64,000 nt of DNA, from the NCBI RefSeq assembly GCF_903903185.1, contig NZ_CAIUXT010000078.1, forward strand, positions 1-64,000, in the 5' to 3' direction. Position 1 is the stretch's first letter, and each line of letters starts with the position of its first letter. The stretch comes from an uncultured Rhodoblastus sp. Its GTDB lineage: Bacteria; Pseudomonadota; Alphaproteobacteria; Rhizobiales; Beijerinckiaceae. The notes under the pieces were generated by a model. The model was not told where the DNA came from. It saw only the letters and a program-made list of their open reading frames with translations, and ran no database searches. Below, piece by piece: positions 1 to 64,000 of the stretch. The translations under genes were made by a program, and so were the position numbers.

Positions 1-141
1 CAGAGCCTCTTCCACGGCGATTTCGTCGAACGGGTTCATCGACATCTTGACATTGGCCAGTTCGACGCCCGAACCGTCCGTCCTGACCCGGATCTTGACA
101 TTGTAATCGACCACCCGTTTCACGGGCACGAGAATTTTCAT
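1..141 (-). CDS. etfB: Electron transfer flavoprotein beta subunit, N-terminal part (cut by window edge)
   Basis: The 47 visible codons begin [19 protein letters not shown] and continue through [18 protein letters not shown], the highly conserved N-terminus of the ETF beta subunit (FixA/EtfB family). The protein pairs with EtfA to carry electrons from acyl-CoA and other flavin dehydrogenases to ETF:quinone oxidoreductase. The start is the ATG whose complement lies at 139-141. The rest of the gene, and probably etfA, lies beyond the left edge. The neighbouring MaoC-type hydratase fits an acyl-CoA metabolism context. Confidence 0.93.
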
Positions 142-187
142 TTTTTTAGAACTCCATGCCAAGGCGGCGGGAACGCGTTTCGCCGGC

Positions 188-664
188 TTAAACGCCGGCC
201 GCCGCCAGTTTCTTCTTTTCTTCGCGCTTTTTCGACGAGCCGACCTTGACCCTGGCTTCCCCGGAAATGACGTCCTTGCCGCCGACGCGGCAGATCGTCT
301 CCAATACGACGTGGCCGCGCTCCGCGATGACTTCCTTGACGGTGACCGTGGCGTTGACGGTGTCGCCGGGACGCACGGGCGCGAGGAAGCGCAGTTGCTG
401 CTCCAGATAGATCACGCCGGGACCGGGCAGCTTGTTGGCGATGGTTGCCGAAATCAGGCCGGTGGTCAGAATGCCATGGGCGATGCGGCCGCCGAAAGGC
501 GTGGTCGCGGCATATTCCTCATTGAGGTGCAGCGCGTTGATGTCGCCGGAAATGCCGGCGAACAGTCCAATATCGGATTCCGTGACGGTCTTGCCGAAGG
601 TCGCGGACATGCCCGGTGAAAGATCCTCAATGTCATAGCCGTTCAAATCGTTCATCTTGCTCAC
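188..664 (-). CDS. MaoC-type (R)-specific enoyl-CoA hydratase (PhaJ/CroR-like)
   Basis: A 158-residue single hot-dog-fold protein. The [13 protein letters not shown] stretch near residue 40 carries the catalytic Asp and His of (R)-hydratases, followed by [16 protein letters not shown], the conserved segment after that motif. Family members hydrate trans-2-enoyl-CoA to (R)-3-hydroxyacyl-CoA, feeding polyhydroxyalkanoate synthesis or crotonyl-CoA steps of the ethylmalonyl-CoA pathway. The lysine-rich tail (SKKREEKKK) is an unusual extension. The start could be the first or fourth codon (MSKMNDL). It lies 47 bp upstream of etfB on the same strand and may be cotranscribed with it. The exact substrate chain length is not readable from sequence. 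Confidence 0.88.
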
Positions 665-1236
665 TCCCGGTCTATTGTTCTCTGGCGTTCAGCCGGTCTT
701 CGCCTGTCTTGCCGCACCCCGCCTACCGTAAAACCCGGCGCCAACCGGCCCGGAACGAACTCCGGACGCCCTCGCCGCCCTCAGGTCATCGGTGGAAAAC
801 GGGCCGGCGCGACTGAGTCCGGCAAGACATACGCCGCGACGCGACGCCTGAAAACCATTTTTCGCGCGAAGGCGTCAAGGCTCCCCGACGTCGGCAAGCG
901 GCGGAGAACCGCCTTGCGCCGACCCTATCATGGCCGCCGCCTGCTGCAAACGGAGGAAGGCGCGTTTCAAAGCGAAGTTTGCCGACGCTGGCCATTGGCC
1001 GATTTTCATCGGAATAACCGTCGCGAACGATCCGGCGCCTGTCGGCCCGGCTTGAGCGAAGTTCCAGCCTGGCGGGACGCCGCTTGTTATGACGGTTTGT
1101 TGACAGAAGCGACGAAAGCGGCGACGTTTCATCCGAGGGATTCCAAATCGATCCGGCGGAAATCATGCCGGGTGGACCTTGTCCGGGACAGGTCCGGGCG
1201 CCATTAAAGGTTGAGGTTTTTTGAGAGGTCGCAAAT
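665..1236. other. Intergenic region, no gene recognised
   Basis: A 572-bp gap between the divergent hydratase gene and the cyclic-nucleotide-binding gene. Open frames occur on both strands but have arginine- and serine-rich compositions typical of chance frames in GC-rich DNA and match no family I know. A Shine-Dalgarno-like GAGAGG sits just before the next gene. I see no clear terminator or operator. Confidence 0.5.
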
Positions 1237-1605
1237 ATGCAACAAGCGGTCGACTTTCGAGAATTTGCCCGCGCGCTCGGCACGGTTGTGCGCTATGGAC
1301 CCGGCGACATCATCTTTCGCGAGACCGACCCTCCCTCCTGCATGTATATTATCTTGACCGGAAGCGTCGAACTCACCGCGCATGACAAAGTCATCGAAAC
1401 CTTGAGCGAAAGCAGGGCGATCGGGGTGCTTTCACTGGTGGACGGACAGCCTCGCACCGCCACGGCCCGCGTCACGGAACCGACGGAACTGGCGCTGATG
1501 GACGGCAAGAAATTCAGATATATGGTCGAGGAAGTGCCGAACTTCGTCTGGTACGTCATGTCCGAAATGGCGGAACGGCTGCGCGCGACCAACGCCGCGC
1601 TGTGA
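1237..1605 (+). CDS. Single-domain cyclic nucleotide-binding (Crp-like sensor) protein
   Basis: A 122-residue protein made of one cNMP-binding beta-barrel. RYGPGDIIFRETDPPSCMYIILTGSVEL matches the first half of the domain, with the PRTATARVTEPTELALMD segment in the phosphate-binding-cassette region. The helix-turn-helix of Crp/Fnr regulators is absent, so it cannot bind DNA alone; such stand-alone domains are presumed sensory or partner proteins. GAGAGG precedes the ATG by about 10 nt. It is monocistronic and convergent with the cytochrome b561 gene. Whether it binds cAMP, cGMP or nothing is unknown. Confidence 0.82.
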   Translation: MQQAVDFREFARALGTVVRYGPGDIIFRETDPPSCMYIILTGSVELTAHDKVIETLSESRAIGVLSLVDGQPRTATARVTEPTELALMDGKKFRYMVEEVPNFVWYVMSEMAERLRATNAAL

Positions 1606-1632
1606 ACATGGCGCCCGGCGCGGTCGCGGGTT

Positions 1633-2181
1633 TCAGCGCCATTTCATCCGCATCAGAATGTCGTCGCGGTCGATGAAATGATGCTTGAGCGCCGCGAGGA
1701 TGTGGCCGAGGACCATAAGCCCGCAAAACCACGCGGTATAATTGTGAACCAGCCGGGCCGTCGCGACGAGGGCCTTGTCCGGCTCGGTCAGCAGCGGCAG
1801 GTGGATGAAACCGGCCAGCAGAATCGGCTTTCCGGCGAAGGAACTCAACAGCCATCCCGAGATCGGCAGCGCGATCAGCGCGACGGCGTAAAGCAGCAGA
1901 TGGCCGAAATGGGCGAATAGTTGCGTCAGGGGCGACATGGTCGCGGGCAAGGCCGGCGGACTGTGCCCGAACCGCCAGAACAGGCGAAAGACGGTCAGAA
2001 AGACGATGGTGCTGGCGACGGATTTATGCAGGAATGTCAGCACAAAATCGGGATTCAGCGCCTTGCCGCCATGCGCCGCCGTGAAGCCGAGCGCCCAGGC
2101 GACGATCCACAACAGCGCCATTCCCCAGTGGAAAAACTTCGCAACCGGCGTATAGGCCACGGCGGGCTGAATTTTCGACAT
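1633..2181 (-). CDS. Cytochrome b561 family membrane protein
   Basis: A 182-residue integral membrane protein with four hydrophobic segments. Paired histidines suited to two b hemes include KFFHWGMALLW near the N-terminus, the histidine in FLHKS, FGHLLLYA, and LVHNYTAWFCGLMVLGHILAALKHHFID. This matches the bacterial CybB/YodB cytochrome b561 family, which moves electrons between quinol and periplasmic acceptors (superoxide in the E. coli protein). I chose the ATG at 2181 because the frame upstream offers only a TTG. It stands alone, divergent from the hydrolase gene. Confidence 0.88.
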   Translation of the reverse strand: MSKIQPAVAYTPVAKFFHWGMALLWIVAWALGFTAAHGGKALNPDFVLTFLHKSVASTIVFLTVFRLFWRFGHSPPALPATMSPLTQLFAHFGHLLLYAVALIALPISGWLLSSFAGKPILLAGFIHLPLLTEPDKALVATARLVHNYTAWFCGLMVLGHILAALKHHFIDRDDILMRMKWR

Positions 2182-2304
2182 GGTTTTGGCGCCCAATATC
2201 TGGAGACGACGCCGACTCTATCCCGGTTCCGCCTCGATGGCGGCTGGTCAAAAAGTACAATTCCGCCCGACAATGTCCTGTCCCCCGCCGGCCCCGAGGC
2301 GCGC

Positions 2305-2919
2305 ATGAAGCTTTCCCTTGTCATTTTTCTGCATGGCGTCAACGCCGATGGCGCCGACCTCGCCCCGATTGGCGATTTATGGCGCGGCGCCCTGCCCGAC
2401 GTCGCCTTCGCCGCGCCGGACGCGCCTTTTTCGTCAGGCTATGGCTATCAATGGTTCAGCCTCGACGCGATCACGCCGGAAAACCGGCCCGGCCGCATCG
2501 TGGCGGCGCGGGCGCCGTTCGACAAGGTTTTGGCGGATATTTTGACCGCGCACGCACTCGAGGACCATCCCGAATGCGTGGCTTTGGTCGGCTTTTCGCA
2601 AGGGTCGATGATGGCGCTCGACGCTCTGGCCTCGGGGCGCTGGCGGTTTGGCGCCATCGTCGCCTTTTCCGGCCGCCTTTCCACGCCGCCGCCGCTGGCG
2701 CCGGCATTGACCACGCCGGTCCTGCTCGTCCACGGCGAAGACGATTCGGTGATCCGCAGCGAGGAGAGCCGGACAGCCGCCGTTTTGCTGCGGGATTGCG
2801 GCGTCGATGTGGGGCTTCATGTGCTGCCGGGCGTCGATCATTGCATTTCGCCCGAAGGCGCCCGTCTGGCGCGGGACTTTCTCGTGCAAATCGACCGGTC
2901 CGGCGACGCTACGGCATGA
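2305..2919 (+). CDS. Carboxylesterase/phospholipase family serine hydrolase
   Basis: A 204-residue alpha/beta hydrolase. Visible features are the oxyanion-loop segment IFLHGVNADGADLAPIGD, the nucleophile elbow GFSQGSMMALDA, an acid in LLVHGEDDSVI, and a catalytic histidine in LPGVDHCISPEG. Length and motifs match the acyl-protein-thioesterase-like YpfH/Abhydrolase_2 group, which hydrolyses short acyl esters. The frame is open further upstream, but homology begins at this ATG. No partner gene is evident, so the substrate cannot be inferred. Confidence 0.88.
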   Translation: MKLSLVIFLHGVNADGADLAPIGDLWRGALPDVAFAAPDAPFSSGYGYQWFSLDAITPENRPGRIVAARAPFDKVLADILTAHALEDHPECVALVGFSQGSMMALDALASGRWRFGAIVAFSGRLSTPPPLAPALTTPVLLVHGEDDSVIRSEESRTAAVLLRDCGVDVGLHVLPGVDHCISPEGARLARDFLVQIDRSGDATA

Positions 2920-3446
2920 ACGCGGCGCTTGAAGCGCATTCCAGCAAAGCGGAACCTCGGATCGCGTCAAGACCTGCGGGGCCGGGTTGCGAATGCGAAA
3001 AAACAACACGCCTTGCCCATCGGGTTATCGTCGACGGCCACTGCATCCGGACTTGGCGGCGTGCCAGGCCGAGACTGACCGATCGACCGCTTTCGGCTGC
3101 CTCTGACCTTCCCGATCAGGTCCGCGACCGTCCCGGCGTAAACCGATGGCGGCTATCATGCAGAGCAAAAATCGGCAAATCCAAATCGTCCATTTCGCGC
3201 TGAATATCGGGCGATTTTGCCCGATATTCGCGGCGCGCGCCTCGCGTTCCATCGCTTTGTCGGAAACGCCGACTATAGAGGACAGCCGGAGATGTCACCG
3301 TTTCGCCCGTTATGAGATGTCATTCCCGGCGCAGGTTTTGGGCGCTTTGCCGGCATGGACGAATGACCGAACCAGACCGAGGGTGGGCAGCGAGTTCAAT
3401 GACGGCCCCATCCGCAGGAAATGGATGGGTTATTTCCAACGCCGCC
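2920..3446. other. Intergenic region, no gene recognised
   Basis: A 527-bp spacer after the hydrolase gene, convergent with the PEP-CTERM gene. Open frames here are arginine-rich and unlike known families. I see no convincing hairpin-plus-T terminator or promoter. Confidence 0.45.
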
Positions 3447-4025
3447 TCAGGCGGCGTGAACTGTTTTGTCGCGGCGATAACTGGCGACGCCGAGGCCGCC
3501 GAACCCGAGCAGCATGAGCGTCCATGTCGAAGACTCGGGCACGGGGGAACCAATAACAAGCCTGTCCATTCCAGTGGACGTCGCAAGCATATAGGTTCCC
3601 GGGTTAAAGGTTGCGTCATAGGGACGTCCGTGGTTCGCGCTCAGGCCGCCGGTGTAAGTGAAGATCGGCGTTCCCGTATCTTCGAAAACGATGTAACCGC
3701 CACCGGAGCCGTAAGAGCCCGTTTTGCCGACAAGAATGCCCAGGCCGGTTCCCGCATAGGGCCCCTTGTTCCACCATTCCTTCGTGGTCAAGAGATTAGC
3801 CAGGTTCTGGGAATTGGTCGTGGTCAATTTCGAAAAAATCCAGTCGCCCTGACCCGCCGTAAAGACGTTTTCGAGAGTCGAAATCGTGGAGTTCGACTGC
3901 CAGGAAATCCCGCTCCCGACATCCTTGCCGGTAATCGTGAAATCGAGAACGGCGGATTGCGCCGCCGAGATCATGGTGAGCGCGGCCACACCGGTAAAAA
4001 AGGCAAATTTGCGGAACATTCTCAT
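3447..4025 (-). CDS. PEP-CTERM sorting-domain exported protein
   Basis: A 192-residue protein with an N-terminal signal peptide (MRMFRKFAFFTGVAALTMIS, cleavage near AQSA) and a C-terminal sorting signal: VPESSTWTLMLLGFGGLGVA followed by the basic tail SYRRDK. This tripartite tail is the PEP-CTERM signal recognised by exosortase, which processes proteins for the envelope or extracellular matrix. The middle is rich in Gly, Ser, Thr and aromatics (GKTGSYGSGGGYIVFEDTG) and belongs to no enzyme family I recognise. No exosortase gene is in the window. The start is the ATG at 4025; a second ATG lies two codons inside. Confidence 0.85.
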   Translation of the reverse strand: MRMFRKFAFFTGVAALTMISAAQSAVLDFTITGKDVGSGISWQSNSTISTLENVFTAGQGDWIFSKLTTTNSQNLANLLTTKEWWNKGPYAGTGLGILVGKTGSYGSGGGYIVFEDTGTPIFTYTGGLSANHGRPYDATFNPGTYMLATSTGMDRLVIGSPVPESSTWTLMLLGFGGLGVASYRRDKTVHAA

Positions 4026-4819
4026 GGTGCAAGTTCCCAATCCAATAATGCAGAAATTCTTCGACCATCCGTCGCAACAACCGCGCCATCCGGCGAAAAT
4101 ATTGATTGTCCAGAGCATTTGACGGTTATCCGGAATCGGAAAAACGCCCTGACGATCCGCGAAATATCAGATTCTTATCCGAAAAAGTCATTTCATCGGG
4201 GAGGTTTTCTAGCTTAAATCATTGAAATTATTGATGGAATTAGCGAGTTGGGGTTATAGCATAATTGCATAATGCAATTCCGCCGCAAATTGGCTTTGCA
4301 TAATGCAACCGAAATTGACCTGCGCTTTTTTGCAATTCTCCGCCCACGACCGAATTCGGCTCAGGCTTCGAAATCGCGCAGGTTTGGTGAGAACTCGAAC
4401 GCCTGCTGACCAATCCGGCTTTCTTGGATTTTTCGTCTGTTTTGAGCGTCCGGAAGCCCGACGTTGGCAACAATTTTTTTGGAGTGAGCCTGCTTTCGGC
4501 TCAGACGAGGTTTTTTACAATGTTCGCAGCAATTTTGCACCGATCGCTCGGCCAGCCCGATTGGTGGGGTGGGCGGTTCAGAAAACAGGCGCAAGTCTTT
4601 GCCAAGGTCCGCAATTTGGCGCCAGGCCGCGCTTGCAGACCGCGCTCGATGCCGCCCACTATCCGCCGATCTCCGCCGTTCCAACGAGCGCAAGCCCCTC
4701 GATATGCCGTTGGCTGACCGCTTTAACCGGATAGGCGCGCAAATGGCCCAGATCCCCGATCCGAATCAATCGGATCGGATAAAGGCTCCAGCCGCAATCC
4801 GGCGCCACAAGGCCCGGAT
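4026..4819. other. Long intergenic region with low-GC islands
   Basis: A 794-bp gap between two minus-strand genes. The part nearest the PEP-CTERM gene (about 4100-4320) is clearly AT-richer than its surroundings and holds a pair of near-identical dyads, annotated separately. The rest shows only short chance frames. I see no gene here. Confidence 0.5.
4263..4308. promoter_or_regulatory. Paired TTGCATAATGCAA dyads
   Basis: TTGCATAATGCAA occurs at 4265-4277 and again at 4296-4308. The first is extended to 17 bp with 8-bp arms (AATTGCAT/ATGCAATT). Each is a perfect dyad around one central base. The centres are 31 bp apart, close to three helical turns, so two dimers could sit on the same DNA face. 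The protein is unknown. The nearest downstream gene is the PEP-CTERM gene on the minus strand, about 240 bp away. Confidence 0.55.
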
Positions 4820-5464
4820 TCACTGGCCGTCGGCGTGGGCGGGGCGGCGGGTCTTGCGGGCGAGATAGGTGACGATCATGTCTTCGTCCTCGATCCGGAC
4901 CTCCGGTTGCAGGTGCAGGGCCTTCGACACCGCGTCGCGCGCGCCCGCATCGGCCACGAGTTGGCGGACGAGGCGCATCCGGGCCGGCGGTTCGGCGCCG
5001 CTGGACGGCGAAGGGCGGGCGGCGCCGTCCTGGGAAGGGATGCCGACGATTTTCGCGGTCCACAGCACATAGGCGCCGGGGAAATCGCGCCACAGGGCGA
5101 GGTCGGGGGCGATCGCCTCCCAATGATCGACATTTTCGCGCAGGATGAACTGATGGAAATCGGCCAGCGCCGCCGTCGCCGCCAGCAGCTCGTGGGCGTC
5201 GCGCTTTTTCGAGACGATGTCGAAGGCGTCGGCGCTGCCGGGGTCGCCGGTCACGACCTCGCCCGGCGCGACCAACGACGGAGCCGGCCTGAACTTTTTC
5301 CGGAAGGATTTGAGGAAATAGGACGGATCGAGTTTTAAAAAATCGATCAATTCCTGCGCCGAAAAGGATTTCTTCCGCGTGTCGATCAGATGCAGCGGAA
5401 ACCTGAAGGAGGCGAGCGTTGTCGTCTGCATGACGCGCAATTCCTTGTCTGGCGGGTTTGTCAT
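4820..5464 (-). CDS. Conserved hypothetical protein, function unknown
   Basis: A 214-residue soluble, mixed alpha/beta protein beginning MTNPPDKELRVMQTTTLASF. It contains LIDFLKLDPSYFLKSFRKKF and an aromatic-rich core (DFHQFILRENVDHWEAIAPDLALWRDF), then a proline/alanine linker and a C-terminal acidic strand (EVRIEDEDMIVTYLARK). There is no signal peptide, membrane segment or catalytic motif I recognise. The frame extends 49 codons further upstream, but an AAGGGA-like site about 15 nt before this ATG and the basic composition of the extension favour this start; MQTTTL is an alternative. It is divergent from tamA. Confidence 0.6.
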   Translation of the reverse strand: MTNPPDKELRVMQTTTLASFRFPLHLIDTRKKSFSAQELIDFLKLDPSYFLKSFRKKFRPAPSLVAPGEVVTGDPGSADAFDIVSKKRDAHELLAATAALADFHQFILRENVDHWEAIAPDLALWRDFPGAYVLWTAKIVGIPSQDGAARPSPSSGAEPPARMRLVRQLVADAGARDAVSKALHLQPEVRIEDEDMIVTYLARKTRRPAHADGQ

Positions 5465-5661
5465 AAAACACCGGTCCCTTGCAAGACTGGCGCCGCGCGG
5501 CCCGTATGGCAAGGCCTCTTCTGCACAACTCCTGCTCCATCCCCGCCGAAATGCCGGGCGCCAAGAAACGGGCGACTTGGCCGCTGGTCTTATGTTAAGG
5601 CTTCGATGCAATAATCCGCAAAACTATTGGCTCCATTGGCGCCGATCGCAGAAGTTGGTTG

Positions 5662-7644
5662 ATGGTCCGGTTTCGTGTCGCCTCCGTGATTCTGATTGTG
5701 CTGGCGGCGCCGATCTGGGCCGGCCAGGCGCGCGCCGATTGGCTTCGCCCCGATTGGCTGCGCGCCGACTGGCTGTTCGGCCTGTTCGGCGGTTCCGAGC
5801 CGGAGCCGAAGCCGCGCCCGGATGCGGCTTCCTACAAGGTCGAAATCGAGGTCGCGAACAAGGATGTGGCGAGCATCCTGCAGGACGCCTCCAATCTCTA
5901 CCGCCTTCGGCAGGACCCGCCGGAAACCGGCGAAGGCCTCGCCCGCCGCGCCTCCGCCGACCTGCCCCGCCTCGTCGATGCGCTCTGGGCCGAAGGCTAT
6001 TACGACGCCTCGGCGCGGGCTGTCGTCGCCGGCCAGCCCATCGCCATGGGCGGCGCCGGGCTGGAAGCCGCCGCCAGCGCCGCCGACCGCGACATCGGCC
6101 GCCGGGTCGTTCCGGTGCGGCTGGTGGTCGAGACCGGCGTGCAATACAGGATCGGCGAAATCCGCGTCGTCGCGTCGCGCGCGGGCGAGTCGCTCGACGC
6201 CGACCTGTTGCGGCCGCATGTGCTGCGGCTGCGGCCTGGCGATCCGGCCCGCGCCAACGCCATTCGCGACATGCAGTCGCGCCTCGTCGACGCCCTGCGC
6301 GCGCAATCCTTTCCGCTCGCCAAAATCGCCGAGGCCAAGGCCATCGTGCGCCATCCCGAGTTGCAAGTCGATGTGCTGGTAAGCGTCGATTCCGGCCGGC
6401 GCGGCGGCATCGGCCCGGTGACGGTGACCGGAACCCGCAATCTCGACCCCGAAGTCGTGCGCTCGTTCATCTATGTCGAGGAAGGCGATCCCTATTCGCC
6501 GCAGAAAATCGCGGCCATGCGCAAGTCCCTGCTGCAACTGGAGGCGATCGGCTCCGTGCGCATTCTCGAAGCCGACCGTTTCGACGCGCAGGGCAACCTG
6601 CCGATCACCATCGTGATCGACGAGCGCAAGCAGCATTCGGTCAGCGCCGCCGCGCAATATTCGACGCTCGACGGCCCTTCGCTGCGCGCCGACTGGGTGG
6701 ACCGCAACATGTTCGGCGGCGGCGAGCGGCTGCGGCTCGGCGCGACGCTCGGCTATTCGTCTGAAAACGGCGGCCAGAACAACAAGGGCGGCTGGTTCCA
6801 GCCCGACCGGCTGATCGGACGCGCCAACGCCAATTTCATCAAGCCGGCGCTCTACGGAAGCCGCAACGACTATATCGCCGACGTCACTCTGGCGCGCGAG
6901 GTCACCCAGAGCTACAACGCCGAATACGGCAACACCACCCATGTCATCCGCCACCGCTTCGACGAGACTTTTTCGATCCAGGGCGGGCTGGAGCTGGAGC
7001 GCGGCGCCTCCAGCGATTATTTCGGCAAGACCAATTATCTGCTGGTCGGCGTCAATGCCGGCCTGCGCTACGACACCACCGACAATGCGCTCGATCCGAC
7101 CAAGGGTTTTCGCGTGGTGTTCACCGGCGGGGCCTATCCGACCTTTCTCGGCTCCAGCCTCGATCTCTATCAGGGCCTCGTGCTGGCCTCGACCTATTAT
7201 GCGGTCGACGAGGACAGCAAATATATAATCGCCGGGCGCGTCGGCCTCGGCGCCATGGGCGGAGCGCCGATCCTCGACATTCCCGACAACCGCCGGTTTT
7301 TCGCCGGCGGCGGCGGCTCGGTGCGCGGCTACGCCTGGCGCACGCTGGCGCCGCTCGGCGCCAATAACCAGCCGATCGGCGGCGAAAGCCTGTTCGAGGC
7401 CTCCATCGAGGCGCGGGTCAAGATCACCGATTCCATCGGCGTTGTCCCCTTCGCCGACGCCGGCACGGCCTTCGCCTCGTCCTTCCCCAATTTCATGCAG
7501 GACATGCGCTATTCGGTTGGCCTTGGCCTGCGCTATTATACCGGCTTCGGGCCGATCCGGCTCGACGTCGCGGCGCCTCTGACGCGCGCGCCCGGCACGA
7601 ATTCGCCGGTGGCGGTCTATATCGGCATAGGGCAGGCATTCTGA
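5662..7644 (+). CDS. tamA: Translocation and assembly module TamA (Omp85-family outer-membrane protein)
   Basis: 660 residues: a signal peptide ending near GQARA, POTRA-type repeats (about residues 50-330, e.g. YRIGEIRVVAS and GGIGPVTVTGTRNL), then a 16-stranded-type barrel with the FFAGGGGSVRGYAW loop-6 motif of Omp85 proteins. The last residue is Phe (GIGQAF), the usual barrel signal. TamA works with TamB to insert outer-membrane proteins and help move lipids. Just after the signal peptide there is an odd tandem DWLRPDWLRADWLFGLFG. I prefer the ATG at 5662; a TTG precedes it by one codon. Its stop overlaps the tamB start. Confidence 0.93.
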   Translation: MVRFRVASVILIVLAAPIWAGQARADWLRPDWLRADWLFGLFGGSEPEPKPRPDAASYKVEIEVANKDVASILQDASNLYRLRQDPPETGEGLARRASADLPRLVDALWAEGYYDASARAVVAGQPIAMGGAGLEAAASAADRDIGRRVVPVRLVVETGVQYRIGEIRVVASRAGESLDADLLRPHVLRLRPGDPARANAIRDMQSRLVDALRAQSFPLAKIAEAKAIVRHPELQVDVLVSVDSGRRGGIGPVTVTGTRNLDPEVVRSFIYVEEGDPYSPQKIAAMRKSLLQLEAIGSVRILEADRFDAQGNLPITIVIDERKQHSVSAAAQYSTLDGPSLRADWVDRNMFGGGERLRLGATLGYSSENGGQNNKGGWFQPDRLIGRANANFIKPALYGSRNDYIADVTLAREVTQSYNAEYGNTTHVIRHRFDETFSIQGGLELERGASSDYFGKTNYLLVGVNAGLRYDTTDNALDPTKGFRVVFTGGAYPTFLGSSLDLYQGLVLASTYYAVDEDSKYIIAGRVGLGAMGGAPILDIPDNRRFFAGGGGSVRGYAWRTLAPLGANNQPIGGESLFEASIEARVKITDSIGVVPFADAGTAFASSFPNFMQDMRYSVGLGLRYYTGFGPIRLDVAAPLTRAPGTNSPVAVYIGIGQAF

Positions 7645-10600
7645 TGGCGCGCATCACCCGATTTCTGGCCCTTGCGGCGGTGATCCTCGCGGTCCTCCTC
7701 GGCGCCGGCTTCGCGGGGCTGGTCTATTACGCCCGCCAGACGGCGCCGACGACGGCGACCGGCGGACAGGCCGGAGCGCCCTCGGCCAAGGGCGAAACCA
7801 GCGGCGGCGACGAAAAAGGCGTGCTTGCCGCGATCATCGAGAGGGCCTTGTCCTCGCCCGGCATGCGAGTCAATGTCGGGGCGGTCGATGGCGCGCTGTC
7901 ATCCGACGCCCTCATTCGCGATGTGACGATCTCCGACGAACAGGGGGTCTGGCTGCGGCTCGACCGGGCGCGGCTGATCTGGAGCCGCTCCGACTTGTTC
8001 AGGGGCCAGCTCCTCGTCAACAAGCTCGAAATCGGCCACCTCGAAATCCTGCGCAAACCCGCGCCTTCCGGCTCGGAGCCAACCCCGGAGACGCCGGCGC
8101 CGGAAGCCGCGTCCTCAGGCGGCGGGTCAGGTTCGCTGCTGCCGAGCCTGCCGGTCAAGGTCGTCGTCGATGAATTCGCGCTCGCCGACCTGTCGCTCGG
8201 CGAGGACGTGGTGGGCGTAGCGGCGCGCCTCAGCGCCACCGGCCACGCCAGTCTTGGCCGCGCCGCCGACGGGCTCGACCTCGCCTTCGACCTGAAAAGG
8301 CTCGACGCGCCGGGCGTGATCGATCTGCGCCTCTCCTTCGACCCCAATACCAATGCGCTCAAGATCGGCGCCGCCGCGCATGAGCCGGCGGGCGGCGTGG
8401 TCGCCCATGCGGCAAAACTCGACGGCCAGCCGCCGCTCGATTTCGAACTCAACGGCGACGGCACGCTCGACGCGTTTCAGGCCAAACTGGCTTTCGACGC
8501 CGGGGCGCTGGCCTCGGTTGCGGGCGGCGCGCGGCTCGACCGGCGCGGGAATGAGCGGGCGCTGTCGCTCGATCTCGCCGGCACGATCGAAAAATTGCTG
8601 CCGCCGCTGCTCGGCCCGGTATTTCAAGGCCAGACGACGGTCGGCGGCGCCGCGGCCTTCGGCGACGACGGCGCGTTCGGCCTCGATGGCTTTCACATCG
8701 TCGCCCGGCAGGCGCGGCTCGACATCGACGGCAGACTCGGCGCCGATCAGGCGATCGCCGGCCATGTCGATCTGCGCTCGCTCGGTTCGAACGGCCATGG
8801 CGCGCGTTCGGGCGACGCGGAGATCGGCGCGCTGGAGCTCAAGATCGACGCCGCCGGCCAATTGCAGGCGCCGAAAATCGACCTGAGCCTGCATGTCGCC
8901 GACGCCCGCGCGCCGGCAGGCCGCATTGGCAGGCTCGACGCCAAATTCAACGCCAACCCCAATGGACCCGTCGCCGATCCGGCGACGCGCATTGCGCTTG
9001 CCGCCGACGCCAGCGGCGAGGGACTGAGCTTCGCGCAGAAAGGGCTCGCGGAGGCGCTTGGCGGGCGCCTCGATCTGACCTTGCGCGCCAGCGCCGCGCC
9101 CGATGGCGAGACCGAGGTCACGCTCGCAAGGCTCAAGTCGGCCAGCGGCGAACTCGGCGCCGCCGGCCTGTTCGGCCCCAATCGGGTCAAGGGAAAAGTC
9201 AGTTTCGACCTGCCGGAACTCAAACGCTTTGCCGAACTCGCCGGCGTGGCGCTAAAAGGCGCGGCCAAGGGCGAAGTCGATCTCGCCGGCGACCCGCGCG
9301 CGCGCCTCGACGCCAAAATCGATATCGACGCCGACAGGCTGGCGACGGGGATTGAACTCGCCGACGGGTTGATCGGCGGCAAGACCCGGATTTTTGGCGG
9401 CGTCGCCAAGCTGCGCGACGGCTACGCCTTTGACGGACTGGCGCTGGCCGCGCGCAATCTGACGGCGCTGCTCGACGGCGAGGCCACCCGCGCCAAGGCC
9501 GATGTCCGCTTTTCCGCCGATGCGCCCGATCTGGCGCGCGTAGCGAAGGATCTGGCCGGCAAGGCGCAGGCGCAAGGGCGGCTGACCGGCTCGCTCGTTC
9601 ATCCCGACGCCGCCTTCACTTTGAACTTTGCCGACGTGCGCTCGATGGGCCGGTCGATCCCGCGTCTGGCGCTCGACATCGTCGCGAAAGATATTGTCGC
9701 CGCGCCCGATGCGAAAATCGGCATGGACGGCGTCATTGGCGGCAAGCCGGCTTCCGGCGCGCTGGCGCTGGCCCGCCGCGCCGATGGCGGCTGGGCCTTC
9801 AAGTCGGAGGATTTCCGCATCGGCTCGGCGGCGCTCGTCGGCGCGGGGGGCCTCTCGCCGGGCCATCTTCTCGACGGCGCCTTCGATCTCGACGCCGACG
9901 ATCTCGACGATCTGACGCCGCTGGCCTTGCGGAAGCTCGCCGGGCGGTTGCAGGCCAAAGTCGCTTTCGACGCGGCCGGGGGCAAACAGGCGCTTTCCGC
10001 CAAGGTCAAAGCTGCCGGCCTGCGCGCCGCCGGCGCGACGCTCGAAAAGCTCGATATCGACGCCAGCATCGCCGATCTGTTCGGCGCGCTGAAAATCGAC
10101 GGAAATGCTTCGGTCGAGCGCGCATCTTTCGGCGCGCAGACGATTCCGCGCCTGCGGGCCGTGGCCAAATCCGGCGCCGACGGCAGCGATTTCACCTTGT
10201 CCACGGAAGCGCGCGGCATCCAGGTCGAAAGCCGGGGACGGCTTGTCGCCTCGACGCCATTGCGCGTCGATCTCGCCGCATTCGAGGCCAGAGGCAATGG
10301 CCAGAGAATCGCTCTGGCCGGACCGGCGCGGCTGGCGTTTCCGCCGCAATCCGTCGAGATCGGCGGACTCGTGCTGGTTTCCGGCGCAGGGCGGCTTTCG
10401 GTCGAGGGCAAGGTCGGCGAAAAGCTCGACCTGACCGTTTCGGCCAAGGCCCTGCCGCTGGCGCTCGCCCGCATGGTCGCGCCCGATCTGGCTTTGGGCG
10501 GGACGCTCGACGCCTCGGCGAGGCTCGGCGGGTCGGCTTCCGCGCCCACCGGCGACTGGCGCCTCGATGTGTCCAAACTGGCCGCGCCGCAATTGCGGCA

Positions 10601-12047
10601 AGCGGGCCTGACCTCGCTGGATATTCGCGCCACGGGCCGACTGGAGGGGACCCGCACGACGCTCGACGCCCAGACCACCCTGCCCCGGGGCGGCGCCCTG
10701 CGGATCGCGGGAAATGTCCCGCTCGATCCCGAGGGCGCGATGGACCTCGCCGTGCGCGGATCGCTCGACGCGGGACTCGCCAATGTGGCGCTCGCCGACA
10801 GCGGTCGCAGCGTCCGTGGCAAGCTCGCTCTCGATCTGCGGGCGCAGGGGTCGTTCAGCAAGCCGCAAGTGTCGGGCACGGCGGCCCTGACCGGCGGCGC
10901 CTTCGCCGATCCGCTGGCGGGGATAAAATTCGACCGTATCGACGCGCTTTTGCGCGCGCGAGGGGACCAGGTGACGATCGAGCGTTTCAACGCTTTCACG
11001 CGCGGCGACGGGACGGTTGCGCTCGCCGGAAATATCCGCATCGATCCCGCCGACGGCTTCCCGGCCTCGATCCGCATAACTGGCCGCAAGGCGGAACTGG
11101 TCTCCAATGATATCGTCACCGCCATCGCCGATCTGGCGCTGGACCTGAGCGGCCCGCTGGCGCAAAGGCCGCGCGTCAACGGCAAGATTTCGTTCCAGTC
11201 GATCGACGTCCGCGTGCCCGACCGCATTCCGGCTTCGAGCCGCCCGCTCGCGAACACCGTCCACATCGAGCCGAGCCGCGCGGCGGCGGCGCGGCTGGCG
11301 CTGGCGGCGAAGAAAAGCCGGCAGCGCAGGACCGCCCCGCCCCCCTTCAACGCCGATCTCAATGTCGCCATCTCCGCGCCCTCGCGGATTTTCGTGCGCG
11401 GACGCGGCATTGACGCCGAACTTGGCGGCGACCTGACGCTGGCCGGCGACCTCGCCCGGCCCGTCGTCAAGGGCGCATTCGCACTGCGGCGCGGCGCCTT
11501 TTCCATCGCCGGCAAGAGACTGGATTTCACGCAAGGCAACATCCTGTTCGTCGGCGACGCCATTCCCAATCTCGATTTTCTGGCCCAGACCCAGACCGGC
11601 GACGTCACTGCGCAGGTCGCCATTTCCGGCCCGGCGGACCAGCCTTTATTCACCTTCTCCTCGATCCCGGAACTGGCGCAGGACGAGGTGATTTCGCGCC
11701 TGCTGTTTTCCAGCGCCTCCGGGAGCCTGACGCCGATCCAGGCGCTGATGCTGGCGCAGACGGTGGCGGAATTGAGCGGCGACGGCGGGCCGGGCGTGCT
11801 GGAGAAAATGCGCCGGTCGCTCGGCGTCGATTCGCTTGACGTTCAGCTCGGGCCGGACGGCAGTCCGCGCGTCGGAATGTCGCGCTATATCATGCCCAAT
11901 GTCAGCGTCGGCGTGCGCACGGGCGCCAAGCCGACCGACAGCGCCGCGACCATGTCGGTGGACGTCACCAAACGCGTGCGCGTCCAGGGCGAGGCCGGCG
12001 CCGACGGCAGCGCCACCGCCGGCGTCGCCGTGCAATGGGATTATTGA
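7644..12047 (+). CDS. tamB: Translocation and assembly module TamB (AsmA-like, DUF490)
   Basis: A 1467-residue protein anchored by one N-terminal membrane segment (FLALAAVILAVLLGAGFAGLVYYA). The rest is a very long periplasmic stretch of beta-repeat sequence with recurring LxVxxLxxPxLR-type strands, the AsmA/TamB beta-groove fold. The conserved C-terminal TamB domain is evident in ISGPADQPLFTFSSIPELAQDEVISRLLFSSAS and the end VAVQWDY. It spans the periplasm as TamA's partner and as a lipid conduit. It starts in the overlap ATGA-like TGATG with tamA, so the two are translationally coupled. The length is typical for Hyphomicrobiales. Confidence 0.93.
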   Translation: MARITRFLALAAVILAVLLGAGFAGLVYYARQTAPTTATGGQAGAPSAKGETSGGDEKGVLAAIIERALSSPGMRVNVGAVDGALSSDALIRDVTISDEQGVWLRLDRARLIWSRSDLFRGQLLVNKLEIGHLEILRKPAPSGSEPTPETPAPEAASSGGGSGSLLPSLPVKVVVDEFALADLSLGEDVVGVAARLSATGHASLGRAADGLDLAFDLKRLDAPGVIDLRLSFDPNTNALKIGAAAHEPAGGVVAHAAKLDGQPPLDFELNGDGTLDAFQAKLAFDAGALASVAGGARLDRRGNERALSLDLAGTIEKLLPPLLGPVFQGQTTVGGAAAFGDDGAFGLDGFHIVARQARLDIDGRLGADQAIAGHVDLRSLGSNGHGARSGDAEIGALELKIDAAGQLQAPKIDLSLHVADARAPAGRIGRLDAKFNANPNGPVADPATRIALAADASGEGLSFAQKGLAEALGGRLDLTLRASAAPDGETEVTLARLKSASGELGAAGLFGPNRVKGKVSFDLPELKRFAELAGVALKGAAKGEVDLAGDPRARLDAKIDIDADRLATGIELADGLIGGKTRIFGGVAKLRDGYAFDGLALAARNLTALLDGEATRAKADVRFSADAPDLARVAKDLAGKAQAQGRLTGSLVHPDAAFTLNFADVRSMGRSIPRLALDIVAKDIVAAPDAKIGMDGVIGGKPASGALALARRADGGWAFKSEDFRIGSAALVGAGGLSPGHLLDGAFDLDADDLDDLTPLALRKLAGRLQAKVAFDAAGGKQALSAKVKAAGLRAAGATLEKLDIDASIADLFGALKIDGNASVERASFGAQTIPRLRAVAKSGADGSDFTLSTEARGIQVESRGRLVASTPLRVDLAAFEARGNGQRIALAGPARLAFPPQSVEIGGLVLVSGAGRLSVEGKVGEKLDLTVSAKALPLALARMVAPDLALGGTLDASARLGGSASAPTGDWRLDVSKLAAPQLRQAGLTSLDIRATGRLEGTRTTLDAQTTLPRGGALRIAGNVPLDPEGAMDLAVRGSLDAGLANVALADSGRSVRGKLALDLRAQGSFSKPQVSGTAALTGGAFADPLAGIKFDRIDALLRARGDQVTIERFNAFTRGDGTVALAGNIRIDPADGFPASIRITGRKAELVSNDIVTAIADLALDLSGPLAQRPRVNGKISFQSIDVRVPDRIPASSRPLANTVHIEPSRAAAARLALAAKKSRQRRTAPPPFNADLNVAISAPSRIFVRGRGIDAELGGDLTLAGDLARPVVKGAFALRRGAFSIAGKRLDFTQGNILFVGDAIPNLDFLAQTQTGDVTAQVAISGPADQPLFTFSSIPELAQDEVISRLLFSSASGSLTPIQALMLAQTVAELSGDGGPGVLEKMRRSLGVDSLDVQLGPDGSPRVGMSRYIMPNVSVGVRTGAKPTDSAATMSVDVTKRVRVQGEAGADGSATAGVAVQWDY

Positions 12048-12199
12048 ATTACGGGCAATTCCCCGTTCTCACGATCCTCCGACGCTGCGCCGTCCGGTGA
12101 GGAAAAAAACACCTGATATTCCCGGGTTGCGAAGAAAATCCGGACGGTCTATCGCAACAAGCTAACAAGATTTTTCCCGGCACAGACGAAAGGCGCCCA

Positions 12200-13012
12200 A
12201 TGGCCAATACGACAGCGGAGCTTGAAGCGCTCCTGATGCAGCGGTCGCTGACCGACGCCCAGCTTCTGAAAGCGGCGGAGGCCTCGGCGGATTTCAGAAT
12301 TCTGCCGCAGGCGACGGTGCTCAAGATCGGCGGACAGAGCATCATCGACCGTGGCCGCGCCGGTCTTTATCCGCTCCTCGACGAGATCGTCGAAGCCCGC
12401 AAGAAGCATCAGCTGCTGATCGGCACCGGCGCCGGCACCCGCGCCCGTCACCTCTATTCGATCGCGGCAGGGCTCAACCTGCCGGCGGGCGTGCTGTCGC
12501 AACTCGGCGCCTCGGTTGCCGACCAGAACGCCGCGATGCTCGGCCAGCTTTTGTCGAAATACGGCATTTCGACGGTCAGCGGCGCCGGCATGTCGGCGGT
12601 GCCGCTCTATCTCGCCGAGGTCAATGCGGTGATCTTCAGCGGCATGCCGCCTTATGGCCTGTGGACGCGTCCCGCCGCCGAGGGCGTCATCCCGCCCTAT
12701 CGCACCGACGCCGGATGTTTCCTGCTCGCCGAGCAATTCGGCTGCAAGGCGATGATCTATGTCAAGGACGAGAACGGCCTTTACACCGCCAATCCGAAAA
12801 CCGCGAAGGACGCCAAATTCATCCCGAAAATCTCGGTGGACGAGATGAAGGCCAAGGGCTTGCAGGACTCGATTCTCGAATTCCCGATGCTCGATCTGCT
12901 CAAGGCGGCGCGCCATGTCCACCAGGTGCAGGTCATCAACGGCCTCGTGCCGGGCAACCTGACCCGCGCGCTCGCCGGCGAACACGTCGGCACGATCATC
13001 ACCGCGAGCTGA
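12200..13012 (+). CDS. mosB: Molybdenum storage protein, beta subunit
   Basis: 270 residues of the amino-acid-kinase fold, closely matching the Azotobacter vinelandii MoSto beta subunit in length and sequence ([92 protein letters not shown]). In the family, three alpha and three beta subunits form a cage that packs more than 100 Mo or W atoms as polyoxometalate clusters, using ATP. AAAGG lies 6-7 nt before the ATG. Subunit letters follow the common alpha = MosA, beta = MosB use. The 152-bp leader shows no ModE-type operator that I can recognise. Confidence 0.93.
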
Positions 13013-13022
13013 AGAGAGCGTC

Positions 13023-13868
13023 ATGACCAAGACTCCCAACACCATCAAGCACGTCGCCTCGCCGCTCGCCCGCCAGACCCTGCTCGACAAGGATCTGACC
13101 CGCCCCGTCGCCGGCCGGCGTCCGGTGCGCATCCTGCCCTGGCTTCAGGTCGTCAAGATCGGCGGGCGCTCGATCATGGATCGCGGCCATGAGGCGATCC
13201 TGCCGATTGTCGAAGAGATCAGAAAACTGCTGCCCGAGCATCGGCTGCTGATCCTGACCGGCGCCGGCATCCGCGCGCGGCACCTTTATGGCGTCGGCCT
13301 CGACCTCGGCCTGCCGGTCGGGTCGCTCGCCCCGCTCGCGGCGAGCGAGGCCGGCCAGAACGGCCATATCCTCGCGTCGCTGCTCGCGCCGGAGGGGGTC
13401 TCCTATGTCGAGCACCCGACCATCGCCAGCCAGCTGGCGATCCATCTCTCGGCGGCCCGCGCGGTGGTGGGCAGCGCCTTTCCGCCCTATCACCATCACG
13501 AATTCCCGAATTCGCGAATCCCGACCCATCGGGCGGACACGGGCGCCTTCCTGCTCGCCGACGCGCTCGGCGCCGCCGGCCTGACCATCGTCGAGGACGT
13601 GGACGGGGTCTATGATAGAGATCCGAACGGCGCCGAGGGCAAGAAGGCCAAGCTGATCGGCGAGACGACCGCCGCCGAACTCGCCAAGAATCTAGCCAAA
13701 TCCAAGGGCACCTCGCCCTTCGACCCGGCGCTGCTCGAAGTCATGGCGACCGCGCGCCATCTCGAACATGTGCAGATCGTCAATGGCCTGAAAGCCGGAC
13801 GGCTGACCGCCGCGCTGCGCGGCGAACATGTCGGGACGATCATCCGCACTGGCGCAAGCAAGGCCTGA
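13023..13868 (+). CDS. mosA: Molybdenum storage protein, alpha subunit
   Basis: 281 residues, the paralogous partner of the gene 10 bp upstream. It shares the amino-acid-kinase core ([32 protein letters not shown]) and matches the Azotobacter alpha subunit, including the PPYHHHEFP loop; histidines there help bind the Mo8 cluster in the known structure. A lysine-rich insertion ([16 protein letters not shown]) near residue 205-230 is slightly longer than in Azotobacter. Co-translation with mosB gives the alpha3beta3 cage. No molybdate transporter or nitrogenase gene lies in the window. It is convergent with the mdc operon, only 18 bp away. Confidence 0.93.
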
Positions 13869-13886
13869 CGCGGCTTTCTCGAAGCC

Positions 13887-14795
13887 CTATCCAAGTTCGC
13901 GCAAAACCCAGTCCCGCGCGCCAACAAGGCTGTTGAATTCGGCGACCGAACGCGCCGGGATGTCTGGCGCCCGGTCCCGCGCCATGCGCGCGAGCCCGGC
14001 GCCGGGGCCGAGTTCGAGCAGAACCTTGCAGCCCCTTTCGCGCAAGCCGTCGAGGCAGGCGGCCCAGTCGATGGTTTGCGCCAGTTGCGCGGCGAGGGCC
14101 TCGCGCGCCGGCGCGGGCGCGAACACCGGCGCGCCGCTGACGCCCGCCAGCACGGGCGCCGAGGGCTTTCGCCAGACCGCCTGTTCGAGGGCGCGGCGGA
14201 ATGGTTCGACCGCCGGCCGCATCAGGCTGGTGTGGGAGGGAATGCGGATCGCCAGCGGCGTGGCCTTGGCGCCGCTCGATTGCGCCTCGACGCCGCAGGC
14301 CGTGACGGCGTCCGGCGCGCCGCCAACCACGAGGCGGTCGTCGTCGTTGACGATGGCGATTTCGACGCCGTGGCGGGCGCATAGCTTGTCGATTGTCGCG
14401 CGGTCGAGGCCGCGCAGGGCCAGCATGGCGCCGCCGCCGGGACATGCCTCGTCCATCAGCACAGCCCTCGCTCGCGCCAACCCGACGACATTGCCCGCGT
14501 CGAGCGCGCCCGCGCAACCATAGGCCGCCAATTCGCCGACGCTGTAACCGGCCAGCGCGCGGACCGGCGGCAGTCCGTCGCCAAGGACCGCCCAGACCGC
14601 AAGCTGAAAGGCGCAGACCAGCGGCTGCGCAATCGCGTTGACCTGCATCTGTTCCGCCGAGAGCGTGAAAGGATCGCATCCGGTCTCATGCGAAAAGATT
14701 TCCCAGACCGGCCTTGCCCTGTTGTCGTCCTTGAGGACGGCGAACATGCCGGGCGTCTGGTCACCCTGGCCGGGGCAAAGAAGGCCGAGGCTCAC
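13887..14795 (-). CDS. mdcH: Malonate decarboxylase epsilon subunit (malonyl transacylase, MdcH)
   Basis: 302 residues of the FabD/acyltransferase fold: LLCPGQGDQTPGMF at the N-terminus, the nucleophile in GYSVGELAAYG, and the substrate-binding segment IRIPSHTSLMRPA. It transfers malonyl from malonyl-CoA to the carrier-protein prosthetic group to start the decarboxylase cycle. The start is a GTG at 14795 whose sequence overlaps the mdcB stop (GTGA). An in-frame ATG exists 78 bp upstream inside mdcB, but the residues it would add are arginine-rich and unlike the family. It is the last gene of the operon. Confidence 0.9.
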   Translation of the reverse strand: MSLGLLCPGQGDQTPGMFAVLKDDNRARPVWEIFSHETGCDPFTLSAEQMQVNAIAQPLVCAFQLAVWAVLGDGLPPVRALAGYSVGELAAYGCAGALDAGNVVGLARARAVLMDEACPGGGAMLALRGLDRATIDKLCARHGVEIAIVNDDDRLVVGGAPDAVTACGVEAQSSGAKATPLAIRIPSHTSLMRPAVEPFRRALEQAVWRKPSAPVLAGVSGAPVFAPAPAREALAAQLAQTIDWAACLDGLRERGCKVLLELGPGAGLARMARDRAPDIPARSVAEFNSLVGARDWVLRELG

Positions 14796-15643
14796 GGCGA
14801 CAGCCCGTGGACGAACCAGGCGGCGGCGAGGCAATCGGCGGCGCCGCCGGGGGAGAGATGCAAGGCGACGCAATCACCATGCAGGTCGAGCGCGCGCCGG
14901 CGCCAGTCGGGCGCCTCCACGCCGCCGGCTTCGATGAAACGGCGCGCCGCGTTCTGCACGAAGGCGAGCCCTTCCGGCCCTCCGCGATGCAGCAGATTGG
15001 TGTCCTGCAAATGCGCCATGATGGCGAACAGGCACTGGATGGCGGCGCGCTCGGCGCAGCCCGTCCGGCGCAACGTCGCGCGCAAAACGGGAACGGCGAC
15101 GCCGATGAGCGTCGGCAGACCGGCGAGCAGTTCTTCGCGCGCGCCGCGCGCGCCGTGGCGGCGGATCGCGCGCGCGCCATGGGAGTCCGGCGCCTCGCGC
15201 GACGCTTGCGCGACGCCCTCCCCCCAAAGATCCAGAATCGTTTGCGCCAGTTTTTCGCCGCGCAGATCGAGCCCGCGCGCCTGCCGCCAGCCGGCGGCGG
15301 CGGCCAGAAAGCCGAGACAGAAAATCGCGCCGCGATGGGTGTTGATCCCGCCTGTCGCCGCCAGCATCCGCCGCTCGGCCTCGATCCCCAGACCCTGCAA
15401 TTCGCCAAATGGCGCGGCGCGCGCGCCGGCCTCGGCGATGGCCGCGAAATAGAAGCGCAGCGCGAGCAGCGAACGCACGAAGGTCGTCAGATTCATGTCG
15501 TCATGGGCGCCATTATCGACCGGGCTGACGAGGCCGGGCTTGGGGTGAAGCGCCAGTTCGGCCAGCAGCGCGCGGGTCGCAAGGCGCCCGATCCGGCCCG
15601 ACGCGCCGCGCAGATCGGGAGGGAAAAAAGTCTGAAGTTTCAT
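14792..15643 (-). CDS. mdcB: Triphosphoribosyl-dephospho-CoA synthase MdcB
   Basis: 283 residues of the CitG/MdcB family. It joins ATP and dephospho-CoA to make 2'-(5''-triphosphoribosyl)-3'-dephospho-CoA, the precursor of the decarboxylase prosthetic group. Recognisable stretches are LLAELALHPKPGLVSPVDNGAHDDMNLTTF (split by the conserved KPGLV) and GGINTHRGAIFCLGFLAAAAG with the THRGA motif. The start is the ATG at 15643, overlapping the mdcG stop by 4 nt; the upstream open frame belongs to mdcG DNA read out of frame. Confidence 0.92.
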   Translation of the reverse strand: MKLQTFFPPDLRGASGRIGRLATRALLAELALHPKPGLVSPVDNGAHDDMNLTTFVRSLLALRFYFAAIAEAGARAAPFGELQGLGIEAERRMLAATGGINTHRGAIFCLGFLAAAAGWRQARGLDLRGEKLAQTILDLWGEGVAQASREAPDSHGARAIRRHGARGAREELLAGLPTLIGVAVPVLRATLRRTGCAERAAIQCLFAIMAHLQDTNLLHRGGPEGLAFVQNAARRFIEAGGVEAPDWRRRALDLHGDCVALHLSPGGAADCLAAAWFVHGLSP

Positions 15644-16326
15644 GCCGCCCTCGCACGCAGCAGGGCGTCGATATCCTCTATGGGACGCAACGAAACATGA
15701 TTGGCGCCCTTGACCAGAATTTTTTCCGGGCGCGCGGCGAATTCGCGCCAGGAAATAAAATCGCCGATAAAGTCGCCGTCCGGCAAAACGATCTCGCCAT
15801 CGAGGCGCGGCGCCGGCCAGCGCAGCTCGAAATCCTGCAGCAAGGCGATCCACGCCGCGCATCGCGCGCTATCTGCCGGCGCGAGCAAAAGGTCGATGTC
15901 GGACTCGCGCGTGACATAAATCATCGCCGGGTCGGCGGCGAAAAACTGCCAGGCGAAGGAGCCGAATACGCCCGTGTCGGGCGCGACCCCGGCGAGCGCC
16001 GCCGCCAATTCGCGCATGGCGTCGGGCCAGAACGTGGCGCTGCTTTTCACCGCATCGAAAAACAGCGGCGGCGGGCGGCGGCGCGTCACCGCCTCCGCAC
16101 TCAGGACCAGTCCAACGCGCCGTTTGCCCGGCAAAGCCAGCCCGAGGCGAAGCAGACCGGGCGCATCGTTTTCCCCCCGGCGTGCGACGACGAGCGGCCG
16201 GTCTGTTTCAAGCCATTGCGCCAGCGCCTGTTCGTCCGAAGCGGGGATCGGCGCCGCCAGCCATCGGCGCCAGTCGGCTTTCAGAAAAACCCAGTCGTGG
16301 CGGCGCAAGGGCTCAAGGCTCCGCAT
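15640..16326 (-). CDS. mdcG: Phosphoribosyl-dephospho-CoA transferase MdcG (holo-ACP synthase)
   Basis: A 228-residue MdcG/CitX-type nucleotidyltransferase. YVTRESDIDLLLAP is its metal-binding DxD segment (SDIDLL) in the nucleotidyltransferase fold. It attaches the phosphoribosyl-dephospho-CoA group made by MdcB to the serine of MdcC. The N-terminal MRSLEPLRRHDWVFL matches the family start. It overlaps mdcE by 14 bp and mdcB by 4 bp, so the genes are tightly coupled. Confidence 0.9.
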   Translation of the reverse strand: MRSLEPLRRHDWVFLKADWRRWLAAPIPASDEQALAQWLETDRPLVVARRGENDAPGLLRLGLALPGKRRVGLVLSAEAVTRRRPPPLFFDAVKSSATFWPDAMRELAAALAGVAPDTGVFGSFAWQFFAADPAMIYVTRESDIDLLLAPADSARCAAWIALLQDFELRWPAPRLDGEIVLPDGDFIGDFISWREFAARPEKILVKGANHVSLRPIEDIDALLRARAA

Positions 16327-17017
16327 GGCGCACCCGCTCGCTCACCGCGCGCGCCAGCCTGCGCCCGTCGCGCTGCTCGCCCCACTGGCGGCGGCTGTCG
16401 GACTCAGTTGGCGCGTCGAGCGCCTCGGCGAGGCGCTGCGCCAGATCGCCTTCCCACAGCGCTTGGATCGCGCCCATTTTGAGATAATTGGCGACGCCGG
16501 GCGCGAACACCGGCGAAGACTGGCTCAATTCCTCCAGCCGTTCGAGCGGGATCTTGGTGATCCGCGACATGGCCGGAAGATTCATCACCCGCACCTGCGA
16601 TTCGGGCAGGGCGTAGCAGTGGTCTGACAGCAGGCTGGACGCGAGAAAGCCGCCGCTGACCGCCTCGGAATAGACGAGGCCGATGATCTTGTGGCCGCGA
16701 TTGCGCGCAAGCTGGAGGCATTTGGCGAGATGCGCCATATAGCCGTTGATGCCGAGCAATTCGTCGCGCCGGCTCAGCCTTTGGCCCTGGGTGTCGACGA
16801 GCAGCAGGATCGGACGGGCGGGATGTTCGCGCACGATTTCGAGCACGTCGGCGGCCATGCGGAAGGCCAGTTCGACGCCGATCGGCGCGGCGTCGACCGA
16901 GCCGATTATGGCGACTTTTCCGGACGCGCTTTCACCCGTTCCGTGGAAGAACAGGCCGTCGAAAGCGACGTCGCTGCCGGCGGGAAACAATTTGGCGAGC
17001 AGGGTTTTCGCGTCCAT
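16313..17017 (-). CDS. mdcE: Malonate decarboxylase gamma subunit MdcE
   Basis: A 234-residue crotonase-like subunit of the carboxyl-transferase pair, with GSVDAAPIGVELAFRMAADVLEIVREHP and PILLLVDTQGQRLSRRDELLGINGYMAHLAKCL typical of MdcE. With MdcD it forms the malonyl-S-ACP decarboxylase that releases CO2 and leaves acetyl-S-ACP. AGAGGG inside the mdcD tail provides a ribosome-binding site, and only 1 nt separates the mdcD stop from this ATG. The C-terminal SRRQWGEQRDGRRLARAVSERVR is the expected basic tail. Confidence 0.91.
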   Translation of the reverse strand: MDAKTLLAKLFPAGSDVAFDGLFFHGTGESASGKVAIIGSVDAAPIGVELAFRMAADVLEIVREHPARPILLLVDTQGQRLSRRDELLGINGYMAHLAKCLQLARNRGHKIIGLVYSEAVSGGFLASSLLSDHCYALPESQVRVMNLPAMSRITKIPLERLEELSQSSPVFAPGVANYLKMGAIQALWEGDLAQRLAEALDAPTESDSRRQWGEQRDGRRLARAVSERVRHAEP

Positions 17018-17018
17018 G

Positions 17019-17894
17019 TCAGGCCCTCTTTCCCGCGACCGCCGCGCGAAACGCGTCGGCCTCCAGCAGCGGCAGTTTTTCCGGCGCCGCGATCCCCAGC
17101 GCCGACCAGATGTCGAGCGCGTCGCGGCAGGCGCCGAACCGTTCCAGCCGCCCGCCGAGCCGCTCGTGTTCCGCCGTCAGCGCTTCGAGCGAAAGGTCGG
17201 GTTTTGTGTCGAGCAGATCGATGGCCGCCTGGCGGAAGGCGGCGGCATCGTCGGCGACCAGCGCGTCGGCCTCGCCGAGCAGATAGCGATGCTTGCCGCC
17301 GACCGTGCGCCAGACCAGCGCGCGGTCGCGGGAGTCGAATTCCTCGACGCCGCAGGTGGTCTCGATCACCTCCGGGCCGGAGAGGCCGAGCCGCCCCTCC
17401 TCGCTCATCACGATGGCGTCGCACAGGCGCGCGACAATGCCCATGCCTCCGAAACAGCCGAACTGGCCGCCGTCGAGCACGATCACGGGAACCCCGGCGC
17501 TGCGCAAGGCCAGCACGGCGCGCATGATTTCGGAGACACCGATCAGCCCGGCATTGGCCTCGTGCAGCCGCACGCCCCCCGATTCGACGAGCAGCAGCAC
17601 GGCGGCGGGTCTTTCGTCGCGCGCGCGCTCCAACAGGCCGACGAGCTTGGCGCCATGCACCTCGCCGACGGCGCCGCCCATGAACCCGCCTTCCTGCGCC
17701 GCCGCCAGAACCGCGCGGCCATCGAGCAGACCCTTGCCGACGATAATGCCGTCGTCGAAAGCGGCGGGCGTGTCGAGTTGCAACAGATGCGGGCTGGCGA
17801 CGCGCTCGGACGGCGGCAGGAATTCATGGAACGTGCCCGGATCGAGCAGCAGGCGCAGGCGCTCGCGGGCGCTCGCCTCGTAATAGCTGTTCAT
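17019..17894 (-). CDS. mdcD: Malonate decarboxylase beta subunit MdcD
   Basis: A 291-residue carboxyltransferase-fold protein (AccD/MdcD family) beginning MNSYYEASARERLRLLLDPG. AAVLLLVESGGVRLHEANAGLIGVSEIMRAVL and GCFGGMGIVARLCDAIVMSEEGRLGLSGPEVIE are the diagnostic oxyanion-hole and helix segments. It supplies half of the decarboxylation site with MdcE. It overlaps mdcC by 4 nt (ATGA). No biotin-binding or sodium-pump genes are present, which fits the soluble, biotin-independent enzyme type. Confidence 0.92.
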   Translation of the reverse strand: MNSYYEASARERLRLLLDPGTFHEFLPPSERVASPHLLQLDTPAAFDDGIIVGKGLLDGRAVLAAAQEGGFMGGAVGEVHGAKLVGLLERARDERPAAVLLLVESGGVRLHEANAGLIGVSEIMRAVLALRSAGVPVIVLDGGQFGCFGGMGIVARLCDAIVMSEEGRLGLSGPEVIETTCGVEEFDSRDRALVWRTVGGKHRYLLGEADALVADDAAAFRQAAIDLLDTKPDLSLEALTAEHERLGGRLERFGACRDALDIWSALGIAAPEKLPLLEADAFRAAVAGKRA

Positions 17895-18208
17895 GACGCG
17901 CCTCCCAGAAAGCTTTCGACGGCCTGATCGAGTCGCAGCGACACGACCGCGGGCGTCGCGCCGACGTCATTGATCGAAATGCGCAGGTCGGCGAGTTTGT
18001 GGCGGGCGAAGAAATCTTCGAGCACGGCTTTCCAGATGTCGCCGAAACCACGCGCGGCGGTGAGGATTTCGACGACGCAGCGGCCGCCGAGATTTTCCGG
18101 TTCGACCAGCACTTCGAGATTTCCCGAGCCGACGACGCCGACGATGGCCGGCCCCTGCGTCGCCTTGACAGGGGCGCCGCCGTCAAATTCATAGATCAGC
18201 TTTTCCAT
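17891..18208 (-). CDS. mdcC: Malonate decarboxylase acyl carrier protein (delta subunit) MdcC
   Basis: A 105-residue carrier protein. GVVGSGNLEVLVEP around residue 28 contains the serine that, in Klebsiella MdcC, bears the 2'-(5''-phosphoribosyl)-3'-dephospho-CoA group. GGRCVVEILTAARGFGDIWKAVLEDFF follows as in the family. The prosthetic group shuttles malonyl and acetyl between MdcA and MdcDE. I chose the ATG at 18208 (MEKLIYEFDGG), 7 nt after the mdcA stop; the longer frame reads through the mdcA end. Confidence 0.92.
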   Translation of the reverse strand: MEKLIYEFDGGAPVKATQGPAIVGVVGSGNLEVLVEPENLGGRCVVEILTAARGFGDIWKAVLEDFFARHKLADLRISINDVGATPAVVSLRLDQAVESFLGGAS

Positions 18209-18215
18209 GTTCGGC

Positions 18216-19859
18216 CTACCAGTTGCGGAAACGTTTGGGCGGGTCGTAGAGGCCGCCGGAAGCGCGCACCAGATCCTTGACGGAACGCGCGGCGAGGAGA
18301 TCACGGGTGGCGTCGCGCTTGTCGATGCCGAGGTCTTCGGGACGCCTTATGATGCCACGGTCGCGCAGATTCTCGACCATGGCCTTGTCGCGGCCAAGAC
18401 CGACCGGCGTATAGCCGGCGACGCCGCGAATGGCCTGCTCGCGTTCCTCGTCGGTGCGGCACAAAAGCAGATTGGCGATGCCTTCCTCGGTCAGGATATG
18501 GCTGACGTCCTCGCCGTAGATCATCACCGGCGGCAGGTCCATGTTGGCGGTTTCGGCCAGTTCCCAGGCGTCGAGCCTTTCGACGAAGGCCGGTTGCATG
18601 TGCTCGCGAAAAGTCTCGACCATCTGCACCACCAGTTTCTGGCCGCGCGGAATGAGATTGCGGCCGGCCCGCGCCTCGCGTCCCGCCTTGAGCCAGGCGG
18701 GGCTGGCGTGGCGCCTGCCGCGCGCGTCGGCGCCCATGTTCGGCGCGCCGCCGAAACCGGCGATTCGGCCAAGCGTCGCGGTGGAGGAATTGCCGGCGAG
18801 ATCGATCTGAAGGGTCGAGCCGATGAACAGGTCGCAGGCGTAATGGCCGGCGGCCTGGCACATGGCGCGGTTGGAGCGCATCGACCCGTCGGCGCCTGTG
18901 AAGAAAATATCGGGACGGGCGCGGATATAGGCCTCCATGCCAAGTTCCGAGCCGAAGGAATGGACGCTTTCGACAAAGCCGGCTTCGATCGCCGGGATCA
19001 ATGCAGGGTGCGGATTGAGCGCCCAATGGCGGCAGATCTTGCCCTTGAGCCCGAGCGATTGCGCATAGGTCGGCAGGATCAATTCGATCGCCGCCGTGTC
19101 GAAGCCGATCCCATGGTTGAGGCGGTCCACGCCATATTCGGCATAGATTCCCTTGATGGCCATCATCGCCATCAAAACCTGGATTTCCGAAATCTGCGCG
19201 GGGTCGCGCGTGAACAGGGGCTCGATGAAATGCGGCTTCGGGCTCTGGACGATAAAGTCCACCCAGCCGCCGGGAATGTCCACACGCGGCAGCGTTTCGA
19301 CGATTTCGTTGACCTGCGCGATGACGATGCCGCTCTTGAAGGCGGTCGCCTCGACGATGACCGGCGTGTCCTCGGTATTGGGGCCGGTATAGAGATTGCC
19401 CGCGCGGTCGGCGGCCTGGGCGCAGACGAGGGCGACGCGCGGCGTCAGATCGACGAAATAGCGCCCGAACAATTCGAGATAAGTGTGGATGGCGCCGATC
19501 TTTATGCGATGGGCGCCGACCAGTTTGGCGAGCCGTCCCGCCTGCGGGCCGGAAAAGGAGAAATCGAGCTTCGAGGCGACGCCGCGCTCGAACACGTCGA
19601 TATGTTCGGGCAGCGCCAGCACGGATTGCACCATGTGCAGGTCATGGATTTTTTCCGGATCGAGATCGGCCAGGGCGCGGGCGAGGAAATCCGCCTGCTT
19701 CTGGTTGTTGCCCTCAAGACAGACCCGGTCGCCCGGCTCCAGCACCGCTTCGAGCAGGGCGGCGACGTCGGCGGCCCCGATCTCCTTGCCTTTCGCCAGG
19801 CTTGAGGCCCGGGCGAGCCGCGCCTGACGGCTGCGCGCCTGAATGTTCCAGTCTCGCAT
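18216..19859 (-). CDS. mdcA: Malonate decarboxylase alpha subunit MdcA (acetyl-S-ACP:malonate ACP transferase)
   Basis: 547 residues of the CoA-transferase family, beginning MRDWNIQARSRQARLARA as in known MdcA proteins. It swaps acetate for malonate on the carrier thioester, regenerating malonyl-S-ACP each cycle. Supporting segments include GDRVCLEGNNQKQADFLARAL, DLFIGSTLQIDLAGNSSTATLGRIAGFGGAPNMG and GLYDPPKRFRNW at the C-terminus. AAAGG lies 8 nt upstream of the chosen ATG. A longer frame begins 27 codons earlier inside the madM spacer but lacks a ribosome-binding site. Confidence 0.94.
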   Translation of the reverse strand: MRDWNIQARSRQARLARASSLAKGKEIGAADVAALLEAVLEPGDRVCLEGNNQKQADFLARALADLDPEKIHDLHMVQSVLALPEHIDVFERGVASKLDFSFSGPQAGRLAKLVGAHRIKIGAIHTYLELFGRYFVDLTPRVALVCAQAADRAGNLYTGPNTEDTPVIVEATAFKSGIVIAQVNEIVETLPRVDIPGGWVDFIVQSPKPHFIEPLFTRDPAQISEIQVLMAMMAIKGIYAEYGVDRLNHGIGFDTAAIELILPTYAQSLGLKGKICRHWALNPHPALIPAIEAGFVESVHSFGSELGMEAYIRARPDIFFTGADGSMRSNRAMCQAAGHYACDLFIGSTLQIDLAGNSSTATLGRIAGFGGAPNMGADARGRRHASPAWLKAGREARAGRNLIPRGQKLVVQMVETFREHMQPAFVERLDAWELAETANMDLPPVMIYGEDVSHILTEEGIANLLLCRTDEEREQAIRGVAGYTPVGLGRDKAMVENLRDRGIIRRPEDLGIDKRDATRDLLAARSVKDLVRASGGLYDPPKRFRNW

Positions 19860-19885
19860 CGCAATTGCCTTTCGTTGTGGCCTTT

Positions 19886-20650
19886 TCAGCCGAACAGGGC
19901 CTTGACCGCGAGGAACAGGATCGACGGGCCGAGCAGGCAACCGAAGCCGGTGTGGAAGGTCGCCACCAGCGCGCCATAGGGCACGAGCCGGCGGTCGGTC
20001 GCCGCTAGGCCGGCGCTGACGCCGCTGACCGTGCCGGCGAGGCCGCCGAACACCATCGCCGCCTGCGGATTGTTGAGGCGCATGAAACGGGCGAGAACCG
20101 GAGTGAATACCATCACCAGGATCGCCTTGACGACGCCGGTGGCGATGCTGAGCGCCATGACGTCCGAGGAGGCGCCGATGGCCGCGCCGGTGATCGGCCC
20201 GACAATATAGGTGACCGCGCCGGCGCCGATGGTGGTCAGCGTCACCGGATCGCGCAGGCCATAGGCGTAAGCCACGCCGACGCCGACGACGAAGGGCACG
20301 ATGGTGCCGAGCACGAGGGCGAGAAAGCCGAGCCAGCCGGCTTTTTTCGCCTCATCGACATGAACCTCGCTGGCGGTGGCGACGATGGTGAAATCCCGCA
20401 TCATCGCGCCGCCCATCAGCGCGAGGCCGCCGAACTGGGCGATATCGGCGAGACCCTTGGCCTTGCCGGTGACGACGCCACCGTAATAGGCGAGCGCGAG
20501 GCCGGCGAGCACCGCGATGGCCGAGCCGGCGACGCGGCCCCCGGTCAGATGGCGGGCGAGAAAGTTGGAAATCCAGATCACCGCGCCGACAAAGGCGAAA
20601 GCGACGATCAGCGGATTGTCGAGAATGGGCTTTTCAAAAAAGGCGTTCAT
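19886..20650 (-). CDS. madM: Malonate transporter subunit MadM
   Basis: A 254-residue polytopic membrane protein matching MadM of the malonate/sodium symporter MadLM (FEKPILDNPLIVAFAFVGAVIWISNFLA at the start, GLADIAQFGGLALMGGAMMRDFTIVATA, and repeated Gly-rich helices such as GAVTYIVGPITGAAIGASSDVMALS). It imports malonate for the decarboxylase encoded downstream. It lies 11 bp after madL and 26 bp before mdcA. Confidence 0.92.
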   Translation of the reverse strand: MNAFFEKPILDNPLIVAFAFVGAVIWISNFLARHLTGGRVAGSAIAVLAGLALAYYGGVVTGKAKGLADIAQFGGLALMGGAMMRDFTIVATASEVHVDEAKKAGWLGFLALVLGTIVPFVVGVGVAYAYGLRDPVTLTTIGAGAVTYIVGPITGAAIGASSDVMALSIATGVVKAILVMVFTPVLARFMRLNNPQAAMVFGGLAGTVSGVSAGLAATDRRLVPYGALVATFHTGFGCLLGPSILFLAVKALFG

Positions 20651-20661
20651 CTTTGCGGCCC

Positions 20662-21102
20662 TCAGCGATGGTCGGGAGCGACCGACAGGTCGCTGGCGGG
20701 ATCGTGGTCGTCCGTTATGGGCGCCAGCGCCGCGCTGGCGATGTGCCGGCGCTCGATGACCCTGTTGATCGCGGAGATGAGGAAGACGCAGGCCGCGAAA
20801 GCGCCGGCGGCGCTAAGCAGGGCAATGGGGCCGCTTTTCGCGGCGACAATGACATTTTGCGTCGCGGCCATGGCGATGACGACGGGGATGTACATCATCG
20901 CCCAGAAGGTCACGCCCTTGGCGGTATCGACCGCGAACAGACCGTGCTTTTGCAGGAAATGCTGCGCCGCGATCAACAGCAGCATGGCGATGCCGACGCC
21001 GCCGACATTGGCCTTGACGCCGATCAGCGCCGCAATTCCCTCGCCCACGGCGACGCCTGCAAGATAGCAGGCGGCCAGCAGCGCTGTGCCGAAAATAACC
21101 AT
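20662..21102 (-). CDS. madL: Malonate transporter subunit MadL
   Basis: A 146-residue small membrane subunit with four hydrophobic segments, matching MadL (MVIFGTALLAACYLAGVAVGEGIAALIGV, KANVGGVGIAMLLLIAAQHFL). It pairs with MadM to import malonate with cations. Two ATGs abut; I chose the second (21102) because GGGAGG then sits about 5 nt upstream. It is the first gene of the nine-gene mad-mdc operon, divergent from the GntR regulator. Confidence 0.9.
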   Translation of the reverse strand: MVIFGTALLAACYLAGVAVGEGIAALIGVKANVGGVGIAMLLLIAAQHFLQKHGLFAVDTAKGVTFWAMMYIPVVIAMAATQNVIVAAKSGPIALLSAAGAFAACVFLISAINRVIERRHIASAALAPITDDHDPASDLSVAPDHR

Positions 21103-21119
21103 CATATCCTCCCAGAGAC

Positions 21120-21142
21120 GGGTCCGGCGTTTGGCCGGACCC
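21120..21142 (-). promoter_or_regulatory. Hairpin in the madL leader
   Basis: GGGTCCGGC and GCCGGACCC form a perfect 9-bp stem with a GTTTG loop, immediately upstream of the madL ribosome-binding site. In the operon mRNA it would be a stable 5'-leader stem-loop. It could stabilise the message or influence initiation. It has no T-tract, so it is not a standard terminator. Confidence 0.5.
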
Positions 21143-21170
21143 AATTGTCGGGAATTTGTATTCCCAATTC

Positions 21171-21190
21171 ATTTTCTGTATACAGAAAAT
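21171..21190. promoter_or_regulatory. 20-bp perfect palindrome, probable GntR operator for the mad-mdc operon
   Basis: ATTTTCTGTA/TACAGAAAAT is a perfect 20-bp palindrome midway between the divergent madL and gntR starts. Its TGTATACA core resembles the ATTGTATACAAT site reported for MdcY, the GntR regulator of Acinetobacter malonate decarboxylase. That recollection is from the literature; binding here is inferred. Its position fits control of both the operon and the regulator. Confidence 0.72.
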
Positions 21191-21259
21191 ATCAGTCTGG
21201 ACACCGTGTCAAGCGTTTTGTATGATTCTTTCAGTGTAATTTTCGGGAGCGCCGGCGCC

Positions 21260-21967
21260 ATGGATTCCTTGTTAAGCCCTCCGTCGCCAAATTCATCGTC
21301 GCCAAGTCCGCTCGCCGGACAATTGCTCGAAGCGATCGAGGAACGCATCGTCACCGGGGAATATCCGCCGGGCGCGCGCCTCGACGAAGTCGAACTCGCC
21401 GAGGCCTTTGGCGTTTCGCGCACGCCGATCCGCGAGGCGCTGATCCGGCTGGCGACGATTCACATGATCGAGAAAATGCCGCGCAAGGGCTGGGCGGTCT
21501 CGCCGGTGTCGCCGCGCCGGCTTTGCGAGATGTTCGAATTCATGGGGGAACTGGAAGCGCTGTGCGGCCGTCTGGCGGCGCGCCGCGCCACGCCTTTTCA
21601 GTTGCAGAAGCTGCTGGCGGCGCATGAGGCCTGCCGGGGCGTCAAAGACCCCGACGACTATTACCGGCTCAACGAGGTCTTCCATGTCGCGCTCTACGAG
21701 GCGAGCGGCAACGAATTCCTCATCGAGCAGACGCTCGAAATGCAGCGCCGCGCGCGGCCCTATCGCCGCCTGCAATTGCGCGTTCCGGCGCGGATCGACA
21801 ACTCGTTCGCCGAGCATGAGGAGATCGTGGCGGCGATTCGGGCCAATGACGCCGAAGGGGCGGCGGAAAAATTGCGCCAGCACGTCACGGTGCAGGGCGA
21901 GCGCTTCGCCCATCTCGTCAAATCCGTCGAAAAATGGCGCGCCGCCGGGATCGATCGGCGCAGCTGA
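21260..21967 (+). CDS. GntR/FCD family transcriptional regulator of malonate use (MdcY-like)
   Basis: A 235-residue regulator. Residues about 15-80 form the GntR winged helix (LLEAIEERIVTGEYPPGARLDEVELAEAFGVSRTPIREAL, seen in parts), and about 95-225 an all-helical FCD ligand domain with the metal-site histidines in VFHVALYEAS, FAEHEEIV and LRQHVTVQG. FCD regulators respond to small organic acids, so malonate or a derivative is a sensible effector. It is divergent from madL across the palindrome. I chose the ATG at 21260 (MDSLLSPPS); the upstream extension reads through the operator. Confidence 0.87.
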   Translation: MDSLLSPPSPNSSSPSPLAGQLLEAIEERIVTGEYPPGARLDEVELAEAFGVSRTPIREALIRLATIHMIEKMPRKGWAVSPVSPRRLCEMFEFMGELEALCGRLAARRATPFQLQKLLAAHEACRGVKDPDDYYRLNEVFHVALYEASGNEFLIEQTLEMQRRARPYRRLQLRVPARIDNSFAEHEEIVAAIRANDAEGAAEKLRQHVTVQGERFAHLVKSVEKWRAAGIDRRS

Positions 21968-21986
21968 AAGCCAGGCCGGGGGAAAC

Positions 21987-22736
21987 ATGCAGGATATGAT
22001 TTTTGTCGCGGGCGCGGGCCTCTTGGGCGGCGCGATGAACGCCATCGCCGGGGGCGGCTCCTTCGTGACGCTGCCGGCTCTCGTCGCGGTCGGCGTTCCC
22101 TCGCTGTTCGCCAACGCCACCTCAACGGTGGCGCTGGTGCCGAGCGCGCTGGCCACGGCCTTCGCCTACCGCCACGATTTCCAGGGTTTCGACGGCGTCA
22201 AGCTCTCGACCATGGCGGTGATCAGCGTGATCGGCGGGGCGCTCGGCGCCCTGCTGCTGTTGCACACGTCGCAGAAATTTTTCGACGCGCTGTTTCCGTT
22301 CCTGTTGCTGTTCGGCGTGCTGGTCTTCGCTTTCGGGCGGCGGCTCGGCGACGCCTTGCGCCAACGCGTGACCATCCACCCGCGCGCCCTGCCCGTGGCG
22401 CAATCCGTGCTCGCGGTTTACGGCGGCTATTTCGGCGGCGCCGTCGGCGTGATGATGCTGGCGGCCTGGAGCGTGCTGACAAAGGCGACGATCAATTCCA
22501 TGCAGGCGTCGCGTCATCTGCTCAACGCCTCGATGAACGCCACCGCCGCCATCCTGTTCATCTACGGCGGGCTCATCTTCTGGAAGGAAATGGCGGCGCT
22601 GCTCGTCTCCTCGACGGTCGGCGGCTATCTGGCCGGGCATTACGGCCGTCGCCTCGACCCCGCCAGGGCGCGACTCTTCATCTCCTGCCTCAATGCGACG
22701 ATCGTCGCGATCGTGTTCTGGCGCGCCTATCGCTGA
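21987..22736 (+). CDS. TauE/SafE family membrane transporter
   Basis: A 249-residue protein with about eight membrane helices. GGAMNAIAGGGSFVTLPALVAVGVPSLFANATSTVALVP is the duplicated Gly-rich motif of the TauE/SafE family, repeated in the second half (GGYFGGAVGVMMLAAWSVL). Family members export sulfite, sulfoacetate or other small anions. It starts 19 nt after gntR with a GGGGGAAA ribosome-binding site, so it is probably cotranscribed with the regulator. A role in malonate or other organic-anion export is possible, as is sulfite export linked to the sulfur genes downstream. Confidence 0.85.
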   Translation: MQDMIFVAGAGLLGGAMNAIAGGGSFVTLPALVAVGVPSLFANATSTVALVPSALATAFAYRHDFQGFDGVKLSTMAVISVIGGALGALLLLHTSQKFFDALFPFLLLFGVLVFAFGRRLGDALRQRVTIHPRALPVAQSVLAVYGGYFGGAVGVMMLAAWSVLTKATINSMQASRHLLNASMNATAAILFIYGGLIFWKEMAALLVSSTVGGYLAGHYGRRLDPARARLFISCLNATIVAIVFWRAYR

Positions 22737-22894
22737 CGACGGGAGACTTTTTAAGACCGCGTGGCGAGCTGAAGAGCCTTGGCGGCGCCGAATATTGAGT
22801 ATTTGTATTATTTACATGATTTTTATAGGCTATTCATTTTGCATTTTTGACACTTGCGCTGACCAGTCATAAATTCTATTGCTGGCGAGCGAAA

Positions 22895-22938
22895 CGATAC
22901 AATCAACGTATCGGGGACTTTTATACTATATATATAGT
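22895..22938. promoter_or_regulatory. Two dyads upstream of the encapsulin gene
   Basis: Within an AT-rich 255-bp spacer, CGATAC-N7-GTATCG lies at 22895-22913 and the perfect palindrome ACTATATATATAGT at 22925-22938 (TA pairs extend it by one on each side). They lie about 55-97 bp before the encapsulin ATG and probably overlap its promoter. They differ from each other and may bind separate factors. The CTAT...ATAG ends resemble the CTATC-N5-GATAG dyads found at other promoters in this region but with different spacing. Confidence 0.5.
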
Positions 22939-22991
22939 AAAATAATCTCCGAACCTATCGCCTAACGCAACCCCACTTCTGGAAGGCGCGC

Positions 22992-23939
22992 ATGACCGAC
23001 GATCCCGAAATCCGCCGCACATTAAGCGAATCCGCCGCAAGGCAACTCGCCAACGCCACCAAAACCCGCGCGCAATGGTCGGGAATCACGCCGCGCTGGC
23101 TCGTGTCCTTCCTGCCCTGGACGCCCGTAGAGGCCGGCATCTACCGGCTGAACCGCGTCAAGGAAGGCCAAGTCCTCACCGACGCCGACGTGCAGTGCAG
23201 CCCGGCGCGCAATGTCGACGCCGACCTGCCGGAAGCCTTCGTCGATTACGAGGACGCGCCGCGCGAATATTCGCTGAACGCAGTCACCACCGTGCTCGAC
23301 GTCCAGACCCGCGTTTCCGATCTCTACAGCCACCCCTACGACCAGATTCAGGAGCAGTTGCGCCTGCTGATCGAGAAGGTGAAGGAGAAGCAGGAAAACG
23401 AAATCATCAACAACGCGGATTACGGCCTGATCGCCAACGCCACGCCGTCGCAGGTGATCAAGACCCGCTCCGGCCCCCCGACCCCCGATGATTTCGACGA
23501 GCTGATCACCAAGGTCTGGAAGGAGCCGGCGTTTTTCCTGGCCCATCCGCTCGCCATCGCGGCGTTCGGACGCGAATGCACCCGTCGCGGCGTGCCGCCG
23601 GCGACCGTCACCCTGTTTGGTTCGCCCTTCATCACCTGGCGCGGCATTCCGCTGATTCCGTCCGACAAGCTGCCGATCGACGAGGCGGGCAAGACCAAGA
23701 TCCTGCTGCTGCGCACCGGCGAAAAGCGTCAGGGCGTGATCGGCCTGTTCCAGCCCGGCATTCCCGGCGAAGTGGCGCCGAGCCTTTCGGTCCGCTTCAT
23801 GGGCATCAACCGCAAGGCCATCGCCTCCTACCTGATCTCGCTCTATTGCTCGACCGCCGTGCTCACCTTTGACGCGCTGGCCGTGCTGGAGGATGTCGAG
23901 ATCGGCAAATATCATCAGTATCCGTTCACCTACGAGTGA
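22992..23939 (+). CDS. Family 2A encapsulin shell protein (SrpI-like)
   Basis: A 315-residue HK97-fold shell protein of the sulfur-type encapsulins. It has the extended N-terminal arm of family 2 (EIRRTLSESAARQLANATKTRAQWSGITPRWLVSFLPWTPVEAGIYRLNRVKEG in sequence), an E-loop region (SDLYSHPYDQIQEQLRLLIEKVKEKQENEIINN), and a C-terminus ending CSTAVLTFDALAVLEDVEIG. No cNMP-binding insertion is present, so it is type 2A. In characterised members (SrpI of Synechococcus; Acinetobacter) it forms a T=1 cage enclosing a cysteine desulfurase and stores sulfur under sulfur limitation. The cargo gene follows 73 bp downstream. Confidence 0.93.
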   Translation: MTDDPEIRRTLSESAARQLANATKTRAQWSGITPRWLVSFLPWTPVEAGIYRLNRVKEGQVLTDADVQCSPARNVDADLPEAFVDYEDAPREYSLNAVTTVLDVQTRVSDLYSHPYDQIQEQLRLLIEKVKEKQENEIINNADYGLIANATPSQVIKTRSGPPTPDDFDELITKVWKEPAFFLAHPLAIAAFGRECTRRGVPPATVTLFGSPFITWRGIPLIPSDKLPIDEAGKTKILLLRTGEKRQGVIGLFQPGIPGEVAPSLSVRFMGINRKAIASYLISLYCSTAVLTFDALAVLEDVEIGKYHQYPFTYE

Positions 23940-24012
23940 GCTCTTTCCGCCGGCGTCGCCTTCGCGCCGCCGGTCCCAGTTTATTCCGCCTCCGCACTGC
24001 CGACGGAAGGCG

Positions 24013-26247
24013 ATGAATCGATTCAGGACCGCCGATATGCCGATTGGTCTCAACGCGTCAGAAGCTCCCGCGACCGCCCCCCAACCGGGCGCTTCGTCGG
24101 CGCCGTCCTTTCCCGACCCTTCCGTGATTGCGCAAATGGCCAATTTCTTTTTCGGGCAACCGCCTCACGGCGCCGTCCCCTCGCTGGCCGATCCGGGCAT
24201 TCCGGTCGCGCCGCCGAGTCCGGCCTTTTTCCCGGCGCCCAATGTGGCGACCAGCGTCGCGCCCCATCTGCCGGCCAACCCGCTGGTCGGCCCGCCCGAC
24301 CTGCCGCCTTCGACCATTCCCTCCATCGCGCCGACGCCCAATCTGACGGCGCCGCAGGCGCCCAATCTTTCCGCGCCGCCGTCCGGTTTCGGCGAGCCGC
24401 CGATGCCCGGCGCCTCGGCGGGCTCTGTCGGCGCCGCCGAAGCGCCATTCGGACTGGGTGAAACCACGCAACTGGTTCCCGCCGCGCATCTCGCCGATCC
24501 GTATCGCGGCCAGACCGGGACGCCCGAGGCGGCGTATTTTCTCGGCGAATCCGCCGCCGACGGCGCTCGGCCCGATCCCTTTGCAGCGCCGGCGCCGACA
24601 ACCGCCGCGCTGCCCGCCGCCGCTGCGCCGCAGTCCGGGGCGACGCCGGAATCCGCATTAGCGACGGCGCCAACTGCCGCCTCGCTTGGCCCTGCCGCCG
24701 CGCCGTTCGCGCCCGGCGCCGGCAGTTTCGCTCCCACGCCCATTCCGTCGCCCGTCCCCGCCGAGCCGGTCGCCAATCCCTTTGACGGCCCGACCCCGGC
24801 GCCCGACGCGACCTATTTCCTCGGCGAAGCGGCCCGCTCGGGCGCCCAGCCCAACGCGCCTGCCGCTCCTGTCCCCGCTGTGACGTCCCTCCCCGCCTCG
24901 GTCGCGCCGCAGTCCGGGGCCACGGCGCCATCGGCCCCGGCGCCCGCGCCGGTCCCCGCCGCCGCCTTCAGCTTTCTCGAACTGGATCTGCGCCCGCTGG
25001 CCGCGCCGACGCGCGGCGCCGTCGGCCATCCGCTCGACCCGGAAGTCGTGCGGCGCGACTTTCCGATCCTGCAGGAGCGGGTCAACGGCGGCAAGAAGCT
25101 GATCTGGCTCGACAATGCCGCGACGACGCAAAAGCCGCAGGCGGTGATCGACCGCCTTTCCGAATTCTACCGGCACGAGAACTCCAACATCCACCGCGCC
25201 GCCCATGCGCTGGCCGCCCGCGCCACCGACGCCTATGAGGCGGCGCGCGAAAAGACGCGGCGTTTCCTCAACGCGCCGAGCGTCAAGGACATCGTCTTCG
25301 TGCGCGGGACGACCGAGGGCATTAATTTCATCGCCCAGTCCTGGGGGCGCGCCAATGTCAAGGCCGGCGACGAAATCCTCATCAGCTGGCTCGAGCATCA
25401 CGCCAATATCGTGCCCTGGCAGCAGCTCTGCGCCCAGACGGGCGCAAAGCTGCGCGTCGCGCCGGTGGACGACAGCGGCCAGATCATTCTCGAAGCCTAT
25501 GAGAGGCTGCTCGGGCCGAAAACCAGAATCGTGTCGGTGACCCAGGTCTCCAATGCGCTCGGCACGATCGCGCCGGTGACCGAAATGACCGCGCTGGCCC
25601 ACAAGCATGGCGCCTGCGTGGTCATCGACGGCGCCCAGGCGGTGTCGCATATGCCGGTGGACGTGCAGGCGATCAACTGCGACTTCTATGTCTTTTCCGG
25701 ACACAAGGTGTTCGGGCCGACCGGCATCGGCGCGGTCTATGGCCGCGAGGCGGTGTTGGCGCAGACCCCGCCCTGGCAGGGCGGCGGCAACATGATCGCC
25801 GATGTGACGTTTGAAAAGACCGTATTCCAAGGCCCGCCCGACCGGTTCGAGGCCGGCACCGGCAATATCGCCGACGCCGTCGGTCTCGGCGCGGCGCTCG
25901 ATTATGTCGAGCAGCTTGGCATGGCCAATATCGGCGCCTACGAGCACGGCCTGCTCGAATATGCGACGGCGAAAATGCTCGCCGTGCCGCGCCTGCGCCT
26001 GATCGGCACGGCGCGCGAAAAGGCCAGCGTGCTGTCCTTCGTCATCGACGGCAAGGAGACGCTGGAAATCGGCAAGGCGCTCGACGCCGAGGGCATCGCG
26101 GTGCGCTCGGGCCATCATTGCGCCCAGCCGATTTTGCGCCGTTTCGGCCTGGAGGCCACGGTGCGTCCCTCGCTCGCCTTCTACAATACTTGCGAGGAAG
26201 TCGACGCCATGGTGGACGTGCTGTTCAAGCTGGCGGGGCGCAACTGA
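24013..26247 (+). CDS. Encapsulin cargo: SufS-type cysteine desulfurase with long disordered N-terminal loading domain
   Basis: 744 residues. Residues 1 to about 330 are Pro/Ala/Gly-rich and disordered, with repeated short motifs: PFGLGETT (about 145), EAAYFLGES (about 172) and DATYFLGEA (about 265), plus SFLELDLRP just before the enzyme. Such N-terminal arms target cysteine desulfurases to family 2A shells. Residues about 335-744 are a complete group II desulfurase: PLP lysine K565 in SGHKVFGPTGIG and catalytic C703 in RSGHHCAQP. It converts cysteine to alanine and bound persulfide inside the shell. The start is set by GGAAGG 6 nt upstream; the longer frame overlaps the shell gene. Ordinary SufS is about 410 residues. 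Confidence 0.93.
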   Translation: MNRFRTADMPIGLNASEAPATAPQPGASSAPSFPDPSVIAQMANFFFGQPPHGAVPSLADPGIPVAPPSPAFFPAPNVATSVAPHLPANPLVGPPDLPPSTIPSIAPTPNLTAPQAPNLSAPPSGFGEPPMPGASAGSVGAAEAPFGLGETTQLVPAAHLADPYRGQTGTPEAAYFLGESAADGARPDPFAAPAPTTAALPAAAAPQSGATPESALATAPTAASLGPAAAPFAPGAGSFAPTPIPSPVPAEPVANPFDGPTPAPDATYFLGEAARSGAQPNAPAAPVPAVTSLPASVAPQSGATAPSAPAPAPVPAAAFSFLELDLRPLAAPTRGAVGHPLDPEVVRRDFPILQERVNGGKKLIWLDNAATTQKPQAVIDRLSEFYRHENSNIHRAAHALAARATDAYEAAREKTRRFLNAPSVKDIVFVRGTTEGINFIAQSWGRANVKAGDEILISWLEHHANIVPWQQLCAQTGAKLRVAPVDDSGQIILEAYERLLGPKTRIVSVTQVSNALGTIAPVTEMTALAHKHGACVVIDGAQAVSHMPVDVQAINCDFYVFSGHKVFGPTGIGAVYGREAVLAQTPPWQGGGNMIADVTFEKTVFQGPPDRFEAGTGNIADAVGLGAALDYVEQLGMANIGAYEHGLLEYATAKMLAVPRLRLIGTAREKASVLSFVIDGKETLEIGKALDAEGIAVRSGHHCAQPILRRFGLEATVRPSLAFYNTCEEVDAMVDVLFKLAGRN

Positions 26248-26311
26248 TCGTCGGATCGGAAAAGCCTATGGCGCGGATTTTCCGCGATGGCGGCTCGTCG
26301 CGACAAGGAAG

Positions 26312-26330
26312 ACCTGTCGAGACAGGTTTT
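26312..26330 (+). terminator. Possible short intrinsic terminator after the cargo gene
   Basis: ACCTGTC-GA-GACAGGT followed by TTTT, 65 bp after the desulfurase stop. The stem is short (6-7 bp), so termination may be partial. It separates the encapsulin genes from the peroxiredoxin promoter block. Confidence 0.4.
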
Positions 26331-26332
26331 GG

Positions 26333-26360
26333 CGATAATTCCTACCTTTTTGATAGTTTT
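26333..26360. promoter_or_regulatory. CTATC-type dyad and shared promoter block upstream of the peroxiredoxin gene
   Basis: CTACC-N5-GATAG (26342-26356) is one mismatch from CTATC-N5-GATAG. The surrounding 28 bp match the block at 44049-44076 at 24 positions, beginning CGATAATTCCTA in both. It lies about 85 bp before the peroxiredoxin start. A TTGACA hexamer follows at about 26363. Confidence 0.5.
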
Positions 26361-26444
26361 TAATTGACAAGACCGCCCGCCCCCGTTGAAGTGCGCCCCG
26401 TTCGAGGCCATATCCACTGCGGCTGAATTTCAATGGGGCGAGTG

Positions 26445-26993
26445 ATGAAACGACTTTTCGCCGGCGCGTTATGCGTCCTGCTTTCGACCGCCGCCTGGGC
26501 GGCGCTCAAGGAGGGCGACACCGCCCCCGATTTCACCCTGCAAGCGGCGGTGGGCGGCAAGAGCTTCCCCTTCCAGCTTTCGGAGGCCCTTAAAAAAGGT
26601 CCGGTGGTGCTTTATTTCTACCCGAAATCCTTCACCAGGGGCTGCACCATCGAGGCGCATGATTTCGCCGACAACGCAGAGAATTTCGCCGCCGCCGGGG
26701 CCACCCTGATCGGTCTCTCGGCGGACACGATCGAAACCCAGATCGACTTTTCCGGCAAGGAATGCCGCGACAAGTTCCCGGTCGCCGCCGACCCCGACGC
26801 GGCGGTCATTCGCTCCTACGACGCCTTGCGCACCAAGCCGACCGCTTCCGGCGCCGTGGTCTCCGACCGGATTTCCTTCGTCATCGCGCCCGATGGCAAG
26901 ATCATTTACGCCTATCAGGATTCCGCCCCGGAAAAGCACATTGACAACACTTTGGCCGCGGTGCGGCAGTGGCGCGAACAGCACAAGCCCTGA
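26445..26993 (+). CDS. Exported peroxiredoxin (AhpC/TSA, BCP-like)
   Basis: 182 residues with a signal peptide (MKRLFAGALCVLLSTAAWA) and a BCP/PrxQ-type thioredoxin fold. YFYPKSFTRGCTIEAHDFADN carries the peroxidatic cysteine, with RG replacing the usual PG before it. A second cysteine lies in GKECRDKFPV. It should reduce peroxides in the periplasm, an unusual place for this family. The ATG at 26445 follows GGGGCGAG; an upstream ATG at 26433 lacks a ribosome-binding site. It follows the encapsulin cargo and precedes other exported redox proteins, consistent with handling oxidants or sulfur intermediates. The partner reductant is not identified. Confidence 0.86.
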   Translation: MKRLFAGALCVLLSTAAWAALKEGDTAPDFTLQAAVGGKSFPFQLSEALKKGPVVLYFYPKSFTRGCTIEAHDFADNAENFAAAGATLIGLSADTIETQIDFSGKECRDKFPVAADPDAAVIRSYDALRTKPTASGAVVSDRISFVIAPDGKIIYAYQDSAPEKHIDNTLAAVRQWREQHKP

Positions 26994-27063
26994 TCGCCGT
27001 GGCGACGCGGCTGCGCTTTTCGCCCCAACGGGGTTGCGCCGCAGTGAAAGTCGCGACATAATA

Positions 27064-27078
27064 CTATCAAGTCGATCG
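27064..27078. promoter_or_regulatory. CTATC-N5-GATCG dyad upstream of the rhodanese-like gene
   Basis: CTATC-AAGTC-GATCG, one mismatch from the CTATC-N5-GATAG pattern seen at four other promoters in this region. It ends 35 bp before the ATG in an AT-rich leader containing TATATAAA. Confidence 0.45.
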
Positions 27079-27113
27079 TTTTTATATAAATCAAACCCAA
27101 CCGGAATCATCCC

Positions 27114-27635
27114 ATGCGCAAGATTCTGCCTCTCCTCCTGCTCTCCGCTACCCTTGCTTCGCCGGTTTTCGCCCAGACCCCGTCGCCGGCGGCGCCGGCG
27201 CGGCCCGCGTTCGTCTATAATTTCAAGACGCCGGAACTGCATCGCGCCTCCATCGACGCCCTGCTCGCCGTTCCGAGCCATGTGTTGTTCGTCGATCTGC
27301 GCCGCCCCGACGAAATTTCCAAGATCGGCACTTTTCCGGTCTATCTGAACGTGCAGGCCGCCGATCTCGAAAAGAACATCGACTTCATTCCCAAGGACCG
27401 CCCGATCGTCACCGTCTCCAACCATGCCGCCCGCGCCGGCAAGGCCGCCGATTACCTCGCGGCCCACGGTTTCCCGGTCGTCGGCGCCGTCGGTTCGCAG
27501 GTCTATGAGGAGGAGGGTGGAGCCATCGTGAAGGTCGCCATCCCGACTCCGCGCCCGGTCGCCGCCGCTCCCGCCGCCGTTGCGCCCGCCGTCGCCGCCG
27601 CAGCTTCGACCGCCGCCGACTCCCCAAAACCCTGA
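27114..27635 (+). CDS. Exported rhodanese-fold protein lacking the catalytic cysteine
   Basis: 173 residues: a signal peptide (MRKILPLLLLSATLASPVFA), then a rhodanese domain (HVLFVDLRRPDEISKIGTFPVYLNVQ, then DRPIVTVSNHAARAGKAADYLAAHGF) and an Ala/Pro-rich tail. Where active rhodaneses have the loop C-x-x-G-x-R, this protein reads SNHAARAG, so no persulfide can form on that residue. It is probably a binding or scaffolding domain rather than a sulfurtransferase. It lies between the peroxiredoxin and the hydrolase genes and is likely periplasmic. Confidence 0.82.
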   Translation: MRKILPLLLLSATLASPVFAQTPSPAAPARPAFVYNFKTPELHRASIDALLAVPSHVLFVDLRRPDEISKIGTFPVYLNVQAADLEKNIDFIPKDRPIVTVSNHAARAGKAADYLAAHGFPVVGAVGSQVYEEEGGAIVKVAIPTPRPVAAAPAAVAPAVAAAASTAADSPKP

Positions 27636-27667
27636 TTGCCGCGCCGACCCGCCCGACGGAGCCCGCC

Positions 27668-28588
27668 ATGAGCGACGACAAGACTTTGACCGTGAAGGCC
27701 TTGAGCAAGGCCAGCGACTTCCATCCGGAAGTTTTGCGCCTGTTCGACCGCTATGTGCATGGACTGACCTCCCGGCGCGGCTTTCTGACAAGCGCCTCGA
27801 CCTATGCCGCGGTAAGCGGCGCCACCGCCGTCGAACTGCTCGACGCGCTCAATCCGCGCTTCGCCGCCGCGCAGAAAATTCCGCCGGCGGATCCCCGGAT
27901 CAAGATTGAATTTGTCGAGATCGATTCGCCGCAGGGCTATGGCAAGGTGCGCGGACTGCTGGCGCGCCCGGCCCATGCGCAGGGCAAGCTGCCGGTCGTG
28001 CTCGTCATCCACGAAAATCGCGGCCTGAATCCGCATATCGAGGATATTGCGCGGCGGCTCGCGGTGGACAATTTCATCGCCTTCGCACCCGACGCGCTGT
28101 TTCCGCTCGGCGGCTATCCCGGTGACGAGGATAAGGCGCGCGAGCTTTTCCCGAAGCTCGAACAGCCTAAGACCCGCGAGGACTTCGTCGCCGCCGCGCT
28201 TTATGCGCAAAATCTGCCCGACGGCAACGGCAAGGTCGGGGTCGTCGGCTTCTGCTATGGCGGCGGCATCGTCAACTTTCTCGCCACCCGCGTGCCGAGC
28301 ATTGTCGCCGGCGCGCCCTTTTACGGCGCGCCGCCGCCGCTCGACCAGGTCGGCGCGATCAAGGCCGAGCTGGTCCTGCAATTCGCCGGCAAGGACGAGC
28401 GCATCAACGGCGGCTGGCCCGCCTATGAAGCGGCGTTGCAAAAGGCCGGCGTGAAATATCAGGCCTATGTCTATCCGGGCGTCGAACACGGGTTTAACAA
28501 TGACACCACACCGCGTTTCGATCAGGCCGCCGCCGATCTCGCCTGGGCGCGAACCCTCGAACTGTTCAACCGCACCCTCCGCGGCTGA
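27668..28588 (+). CDS. Dienelactone hydrolase family protein with Tat-like signal
   Basis: 306 residues. An N-terminal segment has a twin-arginine-like sequence (LTSRRGFLTSASTYAAVSG) starting about residue 34, then the DLH alpha/beta-hydrolase: VVLVIHENRGLNPHIEDIARRLA, the nucleophile elbow GFCYGGGIVNFLA with Cys, the acid region AGKDERINGG and the histidine in YPGVEHGFNND. The layout resembles YghX-type proteins. The physiological substrate is unknown. It follows the rhodanese-like gene by 32 bp and precedes a cytochrome, so it is probably part of an exported redox cassette. Confidence 0.85.
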   Translation: MSDDKTLTVKALSKASDFHPEVLRLFDRYVHGLTSRRGFLTSASTYAAVSGATAVELLDALNPRFAAAQKIPPADPRIKIEFVEIDSPQGYGKVRGLLARPAHAQGKLPVVLVIHENRGLNPHIEDIARRLAVDNFIAFAPDALFPLGGYPGDEDKARELFPKLEQPKTREDFVAAALYAQNLPDGNGKVGVVGFCYGGGIVNFLATRVPSIVAGAPFYGAPPPLDQVGAIKAELVLQFAGKDERINGGWPAYEAALQKAGVKYQAYVYPGVEHGFNNDTTPRFDQAAADLAWARTLELFNRTLRG

Positions 28589-28663
28589 TCGCCGAAGTTT
28601 CAGACCCGGCCTGACTTAACCAAGCCTAGCCAAACAAAAAGTCGAATCAGGAGTTTTTGACGC

Positions 28664-29182
28664 ATGATCCCGCAATTTCTTAAAGCCCGCCGCGCCGCCC
28701 TCATCGGCCTGACCTTTGCCCTCGGGGCCGGCTGCGCGCTGACGGCTTACGCCCAGAACGCGCCCGCGCCCGCCGCCGCTGGCGGCGCCAATGCCGCACG
28801 CGCCGCCGTCGGCGTCCGCAAGGCCATTTTCACGCTTATCGGTTCCAATTTCCGTCCGCTCGGCGCGCTGTTAAAGGATGGCGGTCCCTATGACGCCGCC
28901 GATGTCAACAAGCGCATCACCCGCGTCTTGTTTCTGTCCGGCCTGCTCAACGAAGCCTTTCCCGACATTTCCAATGTCGGCGAGCCCGATTCCAAGGCCA
29001 AGCCGGAAATCTGGACCAATCGCGCGGATTTCGAGAAGAAGCTCAAGGAATTCCAGGACAATCTGGTCGTGCTGTCCGACGTCAACGCCAGGGAGAAGGG
29101 CTATACCGAGTCGGTCAAGGTCGCGCTCGGGGCGGTGGCGCAGAACTGCAAGTCCTGCCACGACGATTACAAGTTGAAATAG
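28664..29182 (+). CDS. Exported c'-type monoheme cytochrome
   Basis: 172 residues with a signal peptide (FALGAGCALTAYA) and a C-terminal heme-binding motif CKSCHDDYKLK, the layout of four-helix cytochromes c' (class II c-type). KAIFTLIGSNFRPLGALLKDG resembles the first helices. These proteins bind NO or act as electron carriers in the periplasm. GGAG precedes the ATG. It lies 75 bp after the hydrolase gene, and a second, more distant c'-like cytochrome is encoded at 31750-32160. Confidence 0.88.
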   Translation: MIPQFLKARRAALIGLTFALGAGCALTAYAQNAPAPAAAGGANAARAAVGVRKAIFTLIGSNFRPLGALLKDGGPYDAADVNKRITRVLFLSGLLNEAFPDISNVGEPDSKAKPEIWTNRADFEKKLKEFQDNLVVLSDVNAREKGYTESVKVALGAVAQNCKSCHDDYKLK

Positions 29183-29226
29183 AAACCTGTTTCACCGTCG
29201 CGCCCTGTTCCTCCTCACAGGGCCGA

Positions 29227-29267
29227 CCGGACAGGCGTGCGTCCTCGCCCTGCGCGCGCCTGTCCGG
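29227..29267. other. Inverted repeat after the cytochrome gene
   Basis: CCGGACAGGCG and CGCCTGTCCGG form an 11-bp perfect stem with a 19-nt loop, 44 bp after the cytochrome stop. It has no T-tract. It may be an attenuating or RNA-stabilising stem between the cytochrome c' and cytochrome b genes. Confidence 0.45.
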
Positions 29268-29408
29268 ATGCCTTTCGAGACCCGGGGTCTCTTGCCGCGC
29301 CATGGCGTCGTGCTAGGCTTTGAACTTCCCGAATTCAGGGTGTTTTTTAAAAAGAACCCAAGAAACCCGAGCGCGCTTTCGGCGCTGCGCAGCTACAGGC
29401 CGCCGACC

Positions 29409-30215
29409 ATGTCCTCTTACGAAGAAGCGATCGGATTTCAGGACAAGACGAAGGAAGTCCAATCCAGGTCGCAGGAAGTTCCGCCCAAGTCGCAGGAAGT
29501 CCAACCGGCGCCGCAGGAGGGTATGGAAACCGAGCGGCAGGTATGGGATCTGCCGGTGCGGATCTTCCACTGGAGCCTGGTCCTCGCTGTCGCCGCCGCC
29601 TTTGTCACCAACAAACTCGGCGTTCGCTATTTCAAATACCACGTCTGGGCGGGCTATACGGTCATCGTGCTGGTGGCCTTCCGCCTCGTCTGGGGCCTTG
29701 TCGGCACGCGGCACGCGCGCTTCTGGAATTTTCTTCGCGGTCCCTCGGAAACACTTACCTATGCGCGCGATCTGGTCGCCGGCAAGGACCGGCATTATCC
29801 CGGCCATAATCCGCTCGGCGCGCTGATGGTCATCCTATTGCTCGGCGCGCTGGCCGTTCAAAGCATTATCGGCCTGTTCGGCAATGACGAAATATTCAAT
29901 TTCGGCCCGCTCTACGGCTATGTCACCAAGGAGTTCAGCCTCGCGTTGACCTCGATCCACAAGAAATTGTTCTACTGGCTGGCCGGCGCCGTGGCGCTGC
30001 ATGTGCTGGCGGTGGCCGCGCACAAGATTTTCCTGCATGAAAATCTGGTGCGGGCCATGTTTACGGGACGCAAGCCCGTTGACGCGGTGCCGGCGGAAGA
30101 AGCGATCCATGCGTCGCGGACCTGGCTGGCGGCGCTGCTGGGCGTGGCGATCGCCATCGCCCTCGCCTATATCGTCACCCACGCCCCGGCGGCGACCGAT
30201 ACCGGCGATTATTGA
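29409..30215 (+). CDS. Cytochrome b561/Ni-Fe hydrogenase-type membrane cytochrome b
   Basis: 268 residues. The N-terminal 45 residues are charged with repeated SQEV units (SRSQEVPPKSQEVQPAPQE). Four helices carry heme-ligand histidines: VRIFHWSLVLAVAAAF, YFKYHVWAGYTVI, IHKKLFYWLAGAVALHVLAVAAHKIFLHENL. A fifth helix lies at the C-terminus (TWLAALLGVAIAIALAYIV). The family passes electrons between quinones and periplasmic cytochromes, so it probably serves the c'-type cytochrome encoded just before it. The ATG at 29409 is preferred; the upstream extension is not conserved in character. Confidence 0.87.
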   Translation: MSSYEEAIGFQDKTKEVQSRSQEVPPKSQEVQPAPQEGMETERQVWDLPVRIFHWSLVLAVAAAFVTNKLGVRYFKYHVWAGYTVIVLVAFRLVWGLVGTRHARFWNFLRGPSETLTYARDLVAGKDRHYPGHNPLGALMVILLLGALAVQSIIGLFGNDEIFNFGPLYGYVTKEFSLALTSIHKKLFYWLAGAVALHVLAVAAHKIFLHENLVRAMFTGRKPVDAVPAEEAIHASRTWLAALLGVAIAIALAYIVTHAPAATDTGDY

Positions 30216-30497
30216 ACGCGAAGCCAAAGGCGACCGCCGCCTCGATCACTCGATGCGTTTGGCTGTCGCTCGCTCGGCGTCTTCGCCTTGCGCGCGGCTA
30301 GAATGCAGTCCGCCGAACCAGAATGCCGGACGCCGCAACAGCCGCCTCAAGGCGCGACGAGGCGCGATTCGGGACGCCGCAGCGGGCGGCGGCCCCCTGG
30401 GGTCGTTGTCGTTGGCGGGAGTCAAGCGATCTCTCTTGTTTCCGGTTTCCTCCCGGGCGGCCATGGCCAGAAGTTTGGCGATCGGCATGACCGGGCC

Positions 30498-30890
30498 TCA
30501 AGCCGCTGTGGACCCGTGGTTAGGTCCGCCGCCCTCTCCGCCTCGCAGGCCCCGACGCGGCCACCAGAACAGCTCCGGGTCGAAGCGGACAGGCGCCGAC
30601 CCGGCCGCCTGAGCATCGAGTTGCTTGAGCGCATCCATGACCTCGTCCCAACTTGCAGCCCAGCCGCCGGCGGCCTCGCGTAGCAGCGGGTTCGCCGCCG
30701 CAGCGCAGGCGTCCGAGGCCCATGACGCGAGGATCGCCCGTTTTTCGTTCAGCGTCAGGTCGGAGTCTTCGACGACGTCCGACGGACGGTCGAACGCCCG
30801 CGCCGGATGAAGAAGGTCGTCGAAGCGCGCCGCGTCTGCACAGCGGCGGGCGGCGTCCCGACGAATGGATTTTCGAAAATCATGATTCAT
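30498..30890 (-). CDS. Conserved hypothetical protein (alphaproteobacterial family)
   Basis: A 130-residue protein with the recognisable core FDRPSDVVEDSDLTLNEKRAILASWASDACA followed by SWDEVMDALKQLD, a pattern I recall from short uncharacterised alphaproteobacterial proteins. It is soluble, with a Gly-rich tail. GGAG lies 9 nt before the ATG. It is often found near stress genes; here it is 75 bp downstream of an Hsp20 gene on the same strand. The function is unknown. Confidence 0.72.
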   Translation of the reverse strand: MNHDFRKSIRRDAARRCADAARFDDLLHPARAFDRPSDVVEDSDLTLNEKRAILASWASDACAAAANPLLREAAGGWAASWDEVMDALKQLDAQAAGSAPVRFDPELFWWPRRGLRGGEGGGPNHGSTAA

Positions 30891-30964
30891 TTTAGTCGCT
30901 CCATGTCACGTCGTTCGGGTCCGGACCTCCAGCCCGGACCGTGTTTTTCGCTCAGGCCGCCGGT

Positions 30965-31435
30965 TCAGGCCGCCTTCTCGTGCTCGATGGTCTTGACGCT
31001 TTCTCCGGCGCCGGGTGTCGTGTTGACGCCGACGGCGATGCGGCGTGGCTTCATCGCCTCCGGCACGCGGCGAACAAGGTCGATGTGGAGCAGGCCGTCC
31101 TCGAAAGTCGCGCCCAAAACCTCGACATAATCGGCAAGGTTGAAGCGCTTCTCGAACGCCCGCCCGGCGATGCCGCGATAGAGATATTCGGCCTTGTCGC
31201 CCTTTTCCGCAGGGCGCGCCGAAACCGTCAGCACGTTCTGGTGCTGGGTGACGCCGATCGAGCCCGGCGCGAAGCCGGCCACCGCGAGGGAGACGCGATA
31301 GGAATCCTCGCCGGTGCGCAGGATATTATAGGGGGGATAGCGTCCCTCGGGTTCGAGGGTCTCGTCGATCAGGGCGAACAACCGGTCGAAGCCGATGCTG
31401 GTCCGCCGGAACGGGTCGAAGTCGATGTTCCGCAT
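30965..31435 (-). CDS. Small heat-shock protein Hsp20 (IbpA-like)
   Basis: A 156-residue alpha-crystallin-domain chaperone: MRNIDFDPFRRTSIGFDRLFALIDETL, PPYNILRTGEDSYRVSLAVAGF, and VLTVSARPAEKGDKAEYLYRGIAGRAFEKRF with the conserved GIAxRxFxRxF core. It holds unfolded proteins in the cytosol. GGAGG sits 7 nt before the ATG at 31435. It is probably cotranscribed with the small hypothetical gene downstream. No CIRCE or ROSE RNA element was recognised in the leader. Confidence 0.92.
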   Translation of the reverse strand: MRNIDFDPFRRTSIGFDRLFALIDETLEPEGRYPPYNILRTGEDSYRVSLAVAGFAPGSIGVTQHQNVLTVSARPAEKGDKAEYLYRGIAGRAFEKRFNLADYVEVLGATFEDGLLHIDLVRRVPEAMKPRRIAVGVNTTPGAGESVKTIEHEKAA

Positions 31436-31749
31436 AGCCACATCCTCCAATGAGCAACATGGGTTTGGGCAACGCCGGACGCTGCCGGCGCCGGTTCGGT
31501 CGAGCCACGTCAGCGCCCGACAATAATCGAATTAGAAAAGGAAAAAGCCATTTCAAGAGAGGCGTTCAAAATTTTCTTTTCGCGAATAACATGTTGTTTT
31601 TCAAGAATTTATGGTCTCGATATGGAATTTGGCGCCGGGCCCCAGGTTGAAGCCATTCGCGCGCATGGCCCGACGGCGGACGTGCGACGGATGACGAGAG
31701 GCCAAGACCGGCAACTGGACCGGCGGCCTTCAGGCCGCCCTTGGCTCCC
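31436..31749. other. Intergenic region with a strong hairpin
   Basis: A 314-bp spacer between the divergent-side Hsp20 promoter and the end of the minus-strand cytochrome gene. GGCGGCC-TTCA-GGCCGCC at 31722-31739 is a perfect stem-loop just after the cytochrome stop, likely the 3' end of that mRNA, although no T-run follows. The AT-rich part at about 31525-31600 probably holds the Hsp20 promoter. Confidence 0.45.
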
Positions 31750-32160
31750 TCAGAATCGCGCCTTGTCGGGCTTGTAGGTGTCATGGCAGTTGCGGCAGGC
31801 TTTCGACACTTCGCGCGCGCCTTCCGCCGCCGCCTCGTAATTCTCGGCATCCAGTTCCTTGAGCACGGTGTCGAGCCATTGCAGACCCTGTTTCGATATT
31901 TCGACCGCGTCCTGGGTATTGCCCTTCTTCGAGAAATAGTCATGCGTATAGGTGAAGCCCCGGCGCAATTCCGCCGCGTCGTCGCGCGCCGCGTCGGCGT
32001 TCTGCCCGGAAATATCCGGCTCGAAATATTTGATCGCCCGTTCGATGTCATGCATCAGATCGTCGTCGTAGTCCTTGAGATCGATGGTGACCCGCTCCGC
32101 GAAAACCGGAGCGGCGACCAGAAGGGCGGCCAGGGTCGAAAGCATCGTGAACTTGCGCAT
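31750..32160 (-). CDS. Small exported c-type cytochrome (c'-like)
   Basis: 136 residues: a signal peptide (MRKFTMLSTLAALLVAAPVFA), helical body (DLMHDIERAIKYFEPDI), and a C-terminal heme site C122-R-N-C125-H126 followed by DTYKP. It is shorter than the c'-type cytochrome at 28664 but shares its C-terminal CxxCH layout. It lies directly downstream of the DUF1501 gene (86 bp) on the same strand, so it could accept electrons from, or serve, that system. Confidence 0.84.
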   Translation of the reverse strand: MRKFTMLSTLAALLVAAPVFAERVTIDLKDYDDDLMHDIERAIKYFEPDISGQNADAARDDAAELRRGFTYTHDYFSKKGNTQDAVEISKQGLQWLDTVLKELDAENYEAAAEGAREVSKACRNCHDTYKPDKARF

Positions 32161-32246
32161 CGTGGAGTGGTTTTCCCGATTTTGTCGAACGAACGCCTGG
32201 AAGGATGACCTTCCAGGCGTGTTTTCGATATTTCAAAAATGGACGG

Positions 32247-33686
32247 TCAGGCGATCAGCTCCGGAACCACCTCGCCGTAGACCACGGTGGGACGTTCGCG
32301 GCGACCGGCGCGCTGGTAGGTCACCTTGAGATGATCGAGGCCGAGCAGATTGAGCACGGTCGCATGGACGTCATAGGTATCGACGCCCTTGCCGATCGAA
32401 CGCAGGCCGATTTCGTCGGTCGCGCCATGGGTGTAGCCGGCCTTGGAGCCGCCGCCCGCCAGCCATTGCGTATAGCCCCACGGATTATGGTCGCGTCCGT
32501 CGCCGGACTGGCCATAGGAGGTGCGTCCGAATTCCGAGGTCCACACCACCAGCGTCGTTTCGAGCAGGCCGCGATCCTTCAGGTCCTGAAGCAGGGCGCC
32601 GATGGGCTTGTCCACGGCCTTGGTATGGCCCGAATGGTTCTTTTCGAGCGACGAATGGGCGTCCCAGTTGCGATCGACGCCGCCGGTGTCGGCGATCGGT
32701 CCCGAAACCACCTGGATGAACCGCACGCCGCGCTCCACCAGACGGCGGGCCCGCAAGAGATTCGTGCCATAGCCCTTGGTCGCATTGTCGTTGAGGCCGT
32801 AGGCTTCCTTGGTCGCGTCGGTCTCCTTGGACAGGTCGATCGCCTCGGGAGCCGATTTCTCCATGCGATAGGCGAGTTCATAGGAGCGCGAGCGGGCCAG
32901 CAACTCGGTGTCTTCGGGACGCAGCGCCGAGCGGTGCTCGTTGAGCGCCTTGAGCAGATTTAGCTCCTCGCGCTGCTGCGGATCGGACACCAGTTCCGGG
33001 TGGTCCAGATCGATGATCGGCGAATCGCCGGGGCGGAACGCCGTGCCCTGATAGACCGCCGGCAGGAAGCCCGAGCTCCAGTTCACCGAACCGCCGGTCG
33101 GCTCGCGATTGCCGTCATAGAGCACGACATAGGACGGCAGGTCGGGGTTCGCCGAACCGAGCGCATAGGAAACCCAGGCGCCAAGCGACGGACGGCCCGG
33201 CTGCACGTCGCCGGTGTTGAGTTTCAGGATCGAAATGTCATGCGTCGCGCCGACCGTCTTGCTGTCCTTGATGAAGGCGATCTTGTCGGCGTGCTTGCCG
33301 ATGTTCGGCACAAGGTCGGAGAACCAGGCGCCGCTCTCGCCATATTGCTTCCACTCGCGTTTGGAGGCGAACAGCTTGCCGACGCCGCCCTGGGTCGAAG
33401 TCTTGATGCCCTGCAGGAAGGAAGCCGGGACTTCCTGTCCGGCGAGGCGGATCAGCTCGGGCTTGTAATCGAACAGGTCGAGCGTCGACGGCGCGCCGTC
33501 CATGTGCAGCCAGATCACCGATTTCGCCTTGGCGGCGAAATGGGGGTTTTTGGGGGCCAGCGGATCGGCGAGTTCCGCCGCGCTGGCGGCGAAGATGCCG
33601 CCGCCCGGCATCAACGAGCTCAAGGTGAGGCCGCCTGCCCCGAGCGTCGTGCGAAACAGCATCTGGCGTCTTGATTGCAGTGACAT
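32247..33686 (-). CDS. DUF1501 family (sulfatase-like fold) exported protein
   Basis: 479 residues with an N-terminal SRRQMLFRTTLGAGG, a twin-arginine-like signal, then the DUF1501 domain: AKSVIWLHMDGAPSTLDLFDYKP, GAWVSYALGSANPDLPSYVVL, RGVRFIQVVSG, LETTLVVWTSEFGRTSYGQSGDGRDHNPWGYTQWLAGGG. DUF1501 proteins resemble alkaline-phosphatase/sulfatase folds and are abundant in Planctomycetes, typically paired with DUF1549/DUF1553 proteins. The partner is encoded 30 bp upstream. The function is experimentally undefined. GGAAGGA precedes the ATG. Confidence 0.9.
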   Translation of the reverse strand: MSLQSRRQMLFRTTLGAGGLTLSSLMPGGGIFAASAAELADPLAPKNPHFAAKAKSVIWLHMDGAPSTLDLFDYKPELIRLAGQEVPASFLQGIKTSTQGGVGKLFASKREWKQYGESGAWFSDLVPNIGKHADKIAFIKDSKTVGATHDISILKLNTGDVQPGRPSLGAWVSYALGSANPDLPSYVVLYDGNREPTGGSVNWSSGFLPAVYQGTAFRPGDSPIIDLDHPELVSDPQQREELNLLKALNEHRSALRPEDTELLARSRSYELAYRMEKSAPEAIDLSKETDATKEAYGLNDNATKGYGTNLLRARRLVERGVRFIQVVSGPIADTGGVDRNWDAHSSLEKNHSGHTKAVDKPIGALLQDLKDRGLLETTLVVWTSEFGRTSYGQSGDGRDHNPWGYTQWLAGGGSKAGYTHGATDEIGLRSIGKGVDTYDVHATVLNLLGLDHLKVTYQRAGRRERPTVVYGEVVPELIA

Positions 33687-33716
33687 GTTATGGGTCCTTC
33701 CGTGACGTGCTGAAAT

Positions 33717-36449
33717 TCAGAAGCGATAGACAAAGTCGTTGGAGTTCACGACCGTGTGAACCAGATCGACGAAGGCGGAGAGGCGGATCGGATTGGAGAT
33801 CTCGTCTTCCTTGAGGGCGATCGGTTCGGCCAGCGTGAACTTGCCGTCGAGGATGCGGCGGGTGAGCACCTTCTGGTGATCGTCGAGGAACCTCGCCAGC
33901 GCCGCTCTCTCGAAATCGTCGGGATTGCGGCTGAACAGGATCTGGAACAGACGGGTGAACTGGGCGTTCTCGTCGGGTCCGGCTTCGCGAATGACGCGGC
34001 CGGCGATGGCCTGGGTCAGTTGGAACACCTGTTCGTCATTGATCAGGGTCAGCGCCTGCAACGGCGTCGTCGTCACTTCGCGGGTGGCGTGCACCTGCTG
34101 GGTGTTGGGCGCGTTGAAGGCTTCGAGCAGCGGATAGGGAACGCTGCGGCGGGTGAAGATGTAGACGCTGCGGCGATACCAGTCCTTCGGGTTCTTCGAC
34201 ACCGGCCAGGCGAGCTGGGCGGCGCCGAGGTTGGCCGGGACCGGCGGGAACACGCTCGGGCCGCCGACGCGATCCTCCAGCTTGCCGGAAGCGACAAGCA
34301 GGGCGTCCCGAATTTCCTCGGCTTCCAGACGCTGGCGCGGGAACACCGCGAGCAGCTTGTTGTCCAGATCGGCTTTGGCGACCTCCGGGCGATAATCGGA
34401 GGACTGGCGATAGGTGTTCGACAGCAGGATCTGGCGATGCAGCTGCTTCACGCTCCATCCCTTCTGGGCGAAGTTGTCGGCCAGATAATCGAGCAGTTCC
34501 TGGTTGGTCGGGCGGTCGCCGGCCTTGCCGAAATCATTGACCGTGCGCACGATGCCGGTCGAGAAATACTGGCTCCAGACGCGGTTGGCGTAAACGCGCG
34601 ACGTCAGAGGGTTTTCGCGGCTGGCGATCCAGTTCGCCAGAGCCGTGCGGCGGCCCGACGACGTGGCTGTGGGCTTGATCACCGGCTCTTGTTCGGTCAG
34701 GTTGGCCGGGAAGGCCGGCAGCACTTCGTCGGTCGGCCGTTCATGATTGCCGCCGGAGAAGATGAACGTCTTCGGCGCGTCGGCATGGCCCAGTTCCTCG
34801 ACGCCCGTAAAGGTGTCCGAGCCACGCTGCGGCTTCTGAATGTCGAACTTGCGCAGTTCGACGGTGAGCTTCTGATAGTCCTCGAAGTTCTTCTTGGCCT
34901 CCGGTCCGTGGCCGGGCGCTTCCTTGTCGTCGGCGATATAGCGCAGGTAGCCGCCGCCGATGATGTCGTCATTGGTGACGTTCTTGTTCACCAGACGGTG
35001 GTTCACCCAACGGTCCTGAGGGGTCCAGTCCTTTTCCGGCTTGAAGATCGCCTCGCGCGAATCGGTGAGATAGCGCTCCTTGTGATAGGTGAGCGCGGCC
35101 TGCTTGTAGGGCGCCAGCAGGGCGGTGCGCTTGTCCTCGAGTTCCTTGATCGAATCCAGATATTTCTGGAGGTTCTTCGCATAGGCTTCCTCGGCAGGGC
35201 CTTTCTTGGCCGGGAAATCCTCGGTCGTCGAGGTGTTGGCGAAGAAGGCCTGTAGCGAATAATAGTCCTTCATCGTGAACTTGTCGGTCTTGTGGTTGTG
35301 GCAGCGCGCGCAGCCAACCGTCGAACCGAGAATCGAAGAGCCCACCGTATCGACCATGTCGGTGGTGATCTGGAACTTCCTCTGCACCAGATCGCGCGAA
35401 TTCGGATTATCCGGATAGCCGGTCAGGAATCCGGTGGCGATGTGGGCGTTCTGGTCGCCGGGGAAAAGCTCGTCGCCGGCGATCTGCTCCTTGATGAACA
35501 AATCATAGGGCTTGTCGGCGTTGAAGGCGTCGATGACATAATCGCGGTAGCGGTAATAGTTCTGGCGCGTGGCGTCGCCCTGGAAGCCGGCGCTGTCGGC
35601 GTAGCGCGCGAGATCGAGCCAGCGGCGCGCCTGACGCTCGCCATAATGCGGCGAGGCGAGCAGACGATCGGCGAGTTTCTCGTAAGCGTCCGGCGACGCA
35701 TCGTTGACGAAGGCGGCGACTTCTTCCGGCGAGGGAATGAGGCCCCAGACGTCCAGCGTGGCGCGACGAATATAGGCGGCGCGGTCGGCGTCCGGCGAAG
35801 GCTTCAGGCCCTTGGCCTCGATCTTGGCAAGAACGAAGGCGTCGATCGGATTGCGAACCCAATCCTTCTGCGCGACCTGCGGCAAGGCGGGCGCGACCAC
35901 GGGGAGGGTCGACCAGTGCGGCGGCGATGCGGCGGCGACCGCCGCCGCGTCAGGCGCGGGCGCCGAAGCGGAGGCGACCGCGGCCGGCGCCGGCGCGGCG
36001 GCGGCGGGAGCGGCGGCGATAGGAGCCGGAGCGGGCGCAGCAACCGCGGGAGCGGCGGCGACCGGAGCGGGAGCAGGCGCCGCGGCGGCGCTCCCTCTCG
36101 AAGCGGCCAGCAAGGCGGCGGCCGCAGACTCCTGCGCGGCGGCGGCCTTCGGAGCGGCGGCGGCCTTCGGAGCGGCGGCGGCCTGGGCGGCCGGTGGCGC
36201 GGTCGCCGGGGCGGCGGGCGCGGGCAGCGCGGCCAGCGCCTTGGCGAGGGCGTTCAGCGCTTCTACGGAAGCAGCGAGCGCCTTGAGGGATGCCGCCCGC
36301 GCGTCGGCGGCGACCTGTTCGGGCGTCGCGGCGGCAGTCTGCGGCGACGCGGACTGGGCATAAGCCGCTCTTTCGACCGCGTTGAGGGCGGCGAAAGAAG
36401 TGAAACTGAGCAGAACGGCGCCCAGGGCCTTCGATCTATTGGTTGTCAT
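33717..36449 (-). CDS. DUF1549/DUF1553 exported protein with c-type heme motif (planctomycete-type PSD1 protein)
   Basis: 910 residues: a signal peptide (ending near AAYAQ), an Ala/Pro low-complexity stretch (about 35-175), DUF1549 (about 190-400; NPIDAFVLAKIEAKGLKPSPDADRAAYIRRATLDVWGLIPSPEEV in pieces) and DUF1553 (about 590-870; SRVYANRVWSQYFSTGIVRTVNDFG, RLEAEEIRDALLVASGKL). A CxxCH site lies at C380-A-R-C383-H384, so a heme c can be attached inside DUF1549. Usual PSD1 relatives carry a separate N-terminal heme domain; here the low-complexity segment stands there instead. The pair with the DUF1501 gene suggests a periplasmic redox or hydrolytic complex. Confidence 0.9.
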   Translation of the reverse strand: MTTNRSKALGAVLLSFTSFAALNAVERAAYAQSASPQTAAATPEQVAADARAASLKALAASVEALNALAKALAALPAPAAPATAPPAAQAAAAPKAAAAPKAAAAQESAAAALLAASRGSAAAAPAPAPVAAAPAVAAPAPAPIAAAPAAAAPAPAAVASASAPAPDAAAVAAASPPHWSTLPVVAPALPQVAQKDWVRNPIDAFVLAKIEAKGLKPSPDADRAAYIRRATLDVWGLIPSPEEVAAFVNDASPDAYEKLADRLLASPHYGERQARRWLDLARYADSAGFQGDATRQNYYRYRDYVIDAFNADKPYDLFIKEQIAGDELFPGDQNAHIATGFLTGYPDNPNSRDLVQRKFQITTDMVDTVGSSILGSTVGCARCHNHKTDKFTMKDYYSLQAFFANTSTTEDFPAKKGPAEEAYAKNLQKYLDSIKELEDKRTALLAPYKQAALTYHKERYLTDSREAIFKPEKDWTPQDRWVNHRLVNKNVTNDDIIGGGYLRYIADDKEAPGHGPEAKKNFEDYQKLTVELRKFDIQKPQRGSDTFTGVEELGHADAPKTFIFSGGNHERPTDEVLPAFPANLTEQEPVIKPTATSSGRRTALANWIASRENPLTSRVYANRVWSQYFSTGIVRTVNDFGKAGDRPTNQELLDYLADNFAQKGWSVKQLHRQILLSNTYRQSSDYRPEVAKADLDNKLLAVFPRQRLEAEEIRDALLVASGKLEDRVGGPSVFPPVPANLGAAQLAWPVSKNPKDWYRRSVYIFTRRSVPYPLLEAFNAPNTQQVHATREVTTTPLQALTLINDEQVFQLTQAIAGRVIREAGPDENAQFTRLFQILFSRNPDDFERAALARFLDDHQKVLTRRILDGKFTLAEPIALKEDEISNPIRLSAFVDLVHTVVNSNDFVYRF

Positions 36450-37088
36450 CGCCAGTTTCTCACCTCTTCGATTGTCCCGTTTTTTCGACTGTCCGGTTTT
36501 CGGCCGTCAGGTTCCGCAGACGCTTGCCTTGGCCAATTCCGGACCGGCCGCATGCCCTCCGCGCCCCTGAAAACTAAAGGGGACGGCGGCGCGAGGCGCG
36601 CGAACCGGTGAACGGGAGGGGGCGGGAAATTCCGCTCCTAAAACCTATTCAACTGATAGGAATAAAGGGATTCTTGCGGCTTGACAATAGATTTTCGGCG
36701 CAAGAAGCGCGATTTTTGCATTGCCCCGGGGCGGTCCGGCGCCGCGAGAGACAAACTTTTCGCGGCTTCGGAAAAATTTATTCCGACCCCTCGGCTTTTC
36801 AGGGACGGCGAATTTTTAGATAGGGTTTTTCGGAAAAAATGCGGCTTATTAGGGCCTTTGGCACGAAGGATTTGCCGCGGCTACGGGATGGCCGGATTGT
36901 GTTCTTTTTGCAACGCGGCATTTGTTAATCGAATATTCAGGTTGGTTTTTTGCGACCGTCAGTTGACTCAAAGCCAAGTCCAAAATCATACTAAATTGAT
37001 AGGATAAATATCCAATGGGTAAAGGGGTCGCGCAACACCCTGAAAACGCCGGCGGATCGAACGAAACTTGTCACTCAGAGGTCACATT
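36450..37088. promoter_or_regulatory. Divergent regulatory region between the DUF1549 gene and the TonB receptor
   Basis: A 639-bp AT-rich spacer. It holds CTATT-N5-GATAG at 36645-36659 (flanked by C and G, so CCTAT...ATAGG) and AGTTGACT-N8-AGTC at 36961-36980. The TTGACT of the latter is followed after 18 bp by CATACT, a plausible sigma-70-type promoter for the receptor about 100 bp before its ATG. A GATAG half-site follows at 36998. No cobalamin-riboswitch box was recognised. No gene is evident. Confidence 0.55.
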
Positions 37089-39686
37089 ATGAGTTCATCT
37101 CTCGCCCAGCGTCGGCAGGCGCTGTTGTCCAGCGTCCGGGCCCTGCCCATCGCGTTGATCGGCGGCGCCGTCGCGCTGCCCGCTCTCGGGCTTGTCTCCC
37201 CGGTTTTGGCGCAACAGACCAGGCCGGCGGCGCCCGCCGCAGCCGCCCCGGCGGCGGCCGCCGCGCCCGCCTCGGCCACCTCAGCCGTGATCGAGGAAGT
37301 CACGATCACCGCGCGCGACCGCGCCGAAAAGGACCAGGACGTCCCGCTGCCGATTTCGGCGATCGGCGAAAAGAGGATCGAACAGCAGCATATCGAGAAA
37401 TGGTCGGACGTCGTCCAGCGCGTTCCGAGCTTCACGCCCAGCGTCACCAATCCGCGCACCAGCGCCAACGGACTTCGCGGCATCACCGGCATTTCGGGCG
37501 GCGCCGACGGCTCGGAAGGCGACGTCGGCCTGATTGTCGACAATGTGTTCTATTCCTATATCGGCTTCTCGTGGCTGCGCCTCTACGACATCAATTCGGT
37601 GCAGATCGCGCGCGGTCCGCAAGGCACGCTGTTGGGCAAGAACACGACCACCGGCGCGGTGATCGTCAACACCAACCTGCCGAGCTTCACGCCGCAGACG
37701 ACGACCGAAACGACGTTCGGCACCCGCAGGCTGGTCGAGGAAACCTTCACCAACACTGGCACGCTGATCCCTGACACCATCGCCTATCGCGTTTCGCTGT
37801 TCGGCGCCAAACAGGACGGCTGGCTGCCCAATCTCTACTACCCGTCTGCTCCCAAGGGGCAGGACACCGATCGCTGGGGCTTCCGCGGGCAATTGCTCGG
37901 CACTTTCGGCGACATCACCGATCGCTTCAAATACGAACATGACGCCACCAACGAAACCAACAACAGCAATGGCACCTGGCAAGACCAATATGCCTATTAT
38001 TTCAACGGAACGGCGCGCTCCATCTCCGTGACCAATCCGCAAGGGCTCAAAGCGACATTCAACAATCCGAATCAGGCGCTCGGCTTTCTCTACCCGCAAT
38101 ATGCGAACCGCATCGTCGCGCAGCCCGAGGCCATCGTCTCCACCAATATCGGCAGCCTCATTACCCACACGAACTCCGTGTCGAACGAGCTGAACTGGAA
38201 TATCGGCAATCTCTTGCTGACCTCGGTCTCGGCTTTCGCGCATTTCGATTTCCATCCCAACAACAGCAACGGCAATTACGGCATTCAGACGATCCAGAAC
38301 AACATCAGCGGCTACGACGTCGGCGTAAACCAATATTCGCAGGAGACGCGCCTGTCCTCGGCGACCGGCGAGAAATTCGAATGGACGGCCGGAACCTACT
38401 TCCTGCGCAACCTGATCACGACGAACAACCGGTCTCAGTATGGTGTGGACGCCGTCGGCTCGCAGCAGAGGAACACCACCGGAACAGGCGTCAACGCCTC
38501 GAATATTCTCAACGGCGTCGAATCCGATCTCTATGGCCAGGCAGGAATCACGACGCTCGCGGCCTTCGGCCAGGGCACCTATCACTACGACGAACACGCC
38601 GCGCTTACCCTGGGTCTGCGCGACTCGTTCGAAGACCGCACGGCTTCCGACCATGGCTATTATTTCGGCGGCGCGCCTCTCTCTCCGAGCCTGAGCATTT
38701 TGCGCACCAATTACGTGATCTCGGCGGCCGGCGGCACGAATTTCTTCCAAGCCGGTGAGCAGAAGACCAATTCCATTTCCTTCCTGATCAACCCGTCCTA
38801 CAGGTTCAACGACAATATCACCGCCTATGTGAACGTGGCGCGCGGCGTCAAATCCGGCGCCGCCAATACGACAGCGGTGCCGGTTTATTACACGGGTTCG
38901 GCCATCAACAACCAAAAAGAGGTCTATCCCGTCGTCGGCTCCCTGCCGATCATCACCGAGCCCGAAATCTCGATCGATTATGAAACCGGCTTCAAGTCGA
39001 ACTGGCTCGACAACCACCTTATCCTCAACGCCAACGCCTATCTGAACACCATTACCAACTTCCAGGCGACGCTGGCGCGCTACTACACCTATACCGATAC
39101 TTCCGGCAACCTGAACGTCATCAACAAGAGCTTCCTCGGCAATATCCCGTCGGTGCGGCTGGCGGGCTTCGAACTCGAAGGACGCTATTCGCCGATCGAC
39201 AACCTCTGGATCAATGTCGCCGCCGCCTATAATGGCGCCTGGTACTGGAGTTTCCCGAATGCCGCCCCGGCGGCGGACTTCGCCCAAGTCTATCCGAGCG
39301 CGCAGGTCAACCTATCCCACCAGAAAATTTCCAACGTCACGCCTTACACGTTCATCATCGGCGCCAATTACGAGCATCACCTCGGCGAATATTTCGGCAC
39401 GAACCTGAAAGGCTATGTTTACGTCAACGAAGCCTTCAAGAGCGCGACGCTGTTCTCGCCGCCCAGCTATACGCTTTACACCCTCCGGCAGGGCGCCTAC
39501 TCGCTCCTCAGCGCCGGCTTCGGCGTGAAGACGCCGGACGACCGCTATGACGTAGCGATCTGGGCAAAGAACCTGGGCAATGTGCGCGCGATGACGACGC
39601 AGTCGCTCTCCAGCAACATCGCTCTCGGCGGCATCAGCTACGTCGATCCGCTGACGATCGGCGCCACCTTGCGCACCAAGTTCTGA
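37089..39686 (+). CDS. TonB-dependent outer-membrane receptor
   Basis: 865 residues: a signal region ending near PVLAQ, an Ala-rich linker, a TonB-box-like VIEEVTITA, the plug (PLPISAIGEKRIEQQHIEKWSDVVQRVPSFTPSVTNPRT and LYDINSVQIARGPQGTLLGKNTTTGAVIVNT), then a 22-stranded-type barrel ending in Phe (LTIGATLRTKF). It takes up a scarce ligand using TonB-ExbB-ExbD energy, encoded 3.5 kb downstream. The barrel is of the long FecA/FyuA-like class, but the ligand cannot be read from sequence; a siderophore or a sulfur compound are both possible. AGAGGT precedes the ATG. An upstream in-frame start is less well placed. Confidence 0.93.
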   Translation: MSSSLAQRRQALLSSVRALPIALIGGAVALPALGLVSPVLAQQTRPAAPAAAAPAAAAAPASATSAVIEEVTITARDRAEKDQDVPLPISAIGEKRIEQQHIEKWSDVVQRVPSFTPSVTNPRTSANGLRGITGISGGADGSEGDVGLIVDNVFYSYIGFSWLRLYDINSVQIARGPQGTLLGKNTTTGAVIVNTNLPSFTPQTTTETTFGTRRLVEETFTNTGTLIPDTIAYRVSLFGAKQDGWLPNLYYPSAPKGQDTDRWGFRGQLLGTFGDITDRFKYEHDATNETNNSNGTWQDQYAYYFNGTARSISVTNPQGLKATFNNPNQALGFLYPQYANRIVAQPEAIVSTNIGSLITHTNSVSNELNWNIGNLLLTSVSAFAHFDFHPNNSNGNYGIQTIQNNISGYDVGVNQYSQETRLSSATGEKFEWTAGTYFLRNLITTNNRSQYGVDAVGSQQRNTTGTGVNASNILNGVESDLYGQAGITTLAAFGQGTYHYDEHAALTLGLRDSFEDRTASDHGYYFGGAPLSPSLSILRTNYVISAAGGTNFFQAGEQKTNSISFLINPSYRFNDNITAYVNVARGVKSGAANTTAVPVYYTGSAINNQKEVYPVVGSLPIITEPEISIDYETGFKSNWLDNHLILNANAYLNTITNFQATLARYYTYTDTSGNLNVINKSFLGNIPSVRLAGFELEGRYSPIDNLWINVAAAYNGAWYWSFPNAAPAADFAQVYPSAQVNLSHQKISNVTPYTFIIGANYEHHLGEYFGTNLKGYVYVNEAFKSATLFSPPSYTLYTLRQGAYSLLSAGFGVKTPDDRYDVAIWAKNLGNVRAMTTQSLSSNIALGGISYVDPLTIGATLRTKF

Positions 39687-39727
39687 CGTCTTCGCTCGAA
39701 AACGCTTCATACGCGCAAGTGCCATTT

Positions 39728-39760
39728 CCGGCGCCGGGTTTCCCGGCGCCGGTTTCTTTT
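39728..39760 (+). terminator. Rho-independent terminator after the TonB receptor
   Basis: An 11-bp perfect GC stem, CCGGCGCCGGG-TTT-CCCGGCGCCGG, followed by TTTCTTTT. It lies 41 bp after the receptor stop and separates it from the cytochrome gene. Confidence 0.85.
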
Positions 39761-39780
39761 CCTCGCTGGAAGGCCTCGCC

Positions 39781-40440
39781 TTGCAAAGCAAACGATTTCG
39801 CACCGGTCGTGTTTATGCGGCGCTCGGTCTGTTGTTCGCGGCCTTGTCGTTGGCGCCTTCGCTTCATGCGGCGTCAGGCATGGGCGATGCGGCAAATGGC
39901 AAGATCCGCTCCCAAGCGGAGCAATGCCAGGAATGTCACGGCGAGGCGGGGCTTGGAACCGCTGAACATTACCCCAAGCTCGCCGGCCAATGGGCCGGCT
40001 ATATCCGCAAGCAGCTCGGCGATTTCCAGTCGGGCGCGCGGAAAAGCGAGATCATGAACGCGATGGCGTCCGACTTGTCGCCGCGCGACATTGCCGACAT
40101 CGCCGCCTATTTTTCATCCGCGCCGCGCTGGAGCGGCGAAGAAGACAATTTCAGCGCCGCCGGAAGGGCGCTTTATCTCAATGGCGATCCGTCGCGCGCC
40201 TTGCCCGCCTGCGCTTCCTGTCATGGCGAGAAGGGCGCGGGCGCGGATACGGGAGCCGGGCCGATCCCGGCGCTCGCCGGTCAGCGCGAATCCTATCTGA
40301 TCAACCAGCTCAACGCTTTCAAGGCGGACGACCGGGCGAACAGCCCCGGCGCCGTGATGAACGAGATCGCCCATCGCCTCTCGATAAGCGAAATCGCCGC
40401 CCTCGCCCACTATGTATCGGGGCCGCGGGCGATGGAATAG
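39781..40440 (+). CDS. Diheme cytochrome c4-like protein
   Basis: 219 residues with a signal peptide (ending near SLHAASG) and two c-type heme domains: CQECHGEAGLG (first) and CASCHGEKGAG (second). Each domain has a conserved methionine ligand region (IMNAMASDLSPRDIADIAAYFS and VMNEIAHRLSISEIAALAHYVS). Cytochromes c4 carry electrons from quinol oxidation to oxidases. The only suitable start is TTG at 39781, with GGAAGG 11 nt upstream; the next in-frame ATG lies past the signal peptide. It follows the receptor terminator, so it needs its own promoter or read-through. Confidence 0.88.
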   Translation: MQSKRFRTGRVYAALGLLFAALSLAPSLHAASGMGDAANGKIRSQAEQCQECHGEAGLGTAEHYPKLAGQWAGYIRKQLGDFQSGARKSEIMNAMASDLSPRDIADIAAYFSSAPRWSGEEDNFSAAGRALYLNGDPSRALPACASCHGEKGAGADTGAGPIPALAGQRESYLINQLNAFKADDRANSPGAVMNEIAHRLSISEIAALAHYVSGPRAME

Positions 40441-40463
40441 CAGGCGGCGGCGCTTGACGAATT

Positions 40464-40497
40464 TAGAATATTAATTCTATATATTTTATAATATATA
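40464..40497. promoter_or_regulatory. Two overlapping dyads at the XRE-cupin promoter
   Basis: TAGAAT-ATTA-ATTCTA (40464-40479) and TATATATT-TTAT-AATATATA (40478-40497) are perfect dyads that share two bases and end 14 bp before the ATG. A TTGACG lies just upstream at 40454. They probably cover the promoter and suggest autoregulation by the encoded regulator. Confidence 0.6.
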
Positions 40498-40511
40498 CGG
40501 AGTTTTTGGCG

Positions 40512-41120
40512 ATGAATGCGAAACATGTCGTGGGTCCGCCGGTGACGGAGCAGGATCTGACCCTGGTGATATCCGCCCGGCTGCGCGCGCAAATCCGGCA
40601 GGACGGCGTCACGCTCGAAAAGCTCGCCGATTTCACCGGCGCCGAACCCGAGCTGCTCACCGCCGTGGCCAACGGCGAGCGCGCGCCGAGCATTGACGTG
40701 CTGTGGAAAATCGCCAATGCGCTCGGCGTATCCTTCGGCAGCCTGATCGCCACGCCGCGGCGCGGCGGCGCCGCCATCATCCGCAAGAGCGACGCCAATG
40801 TGCTGGCTTCGAGCGAAGGCGCCTTCCGCTCGCGCGCGCTGACGGCCTTCGGTTTCAAACCGAGGGTGGAAATCTACGAACTCACCATCGCGCCGGGCCA
40901 TCTCGAAAATTCCCAGGCCCATGCGCCTGGCACGTCGGAAAATATTCTGGTCGTGAGCGGCGAACTGGAGATCGTCTCCGGCCGCGAGCCCGCCTATCGG
41001 CTCTCGCCCGGCGACGCTATCCACTTCGACGCCGACGTGCCGCACTCCTATCGCAGTCTCGGCGCGCAAGAGGTCGTCGCGCATCTCGTCCTCGCCTATG
41101 AAGACATTCGCGACGCCTGA
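40512..41120 (+). CDS. XRE-family regulator with C-terminal cupin sensor
   Basis: A 202-residue protein. Residues about 15-75 are a Cro/C1 helix-turn-helix (LRAQIRQDGVTLEKLADFTGAEPELLTAVANGERAPSIDVLWKIANALGV in sequence), and about 110-200 a cupin barrel (HAPGTSENILVVSGELEIVSGREPAYRLSPGDAIHFDADVPHSYRS). Such fusions often sense small metabolites or amino-acid derivatives and autoregulate. CGGAG sits 9 nt before the ATG. It is convergent with exbD, sharing a bidirectional hairpin. The targets are unknown. Confidence 0.88.
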   Translation: MNAKHVVGPPVTEQDLTLVISARLRAQIRQDGVTLEKLADFTGAEPELLTAVANGERAPSIDVLWKIANALGVSFGSLIATPRRGGAAIIRKSDANVLASSEGAFRSRALTAFGFKPRVEIYELTIAPGHLENSQAHAPGTSENILVVSGELEIVSGREPAYRLSPGDAIHFDADVPHSYRSLGAQEVVAHLVLAYEDIRDA

Positions 41121-41169
41121 CCGCTTTTTCAAAGTTCGGCTTTTTCAAATTCGGCCGCAAAAACAGGAA

Positions 41170-41197
41170 AAGCCGGAGGACCCCCGACCTCCGGCTT
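41170..41197. terminator. Rho-independent terminator after exbD (possibly bidirectional)
   Basis: AAGCCGGAGG and CCTCCGGCTT form a 10-bp perfect stem with an 8-nt loop. Reading the minus strand, the stem is followed by TTCCTGTTTTTG, suited to ending the tonB-exbB-exbD transcript. On the plus strand only a weak T-run follows, so the effect on the XRE-cupin gene is less clear. Confidence 0.8.
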
Positions 41198-41225
41198 CCC
41201 TGCGCTTTTCGCCCCCCGGAGCAAA

Positions 41226-41643
41226 TCACTTGCTCGCGGATTGCCCCGGGGCTTCCGCGACCAGCGCAACCTTGGTGAATCCGGCGCCGTTGATGAGGCC
41301 CATGACCTCCATCACCCTGCCGTAAGCGATCGTCCGGTCGCCGCGCACATGGATGCGGCGCTCCTTGTCGTTTTCGCTGTTCGACGACAGGGTCGGCAGC
41401 AGTTGATCGCTGTCGATCGCCGTCTGGTCGATGAAATAGGCGCCGGTCGAATCGATGCTGACGACGATCGGCGGCTTCTGATCGTTGAGCTGTTTGGCCT
41501 GAACCTTCGGCAGATCGACCGGAACGCCGACCGCCATCAGCGGCGCTGCGACCATGAAGACGATCAGCAGGACCAGCATCACGTCGACGAGCGGCGTCAC
41601 ATTGATGTCCGCCATCGGCGGAACGTCGGACCCGGAGTCCTGA

Positions 41644-41663
<20 letters not shown>
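41226..41663 (-). CDS. exbD: Biopolymer transport protein ExbD
   Basis: A 145-residue inner-membrane protein: MADINVTPLVDVMLVLLIVFMVAAPLM is the single membrane helix with the essential Asp in PLVDVML. A periplasmic domain follows (RIHVRGDRTIAYGRVMEVMGLINGAGF). With ExbB it uses the proton gradient to energise TonB. Its start overlaps exbB by 20 bp. Confidence 0.93.
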
Positions 41664-42384
<721 letters not shown>

Positions 42385-42400
42385 TTCGCTTCCTTGGTTT

Positions 42401-42460
42401 CAAAGGTTGGATTTGGGTTTCAAAAGTTGGATTTGGGTTTTGGAGGTTGGATTTGAAGTT
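42401..42460. repeat. 20-bp tandem repeat, three copies, between tonB and exbB
   Basis: The unit CAAARGTTGGATTTGGGTTT occurs at 42401-42420 and 42421-42440 (one mismatch), followed by a diverged third copy at 42441-42460 (six mismatches to the first). The period is exactly 20 bp, about two helical turns. It lies in the transcribed spacer of the operon, just upstream of the exbB ribosome-binding site. Confidence 0.8.
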
Positions 42461-42512
42461 TGAAATTGCGCTTCCTACAGGATCTGAAAGCGACCCCGGC
42501 ACGACGATGACG

Positions 42513-43286
42513 TCACCGATAGGCGAAGCTGATCACGCCCGAGAGCGAGGCGGCGCGACCGGGCGCGTCGACCGTGCCGATTCTTCCGCCCAGCCGCGAG
42601 GCGACGGAGTCGAAGGCGGCGTTGCCTGAGGGCGAGATGCTGAACGAAGTGATATGGCCCGAGGCGTCGACCGACACCCGATAGGAAATGCGCGCCGAGC
42701 GCGGCTTCTGCGACTCCGGATAGGCATTGGCCGCCGCGCGCATCAGCCGCGCATGAATCTGGTTGGCGATCGCCGAAGGCGTGGCGCCGGGCGGAGGCGG
42801 CGCGGTGCGGACCGGCGCGGCAATGGTGGGCCGGCGTTCCGGCGCTCTGGAGACCGGCCTCGGCTCAACTTTCTCGACCGGCTTTACATGCTTGACGACC
42901 GGCTTGGGGATCGGCTTGGGTTTCGGCGGCTCGATCGGGGCGACGGCCTTCTCGACCACCGGCGGCGGCGGCGGCTCCTCGACCTGCGGCTCGGGCGGCT
43001 GCACAGCCTGCGGCTCCGGCGGCTTGGGCTCTTCGACCGGCGGCGGCGGGGCCTCCATCACCAGTTCCAGCGGCTCTTCCGGCGGCGCAGCCTGCGGCTG
43101 GACCTGATAATTCAGCGCGGCGGCCAGGATCAGCGCATAGACGCCGATCGCGACGGCTTCCGCGAAATAGTGCTGGCGGGCGCTTTTGAGCGTCAACAGA
43201 TTCTGGGCGCCGGCGAGCGCCGCAAGAACGCCTTGTTCGGATGGAGCGGAATCGACCAGATCTGCTGGCGCGAAAGCTGAAGTCAT
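42513..43286 (-). CDS. tonB: Energy transducer TonB
   Basis: 257 residues: an N-terminal membrane helix (AEAVAIGVYALILAAALNY), a long Pro/Glu/Lys-rich periplasmic spacer (PPPPVEEPKPPEPQAVQPPEP and PKPKPIPKPVVKHVKP) and a C-terminal TonB domain (SARISYRVSVDASGHITSFSISPSGNAAFDSVASRLGG). The first 43 residues are cytoplasmic, longer than usual. It links the proton-driven ExbBD motor to outer-membrane receptors, presumably including the one at 37089. A CTATA-N5-GATAG dyad overlaps its promoter. Confidence 0.92.
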   Translation of the reverse strand: MTSAFAPADLVDSAPSEQGVLAALAGAQNLLTLKSARQHYFAEAVAIGVYALILAAALNYQVQPQAAPPEEPLELVMEAPPPPVEEPKPPEPQAVQPPEPQVEEPPPPPVVEKAVAPIEPPKPKPIPKPVVKHVKPVEKVEPRPVSRAPERRPTIAAPVRTAPPPPGATPSAIANQIHARLMRAAANAYPESQKPRSARISYRVSVDASGHITSFSISPSGNAAFDSVASRLGGRIGTVDAPGRAASLSGVISFAYR

Positions 43287-43596
43287 CGCTGGGCCTATCG
43301 TTAAGACTGACGTGTCAATACTCTATATATTCGATAGGATTTAAAGGCAAGGTTTTTTGCCGGCGGTTTTCCGGCGGCTTGGCTGAATGGGGCAGAATGC
43401 CCGGCATTTGGCGCGCAAAAAGCGCTCCCTTGACAAAAAATCCGCAAAACATGGCAAAATTTTCCAACTTCACAGGAAAATTTGGAAAAACCGGCGGCCC
43501 GCCGCTACACTCCGGCGCGAATGTCCTGTAAACAGGCTCCACACCTTGCGGGCGCGGAGACTCGGCGCAAACCCGCCAACCCCTATCTGGAATCTC
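43287..43596. promoter_or_regulatory. Divergent tonB / Rrf2 regulatory region
   Basis: A 310-bp spacer. CTATA-TATTC-GATAG at 43323-43337 overlaps a minus-strand promoter with TTGCCT, 17 bp and TATAGA, about 40 bp before tonB. A separate perfect dyad, AAATTTTCC-N9-GGAAAATTT, lies at 43457-43483. A CTATC half-site (43583-43587) sits just before the Rrf2 start. Confidence 0.6.
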
Positions 43597-44031
43597 ATGT
43601 TATCGAATAAAGCGAAATATGGGCTGAAGGCGCTGATCCATCTCGCCGGCCATGAGGGCGTCAGCCTCGCAGCGACGATCGCCGAGGACAACACGATTCC
43701 GCGCAAATTTCTCGACGCGATCCTGCTCGAACTGACCAAGGCGGGCATTCTCGCCAGCAAGAAGGGCAAGGGCGGCGGCTACCAGCTGGCGCGTCCGGCC
43801 GACGCCATCACCGCCGGCCAGATCATCCGCATTCTCGACGGACCGCTCGCGCCGATCGCCTGCGCCAGCCGCACGGCCTACCGTCCCTGTGCAGACTGTC
43901 CGGACGAAAACGCCTGCGCGGTGCGCGACATCATGCTCGACGTGCGCGATTCGATCGCGCTGATTCTCGACCGCACCTCCATCGCCGCGATGCGGGCGCG
44001 CACCCAGAGGGGCGACACGCCCCTCCGCTGA
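43597..44031 (+). CDS. Rrf2-family regulator with cysteine cluster
   Basis: A 144-residue winged-helix regulator: MLSNKAKYGLKALIHLAGHE at the start, the recognition-helix region IPRKFLDAILLELTKAGILASKKGKGGGYQLARP, and four cysteines at 89, 98, 101 and 107 (ACASRTAYRPCADCPDENAC). IscR and RirA use three cysteines at about these places to hold a Fe-S cluster, so this protein probably senses Fe-S, iron, redox or sulfur status. It is divergent from tonB and upstream of cysE. It is the best local candidate to bind the repeated operator motifs, but that is inference. Confidence 0.88.
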   Translation: MLSNKAKYGLKALIHLAGHEGVSLAATIAEDNTIPRKFLDAILLELTKAGILASKKGKGGGYQLARPADAITAGQIIRILDGPLAPIACASRTAYRPCADCPDENACAVRDIMLDVRDSIALILDRTSIAAMRARTQRGDTPLR

Positions 44032-44048
44032 GCGCGGCGGTCATTTTT

Positions 44049-44076
44049 CGATAATTCCTATCTTTATTATATTTTT
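44049..44076. promoter_or_regulatory. CTATC-type dyad and promoter block before the heme-binding-type gene
   Basis: CTATC-TTTAT-TATAT at 44058-44072 is two mismatches from CTATC-N5-GATAG. The 28-bp block matches that at 26333-26360 at 24 positions. TATAAT lies at 44085-44090, 45 bp before the ATG, so the block covers the -35 region. Confidence 0.55.
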
Positions 44077-44134
44077 ATCCCTTTTATAATGCGCGCCGGA
44101 GCCCAAAGGCTTTTCCTTGTGAAGGACGGCGCGA

Positions 44135-44626
44135 ATGAAACCCAGCACCCGCTTTTTCGCCCTCGCCGCGCTGGCGACGGCCTATGCCCTGCCCGCCGCG
44201 GCCGAACTTCCCGCCCGGAAATTCCTGCCGGCGTCGCTGGCGGCGACCATCGCCCAGACCGCCTATGAGACCTGTGCGCAGCAGGGCTACCATGTCTCCG
44301 TCCACGTGGTCGGGAGCGAAGGCCAGTCCATCGCCTCCTTGCGCGGCGACGGGACTCCGCCCCACACTTTCGAGAACAGCCTGCGCAAGGCCTATACTTC
44401 GCGCACCTTCAGCGCGCCTTCCGGCGAATTCGCGCAACGGGTGAAAGACAACCCGACCACCGGCGCGGTGCATCTGGCCGGCGTCATCGCGGCGCAGGGC
44501 GCGCTGCCGATCCGAATTGGCGACGAAGTGATCGGCGCGGTCGGCGTTTCCGGCGCGCCGGGCGGCGACAAGGACGAGGCCTGCGCCAGGGCCGGGATCG
44601 ACAAGGTCGCCAACCTGCTCAACTGA
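44135..44626 (+). CDS. Exported GlcG/HbpS-like (heme-binding) protein
   Basis: 163 residues with a signal peptide (MKPSTRFFALAALATAYALPAAA) and the GlcG/HbpS fold: AYETCAQQGYHVSVHVVGSEGQSIASLRGDG, the helix NSLRKAYTSRTF and PIRIGDEVIGAVGVSGAPGGDKDEACARAGID. HbpS of Streptomyces binds heme and iron and protects against oxidative stress. Other members are of unknown role. It is monocistronic, with its own promoter block and a terminator-like hairpin after it. Confidence 0.84.
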   Translation: MKPSTRFFALAALATAYALPAAAELPARKFLPASLAATIAQTAYETCAQQGYHVSVHVVGSEGQSIASLRGDGTPPHTFENSLRKAYTSRTFSAPSGEFAQRVKDNPTTGAVHLAGVIAAQGALPIRIGDEVIGAVGVSGAPGGDKDEACARAGIDKVANLLN

Positions 44627-44680
44627 CCCGTTCAGGGACGGCCGAATTGTCGGGCGTCCCATTTGGGGCGGGTGCTGGGA

Positions 44681-44713
44681 CTGGGCTCCTTCGGTCGGGC
44701 CCAGGCTTTCTTG
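44681..44713 (+). terminator. Terminator-like hairpin after the heme-binding-type gene
   Basis: CTGGGC and GCCCAG enclose a partly paired TCCTTCGGTCGG loop and are followed by GCTTTCTTG. The interrupted stem and short T-run make this a moderate candidate. Confidence 0.45.
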
Positions 44714-44747
44714 TCTTGCGCCGAAAGGCAAATTCGCCGAAGCTTTT

Positions 44748-44767
44748 AGTTGACTATTTCAATAGAC
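44748..44767 (+). promoter_or_regulatory. AGTTGACT-N8-AGAC operator-like site before the cysE operon
   Basis: AGTTGACT-ATTTCAAT-AGAC, about 80 bp before the small gene that precedes cysE. The same pattern with identical 8-bp spacing occurs at 36961, 46684 (reverse) and 48091 (reverse). It is extended by TT before and AA after. The left half resembles the IscR-type half-site. Confidence 0.6.
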
Positions 44768-44847
44768 AATATATTTCTCTCTCCGGCTAAAACATTTGCC
44801 TCCAAAAAAGGGAACGGCCCCGGACAAAGGGCGCCGCGAAGCGGACC

Positions 44848-45111
44848 ATGGCCCACGCCTACATCATTCAGATCGCCGGACGAACCGCCGGCATCGTGGC
44901 CCGCGACCACGCGGGGCAGGCTTTCCATTTCTTCGCCTCGCAACAGCTGTTCCAGCCACTCGAAGGCGTCGCCTTTGCCGGGCCGCATTTTGCCGAACGC
45001 GCGGCGCGTGAAATTCAGAAGCGGGGTTTTTTCAGCCTGACCGGAGAGGCGGACCCGTCCGGCGCCGCCGAACAAACCGACCGCAACCGTTCCGCCGCGC
45101 GCGGCTTTTGA
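44848..45111 (+). CDS. Small conserved protein upstream of cysE
   Basis: An 87-residue protein beginning MAHAYIIQIAGRTAGIVARDHAGQ, followed by FHFFASQQLFQPLEGVAF and AERAAREIQKRG. I recall similar short proteins beside cysE in Rhizobiales, but I know no function. There is no signal peptide or cysteine. It lies 12 bp upstream of cysE and is likely cotranscribed. The C-terminal 25 residues are low-complexity. Confidence 0.65.
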   Translation: MAHAYIIQIAGRTAGIVARDHAGQAFHFFASQQLFQPLEGVAFAGPHFAERAAREIQKRGFFSLTGEADPSGAAEQTDRNRSAARGF

Positions 45112-45123
45112 GGGGCGCCTCGA

Positions 45124-46005
45124 ATGTCGTCGAAACCCCGCCATCTCACCTTGATCGCCGCCACGCGAAAATCGGCGGGCGACCTCCATCCGAATCTTGG
45201 AAAAGATCCGCTCTGGCGAAAATTGCGCGAAGAGGCCGAGGATTCCTTCGCGCGCGAGCCCAATCTCGCCCGGCTTCTGCGCGCGACGATTCTCGAGCGC
45301 GACAGTCTCGAGGACGCCATCGTCCATCGGGTCGCCGGGCGACTGGCCAACGATCACGTCTCAGCCGCACAGATCGTCGCCGTTTTCGAGCGCGCGCTGG
45401 CGAGGGACCCGGAAATCGTGGCGGGATTTCGCGCCGACATCGCCGCCGTCATCGACCGCGACCCGGCCTGCGACCGTTTCATCGAGCCCTTCCTCTATTT
45501 CAAGGGCTATCACGCGATCCAGACCCATAGACTGGCGCATTTTCTATGGCGCGAACAAAGGACCGACTTGGCGCTTTATCTGCAAAGCCGGTCGTCGGAC
45601 CTGTTCCAGACCGACATTCATCCGGCGGCGCGCATCGGCAAGGGCGTGTTTCTCGACCACGCCACCGGCTTTGTCGTCGGCGCCACCGCCACCATCGACG
45701 ACGATGTGTCGATTCTGCAGAATGTCACGCTCGGCGGCACAGGCAAGGAAACCGGCGACCGCCATCCGAAGGTGCGGCGCGGCGTGATGATCGGCGCCGG
45801 CGCCAAAATCCTCGGCAATATCGAGATCGGAGAATTTTCGCGCGTCGCGGCGGGATCGGTGGTGCTGCAACGGGTTCCCGCCCATACCACGGTGGCCGGC
45901 GTCCCGGCGAAAGTCGTCAGCGCCGCGCAAAAGAACGAACCCTATCGCGACATGGACCAGATTCTGGGCCAGCTCGCCTATGATTCATTCACCTATTCGA
46001 TTTAG
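45124..46005 (+). CDS. cysE: Serine O-acetyltransferase
   Basis: 293 residues: the N-terminal helical domain (DPLWRKLREEAEDSFAREPNLARLLRATILERDSLEDAIVHRVAGRL in sequence) and the left-handed beta-helix with catalytic-site features: FYFK-like FLYFKGYHAIQTHRLAHFLW, HPAARIGKGVFLDHATGFVVGATATI, ILQNVTLGGTGKETGDRHPKVRRGVMIGAGAKILGN. It makes O-acetylserine for cysteine synthesis. The C-terminal IDYQI-like tail that binds cysteine synthase is here FTYSI, ending in Ile as required. No cysK is nearby. Confidence 0.93.
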   Translation: MSSKPRHLTLIAATRKSAGDLHPNLGKDPLWRKLREEAEDSFAREPNLARLLRATILERDSLEDAIVHRVAGRLANDHVSAAQIVAVFERALARDPEIVAGFRADIAAVIDRDPACDRFIEPFLYFKGYHAIQTHRLAHFLWREQRTDLALYLQSRSSDLFQTDIHPAARIGKGVFLDHATGFVVGATATIDDDVSILQNVTLGGTGKETGDRHPKVRRGVMIGAGAKILGNIEIGEFSRVAAGSVVLQRVPAHTTVAGVPAKVVSAAQKNEPYRDMDQILGQLAYDSFTYSI

Positions 46006-46007
46006 CG

Positions 46008-46057
46008 GGCGTTTTTTCAAAAAAACCGCCGCGCCGCCGGCGTCGGCGCGCCGCGGG
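46008..46057. terminator. Probable bidirectional terminator between cysE and the Lrp gene
   Basis: A GC-rich inverted repeat (CGCGCC...GGCGCG) is flanked by GTTTTTT and AAAAAAA tracts. On the minus strand it ends in GCGGTTTTTTT, suitable for the Lrp transcript. The plus-strand side is weaker. Confidence 0.5.
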
Positions 46058-46061
46058 CAAA

Positions 46062-46604
46062 TCAGAGCGTACGCAGGGCGACGACCCGCCGAGGCGCCGC
46101 CCCGCGTTCGCCGCTAAAACCTTTGCTGGAATTATCCTCCTCCGCGCGGGAGAGGCCGAGCGGCAACGCCGTGGTCGACTTGATCTTCTGCAACACGAAA
46201 TGCGAGGAGACGCTGCGGAGCGGCACGATGGCGGTCAGCCGCTTGTAGAAGGCGTCATAGGCGGCGATGTCGGGCGCGACCACGCGCAGCACATAGTCGA
46301 TCTCCCCGGCCAGCCGGCTGAACTCCATCACTTCCGGCATGGCGGAGACGGCGCGCACGAAACTTTCGAGCGAATCCGCCGAATGGTCTCCGGCCTGGAT
46401 GGCGATATGCACGCTCAGGCCAATGCCAACCTTTTGCGGCGCGACAATCGCCACGCGCTTCTGCACCACGCCCGTCGCTTCGAGCTTTTGAATCCGCTTC
46501 CAGCACGGGGTCGGCGAGAGCCCGACGCGCCCGGCGATGTCGGCCACAGTCGCGGAAGCATCCTCTTGAAGGATTTGGAGAATATGCAGATCGATCCGGT
46601 CCAT
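46062..46604 (-). CDS. Lrp/AsnC family transcriptional regulator
   Basis: 180 residues: helix-turn-helix (MDRIDLHILQILQEDASATVADIAGRVGLSPTPCWKRIQKLEATGVVQ in sequence) with the family SPTPCWKRI motif, then the RAM ligand domain (VMEFSRLAGEIDYVLRVVAPDIAAYDAFYKRL). The C-terminal 30 residues are an unusual extension. It is convergent with cysE. Lrp-type regulators often control amino-acid transport and metabolism; the aminotransferase upstream is a possible target. The ATG at 46604 gives the conserved start. Confidence 0.9.
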   Translation of the reverse strand: MDRIDLHILQILQEDASATVADIAGRVGLSPTPCWKRIQKLEATGVVQKRVAIVAPQKVGIGLSVHIAIQAGDHSADSLESFVRAVSAMPEVMEFSRLAGEIDYVLRVVAPDIAAYDAFYKRLTAIVPLRSVSSHFVLQKIKSTTALPLGLSRAEEDNSSKGFSGERGAAPRRVVALRTL

Positions 46605-46683
46605 CAATGGCTTCCCTGGGCTTCCCTGTCGGCGCCGCCCCCGGCGGGACGAAATCCCGCTGGAGCGGCGAGCGTCCAATTTA

Positions 46684-46703
46684 GTCTATAAATTAAATCA
46701 ACT
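46684..46703 (-). promoter_or_regulatory. AGTTGATT-N8-AGAC operator-like site before the Lrp gene
   Basis: On the minus strand: AGTTGATT-TAATTTAT-AGAC. A TTGACA, 16 bp and TAGACT promoter covers the site, so a bound repressor would block it. It is about 80 bp upstream of the Lrp start. Confidence 0.6.
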
Positions 46704-46786
46704 ATGTCAAATGACTTTTGCCGTTTTTGCAGAATTTTTTTCTCCCGCTTGTTTTGCAACAGCGCGCGCCGATCTCCTTCAGCCGC

Positions 46787-47950
46787 TCAAAATCCGCCCC
46801 GGTCGCGCCAGGCGGCGAGCCGCGCCGTCGCCTGTTCCAAAGTCGGCCGGGTCTTGGCGAAGCAGAAGCGGATATAGCCTTGCAGATCGCGCCCCGAGAA
46901 AAAGGCCGACAGCGGCACGGCGGCGACGCCGGCTTCGACGGTCATGCGGCGGCAGAAGGCGAGGTCGTCGCCGTCCTTGTCGAGGAGGCCCGTTTTGGCG
47001 ATGGTGAAATAGGCCCCGGACGCCGGCCGCGCCTCGAAGCCAAGGCCGCGCAAGCTGGCGACAAGAAAATCGCGGCGCGCTTCGAGCGTGGTTTTGAGCC
47101 CCGAGAAATAGGCGTCGGGCATCCCGAGCCCGAAGGCGACCGCCGTCTGCAGCGCGGGCGGCGTGGTGAAAGTAATGAATTGATGCGCGCGGGCGATTGG
47201 GGTCAGAAGCTCGGCCTGCGCCATGACATAGCCGATTTTCCACCCCGTCACCGAAAAGGTCTTGCCCGCCGAGCCGATCCGCACGACCCGATCGCGCACG
47301 TCGGCAAAAGCGAACAGGCTGAGATGGCTGACCCCATCGAACACCAGATGTTCATAGACTTCGTCGCAGACCGCGACGAGGTCATGAGCCAGCAGGCAGT
47401 CCGCCAGAAACCGCAATTCGGCGGCGTCGAAAACCTTGCCGATCGGATTCATCGGGGTGTTGACGACGATGGCTTTGGTGCGCGGCGTGATCGCCGCGCG
47501 AATTTGCTCGCGCGGCAATCGCCATTCGGGCGGCTCCAGCCGCACCGCCACCGGAATCGCGCCGGCGCGGCGGATGATTGGCCCATAGCTGTCGTAGACC
47601 GGCTCGAACAGGATTACCTCGTCGCCGGGATCGAGCAGCCCGAGAAACGCGTCGCATAAAGCCTCGGTGGCGCCGGATGTGACCAGAATTTCCCGCTCCC
47701 AGTCGGCCTCGATGGCGAAAAAGCGCTTCGCGTTTTCGGCGATCGCCCGCCGCAGCGCCGGCAGGCCCATCATCGACGGATATTGATGCGGCCCATTTTG
47801 CAAAGCCGCGACGCCCGCTTCGATCAACTCCGCCGGCTCCAGACCCTCGGGAAACCCCTGGCCCAGATTGATCGCGGCATGCGCCTCGGCAAGGCGCGAC
47901 ATGATTTCGAAAATCGTGGTTTCGCAGGCGGCGAAAACTTTGTTGGCCAT
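46787..47950 (-). CDS. PLP-dependent aminotransferase, class I/II (YbdL/kynurenine-type)
   Basis: A 387-residue fold-type I aminotransferase: INLGQGFPEGLEPAELIEAG, the PLP lysine in SAGKTFSVTGWKIGY, and NTPMNPIGKVFDAAEL. The pattern matches the methionine-preferring aminotransferase YbdL and the kynurenine-aminotransferase group, which could serve methionine salvage or 2-oxo acid transamination. The sulfur-amino-acid neighbours favour the first, though it is not proven. It is on the same strand as the Lrp gene, 183 bp upstream of it. Confidence 0.87.
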   Translation of the reverse strand: MANKVFAACETTIFEIMSRLAEAHAAINLGQGFPEGLEPAELIEAGVAALQNGPHQYPSMMGLPALRRAIAENAKRFFAIEADWEREILVTSGATEALCDAFLGLLDPGDEVILFEPVYDSYGPIIRRAGAIPVAVRLEPPEWRLPREQIRAAITPRTKAIVVNTPMNPIGKVFDAAELRFLADCLLAHDLVAVCDEVYEHLVFDGVSHLSLFAFADVRDRVVRIGSAGKTFSVTGWKIGYVMAQAELLTPIARAHQFITFTTPPALQTAVAFGLGMPDAYFSGLKTTLEARRDFLVASLRGLGFEARPASGAYFTIAKTGLLDKDGDDLAFCRRMTVEAGVAAVPLSAFFSGRDLQGYIRFCFAKTRPTLEQATARLAAWRDRGGF

Positions 47951-48262
47951 ATCGGAGACTCATGGTTTCAGGCTGTGAGCGATCCTGAAGCCTTTCATCA
48001 AAGGCTTCAACCGCCGGCAACGAAGGGCCGGCCAAAGAAGCTCGCGGCTCTATCGCATCGATCCAGAGGCTCAGCTAGCAAAATTATCTTGTCTACAGAA
48101 TTAATCAACTATATGATTATTGCATTGCAGCGAAGGTGCGCCGCCCAGGCGGTTCAACGCGGCATCGAATTCGACGGCAAACCGGCAAGCCAGATTCAGC
48201 GGCGCCAAGATCGGCAGCGCAAGGCTGCGCCTGAACGCCTCGACGGCAAAAGGAACAGTACA
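47951..48262. promoter_or_regulatory. Divergent aminotransferase / sulfonate-transporter regulatory region
   Basis: TGAAGCCTTT-CATC-AAAGGCTTCA (47988-48011) is a perfect 10-bp stem with a tetraloop in the aminotransferase leader. At 48089-48117 a plus-strand promoter TTGTCT, 17 bp, TATGAT contains the reverse-strand operator motif AGTTGATT-N8-AGAC (48091-48110). No gene is seen. Confidence 0.6.
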
Positions 48263-49357
48263 ATGACGGACAGGGACCCCTCCCAAAACCCAGGTTCGCG
48301 CCGCGCCTTTCTTGCCGGCGCCGCCGCTCTCGGCGTCGCCGCGCCGATCGGCCTCGCCGCAGGACGCGTTTTCGCCACCCCGCGCATCGCTGCGCCACCC
48401 GCGCCGAACCTGCCGATCTGCCGGGCCGCCGTCACCGACGCGGCCGCCGCCGCCGGCCCGCTGAAAAAAATCACCTTCGCCTGGAACGCCGGCGCTCCCT
48501 GCCTCGTCGGCGTCACCGTCGCCAAGGAAAAGGGCTTTTTCGCCAAGCACGGTCTGGACGTCGATCTGATCAATTATTCCGGATCGACCGACCAATTGCT
48601 GGAAACGCTGGCGACCGGCAAGGCCGACGCCGCCGCCGGCATGGCCTTGCGTTGGCTCAAGCCTTTGGAGCAAGGTTTCGACGTCAAGATCGTCTCCAGC
48701 ACCCATGGCGGCTGCCTGCGCCTGCTGGTTCCCTCCAATGCCAATTTTTCGAGCCTCGCCGATCTCAAGGGCAAGACCATTGCCGTCAGCGACATGAATT
48801 CGCCCGGCAAGAATTTCTTCTCGATCCGGCTCAAAAAGGCCGGACTGGATCCCAACAGCGACGTCGAATTCAAACAGTTTCCTGGTCCGCTGCTGCGCGC
48901 GGCGGTGGAAAAGGGCGAAGCCCAGGCCCTCGCGGACAATGACCCGAACACGTTCACCTGGCAGAAGGACGGGGCCTTCAAGGAACTCTCTTCCAACCTC
49001 TCCGACGAATATGCCCGGCGCGTCTGCTGCATCGTCGGCGTGCGCGGCAGCCTGATCCGGGAAAATCGCCCGGTCGCCGCCAGCATCGCCCTCGCCCTGC
49101 TCGAAGCCTCGGAATTCGCCGCGCTTAATCCGGCCGAGGCGGCGGCGACCTATGTTCCTTACGCGCCCGGCAAGATCGAACTCGCCGATCTGGTCACGCT
49201 GGCGAAATACCATACCCATCATCACCATCCGACCGGCGCCGCCCTCAAGAAGGAGCTGGCGCTCTACGCCGATGAGCTGAAACTCATTTCGATCTTCAAG
49301 CCCACGACCGACGTCGCCAAATACGCCGAGCGCATTTACGCCGATGTATTGAGCTGA
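48263..49357 (+). CDS. ABC transporter substrate-binding protein (SsuA/TauA/NitT type)
   Basis: 364 residues. A twin-arginine-type signal (PGSRRAFLAGAAALG, cleavage near RVFA) precedes an NMT1/SsuA-like binding domain: KKITFAWNAGAPCLVGVTVAKEKGFFAKHGLDVDLINYSGSTDQLLETLATGKADAAAGMALRWL in sequence. It captures an organic anion in the periplasm; family members bind sulfonates, taurine, nitrate or thiamine precursors. A HHHH run lies near residue 316. The sulfur-gene setting supports a sulfonate-type ligand. Confidence 0.86.
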   Translation: MTDRDPSQNPGSRRAFLAGAAALGVAAPIGLAAGRVFATPRIAAPPAPNLPICRAAVTDAAAAAGPLKKITFAWNAGAPCLVGVTVAKEKGFFAKHGLDVDLINYSGSTDQLLETLATGKADAAAGMALRWLKPLEQGFDVKIVSSTHGGCLRLLVPSNANFSSLADLKGKTIAVSDMNSPGKNFFSIRLKKAGLDPNSDVEFKQFPGPLLRAAVEKGEAQALADNDPNTFTWQKDGAFKELSSNLSDEYARRVCCIVGVRGSLIRENRPVAASIALALLEASEFAALNPAEAAATYVPYAPGKIELADLVTLAKYHTHHHHPTGAALKKELALYADELKLISIFKPTTDVAKYAERIYADVLS

Positions 49358-49369
49358 GGACGGCAAGCC

Positions 49370-50419
49370 GTGACCTCGGTTTCTCCCGCGACGGAGCGCC
49401 TGTCGTCGCAAGCGGCGGAGCGACAGCCGGCGCAAGACGACGCAGGGCGCGCGGGCGCCCCGGCGAGGGGTTGGGTCTCGGACTCCGTCTTGTCGGTCCT
49501 GGCGGGGTCGAGCTGGCTGCTGTTCGCCTTCATCACCCTGCATTGGCCCGATCTCAACGATTGGGGACGCGGAAGCGAATTCAGCCATGCCGCGATCCTG
49601 TTCGGCGCCGCCCTGATCCTGGCCGCCGGACTTGGCGCGGTCTCGGAGCGCGGCGCGGCGCGCTTGCGCCGGTCCACGCCCTGGCTCTTGGCGCTCGGCC
49701 TGTTCTTTTCGCTCTGGCAGGCGGCGACGGCCAAATTCGGGTTGCTGCCGCAACCTTTCTTTCCGCCGCCGCACGCCATTCTCGAAGTCTTCCTCGACGA
49801 TTACCCCAAGCTCGTCGAAAGCGTCATCGCCTCGATCAAGCTGGAGCTGTTCGGCTTTTCCCTCGGCGCTTGCGCCGGGTTCGTCGTCGGCGTGCTGCTC
49901 GGATGGTCTCGCGGCTTCGGCTATTGGGCGCATCCGATCATGCGCTTCATCGGCCCGCTGCCCTCGATCGCCTGGCTGCCGATCGCCTTTTTCGCCTTTC
50001 CGTCGAGCTGGAGCGCCTCAATCTTCCTGATCGCCCTGACGACTGGTTTTCCGGTGGCGGTGCTGACCTGGTCCGGCGTGGCGAGCGTCAATTCCGCCTA
50101 TTACGATGTCGCGCGCACGCTCGGAGCCAGCCCGGCCTTTCTGGTGTTCAAGGTCGCCATCCCCGCAGCCCTGCCGCAGGTCTTCGTCGGCCTGTTCATG
50201 GGGCTGGGCGCCTCCTTCGCCGTTCTGGTCACGGCGGAAATGATGGGCGTCAAGGCGGGTCTCGGCTTCTACCTGCAATGGGCGCAGGGCTGGGCCTCCT
50301 ATGCCAACATGTATGCGGCGCTGATCGTCATGTCGGTGATGTGTTCGAGCATGATCACTCTGCTGTTCAAGGCGCGCGACCGCGTGCTCTCGTACAAGAA
50401 GGCCGAAGTGCAATGGTGA
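49370..50419 (+). CDS. ABC transporter permease (SsuC/TauC type)
   Basis: A 349-residue membrane protein starting at GTG. The C-terminal 250 residues are a BPD_transp_1 permease with the ATPase-coupling loop VARTLGASPAFLVFKVAIPAALPQVFVGLFMGLG (EAA-type GASPxxxxxxVxxPAALP). The N-terminal 95 residues add two extra membrane segments (VLAGSSWLLFAFITLHW, AAILFGAALILAAGLGAV), longer than typical SsuC. Its last 7 nt overlap the ATPase gene. Confidence 0.87.
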   Translation: MTSVSPATERLSSQAAERQPAQDDAGRAGAPARGWVSDSVLSVLAGSSWLLFAFITLHWPDLNDWGRGSEFSHAAILFGAALILAAGLGAVSERGAARLRRSTPWLLALGLFFSLWQAATAKFGLLPQPFFPPPHAILEVFLDDYPKLVESVIASIKLELFGFSLGACAGFVVGVLLGWSRGFGYWAHPIMRFIGPLPSIAWLPIAFFAFPSSWSASIFLIALTTGFPVAVLTWSGVASVNSAYYDVARTLGASPAFLVFKVAIPAALPQVFVGLFMGLGASFAVLVTAEMMGVKAGLGFYLQWAQGWASYANMYAALIVMSVMCSSMITLLFKARDRVLSYKKAEVQW

Positions 50420-51207
50420 GGGCGGCGCGCGCAGCGCTCGACCCTGGCGGGCCGGGAAGCGAGATAACGCTGCGCGATGTCAGCCACCGCTTCGACCTCG
50501 ACGGCGCGCCGTTGCCGGTGCTCGACCATATCGACCTGCACGTGGCGCGCGGCGAATTCGTCGCCTTGCTCGGCCCCTCGGGCTGCGGCAAGTCCACTTT
50601 GCTGCGCCTTGTCGCCGGATTGGAAAAACCGTCGAGCGGCGAGATTTTCGCCGACGGCGCGCCCATCGCCGGCCCGCATCCCTCGCGCGTCGTGGTGTTT
50701 CAGGACCCGACCCTGTTTCCATGGCGCCATGTGTTCGACAATGTCGCGCTCGGGCTCGAAGCGCAGGGCTTGTTGAAAAGCCGGCGCGGGCGGGTAGATC
50801 AAACCTTGCGCCTGGTTGGCCTCGACAATTTCGCCAAGGCTTTTCCGCATCAGCTCTCGGGCGGCATGTCGCAGCGCGTCGCCCTCGCCCGCGCGCTGGT
50901 CAACGATCCGGCAGTGCTGATCCTCGATGAGCCGCTGGGCAAGCTCGATTCCCTGACCCGCATGACGATGCAGGGCGAGATCGTCAATCTCTGGCGGCGC
51001 GCCGGCTTCACCGTGCTTCTGGTCACCCACGACATCGAGGAAGCCCTGCTGATGGCGACGCGGCTGATCGTGCTGAGCGACCGCCCCGCCATGGTGAAGG
51101 CCGATATCAGGGTGGACAAGCCCTACCCCCGTCATCGCGGCGATCCGGACCTCGTGTCGAGGCGGCGCGAGATTCTCGGGCTGCTCGGGCTTGAAGCCTC
51201 CTGGTGA
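50413..51207 (+). CDS. ABC transporter ATP-binding protein (SsuB/TauB type)
   Basis: A 264-residue ATPase: Walker A GPSGCGKST, Q-loop VVFQDPTLFPWRHV, signature LSGGMSQRVALARAL, Walker B VLILDEPLGKLD and the H-loop LLVTHDIEEALLM. It powers the transporter formed with the two genes upstream. The LFPW segment after the Q-loop is characteristic of SsuB/TauB/NrtD proteins. The start overlaps the permease stop. Confidence 0.9.
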   Translation: MVRAARAALDPGGPGSEITLRDVSHRFDLDGAPLPVLDHIDLHVARGEFVALLGPSGCGKSTLLRLVAGLEKPSSGEIFADGAPIAGPHPSRVVVFQDPTLFPWRHVFDNVALGLEAQGLLKSRRGRVDQTLRLVGLDNFAKAFPHQLSGGMSQRVALARALVNDPAVLILDEPLGKLDSLTRMTMQGEIVNLWRRAGFTVLLVTHDIEEALLMATRLIVLSDRPAMVKADIRVDKPYPRHRGDPDLVSRRREILGLLGLEASW

Positions 51208-51339
51208 AAGTTCGCGCCGGACGAATATCCTGGTTGTGGCAAAGTACCTCCCATCGCCGCCGAACAACTGGCCAATTCGCAACGCTTCGATCAAACTGGC
51301 GTCTGCGGAAGCCTTGACGCGCGAACAGGAGCGAAATCC

Positions 51340-52125
51340 ATGACCGAGCCCCCCTTCGTGCTGCGCGACGACGACGAGGGCGTCGCCACCTTGACCCTCA
51401 ACCGCCCGCAAACGCGCAACAGCCTGTCGCTCGGCATGTTGCGGGCGCTTGGCGCGGCGCTGGCCGGGATCGCCGCCGACGACACCATTCGCGTGGTCAT
51501 TCTCGCAGGCGCCGGCCCGGCCTTCTGCGCCGGCCACGATCTGAAGGAACTGCGCGCCAGCGGCTATGACCCCGCCTATGTCGAAACTCTGTTCGCCGCA
51601 TGCGCCGAGGTCATGCTGGCCCTCGTTGGCCTGCCCAAGCCGGTGATCGCGCGGGTTCACGGCGTCGCCACCGCCGCCGGGGCGCAGCTGGTCGCCAGCG
51701 CCGACCTCGCCTTCGCAACCGAAGACGCCCGCTTCGCCACGCCGGGAGTCAATATCGGCCTGTTCTGCTCGACGCCGATGGTCGCGCTGTCGCGCAATGT
51801 CGCGCCCAAACAGGCGATGCAGATGCTGCTGTCAGGCGATCCGATCGACGCCGAAACGGCGCTGCGTTTCGGCCTGATCAATGAAATCGCGCCCCCTCAC
51901 GAACTGGAAGAACGCGCGCTGGCATTCGCCCGCAAACTGGCGTCGAAATCGCCGCTGACGCTGGCGCTCGGCAAGCAGGCCTTCTATCGTCAGGCCGAAC
52001 TGCCGCCTGGCGAAGCCTATGCCTATGCGAGCAAGGTGATGGCGAAAAACCTCCAGGCCGAGGATGCGCGGGAAGGCATCGACGCTTTCCTTAACAAGCG
52101 CCAGCCGGTCTGGCGCGGGCGCTGA
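51340..52125 (+). CDS. Enoyl-CoA hydratase/isomerase family protein
   Basis: A 261-residue crotonase-fold protein: GVATLTLNRPQTRNSLSLGML, the oxyanion segment GAGPAFCAGHDLKELRASGYD, and VHGVATAAGAQLVASADLAFATEDARFATPGVNIGLFCS. Of the two hydratase glutamates, the second position holds GVNIGL and the first Gly/Ala, so it may not be a classical hydratase. It matches the ECHDC3-like group of unclear activity. It is 2 bp upstream of the fused sulfhydrylase gene, so the two are probably coexpressed. Confidence 0.86.
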   Translation: MTEPPFVLRDDDEGVATLTLNRPQTRNSLSLGMLRALGAALAGIAADDTIRVVILAGAGPAFCAGHDLKELRASGYDPAYVETLFAACAEVMLALVGLPKPVIARVHGVATAAGAQLVASADLAFATEDARFATPGVNIGLFCSTPMVALSRNVAPKQAMQMLLSGDPIDAETALRFGLINEIAPPHELEERALAFARKLASKSPLTLALGKQAFYRQAELPPGEAYAYASKVMAKNLQAEDAREGIDAFLNKRQPVWRGR

Positions 52126-52127
52126 AC

Positions 52128-53948
52128 ATGGCCGAAATACCGACACAACGGACCTATCCCGACGCGCTGATCGCGCGGATCTTGCGGACGGTCAACACCA
52201 TCGCCATGGTCGGCGCCAGCACCAACTGGAATCGCCCCAGCTTTTTCGTGATGAAATATCTTCAGGGCAAGGGCTATCGCGTCATTCCGGTCAATCCGGG
52301 AGCGGCGGGACAGGTTCTGCTCGGCGAAACCGTGCGCGCCAGCCTGTCGGAAATTGCCGAACCCTTGGACATGGTGCAGATTTTTCGCAAATCCGAGGCG
52401 GTGGCGCCGATTGTCGACGAGGCCATCGCGCTGCGCATTCCGGTGGTGTGGATGCAGCTCGGCGTGCGCAGCGACGCGGCGGCGGCCAAGGCCGAGGCGG
52501 CGGGACTGACGGTAATCATGGACCGCTGTCCGAAAATCGAATTCGGACGCCTCGGCGGCGAATTGTCGTGGTCCGGCGTCAATTCGCAAATCGTCTCGGC
52601 AAAACGCCGGCAGGCGCCCCGTCCGCCAGCCAGAAAGCGCGGCGACGACGAGCGCCCGCGCGAAAATCCCGCCTTCGGCTTCGAGACCCGCTCGGTCCAT
52701 GCCGGCGCCGCGCCCGACCCGGTCACCGGCGCGCGCATCACGCCGATCTTCCAGACGGCTTCCTATGTGTTCGACGACGCCGATCAGGCCGCCTCGCTGT
52801 TCAACCTGCACAGCTTCGGCCATGTCTACAGCCGGCTGTCCAATCCGACCGTCGCGGTGCTCGAGGAGCGCGTCGCCAATCTGGAGGGCGGACGCGCGGG
52901 CGTCGCCGCCGCTTCCGGCCACGCCGCGCAATTCTTGACCTTCTTCACGCTATTGGAGCCCGGCGACGATTTTCTTGCCTCGCGCAATCTCTACGGCGGC
53001 ACGCTGACGCAATTCGGGCTGAGTTTCAAACGTCTCGGCTGGCATTGCGCTTTCGTCGATCCCTCCGATCCGGACAATTTCCGCAAGGCGCTGACGCCGA
53101 GGACCAAGGCGATCTTTGTCGAGAGCCTCGCCAACCCGGGCGGGATCGTCGTCGATCTCGAAGCCGTGGCCAAAGTCGCCCATGAGGCGGGCATTCCACT
53201 CGTCGTCGATAATACTCTGGCGACGCCTTATCTGTGCCAGCCGATCGGCTGGGGCGCCGACATCGTCTGCCACTCGACGACAAAATTTCTTGCCGGACAC
53301 GGCAATTCGCTCGGCGGCGTGGTGGTGGAATCGGGCAAATTCGACTGGGCGCGGTCGGGCAAATTCCCGTCGATGACCGAGCCGGAGCCGGCCTATCACG
53401 GCTTGAGCTTTCACGAGACTTTTGGGGACTTCGGCTTCACCACCAAGGCCCGCGCCGTGGCGCTGCGCGATTTCGGTCCCGCGCTCGCGCCGATGAACGC
53501 CTTCCTGACCCTGACCGGAATCGAAACCCTGGCCCTGCGCATGGAGCGCCATGTCGCCAATGCCAGCAAGGTGGCGCAATTTCTCGCCGACCACCCGAAA
53601 GTCGCCTGGGTTTCCTATGCCGGCCTTCGGTCGAGCCCCTGGCATGAACTGGCGCGCAAATATCTGCCGAAAGGGCCGGGAGCGGTGTTCACCTTCGGCG
53701 TCAAGGGCGGCTATGAGGCCGGCCTGAAAGTGGTCGAGCGGGTGAACCTGTTTTCCCATCTCGCCAATATCGGCGACACCCGCAGCCTGATTCTGCATCC
53801 GGCCAGCACGACGCACCGGCAATTGACCGACGAGCAAAGGCTGGCGGCGGGCGCCGGACCCGACGTGGTGCGGCTATCGGTCGGCCTGGAAACCGTCGAA
53901 GACCTGATGAGGGACCTCGACCAGGCCTTGCGCTTCGGCGCCGCTTGA
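52128..53948 (+). CDS. Fusion: CoA-binding domain protein + O-acetylhomoserine sulfhydrylase
   Basis: 606 residues. Residues 1 to about 145 are a CoA-binding (YccU-like) Rossmann domain: TIAMVGASTNWNRPSFFVMKYLQGKGYRVIPVNPGAAG and RKSEAVAPIVDEAIALRIPVVWMQLGV. A basic linker (about 158-178) leads to a complete Cys/Met-metabolism PLP enzyme (about 180-606): FETRSVHAGAAPDPVTGARITPIFQT, PLP lysine K386 in CHSTTKFLAGHG and LFSHLANIGDTRSLILHPASTTH. It makes homocysteine from O-acetylhomoserine and sulfide. The two domains are more usually encoded by adjacent separate genes. Confidence 0.92.
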   Translation: MAEIPTQRTYPDALIARILRTVNTIAMVGASTNWNRPSFFVMKYLQGKGYRVIPVNPGAAGQVLLGETVRASLSEIAEPLDMVQIFRKSEAVAPIVDEAIALRIPVVWMQLGVRSDAAAAKAEAAGLTVIMDRCPKIEFGRLGGELSWSGVNSQIVSAKRRQAPRPPARKRGDDERPRENPAFGFETRSVHAGAAPDPVTGARITPIFQTASYVFDDADQAASLFNLHSFGHVYSRLSNPTVAVLEERVANLEGGRAGVAAASGHAAQFLTFFTLLEPGDDFLASRNLYGGTLTQFGLSFKRLGWHCAFVDPSDPDNFRKALTPRTKAIFVESLANPGGIVVDLEAVAKVAHEAGIPLVVDNTLATPYLCQPIGWGADIVCHSTTKFLAGHGNSLGGVVVESGKFDWARSGKFPSMTEPEPAYHGLSFHETFGDFGFTTKARAVALRDFGPALAPMNAFLTLTGIETLALRMERHVANASKVAQFLADHPKVAWVSYAGLRSSPWHELARKYLPKGPGAVFTFGVKGGYEAGLKVVERVNLFSHLANIGDTRSLILHPASTTHRQLTDEQRLAAGAGPDVVRLSVGLETVEDLMRDLDQALRFGAA

Positions 53949-53959
53949 ACATCCGGGCG

Positions 53960-54655
53960 TTAGACAACGGTCCCGAAAAAGGCCCCGACGCCGGCCGTCA
54001 CCGCCATCGCCAGCGCTCCCCAGAAGGTGACGCGAAATGCCCCGGCGGCCACTTTCGCGCCGCCCGCGCGCGCCGCCAACGCGCCGAGCACGGCAAGGCA
54101 GACCAGAGACGCGCCGGTCACGAGGCCAATCGTCCAGACGTCCGGCGACAGCGCGGCGACGAACAGCGGCATCGCCGCTCCTGCGGCGAAGGCCGCCGCC
54201 GAAGACAGCGCCGCCTGAATCGGCCGCGCCTTGAGCGTTTCGGAGATGCCAAGCTCATCGCGTGCGTGGGCGCCGACCGCGTCATGCGCCATCAATTGTT
54301 CGGCGACGGCCTTGGCGAGGTCCGGATCAAGTCCGCGTTCGACATAGATCGCCGCGAGTTCGCGGTGCTCGCCCTTGCTGTCGGCCTCGATCTCTCGACG
54401 CTCGCGTTCGATGTCGGCATTTTCGGCGTCGGCCTGCGAATTGACCGACACATATTCTCCGGCCGCCATCGACATCGACCCGGCGACGAGGCCCGCGACG
54501 CCGGCGACCAGAATAGCGTCATGCGTTCCATGCGCTGCCGCAACGCCCAGCACCAGACTGGCGGTCGAAAGCAGGCCGTCGTTGGCGCCCAGCACCGCCG
54601 CGCGCAGCCAGCCGATATTTGCCGTCCGGTGCCGTTCCCTGTGCTGTGCGCGCAT
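53960..54655 (-). CDS. VIT1/CCC1 family iron/manganese transporter
   Basis: A 231-residue membrane protein: GWLRAAVLGANDGLLSTASLVLGVAAA is the conserved first helix with the metal-site NDGLLS, followed by GSMSMAAGEYVSVNSQADAENADIERERREI, a cytoplasmic acidic/metal-binding segment, and three more helices near the C-terminus. Family members export Fe(II) or Mn(II) from the cytosol or load stores. The ATG at 54655 (MRAQHRERH) follows GGGGAAAC. It is convergent with the fusion gene. Confidence 0.88.
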   Translation of the reverse strand: MRAQHRERHRTANIGWLRAAVLGANDGLLSTASLVLGVAAAHGTHDAILVAGVAGLVAGSMSMAAGEYVSVNSQADAENADIERERREIEADSKGEHRELAAIYVERGLDPDLAKAVAEQLMAHDAVGAHARDELGISETLKARPIQAALSSAAAFAAGAAMPLFVAALSPDVWTIGLVTGASLVCLAVLGALAARAGGAKVAAGAFRVTFWGALAMAVTAGVGAFFGTVV

Positions 54656-54916
54656 TTTCGATGTTTCCCCTTGGCTTGCGGTCGGCGCGGCACGAATGGC
54701 CCCGGCGCGTCCGCCGCAGCTTGTACGCCTAACACGGGCGGGAGCAAATGAACGTCTCAAGGCGGCTTTTTCGCCGTGAGTACATTCCGATTCTGCCCCG
54801 CAGCGCGCCGCTCGATTTAGATGGCGTTACGACAGGGGTGCGTCGCCGACGAAAATCCAGTCGCGGGCCAGACGCATTTTTTCTTGCGCAAACATCGACA
54901 AACAGGAGCAATCGAC

Positions 54917-55099
54917 ATGAACAAGGATCGTATCGCCGGCGCCGCCAAACAGGCTGCGGGCGCCATCGAGGAAGCCGCCGGCAAGACCCTTGGCGACGCC
55001 AAGCTTGTCGTCGAAGGCAAGAACAAGAAAGCCGAAGGCAAGATTCAGAACGCCGTCGGCGGCGCCAGGGACGTGCTGGAAGAAGCTTCGAAGTCTTAA
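54917..55099 (+). CDS. CsbD-family stress protein
   Basis: A 60-residue protein, MNKDRIAGAAKQAAGAIEEAAG followed by KTLGDAKLVVEGKNKKAEGKIQNAVGG, with the KxxGxxxxxxG repeats of the CsbD family. These are abundant general-stress proteins of unknown mechanism. AGGAG is 7-8 nt upstream of the ATG. Confidence 0.88.
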   Translation: MNKDRIAGAAKQAAGAIEEAAGKTLGDAKLVVEGKNKKAEGKIQNAVGGARDVLEEASKS

Positions 55100-55440
55100 A
55101 TTCCAAGAAAACTACGGCCCTGGCGCCGTCAGGCTGTTCAAAGCAAAAGGCAGCCGGCTTTCGGACCGGATCAGCGCCGGCAAGGACTCGTTGAAGGCGC
55201 TTCCCGCGTTCAAATACGCGATCTGAACCCCTTTCGCGAGGCAGGGGCGGCGGCCTTGACAGTTGTCGCCGCCGCCGGCCCCGCGTCGGGCTTTTCGTCG
55301 CCGCCAGCGCCTTTGGCCGGAAACTTGTCCTGCTGGCTTTGTCGTTCGTCGGCGGTTCGAATCTCGTCCAGCCCGGCGCGCGCCGACAGGGCGGCTTGCG
55401 CGCCTGCCAAAAATGGCGACCCTTTTCACAGGAGAACGAT
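55100..55440. other. Intergenic region, no gene recognised
   Basis: A 341-bp spacer between two small stress genes. No convincing frame, hairpin terminator or operator was seen. CAGGAG marks the ribosome-binding site of the next gene. Confidence 0.4.
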
Positions 55441-55755
55441 ATGAGCGACAATATTGCAGGCGCCAGAGCGGACATTGGCGCGGATCTGAACGCGTTGCGG
55501 CGCGACATCGCGCATCTGGCCGACGCCATGCGCGGCCTCGTCGAAGCTCAGACCCAGGCGGCCGGCGTTCACCTGACCGGCGCCATGGGGGACGCCAAAA
55601 GCAAGGTCTCGCAAGCGGCCGGCGAGGCACGGAGCAGCCTGCGGGGGGCAAGCGCGGAGTTCGAAGCGAGCATCGATCGACATCCATTGACGGCGGTGCT
55701 GATCGCCCTGGGCGTTGGATGGTCGATCGGCGCGATCGGCAGATCGCGCGGCTGA
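55441..55755 (+). CDS. DUF883/YqjD-like membrane-anchored protein
   Basis: 104 residues: a helical, charged N-terminal region (GADLNALRRDIAHLADAMRGLVEAQT) and Gly/Ala/Ser middle, then a C-terminal hydrophobic helix (PLTAVLIALGVGWSIGAIG) ending in RSRG. This matches the ElaB/YqjD/DUF883 pattern; family members bind ribosomes at the membrane in stationary phase. AGGAG lies 6 nt upstream of the ATG. Confidence 0.75.
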   Translation: MSDNIAGARADIGADLNALRRDIAHLADAMRGLVEAQTQAAGVHLTGAMGDAKSKVSQAAGEARSSLRGASAEFEASIDRHPLTAVLIALGVGWSIGAIGRSRG

Positions 55756-55912
55756 GCGGCGCGGCCCGCCAACCCGCATAATCGGCAAAACGCGACCACC
55801 CCGGCGCTGGCCGATCGGCGCACGCGCCTCGTTGTCGAGATGGACTTTGGTTTTCAGTGAGTCCGGCGGGCCATCGCCGGGCCCCAAACCGGATCTCCCG
55901 CAGGATTAAAAC

Positions 55913-56482
55913 TCACTCCCGAACCAGCCGGAACGATTTCCCGCCGCCGGTGAAAACCAGATTCCACAGGGCGTCGCGGCCGACCACGCCCGCAACCTCC
56001 TGAAAGGCGAAAAGCGGAATCAGCATGACGAAGAAGATCGCGGCGTAGGTCAGTAGTCCGGGCCAGATCCCGCCGCCGAAATCCGCGACCGACGTCGATA
56101 ACGGGAGATGCTGGAACCAGGCCCGGATCGCTTCTTCCGCAATATGAAACAAGATCAAAATGATGGCGAAAAGCAGCGACTTGCCAAGCACGATCCAGAC
56201 GAGAGGCTGGTTTTTCAGCCTTTTTCCCAAATCGAACGCCTGGAATATCAAGATTACCTTGCCGAAAACCAGCGCGTTTACGATGGCGAAGCTGTGGTTC
56301 CAGACGCTGATGCCGTTTTCATGCAAAAGCAAGCGCTTGTAGGTCGAGAAAAGAACGAAAAGCACCCAGAGGTAAGCGGTGATGAGAGCGAATTTTTTCA
56401 GTTCGCTCACAACGCGTTCCGACAAACTCTCGGTCTTGGCCGCGGTGACGCTTGCCCCCGCCGCCTTTTCAGTGTCCTGCAT
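55913..56482 (-). CDS. Hypothetical membrane protein, four helices
   Basis: 189 residues with hydrophobic segments at FALITAYLWVLFVLFSTY, SFAIVNALVFGKVILIFQAF, PLVWIVLGKSLLFAIILILFHI and GLLTYAAIFFVMLIPLFAF. The N-terminus is short and polar. No known motif is recognised. GGGAG precedes the ATG at 56482 (MQDTEKAAG); two in-frame starts lie upstream. It is the sole gene on its strand here. Confidence 0.72.
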   Translation of the reverse strand: MQDTEKAAGASVTAAKTESLSERVVSELKKFALITAYLWVLFVLFSTYKRLLLHENGISVWNHSFAIVNALVFGKVILIFQAFDLGKRLKNQPLVWIVLGKSLLFAIILILFHIAEEAIRAWFQHLPLSTSVADFGGGIWPGLLTYAAIFFVMLIPLFAFQEVAGVVGRDALWNLVFTGGGKSFRLVRE

Positions 56483-56767
56483 CTGCGTTCTCCCACCCAT
56501 TCGTCGATAATCCCATTCGCCGGTCAAGCGCGCAAATTAGCCCTTCCTGTCAAGTGAAAAACGCATCCCGGGTCGAGCTGAGCGGCTCATGCCCTTGGCT
56601 CCGCCAAAGTCTCGGCGGCGCGATTCCGGGTGACCGACTGGAGGCTGGCGGCGAAATCTCGAACCTCCGCCGCGCATGCGTCGAAACCAAAGAGGCAGCG
56701 ACCGCCCGCCGCCGCAACCCGACGCGGACGAAACGGGCCAGGCGAGCGAGGACGGCGGCGCTCGTCC

Positions 56768-57418
56768 TCAAGGGGAGGTTCCGGAAATCCCGGGCGGCGC
56801 CATGCTCGACGTCAGCACGCGCGCGATGAAGGCGCGACGGGCGGCGTCGTCGTCCGGCAGACGAATGAGCGCGTCAATGGCCAGACTGGCGAGGCCATGC
56901 ACAAGCGACCACATGCCGGCGGCGACCGGCGGCGGCGCCGCCGCTTCAGCGTCATCCGGGCAGGCGAAACCCTCCGCGCGCGCCACGGCGACGCAGCGCG
57001 CGAAAGCCGCCTCCCCGGCGGCGATCAGCCCGGGAAAACGGTCGCAGGGCTGCAATTGCGCACTGAACATCAGCCGGTATAATGAGGGATTGGCCAGCGC
57101 GAACAGGACATAGGCGACGCCCGTGGAGACAGGCGGCGTTTCGCCCTCCGCCGGAACGGCTTCGTCGAGAGCTTGCGTCAGATCGAGAAAGCCCTGTTCG
57201 GCGATCGCCGCCAGCAGCTCGTCCTTGCTGGCGAAATGCCGATAAGGCGCCATATGCGACACGCCGCTGGCGCGCGCGGCGGCGCGCAGGCTCAGGCCCG
57301 CGAGACCATCGCTCTCCAGCATTTTGCGCGCGGCCGCCGTCAGGCGGCTTTTCAGGCCGGTCGCCGCGTCGCGCTGCGGCGCGGCGGCGCCTTTCTGGGT
57401 CTGCGGCAGAGGAGCCAA
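56768..57418 (-). CDS. TetR-family regulator (WHG-type C-terminal domain), divergent from the Dev export operon
   Basis: About 216 residues: a helix-turn-helix (LKSRLTAAARKMLESDGLAGLSLRAAARASGVSHMAPYRHFASKDELLAAIAEQGF, seen in order) with the SHMAPYRHFASK signature of TetR proteins carrying a WHG domain (VAAGMWSLVHGLASLAID). No in-frame ATG lies close upstream, so the start is uncertain; a TTG at 57418 is proposed. It probably represses the divergent export operon through GTATAC-type sites that overlap that promoter. Confidence 0.82.
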   Translation of the reverse strand: MAPLPQTQKGAAAPQRDAATGLKSRLTAAARKMLESDGLAGLSLRAAARASGVSHMAPYRHFASKDELLAAIAEQGFLDLTQALDEAVPAEGETPPVSTGVAYVLFALANPSLYRLMFSAQLQPCDRFPGLIAAGEAAFARCVAVARAEGFACPDDAEAAAPPPVAAGMWSLVHGLASLAIDALIRLPDDDAARRAFIARVLTSSMAPPGISGTSP

Positions 57419-57439
57419 ACCAAATATCCCGAGCGCCCG

Positions 57440-57476
57440 TTGACGGTGTAAACAGTGGAGCGTATACAGCGTATAC
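57440..57476 (+). promoter_or_regulatory. Export-operon promoter with overlapping operator
   Basis: TTGACG (57440-57445), 17 bp, then TATACA (57463-57468) form a good promoter for the plus-strand operon. GTATAC-AGC-GTATAC (57462-57476) overlaps the -10 box and reads as a perfect inverted repeat; a third GTGTAAAC half-site lies at 57446. This suits a TetR operator. Confidence 0.65.
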
Positions 57477-57542
57477 AATATTTGGCCGAGGCAACTCAAG
57501 CCCCGTCCCGGCCTGGCGAAACCGGCCGCAAAGGAGTTCGAC

Positions 57543-58757
57543 TTGTCGCTGTCGGATTCGCAAAGCCTCGAACGCACGCCGGGCCGCGCCGCTCCGGCGT
57601 GCGTCTGGCGCGCGCGCATGACCGGACTCATCGCATGGCGAAATCTCGTTCATGACCGCGTGCGCTTCGGCGTCACGATTGTCGGCATCGCCTTCGCCAC
57701 TCTGCTGATGGGAATCCAGCTCGGCATGCTGGTGAATTTCATGCAGACGATCTCGGCCGTGGTCGACCGGTCCGGGGCCGATCTTTGGATCGCCGCTCAT
57801 GGGGTGAAGACCGTCGATCTGGCCACGCCGCTCGAGGAGCGACGCCGTTTCCAGGCGCTCTCGACCATGGGTGTCGCCAGCGCCGAGCCCTATCTGCTCG
57901 GCTTCGGCTACTGGAAGAAGCCGGACGGCGTCCTCGAGACGGTGATCCTGATCGGCGTGGAGCCGGACGCGACCATGGGCAGGCCGTGGGACGTGCTCGA
58001 CGGCGTCAATGTCCATGACGCGCTGCTATCGCCCGACGGCGTCATCGTTGACCGGCTTTATGCGGCAAAACTCGGCGTGAGCCGGGTCGGCGAAACCTTC
58101 GAGATCAACGACCGCCGCGTGCGCGTCGTCGGCTTCACCTCCGGCATCCGCACCTTCACCCAGTCGCCCTATGTGTTCATGTCGCTGCGCAAGGCGCGAT
58201 CGCTGGCCACAAATCTCGTCCACGGCGGCAAAACCATCACTTACGTGCCGATCCGCGTCGCCGACGGCTTTTCGCGCGAGGAGACGCGCCGGAAACTCGC
58301 CGCCCGCATGCCCGACGTAGACGTGCTGACCAGCGCGGACTTTTCGGGTCAAAGCCGCGCCTATTGGCTTTTTTCCACCGGCGCGGGCGTCTCCATCGTC
58401 TCGTCCTCGCTGCTGGCGATGTTCGTCGGCGTGGTCATCGCCGCGCAGACGCTTTACGCCAGCACCATGGACCGTCTGCCCGAATACGCCACCCTGCGCG
58501 CCATGGGCGGAAGCCGATTCTATCTCTACAGCATCGTCATCCAGCAGGCGCTGATCGGCGGCGCCATCGGCTACGTTTTTGGCATGTCGGCGGCCCTGCT
58601 CATGGCGTGGGCGGGGCGCGAAAGCAGCGCCACGCCGGAAATTCCCTTGTCGCTCGTCCTCGGCATCGGCCTTGTGATCGAGGTCATGTGCGTCCTCGCC
58701 TCGCTGATTTCGCTGAAGAAAGTGACGTCGATCAATCCGGCGGAGGTTTTCCGATGA
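57543..58757 (+). CDS. DevC-type ABC transporter permease (FtsX/MacB fold)
   Basis: 404 residues: an N-terminal membrane segment (VRFGVTIVGIAFATLLMGIQLGMLV), a large periplasmic domain (GADLWIAAHGVKTVDLA and NDRRVRVVGFTSGIRTF), and three C-terminal helices (ending VTSINPAEVFR, typical of FtsX permeases). DevC works with DevA and DevB to export lipids or other compounds (heterocyst glycolipids in cyanobacteria). A TTG start at 57543 is favoured by AAGGAG 6 nt upstream; an ATG at 57618 is the alternative. Confidence 0.88.
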   Translation: MSLSDSQSLERTPGRAAPACVWRARMTGLIAWRNLVHDRVRFGVTIVGIAFATLLMGIQLGMLVNFMQTISAVVDRSGADLWIAAHGVKTVDLATPLEERRRFQALSTMGVASAEPYLLGFGYWKKPDGVLETVILIGVEPDATMGRPWDVLDGVNVHDALLSPDGVIVDRLYAAKLGVSRVGETFEINDRRVRVVGFTSGIRTFTQSPYVFMSLRKARSLATNLVHGGKTITYVPIRVADGFSREETRRKLAARMPDVDVLTSADFSGQSRAYWLFSTGAGVSIVSSSLLAMFVGVVIAAQTLYASTMDRLPEYATLRAMGGSRFYLYSIVIQQALIGGAIGYVFGMSAALLMAWAGRESSATPEIPLSLVLGIGLVIEVMCVLASLISLKKVTSINPAEVFR

Positions 58758-59479
58758 GCGCGCCGGCCCTCAGCATCCGCAACGTCAGCCATGTCTTCGG
58801 CTCCGGCGAGACGGCCTTCACCGCCCTGCGCGAGGTCGATCTCGATGTGCGGCGCGGCGAAATTCTATTGCTGATGGGCCCTTCGGGCAGCGGCAAGACC
58901 ACCTTGCTGCATATTCTCGGCGGCCTGTTGCGCCCGACGTCCGGCAGCGTCCGTCTCAACGGCAAGGCCATCGAGCATCTCGGCGAGGAAGAGCTGAGCG
59001 CCCTTCGCCTCAAGCATTTCGGCTTCATCCTGCAAAGCTATAATCTGTTTCCCGTGCTGAGCGCGACGGAAAACGTGCTGGTCGCCTTCGACCTGATGCG
59101 CGCGAACCTCGCCGAAGGCCGCGTCCGCGCCCGCGAGTTGTTGCGCACAGTCGGCCTCGCCGACAAGCTCGACGCCTTTCCCGCGCAATTGAGCGGCGGC
59201 CAGAAGCAGCGCATCGCCATCGCCCGGGCGCTCGCCGGCGACCCGCAATTCCTGCTGGCCGACGAACCGACCGCCGCGCTCGACGCGGACACCGGACGCA
59301 AGGCGATGGCGCTGTTCGCCCGCCTCGCCCATGACCAGGGACGCGCCGTGGTCATCGTCACCCACGATCCGCGCATTCTGCCGCTCGCCGACCGCATCGT
59401 CCATATCGAGGACGGCCAGATCGCGCCTGCGTCCGACAATGACGCGCAACCGCCCGTTTTCGCCGGAGCCCCGACATGA
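58754..59479 (+). CDS. DevA-type ABC transporter ATP-binding protein
   Basis: A 241-residue LolD/MacB-family ATPase: Walker A GPSGSGKTT, Q-loop FGFILQSYNLFPVLSATENVL, signature LSGGQKQRIAIARAL, Walker B FLLADEPTAALD and VIVTHDPRIL. It overlaps the permease stop by 4 nt (ATGA) and the HlyD gene start by 4 nt. Confidence 0.92.
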   Translation: MSAPALSIRNVSHVFGSGETAFTALREVDLDVRRGEILLLMGPSGSGKTTLLHILGGLLRPTSGSVRLNGKAIEHLGEEELSALRLKHFGFILQSYNLFPVLSATENVLVAFDLMRANLAEGRVRARELLRTVGLADKLDAFPAQLSGGQKQRIAIARALAGDPQFLLADEPTAALDADTGRKAMALFARLAHDQGRAVVIVTHDPRILPLADRIVHIEDGQIAPASDNDAQPPVFAGAPT

Positions 59480-60525
59480 TTTCCCGCACATGGCTGGTTC
59501 TCGCCGTTTGCGCCCTGGCCGGCGCCGCGGGCGCGATATTGCCGCGTCCGGGCGGGCCAGCGCCGGCCGCCCAGACCGCCGCCGCCCCGTCGCCGCGCGC
59601 CGCCGTGGCCGCCTCGCCCGGACTGGTGGAGCCCTATGGCGAGGAGCGCGAAATCGCCTCGCAGGTCATCGGCGTCATCGCCCAAATGGGGGTGGAGGAG
59701 AACGACGCCGTCCGCGCCAACCAGCCCATCGCCATTGTCGATAACCGCGAACAGACGGCGCGGCTCGCCTCGGCGCGCGCGCAGCTTGCCGAAGCGCAGG
59801 CCCAGCTCGAAAAGGCGATCAATGGCGCGCGGCCGGAGGAAAGGCGCGAGGCGGAAGACATTCTTGCGCAGGTCGAGGCCGACCTGAACATGGCGAATCT
59901 CGATTACGCCCGCAAACAACCCCTCGTGAAAAGCGGCGCCGCCACGCAGGCGGCGCTGGACCAGTCCACCGCAACCCTGCGCGGGCTGAAAATGCGCCGC
60001 GCGGCCGTGGCCGAAAGGCTGGCGTTGATAGTGGCCGGAACGCGGCAGGAAGACCTGGCCATGGCCCGCGCCGCCGTCGCGCGTTTGCAGGCGGAAACCG
60101 ACCTCGCTGCGGCGCTGCTCGACAAGACCATCATCCGTTCCCCCATCGATGGCGTCATCCTGCGCCGCCAGCGCAACGCCGGCGAAGCGGTGACCAATAT
60201 CGACCCGACGCCGATCGCCATTGTCGGCGACCTGAGCCGGCTGAGGGTGCGCGCCGAAGTCGATGAAACCGACATAGGCCATATCCGGGTCGGCCAAAGC
60301 GTCGCGGTGACGGCCGACGCTTTTCCGGGCAGGCGTTTCGGCGGAACGGTGGCGCGCATCGCGCAAAGGCTCGGCGCCAAACGGGTCGGCACCGGCCGCC
60401 CGTCGGAAAAGACCGACATGAAAATATTGCAGGTCCTGATCGATCTCGACCCCGAGGTGAAGCTCCCCGTCGGGCTGCGGGTGGACGTTTCCTTTCTTCC
60501 GGCGAACGCCACCGCAGAGCGTTGA
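59476..60525 (+). CDS. DevB/HlyD-type periplasmic adaptor protein
   Basis: 349 residues: an N-terminal anchor/signal (TWLVLAVCALAGAAGAILP), a biotinyl-lipoyl domain half (VIGVIAQMGVEENDAVRANQPIAIVDNREQ), a helical hairpin coiled coil (ARLASARAQLAEAQAQLEKAINGARPEERREAEDIL and partner), then the second lipoyl half (IRSPIDGVILRRQRNAGEAV) and a beta-barrel (RVRAEVDETDIGHIRVGQSVAVTADAFPGRRFGGTVARIA). It links the DevCA pump to an outer-membrane channel; no TolC-like gene is in the window. Confidence 0.92.
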   Translation: MISRTWLVLAVCALAGAAGAILPRPGGPAPAAQTAAAPSPRAAVAASPGLVEPYGEEREIASQVIGVIAQMGVEENDAVRANQPIAIVDNREQTARLASARAQLAEAQAQLEKAINGARPEERREAEDILAQVEADLNMANLDYARKQPLVKSGAATQAALDQSTATLRGLKMRRAAVAERLALIVAGTRQEDLAMARAAVARLQAETDLAAALLDKTIIRSPIDGVILRRQRNAGEAVTNIDPTPIAIVGDLSRLRVRAEVDETDIGHIRVGQSVAVTADAFPGRRFGGTVARIAQRLGAKRVGTGRPSEKTDMKILQVLIDLDPEVKLPVGLRVDVSFLPANATAER

Positions 60526-61000
60526 GATTCGTTTCTTTTCCACCGCAACCAGGGCCGGCGAAACAGACAGGCGCCGACGGCGCCGCGATCCTGTTCGGCA
60601 AAGATCGCCATCGACGCCTTGGCGCGTTTTCGACGTCAGTTGAAAGTTTCGAATGATGAGGGTTTGCGGCCCGGCGGCCAAAAGTCTTAATTTGCGCGAA
60701 TGGGTTGGCTGACGCCGCAGTGCCGGTCGAACCGGTCCGGGGTGGAAATTCCCTGCTAACAGGTAAAAGAACAGGGAAATTTGGCATTTCGGCCGGAGCA
60801 CGGGCCTGCCACGCAGCGCTTTCGCCTCAAATTCAATGACTTACGAAAGGATTTCCCTGGAAGCCGGAGCAGGGAATAAAATGCGCGAAACAGGGATCGA
60901 AATTTCGATCAACAGGCAATGAACGTCCGTTTGAACGACGCCGTTGGAATGTCGGACGCCTCAGCGCAAGTTGACGAATTGACGATCATCCGCACGACGT
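60526..61000. other. Intergenic region with a repeat cluster
   Basis: A 475-bp gap between the export operon and vapBC. The second half holds the CAGGGAA/TTCCCTG cluster annotated separately. TTGACG hexamers at 60971 and 60979 probably serve the vapBC promoter. No coding frame is convincing. Confidence 0.45.
60749..60897. repeat. Cluster of TTCCCTG/CAGGGAA words
   Basis: TTCCCTG at 60749 and 60853 and CAGGGAA at 60772 and 60870, with a CAGGGAT variant at 60891. GCCGGAGCA follows each of the two halves (about 60792 and 60863), so the segment reads as a degenerate direct duplication of an inverted repeat. I recall similar CAGGGAA-rich tracts in rhizobial genomes; this may be a remnant of such an element. 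Confidence 0.55.
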
Positions 61001-61023
61001 GATATCTATTATAGATAGATATC
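61001..61023. promoter_or_regulatory. Palindromic operator of vapBC
   Basis: GATATCTAT-TATAG-ATAGATATC, a perfect 9-bp-arm dyad 20 bp before the vapB start and overlapping the likely -10. VapB-VapC complexes typically repress their own promoter at such a site. Confidence 0.75.
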
Positions 61024-61042
61024 AATATTCGGGAGGCGCGCG

Positions 61043-61330
61043 GTGAAAGCGAACGCTGACAAGCCGAATGACAAGAAGCCAACGGCCAAAATATTCATGC
61101 ATGGCCGGAGTCAGGCCGTGCGCCTGCCGAAAGATTTTCGGTTCGAAGGCACGGAAGTTCGCGTCAGCAGGGTCGGCGACAAGGTCATTTTAGAACCGAT
61201 GGAAAAGCCGCCGTTCGACGTGAAATCCTGGCGCGCGAACCTGGACGCGCTGGGGGCGCGAGATTTTCTGCCCGATGGCTTGCCCGAAGATCAGCCAATC
61301 GGGCCAGACGATTCAATTGCACTCGACTGA
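61043..61330 (+). CDS. vapB: Antitoxin VapB (SpoVT-AbrB type)
   Basis: 95 residues starting at GTG with GGGAGG 7-8 nt upstream. [38 protein letters not shown] is the swapped-hairpin DNA-binding domain, and the C-terminal part ([14 protein letters not shown]) is the toxin-wrapping tail. It neutralises the VapC toxin encoded 24 bp downstream and represses the operon. Confidence 0.9.
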
Positions 61331-61354
61331 AATCCTCATCTATTGAAGCCCTCA

Positions 61355-61762
61355 ATGTTTTGTCTGGACACCAATATTGTCGTATTCGCACTCAACAGGC
61401 GACGTCCGCTCATCGACGGAAGGCTTCAGGCCGAACTTGTCGCCGGCGCCACGCTTTTGATCCCTGCCATTGTTCTGTTCGAACTTCGCTATGGCGTCGC
61501 CAAGAGCGAGCGGCGTGAAGCTTCAGGCCGCGTGCTTGACGCCTTTCTCGCCGATCGCTTCGAGATTCTGCGCTTCGACGCCGAGGACGCAACGGAGGCC
61601 GGGGACATCCGCGCTTATCTCGACGGAAAAGGAACGCCGATCGGTCCCTATGATGTCCTGATCGCCGCGCAGGCCCGTCGGAGAGGCGCGGCGCTGGTCA
61701 CAACCAATCGGCGCGAATTCGAGCGCGTGCCGGGGCTGATCGTCACCGATTGGGATGCCTGA
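61355..61762 (+). CDS. vapC: Toxin VapC (PIN-domain ribonuclease)
   Basis: A 135-residue PIN domain: FCLDTNIVVFALN (first Asp), VLFELRYGVAKSERR (Glu), DIRAYLDGKGTPIGPYDVLIAAQARRRGAALVTTNRREFERVPGL (two Asp and the TTNxREFxRVPGL end). VapC cleaves tRNA-fMet or other RNAs. The ATG at 61355 begins the conserved segment; a TTG four codons earlier is possible. All four acidic residues are present, so it should be active. Confidence 0.91.
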   Translation: MFCLDTNIVVFALNRRRPLIDGRLQAELVAGATLLIPAIVLFELRYGVAKSERREASGRVLDAFLADRFEILRFDAEDATEAGDIRAYLDGKGTPIGPYDVLIAAQARRRGAALVTTNRREFERVPGLIVTDWDA

Positions 61763-62427
61763 ATGGGGCCGGGTGAAACCGCATATGGCGGCTGCCTTTC
61801 GAGAACGGTTCTTGATCCGAAAATCATTCAGGCTCTCGCCAATGAAGAGAAGTCCTGCTGCTTGGCCGCCCCTTATGGAGTTGTGCCATCGGCCCTCGAA
61901 AAGGACCGATGGTATCCGCTCCGACTGGAGCGGCGCCGGTAGGGCGTCGATAGACGCCCGTTCTTGCGGAAGGGCTATGGCTTTCGACGAGCCGGAAGCA
62001 AAGGCCGATGGTATTAAGGGCGCGCCCATCAAAATTACGGTAACATGCCGCAGGCGCTGACAGCCTCTTATCGCCCGATTTTTCCCGCCACGCCCGCGCC
62101 TCGTGCGTCGCGATCTCGCGGCCCCGGTCGACGATCCCGAAACCTGTCGCCTGCGCCAGAATGCAAATCTCGCGCGGTTCGTGCGCAAGCAGAGGCGGAG
62201 CGCCCTGAGATTGGCCTCCTTGGCCGTCCACAGCCGCAAGAATTCTATGCCCGCAAGGACCCCGGGATAAGCCGCAAGGTCGTCGTTCCGTTTTCGTGCA
62301 GCCCGTTCCAGGGCGCTTCCGGAGCCGGGTCGAAAGCCGCCAGCTCTTGCGTGCAAAAGGCCCGCAAAAACCGCACGGCGCCCTGCCGCGCCCCAAAAAT
62401 GCGCCGAAACGCCGCGCGGCGGAAAAT
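61763..62427. other. Region without an intact gene
   Basis: A 665-bp stretch between vapC and the phosphatase gene. Only a probable phosphopantetheinyl-transferase remnant (annotated separately) is recognised. In many Hyphomicrobiales, infA follows the low-molecular-weight phosphatase gene here; it is absent. Confidence 0.45.
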
Positions 62428-62431
62428 TCAA
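62160..62431 (-). pseudogene. Probable remnant of an Sfp-type 4'-phosphopantetheinyl transferase
   Basis: The minus frame reads DLAAYPGVLAGIEFLRLWTAKEANLRALRLCL, containing the W-x-x-K-E-A signature of Sfp-type transferases (residues FLRLWTAKEA). The expected preceding Asp/Glu motifs and the rest of the fold are missing, and the frame downstream is arginine-rich. It is probably a decayed fragment; chance resemblance cannot be excluded. Confidence 0.35.
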
Positions 62432-62877
62432 CCCGCCCCCAAGGGGCGCACGTCGAATCTCAGTTCGATGCGCTGGAGCAGGCCGTCGCGCACGGCGCGA
62501 TAGGCTTCGAGCTTCTGTTCGCGCGCGCCATCGACGTCGGTGGCGTCGGGGGTCGGCCAGAATTCGACCGGGATCCGCCGGTCGCGGAAAATTTCCAGCG
62601 CCCGGCGATGGGCCTCGGGCGACAGGGCGACGATCAGGTCGAAGTCGAAATTATCCAGATCCTCGAAGATTTTCGGCACATGACGCGAAAGATCGATACC
62701 CGCTTCCTGCATCACCGCCATGGCGAAACCGTCCGGCTCGCCAGCGCGCGAACCGACCGAGGCGACCTCCATCGACTTGCCGAACAGGAAGCGGGTCAGC
62801 GCCGCCGCCATCGGCGAGCGGATGCTGTTTTGCGTGCAGGCGTAAAGCACCGCGCGAGGGAGCGAACCGGAGGCCAT
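62428..62877 (-). CDS. Low-molecular-weight phosphatase (arsenate-reductase-like)
   Basis: A 149-residue protein with the P-loop VLYACTQNSIRSPMAAAL (CxxxxxRS) of the LMW-PTP family, then GSRAGEPDGFAMAVMQEAGIDLSRHVPKIFEDLD and the catalytic-Asp region EFWPTPDATDVDG (DPxxxxG-like). In Hyphomicrobiales it accompanies UPF0262 and hisD. Whether it acts on phosphotyrosine or arsenate is unknown. It ends the hisD-UPF0262 operon here, 6 bp after the upstream gene. Confidence 0.88.
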   Translation of the reverse strand: MASGSLPRAVLYACTQNSIRSPMAAALTRFLFGKSMEVASVGSRAGEPDGFAMAVMQEAGIDLSRHVPKIFEDLDNFDFDLIVALSPEAHRRALEIFRDRRIPVEFWPTPDATDVDGAREQKLEAYRAVRDGLLQRIELRFDVRPLGAG

Positions 62878-62883
62878 TTTCGC

Positions 62884-63372
62884 TCAGCCCTTCCAGTGCA
62901 AGGCGGTGACGAGGGTGAAAAGTCGCCGCGCGGTGTCGAAATCGAAATCGATCTTGCCGCGCAATCTTTCCCCGAGCAATTGCGCGCCATCGTTGTGCAG
63001 GCCGCGCCGACCCATGTCGAGCGCTTCGATCTGCGAAGGGCTGGCGGTGCGAATCGCCGCGTAATAGCTTTCGCACATCAGGAAATAATCCTTGAAAATC
63101 CGCCGAAACGGCGTCATCGACAGGATATGGACGACGATCGGCGCGCCGGCTTCGTCGAGAACATGCAGCGCCAGCTTCGAATCGTGCATTCCGATCCGCA
63201 GGCAATAGGGTCCGCCCTCGTGGTCGGGCAGCGAGAATTCGTTTTCCTCGATCAGATCGTAGACCGCGATGGCGCGCTCATGTTCCTGATCGGCATTGCC
63301 GCGCTCGATCGACTCTTCGTCGAAGGTGACGTTGATCAATCGGTTGCGCGGCAGGCCGTCCAGTTGATCCAT
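62884..63372 (-). CDS. UPF0262 family protein
   Basis: 162 residues matching UPF0262: RLINVTFDEESIERGNADQEHERAIAVYDLIEENEFSL, HILSMTPFRRIFKDYFLMCESYYAAIRTASPSQIEALDMGRRGLHNDGAQLL. The function is unknown; it is conserved in Alphaproteobacteria beside hisD. I chose the ATG at 63372 (MDQLDGLPRN); the upstream frame runs inside hisD. It begins 2 bp after the hisD stop. Confidence 0.9.
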   Translation of the reverse strand: MDQLDGLPRNRLINVTFDEESIERGNADQEHERAIAVYDLIEENEFSLPDHEGGPYCLRIGMHDSKLALHVLDEAGAPIVVHILSMTPFRRIFKDYFLMCESYYAAIRTASPSQIEALDMGRRGLHNDGAQLLGERLRGKIDFDFDTARRLFTLVTALHWKG

Positions 63373-63374
63373 CC

Positions 63375-64000
63375 TCACGCCCCGCCGAGCCGCAACGACA
63401 CGGAAAGCGCATGGGCGTCGAGCCTTTCGGCCTTGCCGAGCGTGACCGCCGCCGGGCCGATGACGCGCAGGCTTTCGGGCGAGCATTTCAGGATCGACGT
63501 GCGCTTCATGAAGTCCAGCACATTGAGGCCGGAGGAAAAGCGCGCCGAGCGCGCCGTCGGCAGCACATGGTTGGAGCCGCCGACATAATCGCCGATGGCT
63601 TCGGGCGTCCAGGCGCCGATGAAGATCGCTCCGGCGTTGCGCACTTTCAAAGCCAGACCCTCGGCGTCGGCGGCGATGATTTCGAGATGTTCGGCGGCGA
63701 TTCGGTCGGCGAGCGGGACCGCCCGGTCGAGATGATCGACCACGACGATCGCACCCTGTTCATTCCAGCTTTTTTCGGCAATTTTGCGGCGCGGCAGGGC
63801 TTTCAGGCGCTCGGCCACCGCCGCCTCGACCGCGTCGGCAAGCCCCTTGTCGTCGGTGATCAGGATCGACTGCGCCGCCGCGTCGTGTTCGGCCTGGGCG
63901 AGCAGGTCGATGGCGATCCACTCGGGATTGGCGGTGTTGTCGGCAAGGATCAGCACTTCCGACGGGCCGGCGATCATGTCGATCCCGACCTGCCCGAACA
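63375..64000 (-). CDS. hisD: Histidinol dehydrogenase, C-terminal part (cut by window edge)
   Basis: The visible 208 codons cover the C-terminal half: FGQVGIDMIAGPSEVLILADNTANPEW, DLLAQAEHDAAAQSILIT (zinc-ligand region), RIAAEHLEIIAAD (catalytic Glu-His), IFIGAWTPEAIGDYVGGSNHVLPTARSARFSSGLNVLDF, and the final His-bearing LDAHALSVSLRLGG. It catalyses the last two steps of histidine synthesis, histidinol to histidine. The start lies beyond 64000. UPF0262 follows it at once. Confidence 0.95.
   Translation of the reverse strand, partial: FGQVGIDMIAGPSEVLILADNTANPEWIAIDLLAQAEHDAAAQSILITDDKGLADAVEAAVAERLKALPRRKIAEKSWNEQGAIVVVDHLDRAVPLADRIAAEHLEIIAADAEGLALKVRNAGAIFIGAWTPEAIGDYVGGSNHVLPTARSARFSSGLNVLDFMKRTSILKCSPESLRVIGPAAVTLGKAERLDAHALSVSLRLGGA

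What the first reader, a model, noticed from the sequence alone, without database searches (positions are those of the whole stretch)
36961..48110. Same operator-like motif, AGTTGAYT-N8-AGWC, at four promoters of a sulfur/iron region
Sequence: AGTTGACT-N8-AGTC at 36961-36980 (TonB receptor), AGTTGACT-N8-AGAC at 44748-44767 (cysE operon), and on the minus strand AGTTGATT-N8-AGAC at 46684-46703 (Lrp gene) and 48091-48110 (sulfonate-type ABC operon). Spacing is identical in all four. In three of them, at 36961, 46684 and 48091, the site overlaps a recognisable -35 or lies between -35 and -10. Known: the left half resembles the IscR-type half-site (AGTTGACT). Inference: one Fe-S or sulfur-sensing Rrf2 regulator, perhaps the one at 43597, controls receptor, cysteine synthesis and sulfonate uptake as a regulon.
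Basis: partly seen in the sequence, partly recalled or inferred. Interest (0 to 1): 0.75.

Follow-up and report, generated by a model that had tools for sequence, protein, structure and literature searches.

The report
Sulfur-regulon operator beside Rrf2 gene
A short DNA control site repeated in front of sulfur-uptake and cysteine genes in Rhodoblastus bacteria marks a genome-wide sulfur-supply regulon, most likely switched off by a CymR-like (Rrf2-family) repressor that is probably not only the one encoded beside it.

Summary
All four strings are present as described; the 4.96-Mb genome has only six. Three (44748 cysE operon, 46684 Lrp gene, 48091 ssuABC-like operon) are copies of one operator. 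A 27-site profile built without 36961 finds further own-genome copies before a sulfate-binding-protein gene and metY, and a weak one before a second such gene. In 11 Rhodoblastus genomes, 26 of 40 hits (E<=0.1) lie before sulfur genes (7 of them ssuA-like), 7 before the Lrp gene, 5 before a methyltransferase gene, 2 elsewhere. The fourth site, 36961 (TonB receptor), is not recovered; its right half is not conserved in a relative, so it is probably a -35 box plus chance. This is a sulfur regulon, not sulfur/iron. Motif presence in 149 family genomes tracks an Rrf2 clade (clade present in 35 of 38 genomes with the motif, 26 of 111 without). Three Rhodoblastus genomes with sites hold only a 60% paralog of the 43597 protein; two that lack both have none. 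The paralog (contig C246) is thus the likelier principal regulator; 43597 may overlap. The nearest known protein is Bacillus CymR; this clade adds four conserved cysteines. Binding and signal are untested.

The parts
44748..44767 (+). operator before the cysE operon (AGTTGACTATTTCAATAGAC; inverted repeat TTGACTATT-TC-AATAGACAA)
   Evidence: exact string; R2 26.3 bits; site also before the small ORF + cysE in G152 and G149
46684..46703 (-). operator between -35 TTGACA and -10 TAGACT of the Lrp/AsnC-type gene
   Evidence: (24.4 bits); sites before the Lrp ortholog in six further Rhodoblastus genomes (G100, G152, G149, G143, G153, G071)
48091..48110 (-). operator spanning the -35 to -10 interval of the ssuA-like promoter (TTGTCT-N17-TATGAT, 48089-48117 on +)
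   Evidence: (26.4 bits); site before the ssuA ortholog in six further Rhodoblastus genomes (G071, G143, G153, G100, G152, G149)
36961..36980 (+). fourth string, before the TonB receptor; probably the -35 box of that promoter (TTGACT-N18-CATACT) with a chance AGTC, not a copy of the operator
   Evidence: not recovered by R2; AGTC not conserved in L086
43597..44031 (+). Rrf2-A: CymR/IscR-type regulator, 144 aa, four conserved cysteines (89, 98, 101, 107); paralog of the likely principal regulator
   Evidence: NCBIfam, alignment A1, PDB search, AlphaFold + Foldseek, tree
44848..45111 (+). 87-aa ORF, first gene of the cysE operon; homologs also precede metY in two other genomes
   Evidence: no NCBIfam or Pfam match at the thresholds used
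45124..46005 (+). cysE, serine O-acetyltransferase
   Evidence: TIGR01172 229.4 bits, above its cut-off of 210.65
46062..46607 (-). Lrp/AsnC-family regulator, a regulon member ('Lrp-S')
46787..47950 (-). PLP aminotransferase; divergent from ssuA, could share the 48091 operator
   Evidence: NF006488 above cut-off; a methionine-aminotransferase model below cut-off
48263..49357 (+). ssuA-like ABC substrate-binding protein
   Evidence: only NCBIfam match TIGR01728 (SsuA_fam) 86.3 bits, below its cut-off of 163.5
49370..50419 (+). ABC permease of the nitrate/sulfonate/taurine type
   Evidence: best model nitrate permease NtrB 104.2 bits, SsuC 88 bits, both below cut-off
50413..51207 (+). ABC ATPase, best model aliphatic-sulfonates ATP-binding protein
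   Evidence: 238.9 bits, below the cut-off of 395

Best explanation
The three good sites are operators of a sulfur-assimilation regulon. A dimeric Rrf2-family repressor of the CymR/IscR fold sits on the AT-rich inverted repeat (consensus about TATAGTTGACTATTTTTATAGACAAGATA) where it overlaps the -35/-10 region. It blocks RNA polymerase while cysteine (or another sign of sulfur sufficiency) is plentiful. When sulfur runs short it lets go, and sulfate and sulfonate-type uptake, serine acetylation (cysE), cysteine synthase, O-acetylhomoserine sulfhydrylase, a TauE-type exporter and an accessory Lrp-family regulator are made. Shown here: the sites, their genome-wide targets, their conservation, promoter overlap and co-occurrence with the Rrf2 clade. 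Inferred: the Rrf2 protein is the binder; the principal one is the paralog on contig C246 (Rrf2-B), with Rrf2-A (43597) a paralog that may share sites; it represses; the signal is cysteine status. The signal might be read through CysK as in CymR, or through the four conserved cysteines, possibly an Fe-S cluster.
For: Own-genome R2 hits before ssuA, cysE operon, Lrp, tam-like, a sulfate-binding-protein gene, metY and, weakly (E 0.9), a second sulfate-binding-protein gene. 11-genome scan: of 40 hits with E<=0.1, 26 before sulfur genes, 7 before Lrp, 5 before tam, 2 other; of the 15 hits not in the training set, 11 sulfur, 3 tam, 1 other (assigned and counted by hand; several are orthologs of training sites). 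Outside the genus, of 24 fetched hits that were not training sites, 11 lie at sulfur genes such as SsuA, SfnB, a DmoA-type monooxygenase, sulfate-binding protein and metY. Co-occurrence with the Rrf2 clade: 35 of 38 genomes with a match versus 26 of 111 without, Fisher 3e-14; without the six Rhodoblastus genomes 30 of 33 versus 26 of 110; by genus 14 of 15 versus 7 of 28. G033 and G150 lack both Rrf2-A and -B and have no site; G152, G151 and G123 have only B and have sites. Methylocystis: a variant of the site in the tauE/Rrf2-B gap beside cysK. Nearest PDB relative by sequence and by fold is CymR 2y75.
Against: No binding or expression data. Genomes are related, so the Fisher values overstate independence. 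26 of 61 Rrf2 genomes show no hit (where only 48 candidates per genome were scored). Of 80 named Rrf2 loci, R1 found only 10 hits at E<=10, just two of them strong (R. acidophilus ssuA), so most Rrf2-B loci in other Alphaproteobacteria show no such site. No R2 hit lies at Rrf2-B's own promoter in Rhodoblastus. Ten of the 24 out-of-genus hits lie at unassigned or unrelated genes. The ssuA-like genes, 7 of the 26 sulfur hits, fit SsuA only below the curated cut-off. The inverted repeat has two competing registers, TTGWCTAT-N4-ATAGWCAA, or GTCTAT-N7-ATAGAC in the R. acidophilus ssuA sites, and no axis stands out from column composition. Reversed-profile control: 17 of 149 genomes at E<=0.5, 11 of them with Rrf2 (one match overlaps a true ssuA site), so weak hits are partly noise; at E<=0.05 it is 2 genomes against 22.
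Confidence: 0.72

Rival explanations
1. The Rrf2 protein at 43597 (Rrf2-A) alone is the regulator of these sites.
For: It lies 0.7 kb from the cysE site; in G143 it sits in a stretch with ssuABC, XRE-cupin and a cysteine-synthase/CBS-like gene that has its own site. In the tree it groups with four proteins of Rhodospirillaceae, Novispirillaceae and Terasakiellaceae, all four of whose loci carry sulfate-binding-protein or cysteine-synthase genes.
Against: G152 (99% complete), G151 (93%) and G123 (98%, 5 contigs) have sites but no Rrf2-A. The Methylocystis site lies at Rrf2-B. All 14 genomes with an A ortholog also had a B-like match, so A is never seen alone.
Confidence: 0.15
2. The Lrp/AsnC protein at 46062 is the regulator and the site before it is autoregulatory.
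For: Its promoter is one of the two most often hit (7 of 40 hits, as is ssuA); Lrp autoregulation is common (recalled).
Against: Lrp matches show no association with motif genomes (16 of 33 versus 61 of 110, p 0.55; a loose control, since the threshold also admits a housekeeping Lrp). G017 has a strong site (a training site) and no Lrp match at 1e-45; G123 has a tam site and only a 57% Lrp.
Confidence: 0.08
3. Another unlinked regulator (for example a LysR-type CysB-like protein) that merely co-occurs with the Rrf2 clade binds the sites.
For: No binding data; 26 of 61 Rrf2 genomes lack hits; LysR-type proteins were not examined.
Against: Site in the tauE/Rrf2-B gap of Methylocystis and between an Rrf2 gene and a sulfate-binding-protein gene in G085; two Rhodoblastus genomes lack Rrf2 and sites together.
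Confidence: 0.12
4. The strings are just AT-rich promoter elements (TTGACW plus spacer), not an operator.
For: The sites overlap -35/-10 boxes; 36961 is probably exactly this.
Against: Conserved bases fill the spacer; hits concentrate at sulfur genes in nine genomes and are absent from two sister genomes; few reversed-profile hits at strict E.
Confidence: 0.03

Closest known systems
CymR regulon of Bacillus subtilis / Staphylococcus aureus (Rrf2 family)
   Same: Rrf2 repressor of cysteine/sulfur genes; nearest solved relative by sequence (2y75, E 1.3e-24) and by fold (TM 0.78 by query length); cysK near Rrf2-B in Methylocystis recalls the CymR-CysK complex (PMC2940859, passages seen)
   Different: NCBIfam CymR model 70.7 bits against a cut-off of 195; four conserved cysteines in a segment that is mostly a gap in CymR; operator not compared with a CymR consensus from any source
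IscR type 1 operator and regulon
   Same: left half ATAGTTGACT fits ATASYYGACT (consensus: PMC3899308, passage); same protein family
   Different: half-sites 3 bp further apart (N8 against N5); targets found here are sulfur uptake and cysteine/methionine synthesis, not isc/suf; IscR model 55.5 bits against 207.55
IscR / Iron-Rhodo-box and RirA systems of Alphaproteobacteria
   Same: Rrf2 regulators in Alphaproteobacteria with palindromic sites over promoters; the R. sphaeroides IscR paper has a section headed iron and sulfur metabolism (PMC4618611, passages seen)
   Different: targets mainly iron uptake and Fe-S assembly; Iron-Rhodo-box is 19 bp; RirA model 44.7 bits against 193

Membership tests
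CymR equivalog | score above the curated NCBIfam cut-off (195 bits) | tested here: not met
   Rrf2-A 70.7 bits; Rrf2-B not scanned
CymR equivalog | regulon of cysteine and sulfur-source genes | tested here: met
   for the motif, not shown for the protein:
CymR equivalog | DNA binding through a complex with CysK, OAS as signal | not testable with these tools
   only gene neighbourhood with cysK in Methylocystis
IscR | score above the curated cut-off (TIGR02010, 207.55 bits) | tested here: not met
   55.5 bits
IscR | type 1 operator with GACT-N5-AGTC | tested here: not met
   all four sites have N8; consensus from PMC3899308
RirA | score above the curated cut-off (193 bits) | tested here: not met
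   44.7 bits
Rrf2 superfamily | TIGR00738 above cut-off (73.3 bits) | tested here: met
   100.4 bits
Fe-S sensing Rrf2 regulators | bound Fe-S cluster | not testable with these tools
   four invariant Cys in 18 aligned proteins; model unsure there, mean pLDDT 67 and 63 for residues 81-90 and 91-100

The most novel reading that the evidence does not exclude
This four-cysteine Rrf2 clade is the master repressor of sulfur assimilation in Beijerinckiaceae and relatives, and perhaps, with diverged operators, in much of the Alphaproteobacteria. It would be an independent counterpart of Firmicute CymR with its own operator and probably a cysteine-ligated or Fe-S sensor. In Rhodoblastus two paralogs (C246 and 43597) would divide or share the regulon.
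Probability: 0.5. Interest if true: 0.65.

Novelty: new variant of a known kind. Interest (0 to 1): 0.55.

Why it matters
One search listed only 12 of its 22 papers, and only open-licence papers are held, so it may be in print elsewhere. If right, it gives phototrophic and methanotrophic Alphaproteobacteria a testable sulfur regulator and a genome-wide target list including uncharacterised members (an 87-aa protein, a methyltransferase).

Tried and rejected
Exact-pattern search across 149 family genomes: 30 have a match, 38 matches in all against 24 for the backward pattern (32 against 24 without the own genome; my count), so exact matches alone say little outside the genus and a profile was needed. 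The 1-mismatch search of the shortened pattern gave 298 hits against 183 in the backward control: not usable. The XRE-cupin, ExbBD-TonB and TonB-receptor neighbourhood of Rrf2-A was considered as the regulon of 43597; a separate palindrome CCTAT-N7-ATAGG lies there but I did not test it genome-wide. Inverted-repeat register: 20 axes tested, none stands out from column composition. Structure model: cysteine segment too unsure to read a metal site. Sites left out of R2: 36961 and R1 hits L187, L174, L189, L190 and L208; other weak R1 hits were not considered for it. I chose the 27 training sites partly by gene context, hence the separate count on the 15 hits not used for training. Rrf2 linkage: by hand 29 of 80 loci carry a CysK, TauE, Sbp, CBS or MetY hit within the fetched stretch (four only at 42% identity or less); loci differ in length and no random-locus control was made. 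Of 28 Rrf2 upstream regions printed, eight Methylocystis-type ones match CTCTATAAA-N4-GTC[AG]ACT, a variant of the site; only three of these reached R1's list, at E about 0.2. L122 shows a weaker match at Lrp; in the others I saw none by eye. Profile scans score only part of the first-look candidates (150 per genome per genome).
Full report
What was claimed and what is there. The four strings AGTTGAYT-N8-AGWC are at 36961 (+), 44748 (+), 46684 (-) and 48091 (-); none appears in 100 shuffles. The genome as assembled, 4.96 Mb in 257 contigs, has six, the backward control none; about 0.6 are expected by composition. The host belongs near Rhodoblastus: its Rrf2 gene matches a Rhodoblastus MAG at 93% and R. 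acidophilus at 85-86%.

One operator, three of the four sites. Reading the flanks of the sites and of the ssuA promoters of three same-genus genomes showed a longer conserved block, about TATAGT(TG/CT)AYTATTTTTATAGACAAGATA. A first profile (R1, 11 sites including 36961) over 11 Rhodoblastus genomes hit 9. A second (R2, 27 sites, 36961 left out) again hit 9 of 11. Own-genome hits with R2, nine at E<=5: 48084 ssuA, 44745 cysE operon, 46679 Lrp, C12 tam-like (these four are training sites), C135 sulfate-binding protein (E 0.013), C237 metY (two overlapping hits, best E 0.097), C68 second sulfate-binding protein (E 0.9), C234 an outer-membrane-type ORF (E 2.7; name mine from the sequence) (contexts). 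The 36961 site is not among them. In L086 the TonB-receptor promoter keeps TTGACT and the downstream CATACT...TTGATAGGA but not AGTC.

Regulon. Of the 40 genus hits with E<=0.1, I assigned by context: ssuA-like 7, sulfate-binding protein 6, TauE-type exporter 4, cysE operon 3, metY 3, cysteine synthase/CBS-like 3 (26 sulfur); Lrp 7; tam 5; other 2 (G151:C126, G071:C27). Fifteen of these were not in the training set: 11 sulfur, 3 tam, 1 other; several are orthologs of training sites. Gene identities were checked by family scan for representatives only. O-acetylhomoserine sulfhydrylase, sulfate-binding protein and tam lie above curated cut-offs, TauE above Pfam's, cysE above TIGR01172's. The CBS-like protein and the window's ABC system lie below their cut-offs; for the permease the best model is a nitrate permease. 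So 'sulfonate' rests on family resemblance plus the company of the regulon. The cysK genes of G149 and G152 were named by 55-56% identity to a CysK-like protein of G017 that was itself named from its sequence.

Outside the genus. In the family scan (149 genomes) 33 non-Rhodoblastus genomes have a match; loci of 25 were fetched, one per genome, and one (L233) is a training site. Of the other 24, 11 lie at recognised sulfur genes or in their clusters: L235 and L251 SsuA, L245 SsuA cluster, L247 SfnB, L249 and L257 sulfate-binding protein, L253 and L254 SsuB-like beside a DmoA-type monooxygenase, L238 metY/Lrp, L239 and L241 small ORF and metY. Three are likely kin (L236 small ORF, L250 tam, L252 SfnB-like below cut-off), and ten are unassigned or other (L234 mobA, L237 polyamine-type binding protein, L240 and L255 sigma-54 activators, L242, L243 lipase, L244, L246, L248 amino-acid-type binding protein, L256 DUF1549-like by sequence).

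The regulator. The 43597 protein is an Rrf2 protein. The own genome holds a 59% paralog on C246. Across the 149 genomes, R2 matches (E<=0.5) fall in 38, of which 35 hold a clade member at E<=1e-30, against 26 of the other 111 (Fisher 3e-14); leaving out Rhodoblastus 30 of 33 against 26 of 110; by genus 14 of 15 against 7 of 28. Lrp matches do not associate (p 0.55). The reversed-profile control hit 17 of 149 at E<=0.5 (11 of the 17 hold Rrf2, my count; one match overlaps a true ssuA site) and 2 at E<=0.05, against 22 for R2. Within the genus, six genomes have A and B and sites; G152, G151 and G123 have B only and sites (in G123 one good one, before tam); G033 (at most a 27% match) and G150 have neither and no sites. 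In Methylocystis a variant of the site lies in the gap between Rrf2-B and tauE-cysK. In Methylosinus L122, Rrf2-B is divergent from the Lrp gene. Rrf2-A forms one clade (99/92) that groups (96/98) with four proteins of Rhodospirillaceae, Novispirillaceae and Terasakiellaceae, whose loci carry sulfate-binding-protein or cysteine-synthase genes. So A is also plausibly a sulfur regulator, and sharing of sites by A and B is not excluded. Against a wide reach: R1 found only 10 hits in 80 named Rrf2 loci, two of them strong.

Mechanism. Sites over -35/-10 suggest repression. The fold is closest to CymR (2y75, TM 0.78). CymR works with CysK and O-acetylserine as sensor (PMC2940859, passages). The clade has four invariant cysteines in a segment that CymR mostly lacks (alignment), so direct thiol or Fe-S sensing is an alternative. 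None of this is tested.

Comparison. IscR type 1 is ATASYYGACTRWWWYAGTCRRSTAT (PMC3899308, passage): the same left half, but spacing 5 instead of 8. CymR, IscR and RirA membership of Rrf2-A fails by curated scores. I therefore call it CymR-like in role, a separate Rrf2 branch in membership. The checking round changed counts and wording, not odds.

Noticed in passing
window 36644-36660 and 43322-43338; L086 3118; L066 4995: A different inverted repeat, CCTAT-N7-ATAGG (one arm TCTAT at 43322), in the DUF1549/TonB-receptor gap and upstream of Rrf2-A; the former is conserved in L086. Possible separate Rrf2-A operator.
   Followed up: partly
L191, L215, L221, L262, L268, L249, L250: A trans-aconitate-2-methyltransferase-like gene carries the sulfur operator in five Rhodoblastus genomes and in two genomes of one other genus; in L249 it is divergent from a sulfate-binding protein. 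Why a methyltransferase should be sulfur-controlled is unexplained.
   Followed up: partly
window 44848-45111: 87-aa protein without a family match that precedes cysE here and metY in two other genomes: a candidate new sulfur-metabolism protein.
   Followed up: partly
window 32247-36449: DUF1501 and DUF1549/DUF1553 proteins (types I recall as planctomycete-like) next to a TonB receptor and a c-type cytochrome; in G050 a DUF1549-like gene (by sequence) has a weak operator match upstream (L256).
   Followed up: partly
L240, L255: Sigma-54-dependent activator genes next to operator matches in two genomes of one genus (L255 by sequence likeness to L240); might be SfnR-like sulfur activators (recalled, not tested).
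   Followed up: no
G000 contig C246 4222-4638 (L079): Rrf2-B itself lies between an AmpG-like transporter gene and an acyl-CoA-synthetase-like gene in Rhodoblastus, away from sulfur genes and without an R2 site; the neighbour names are mine from the sequence.
   Followed up: partly
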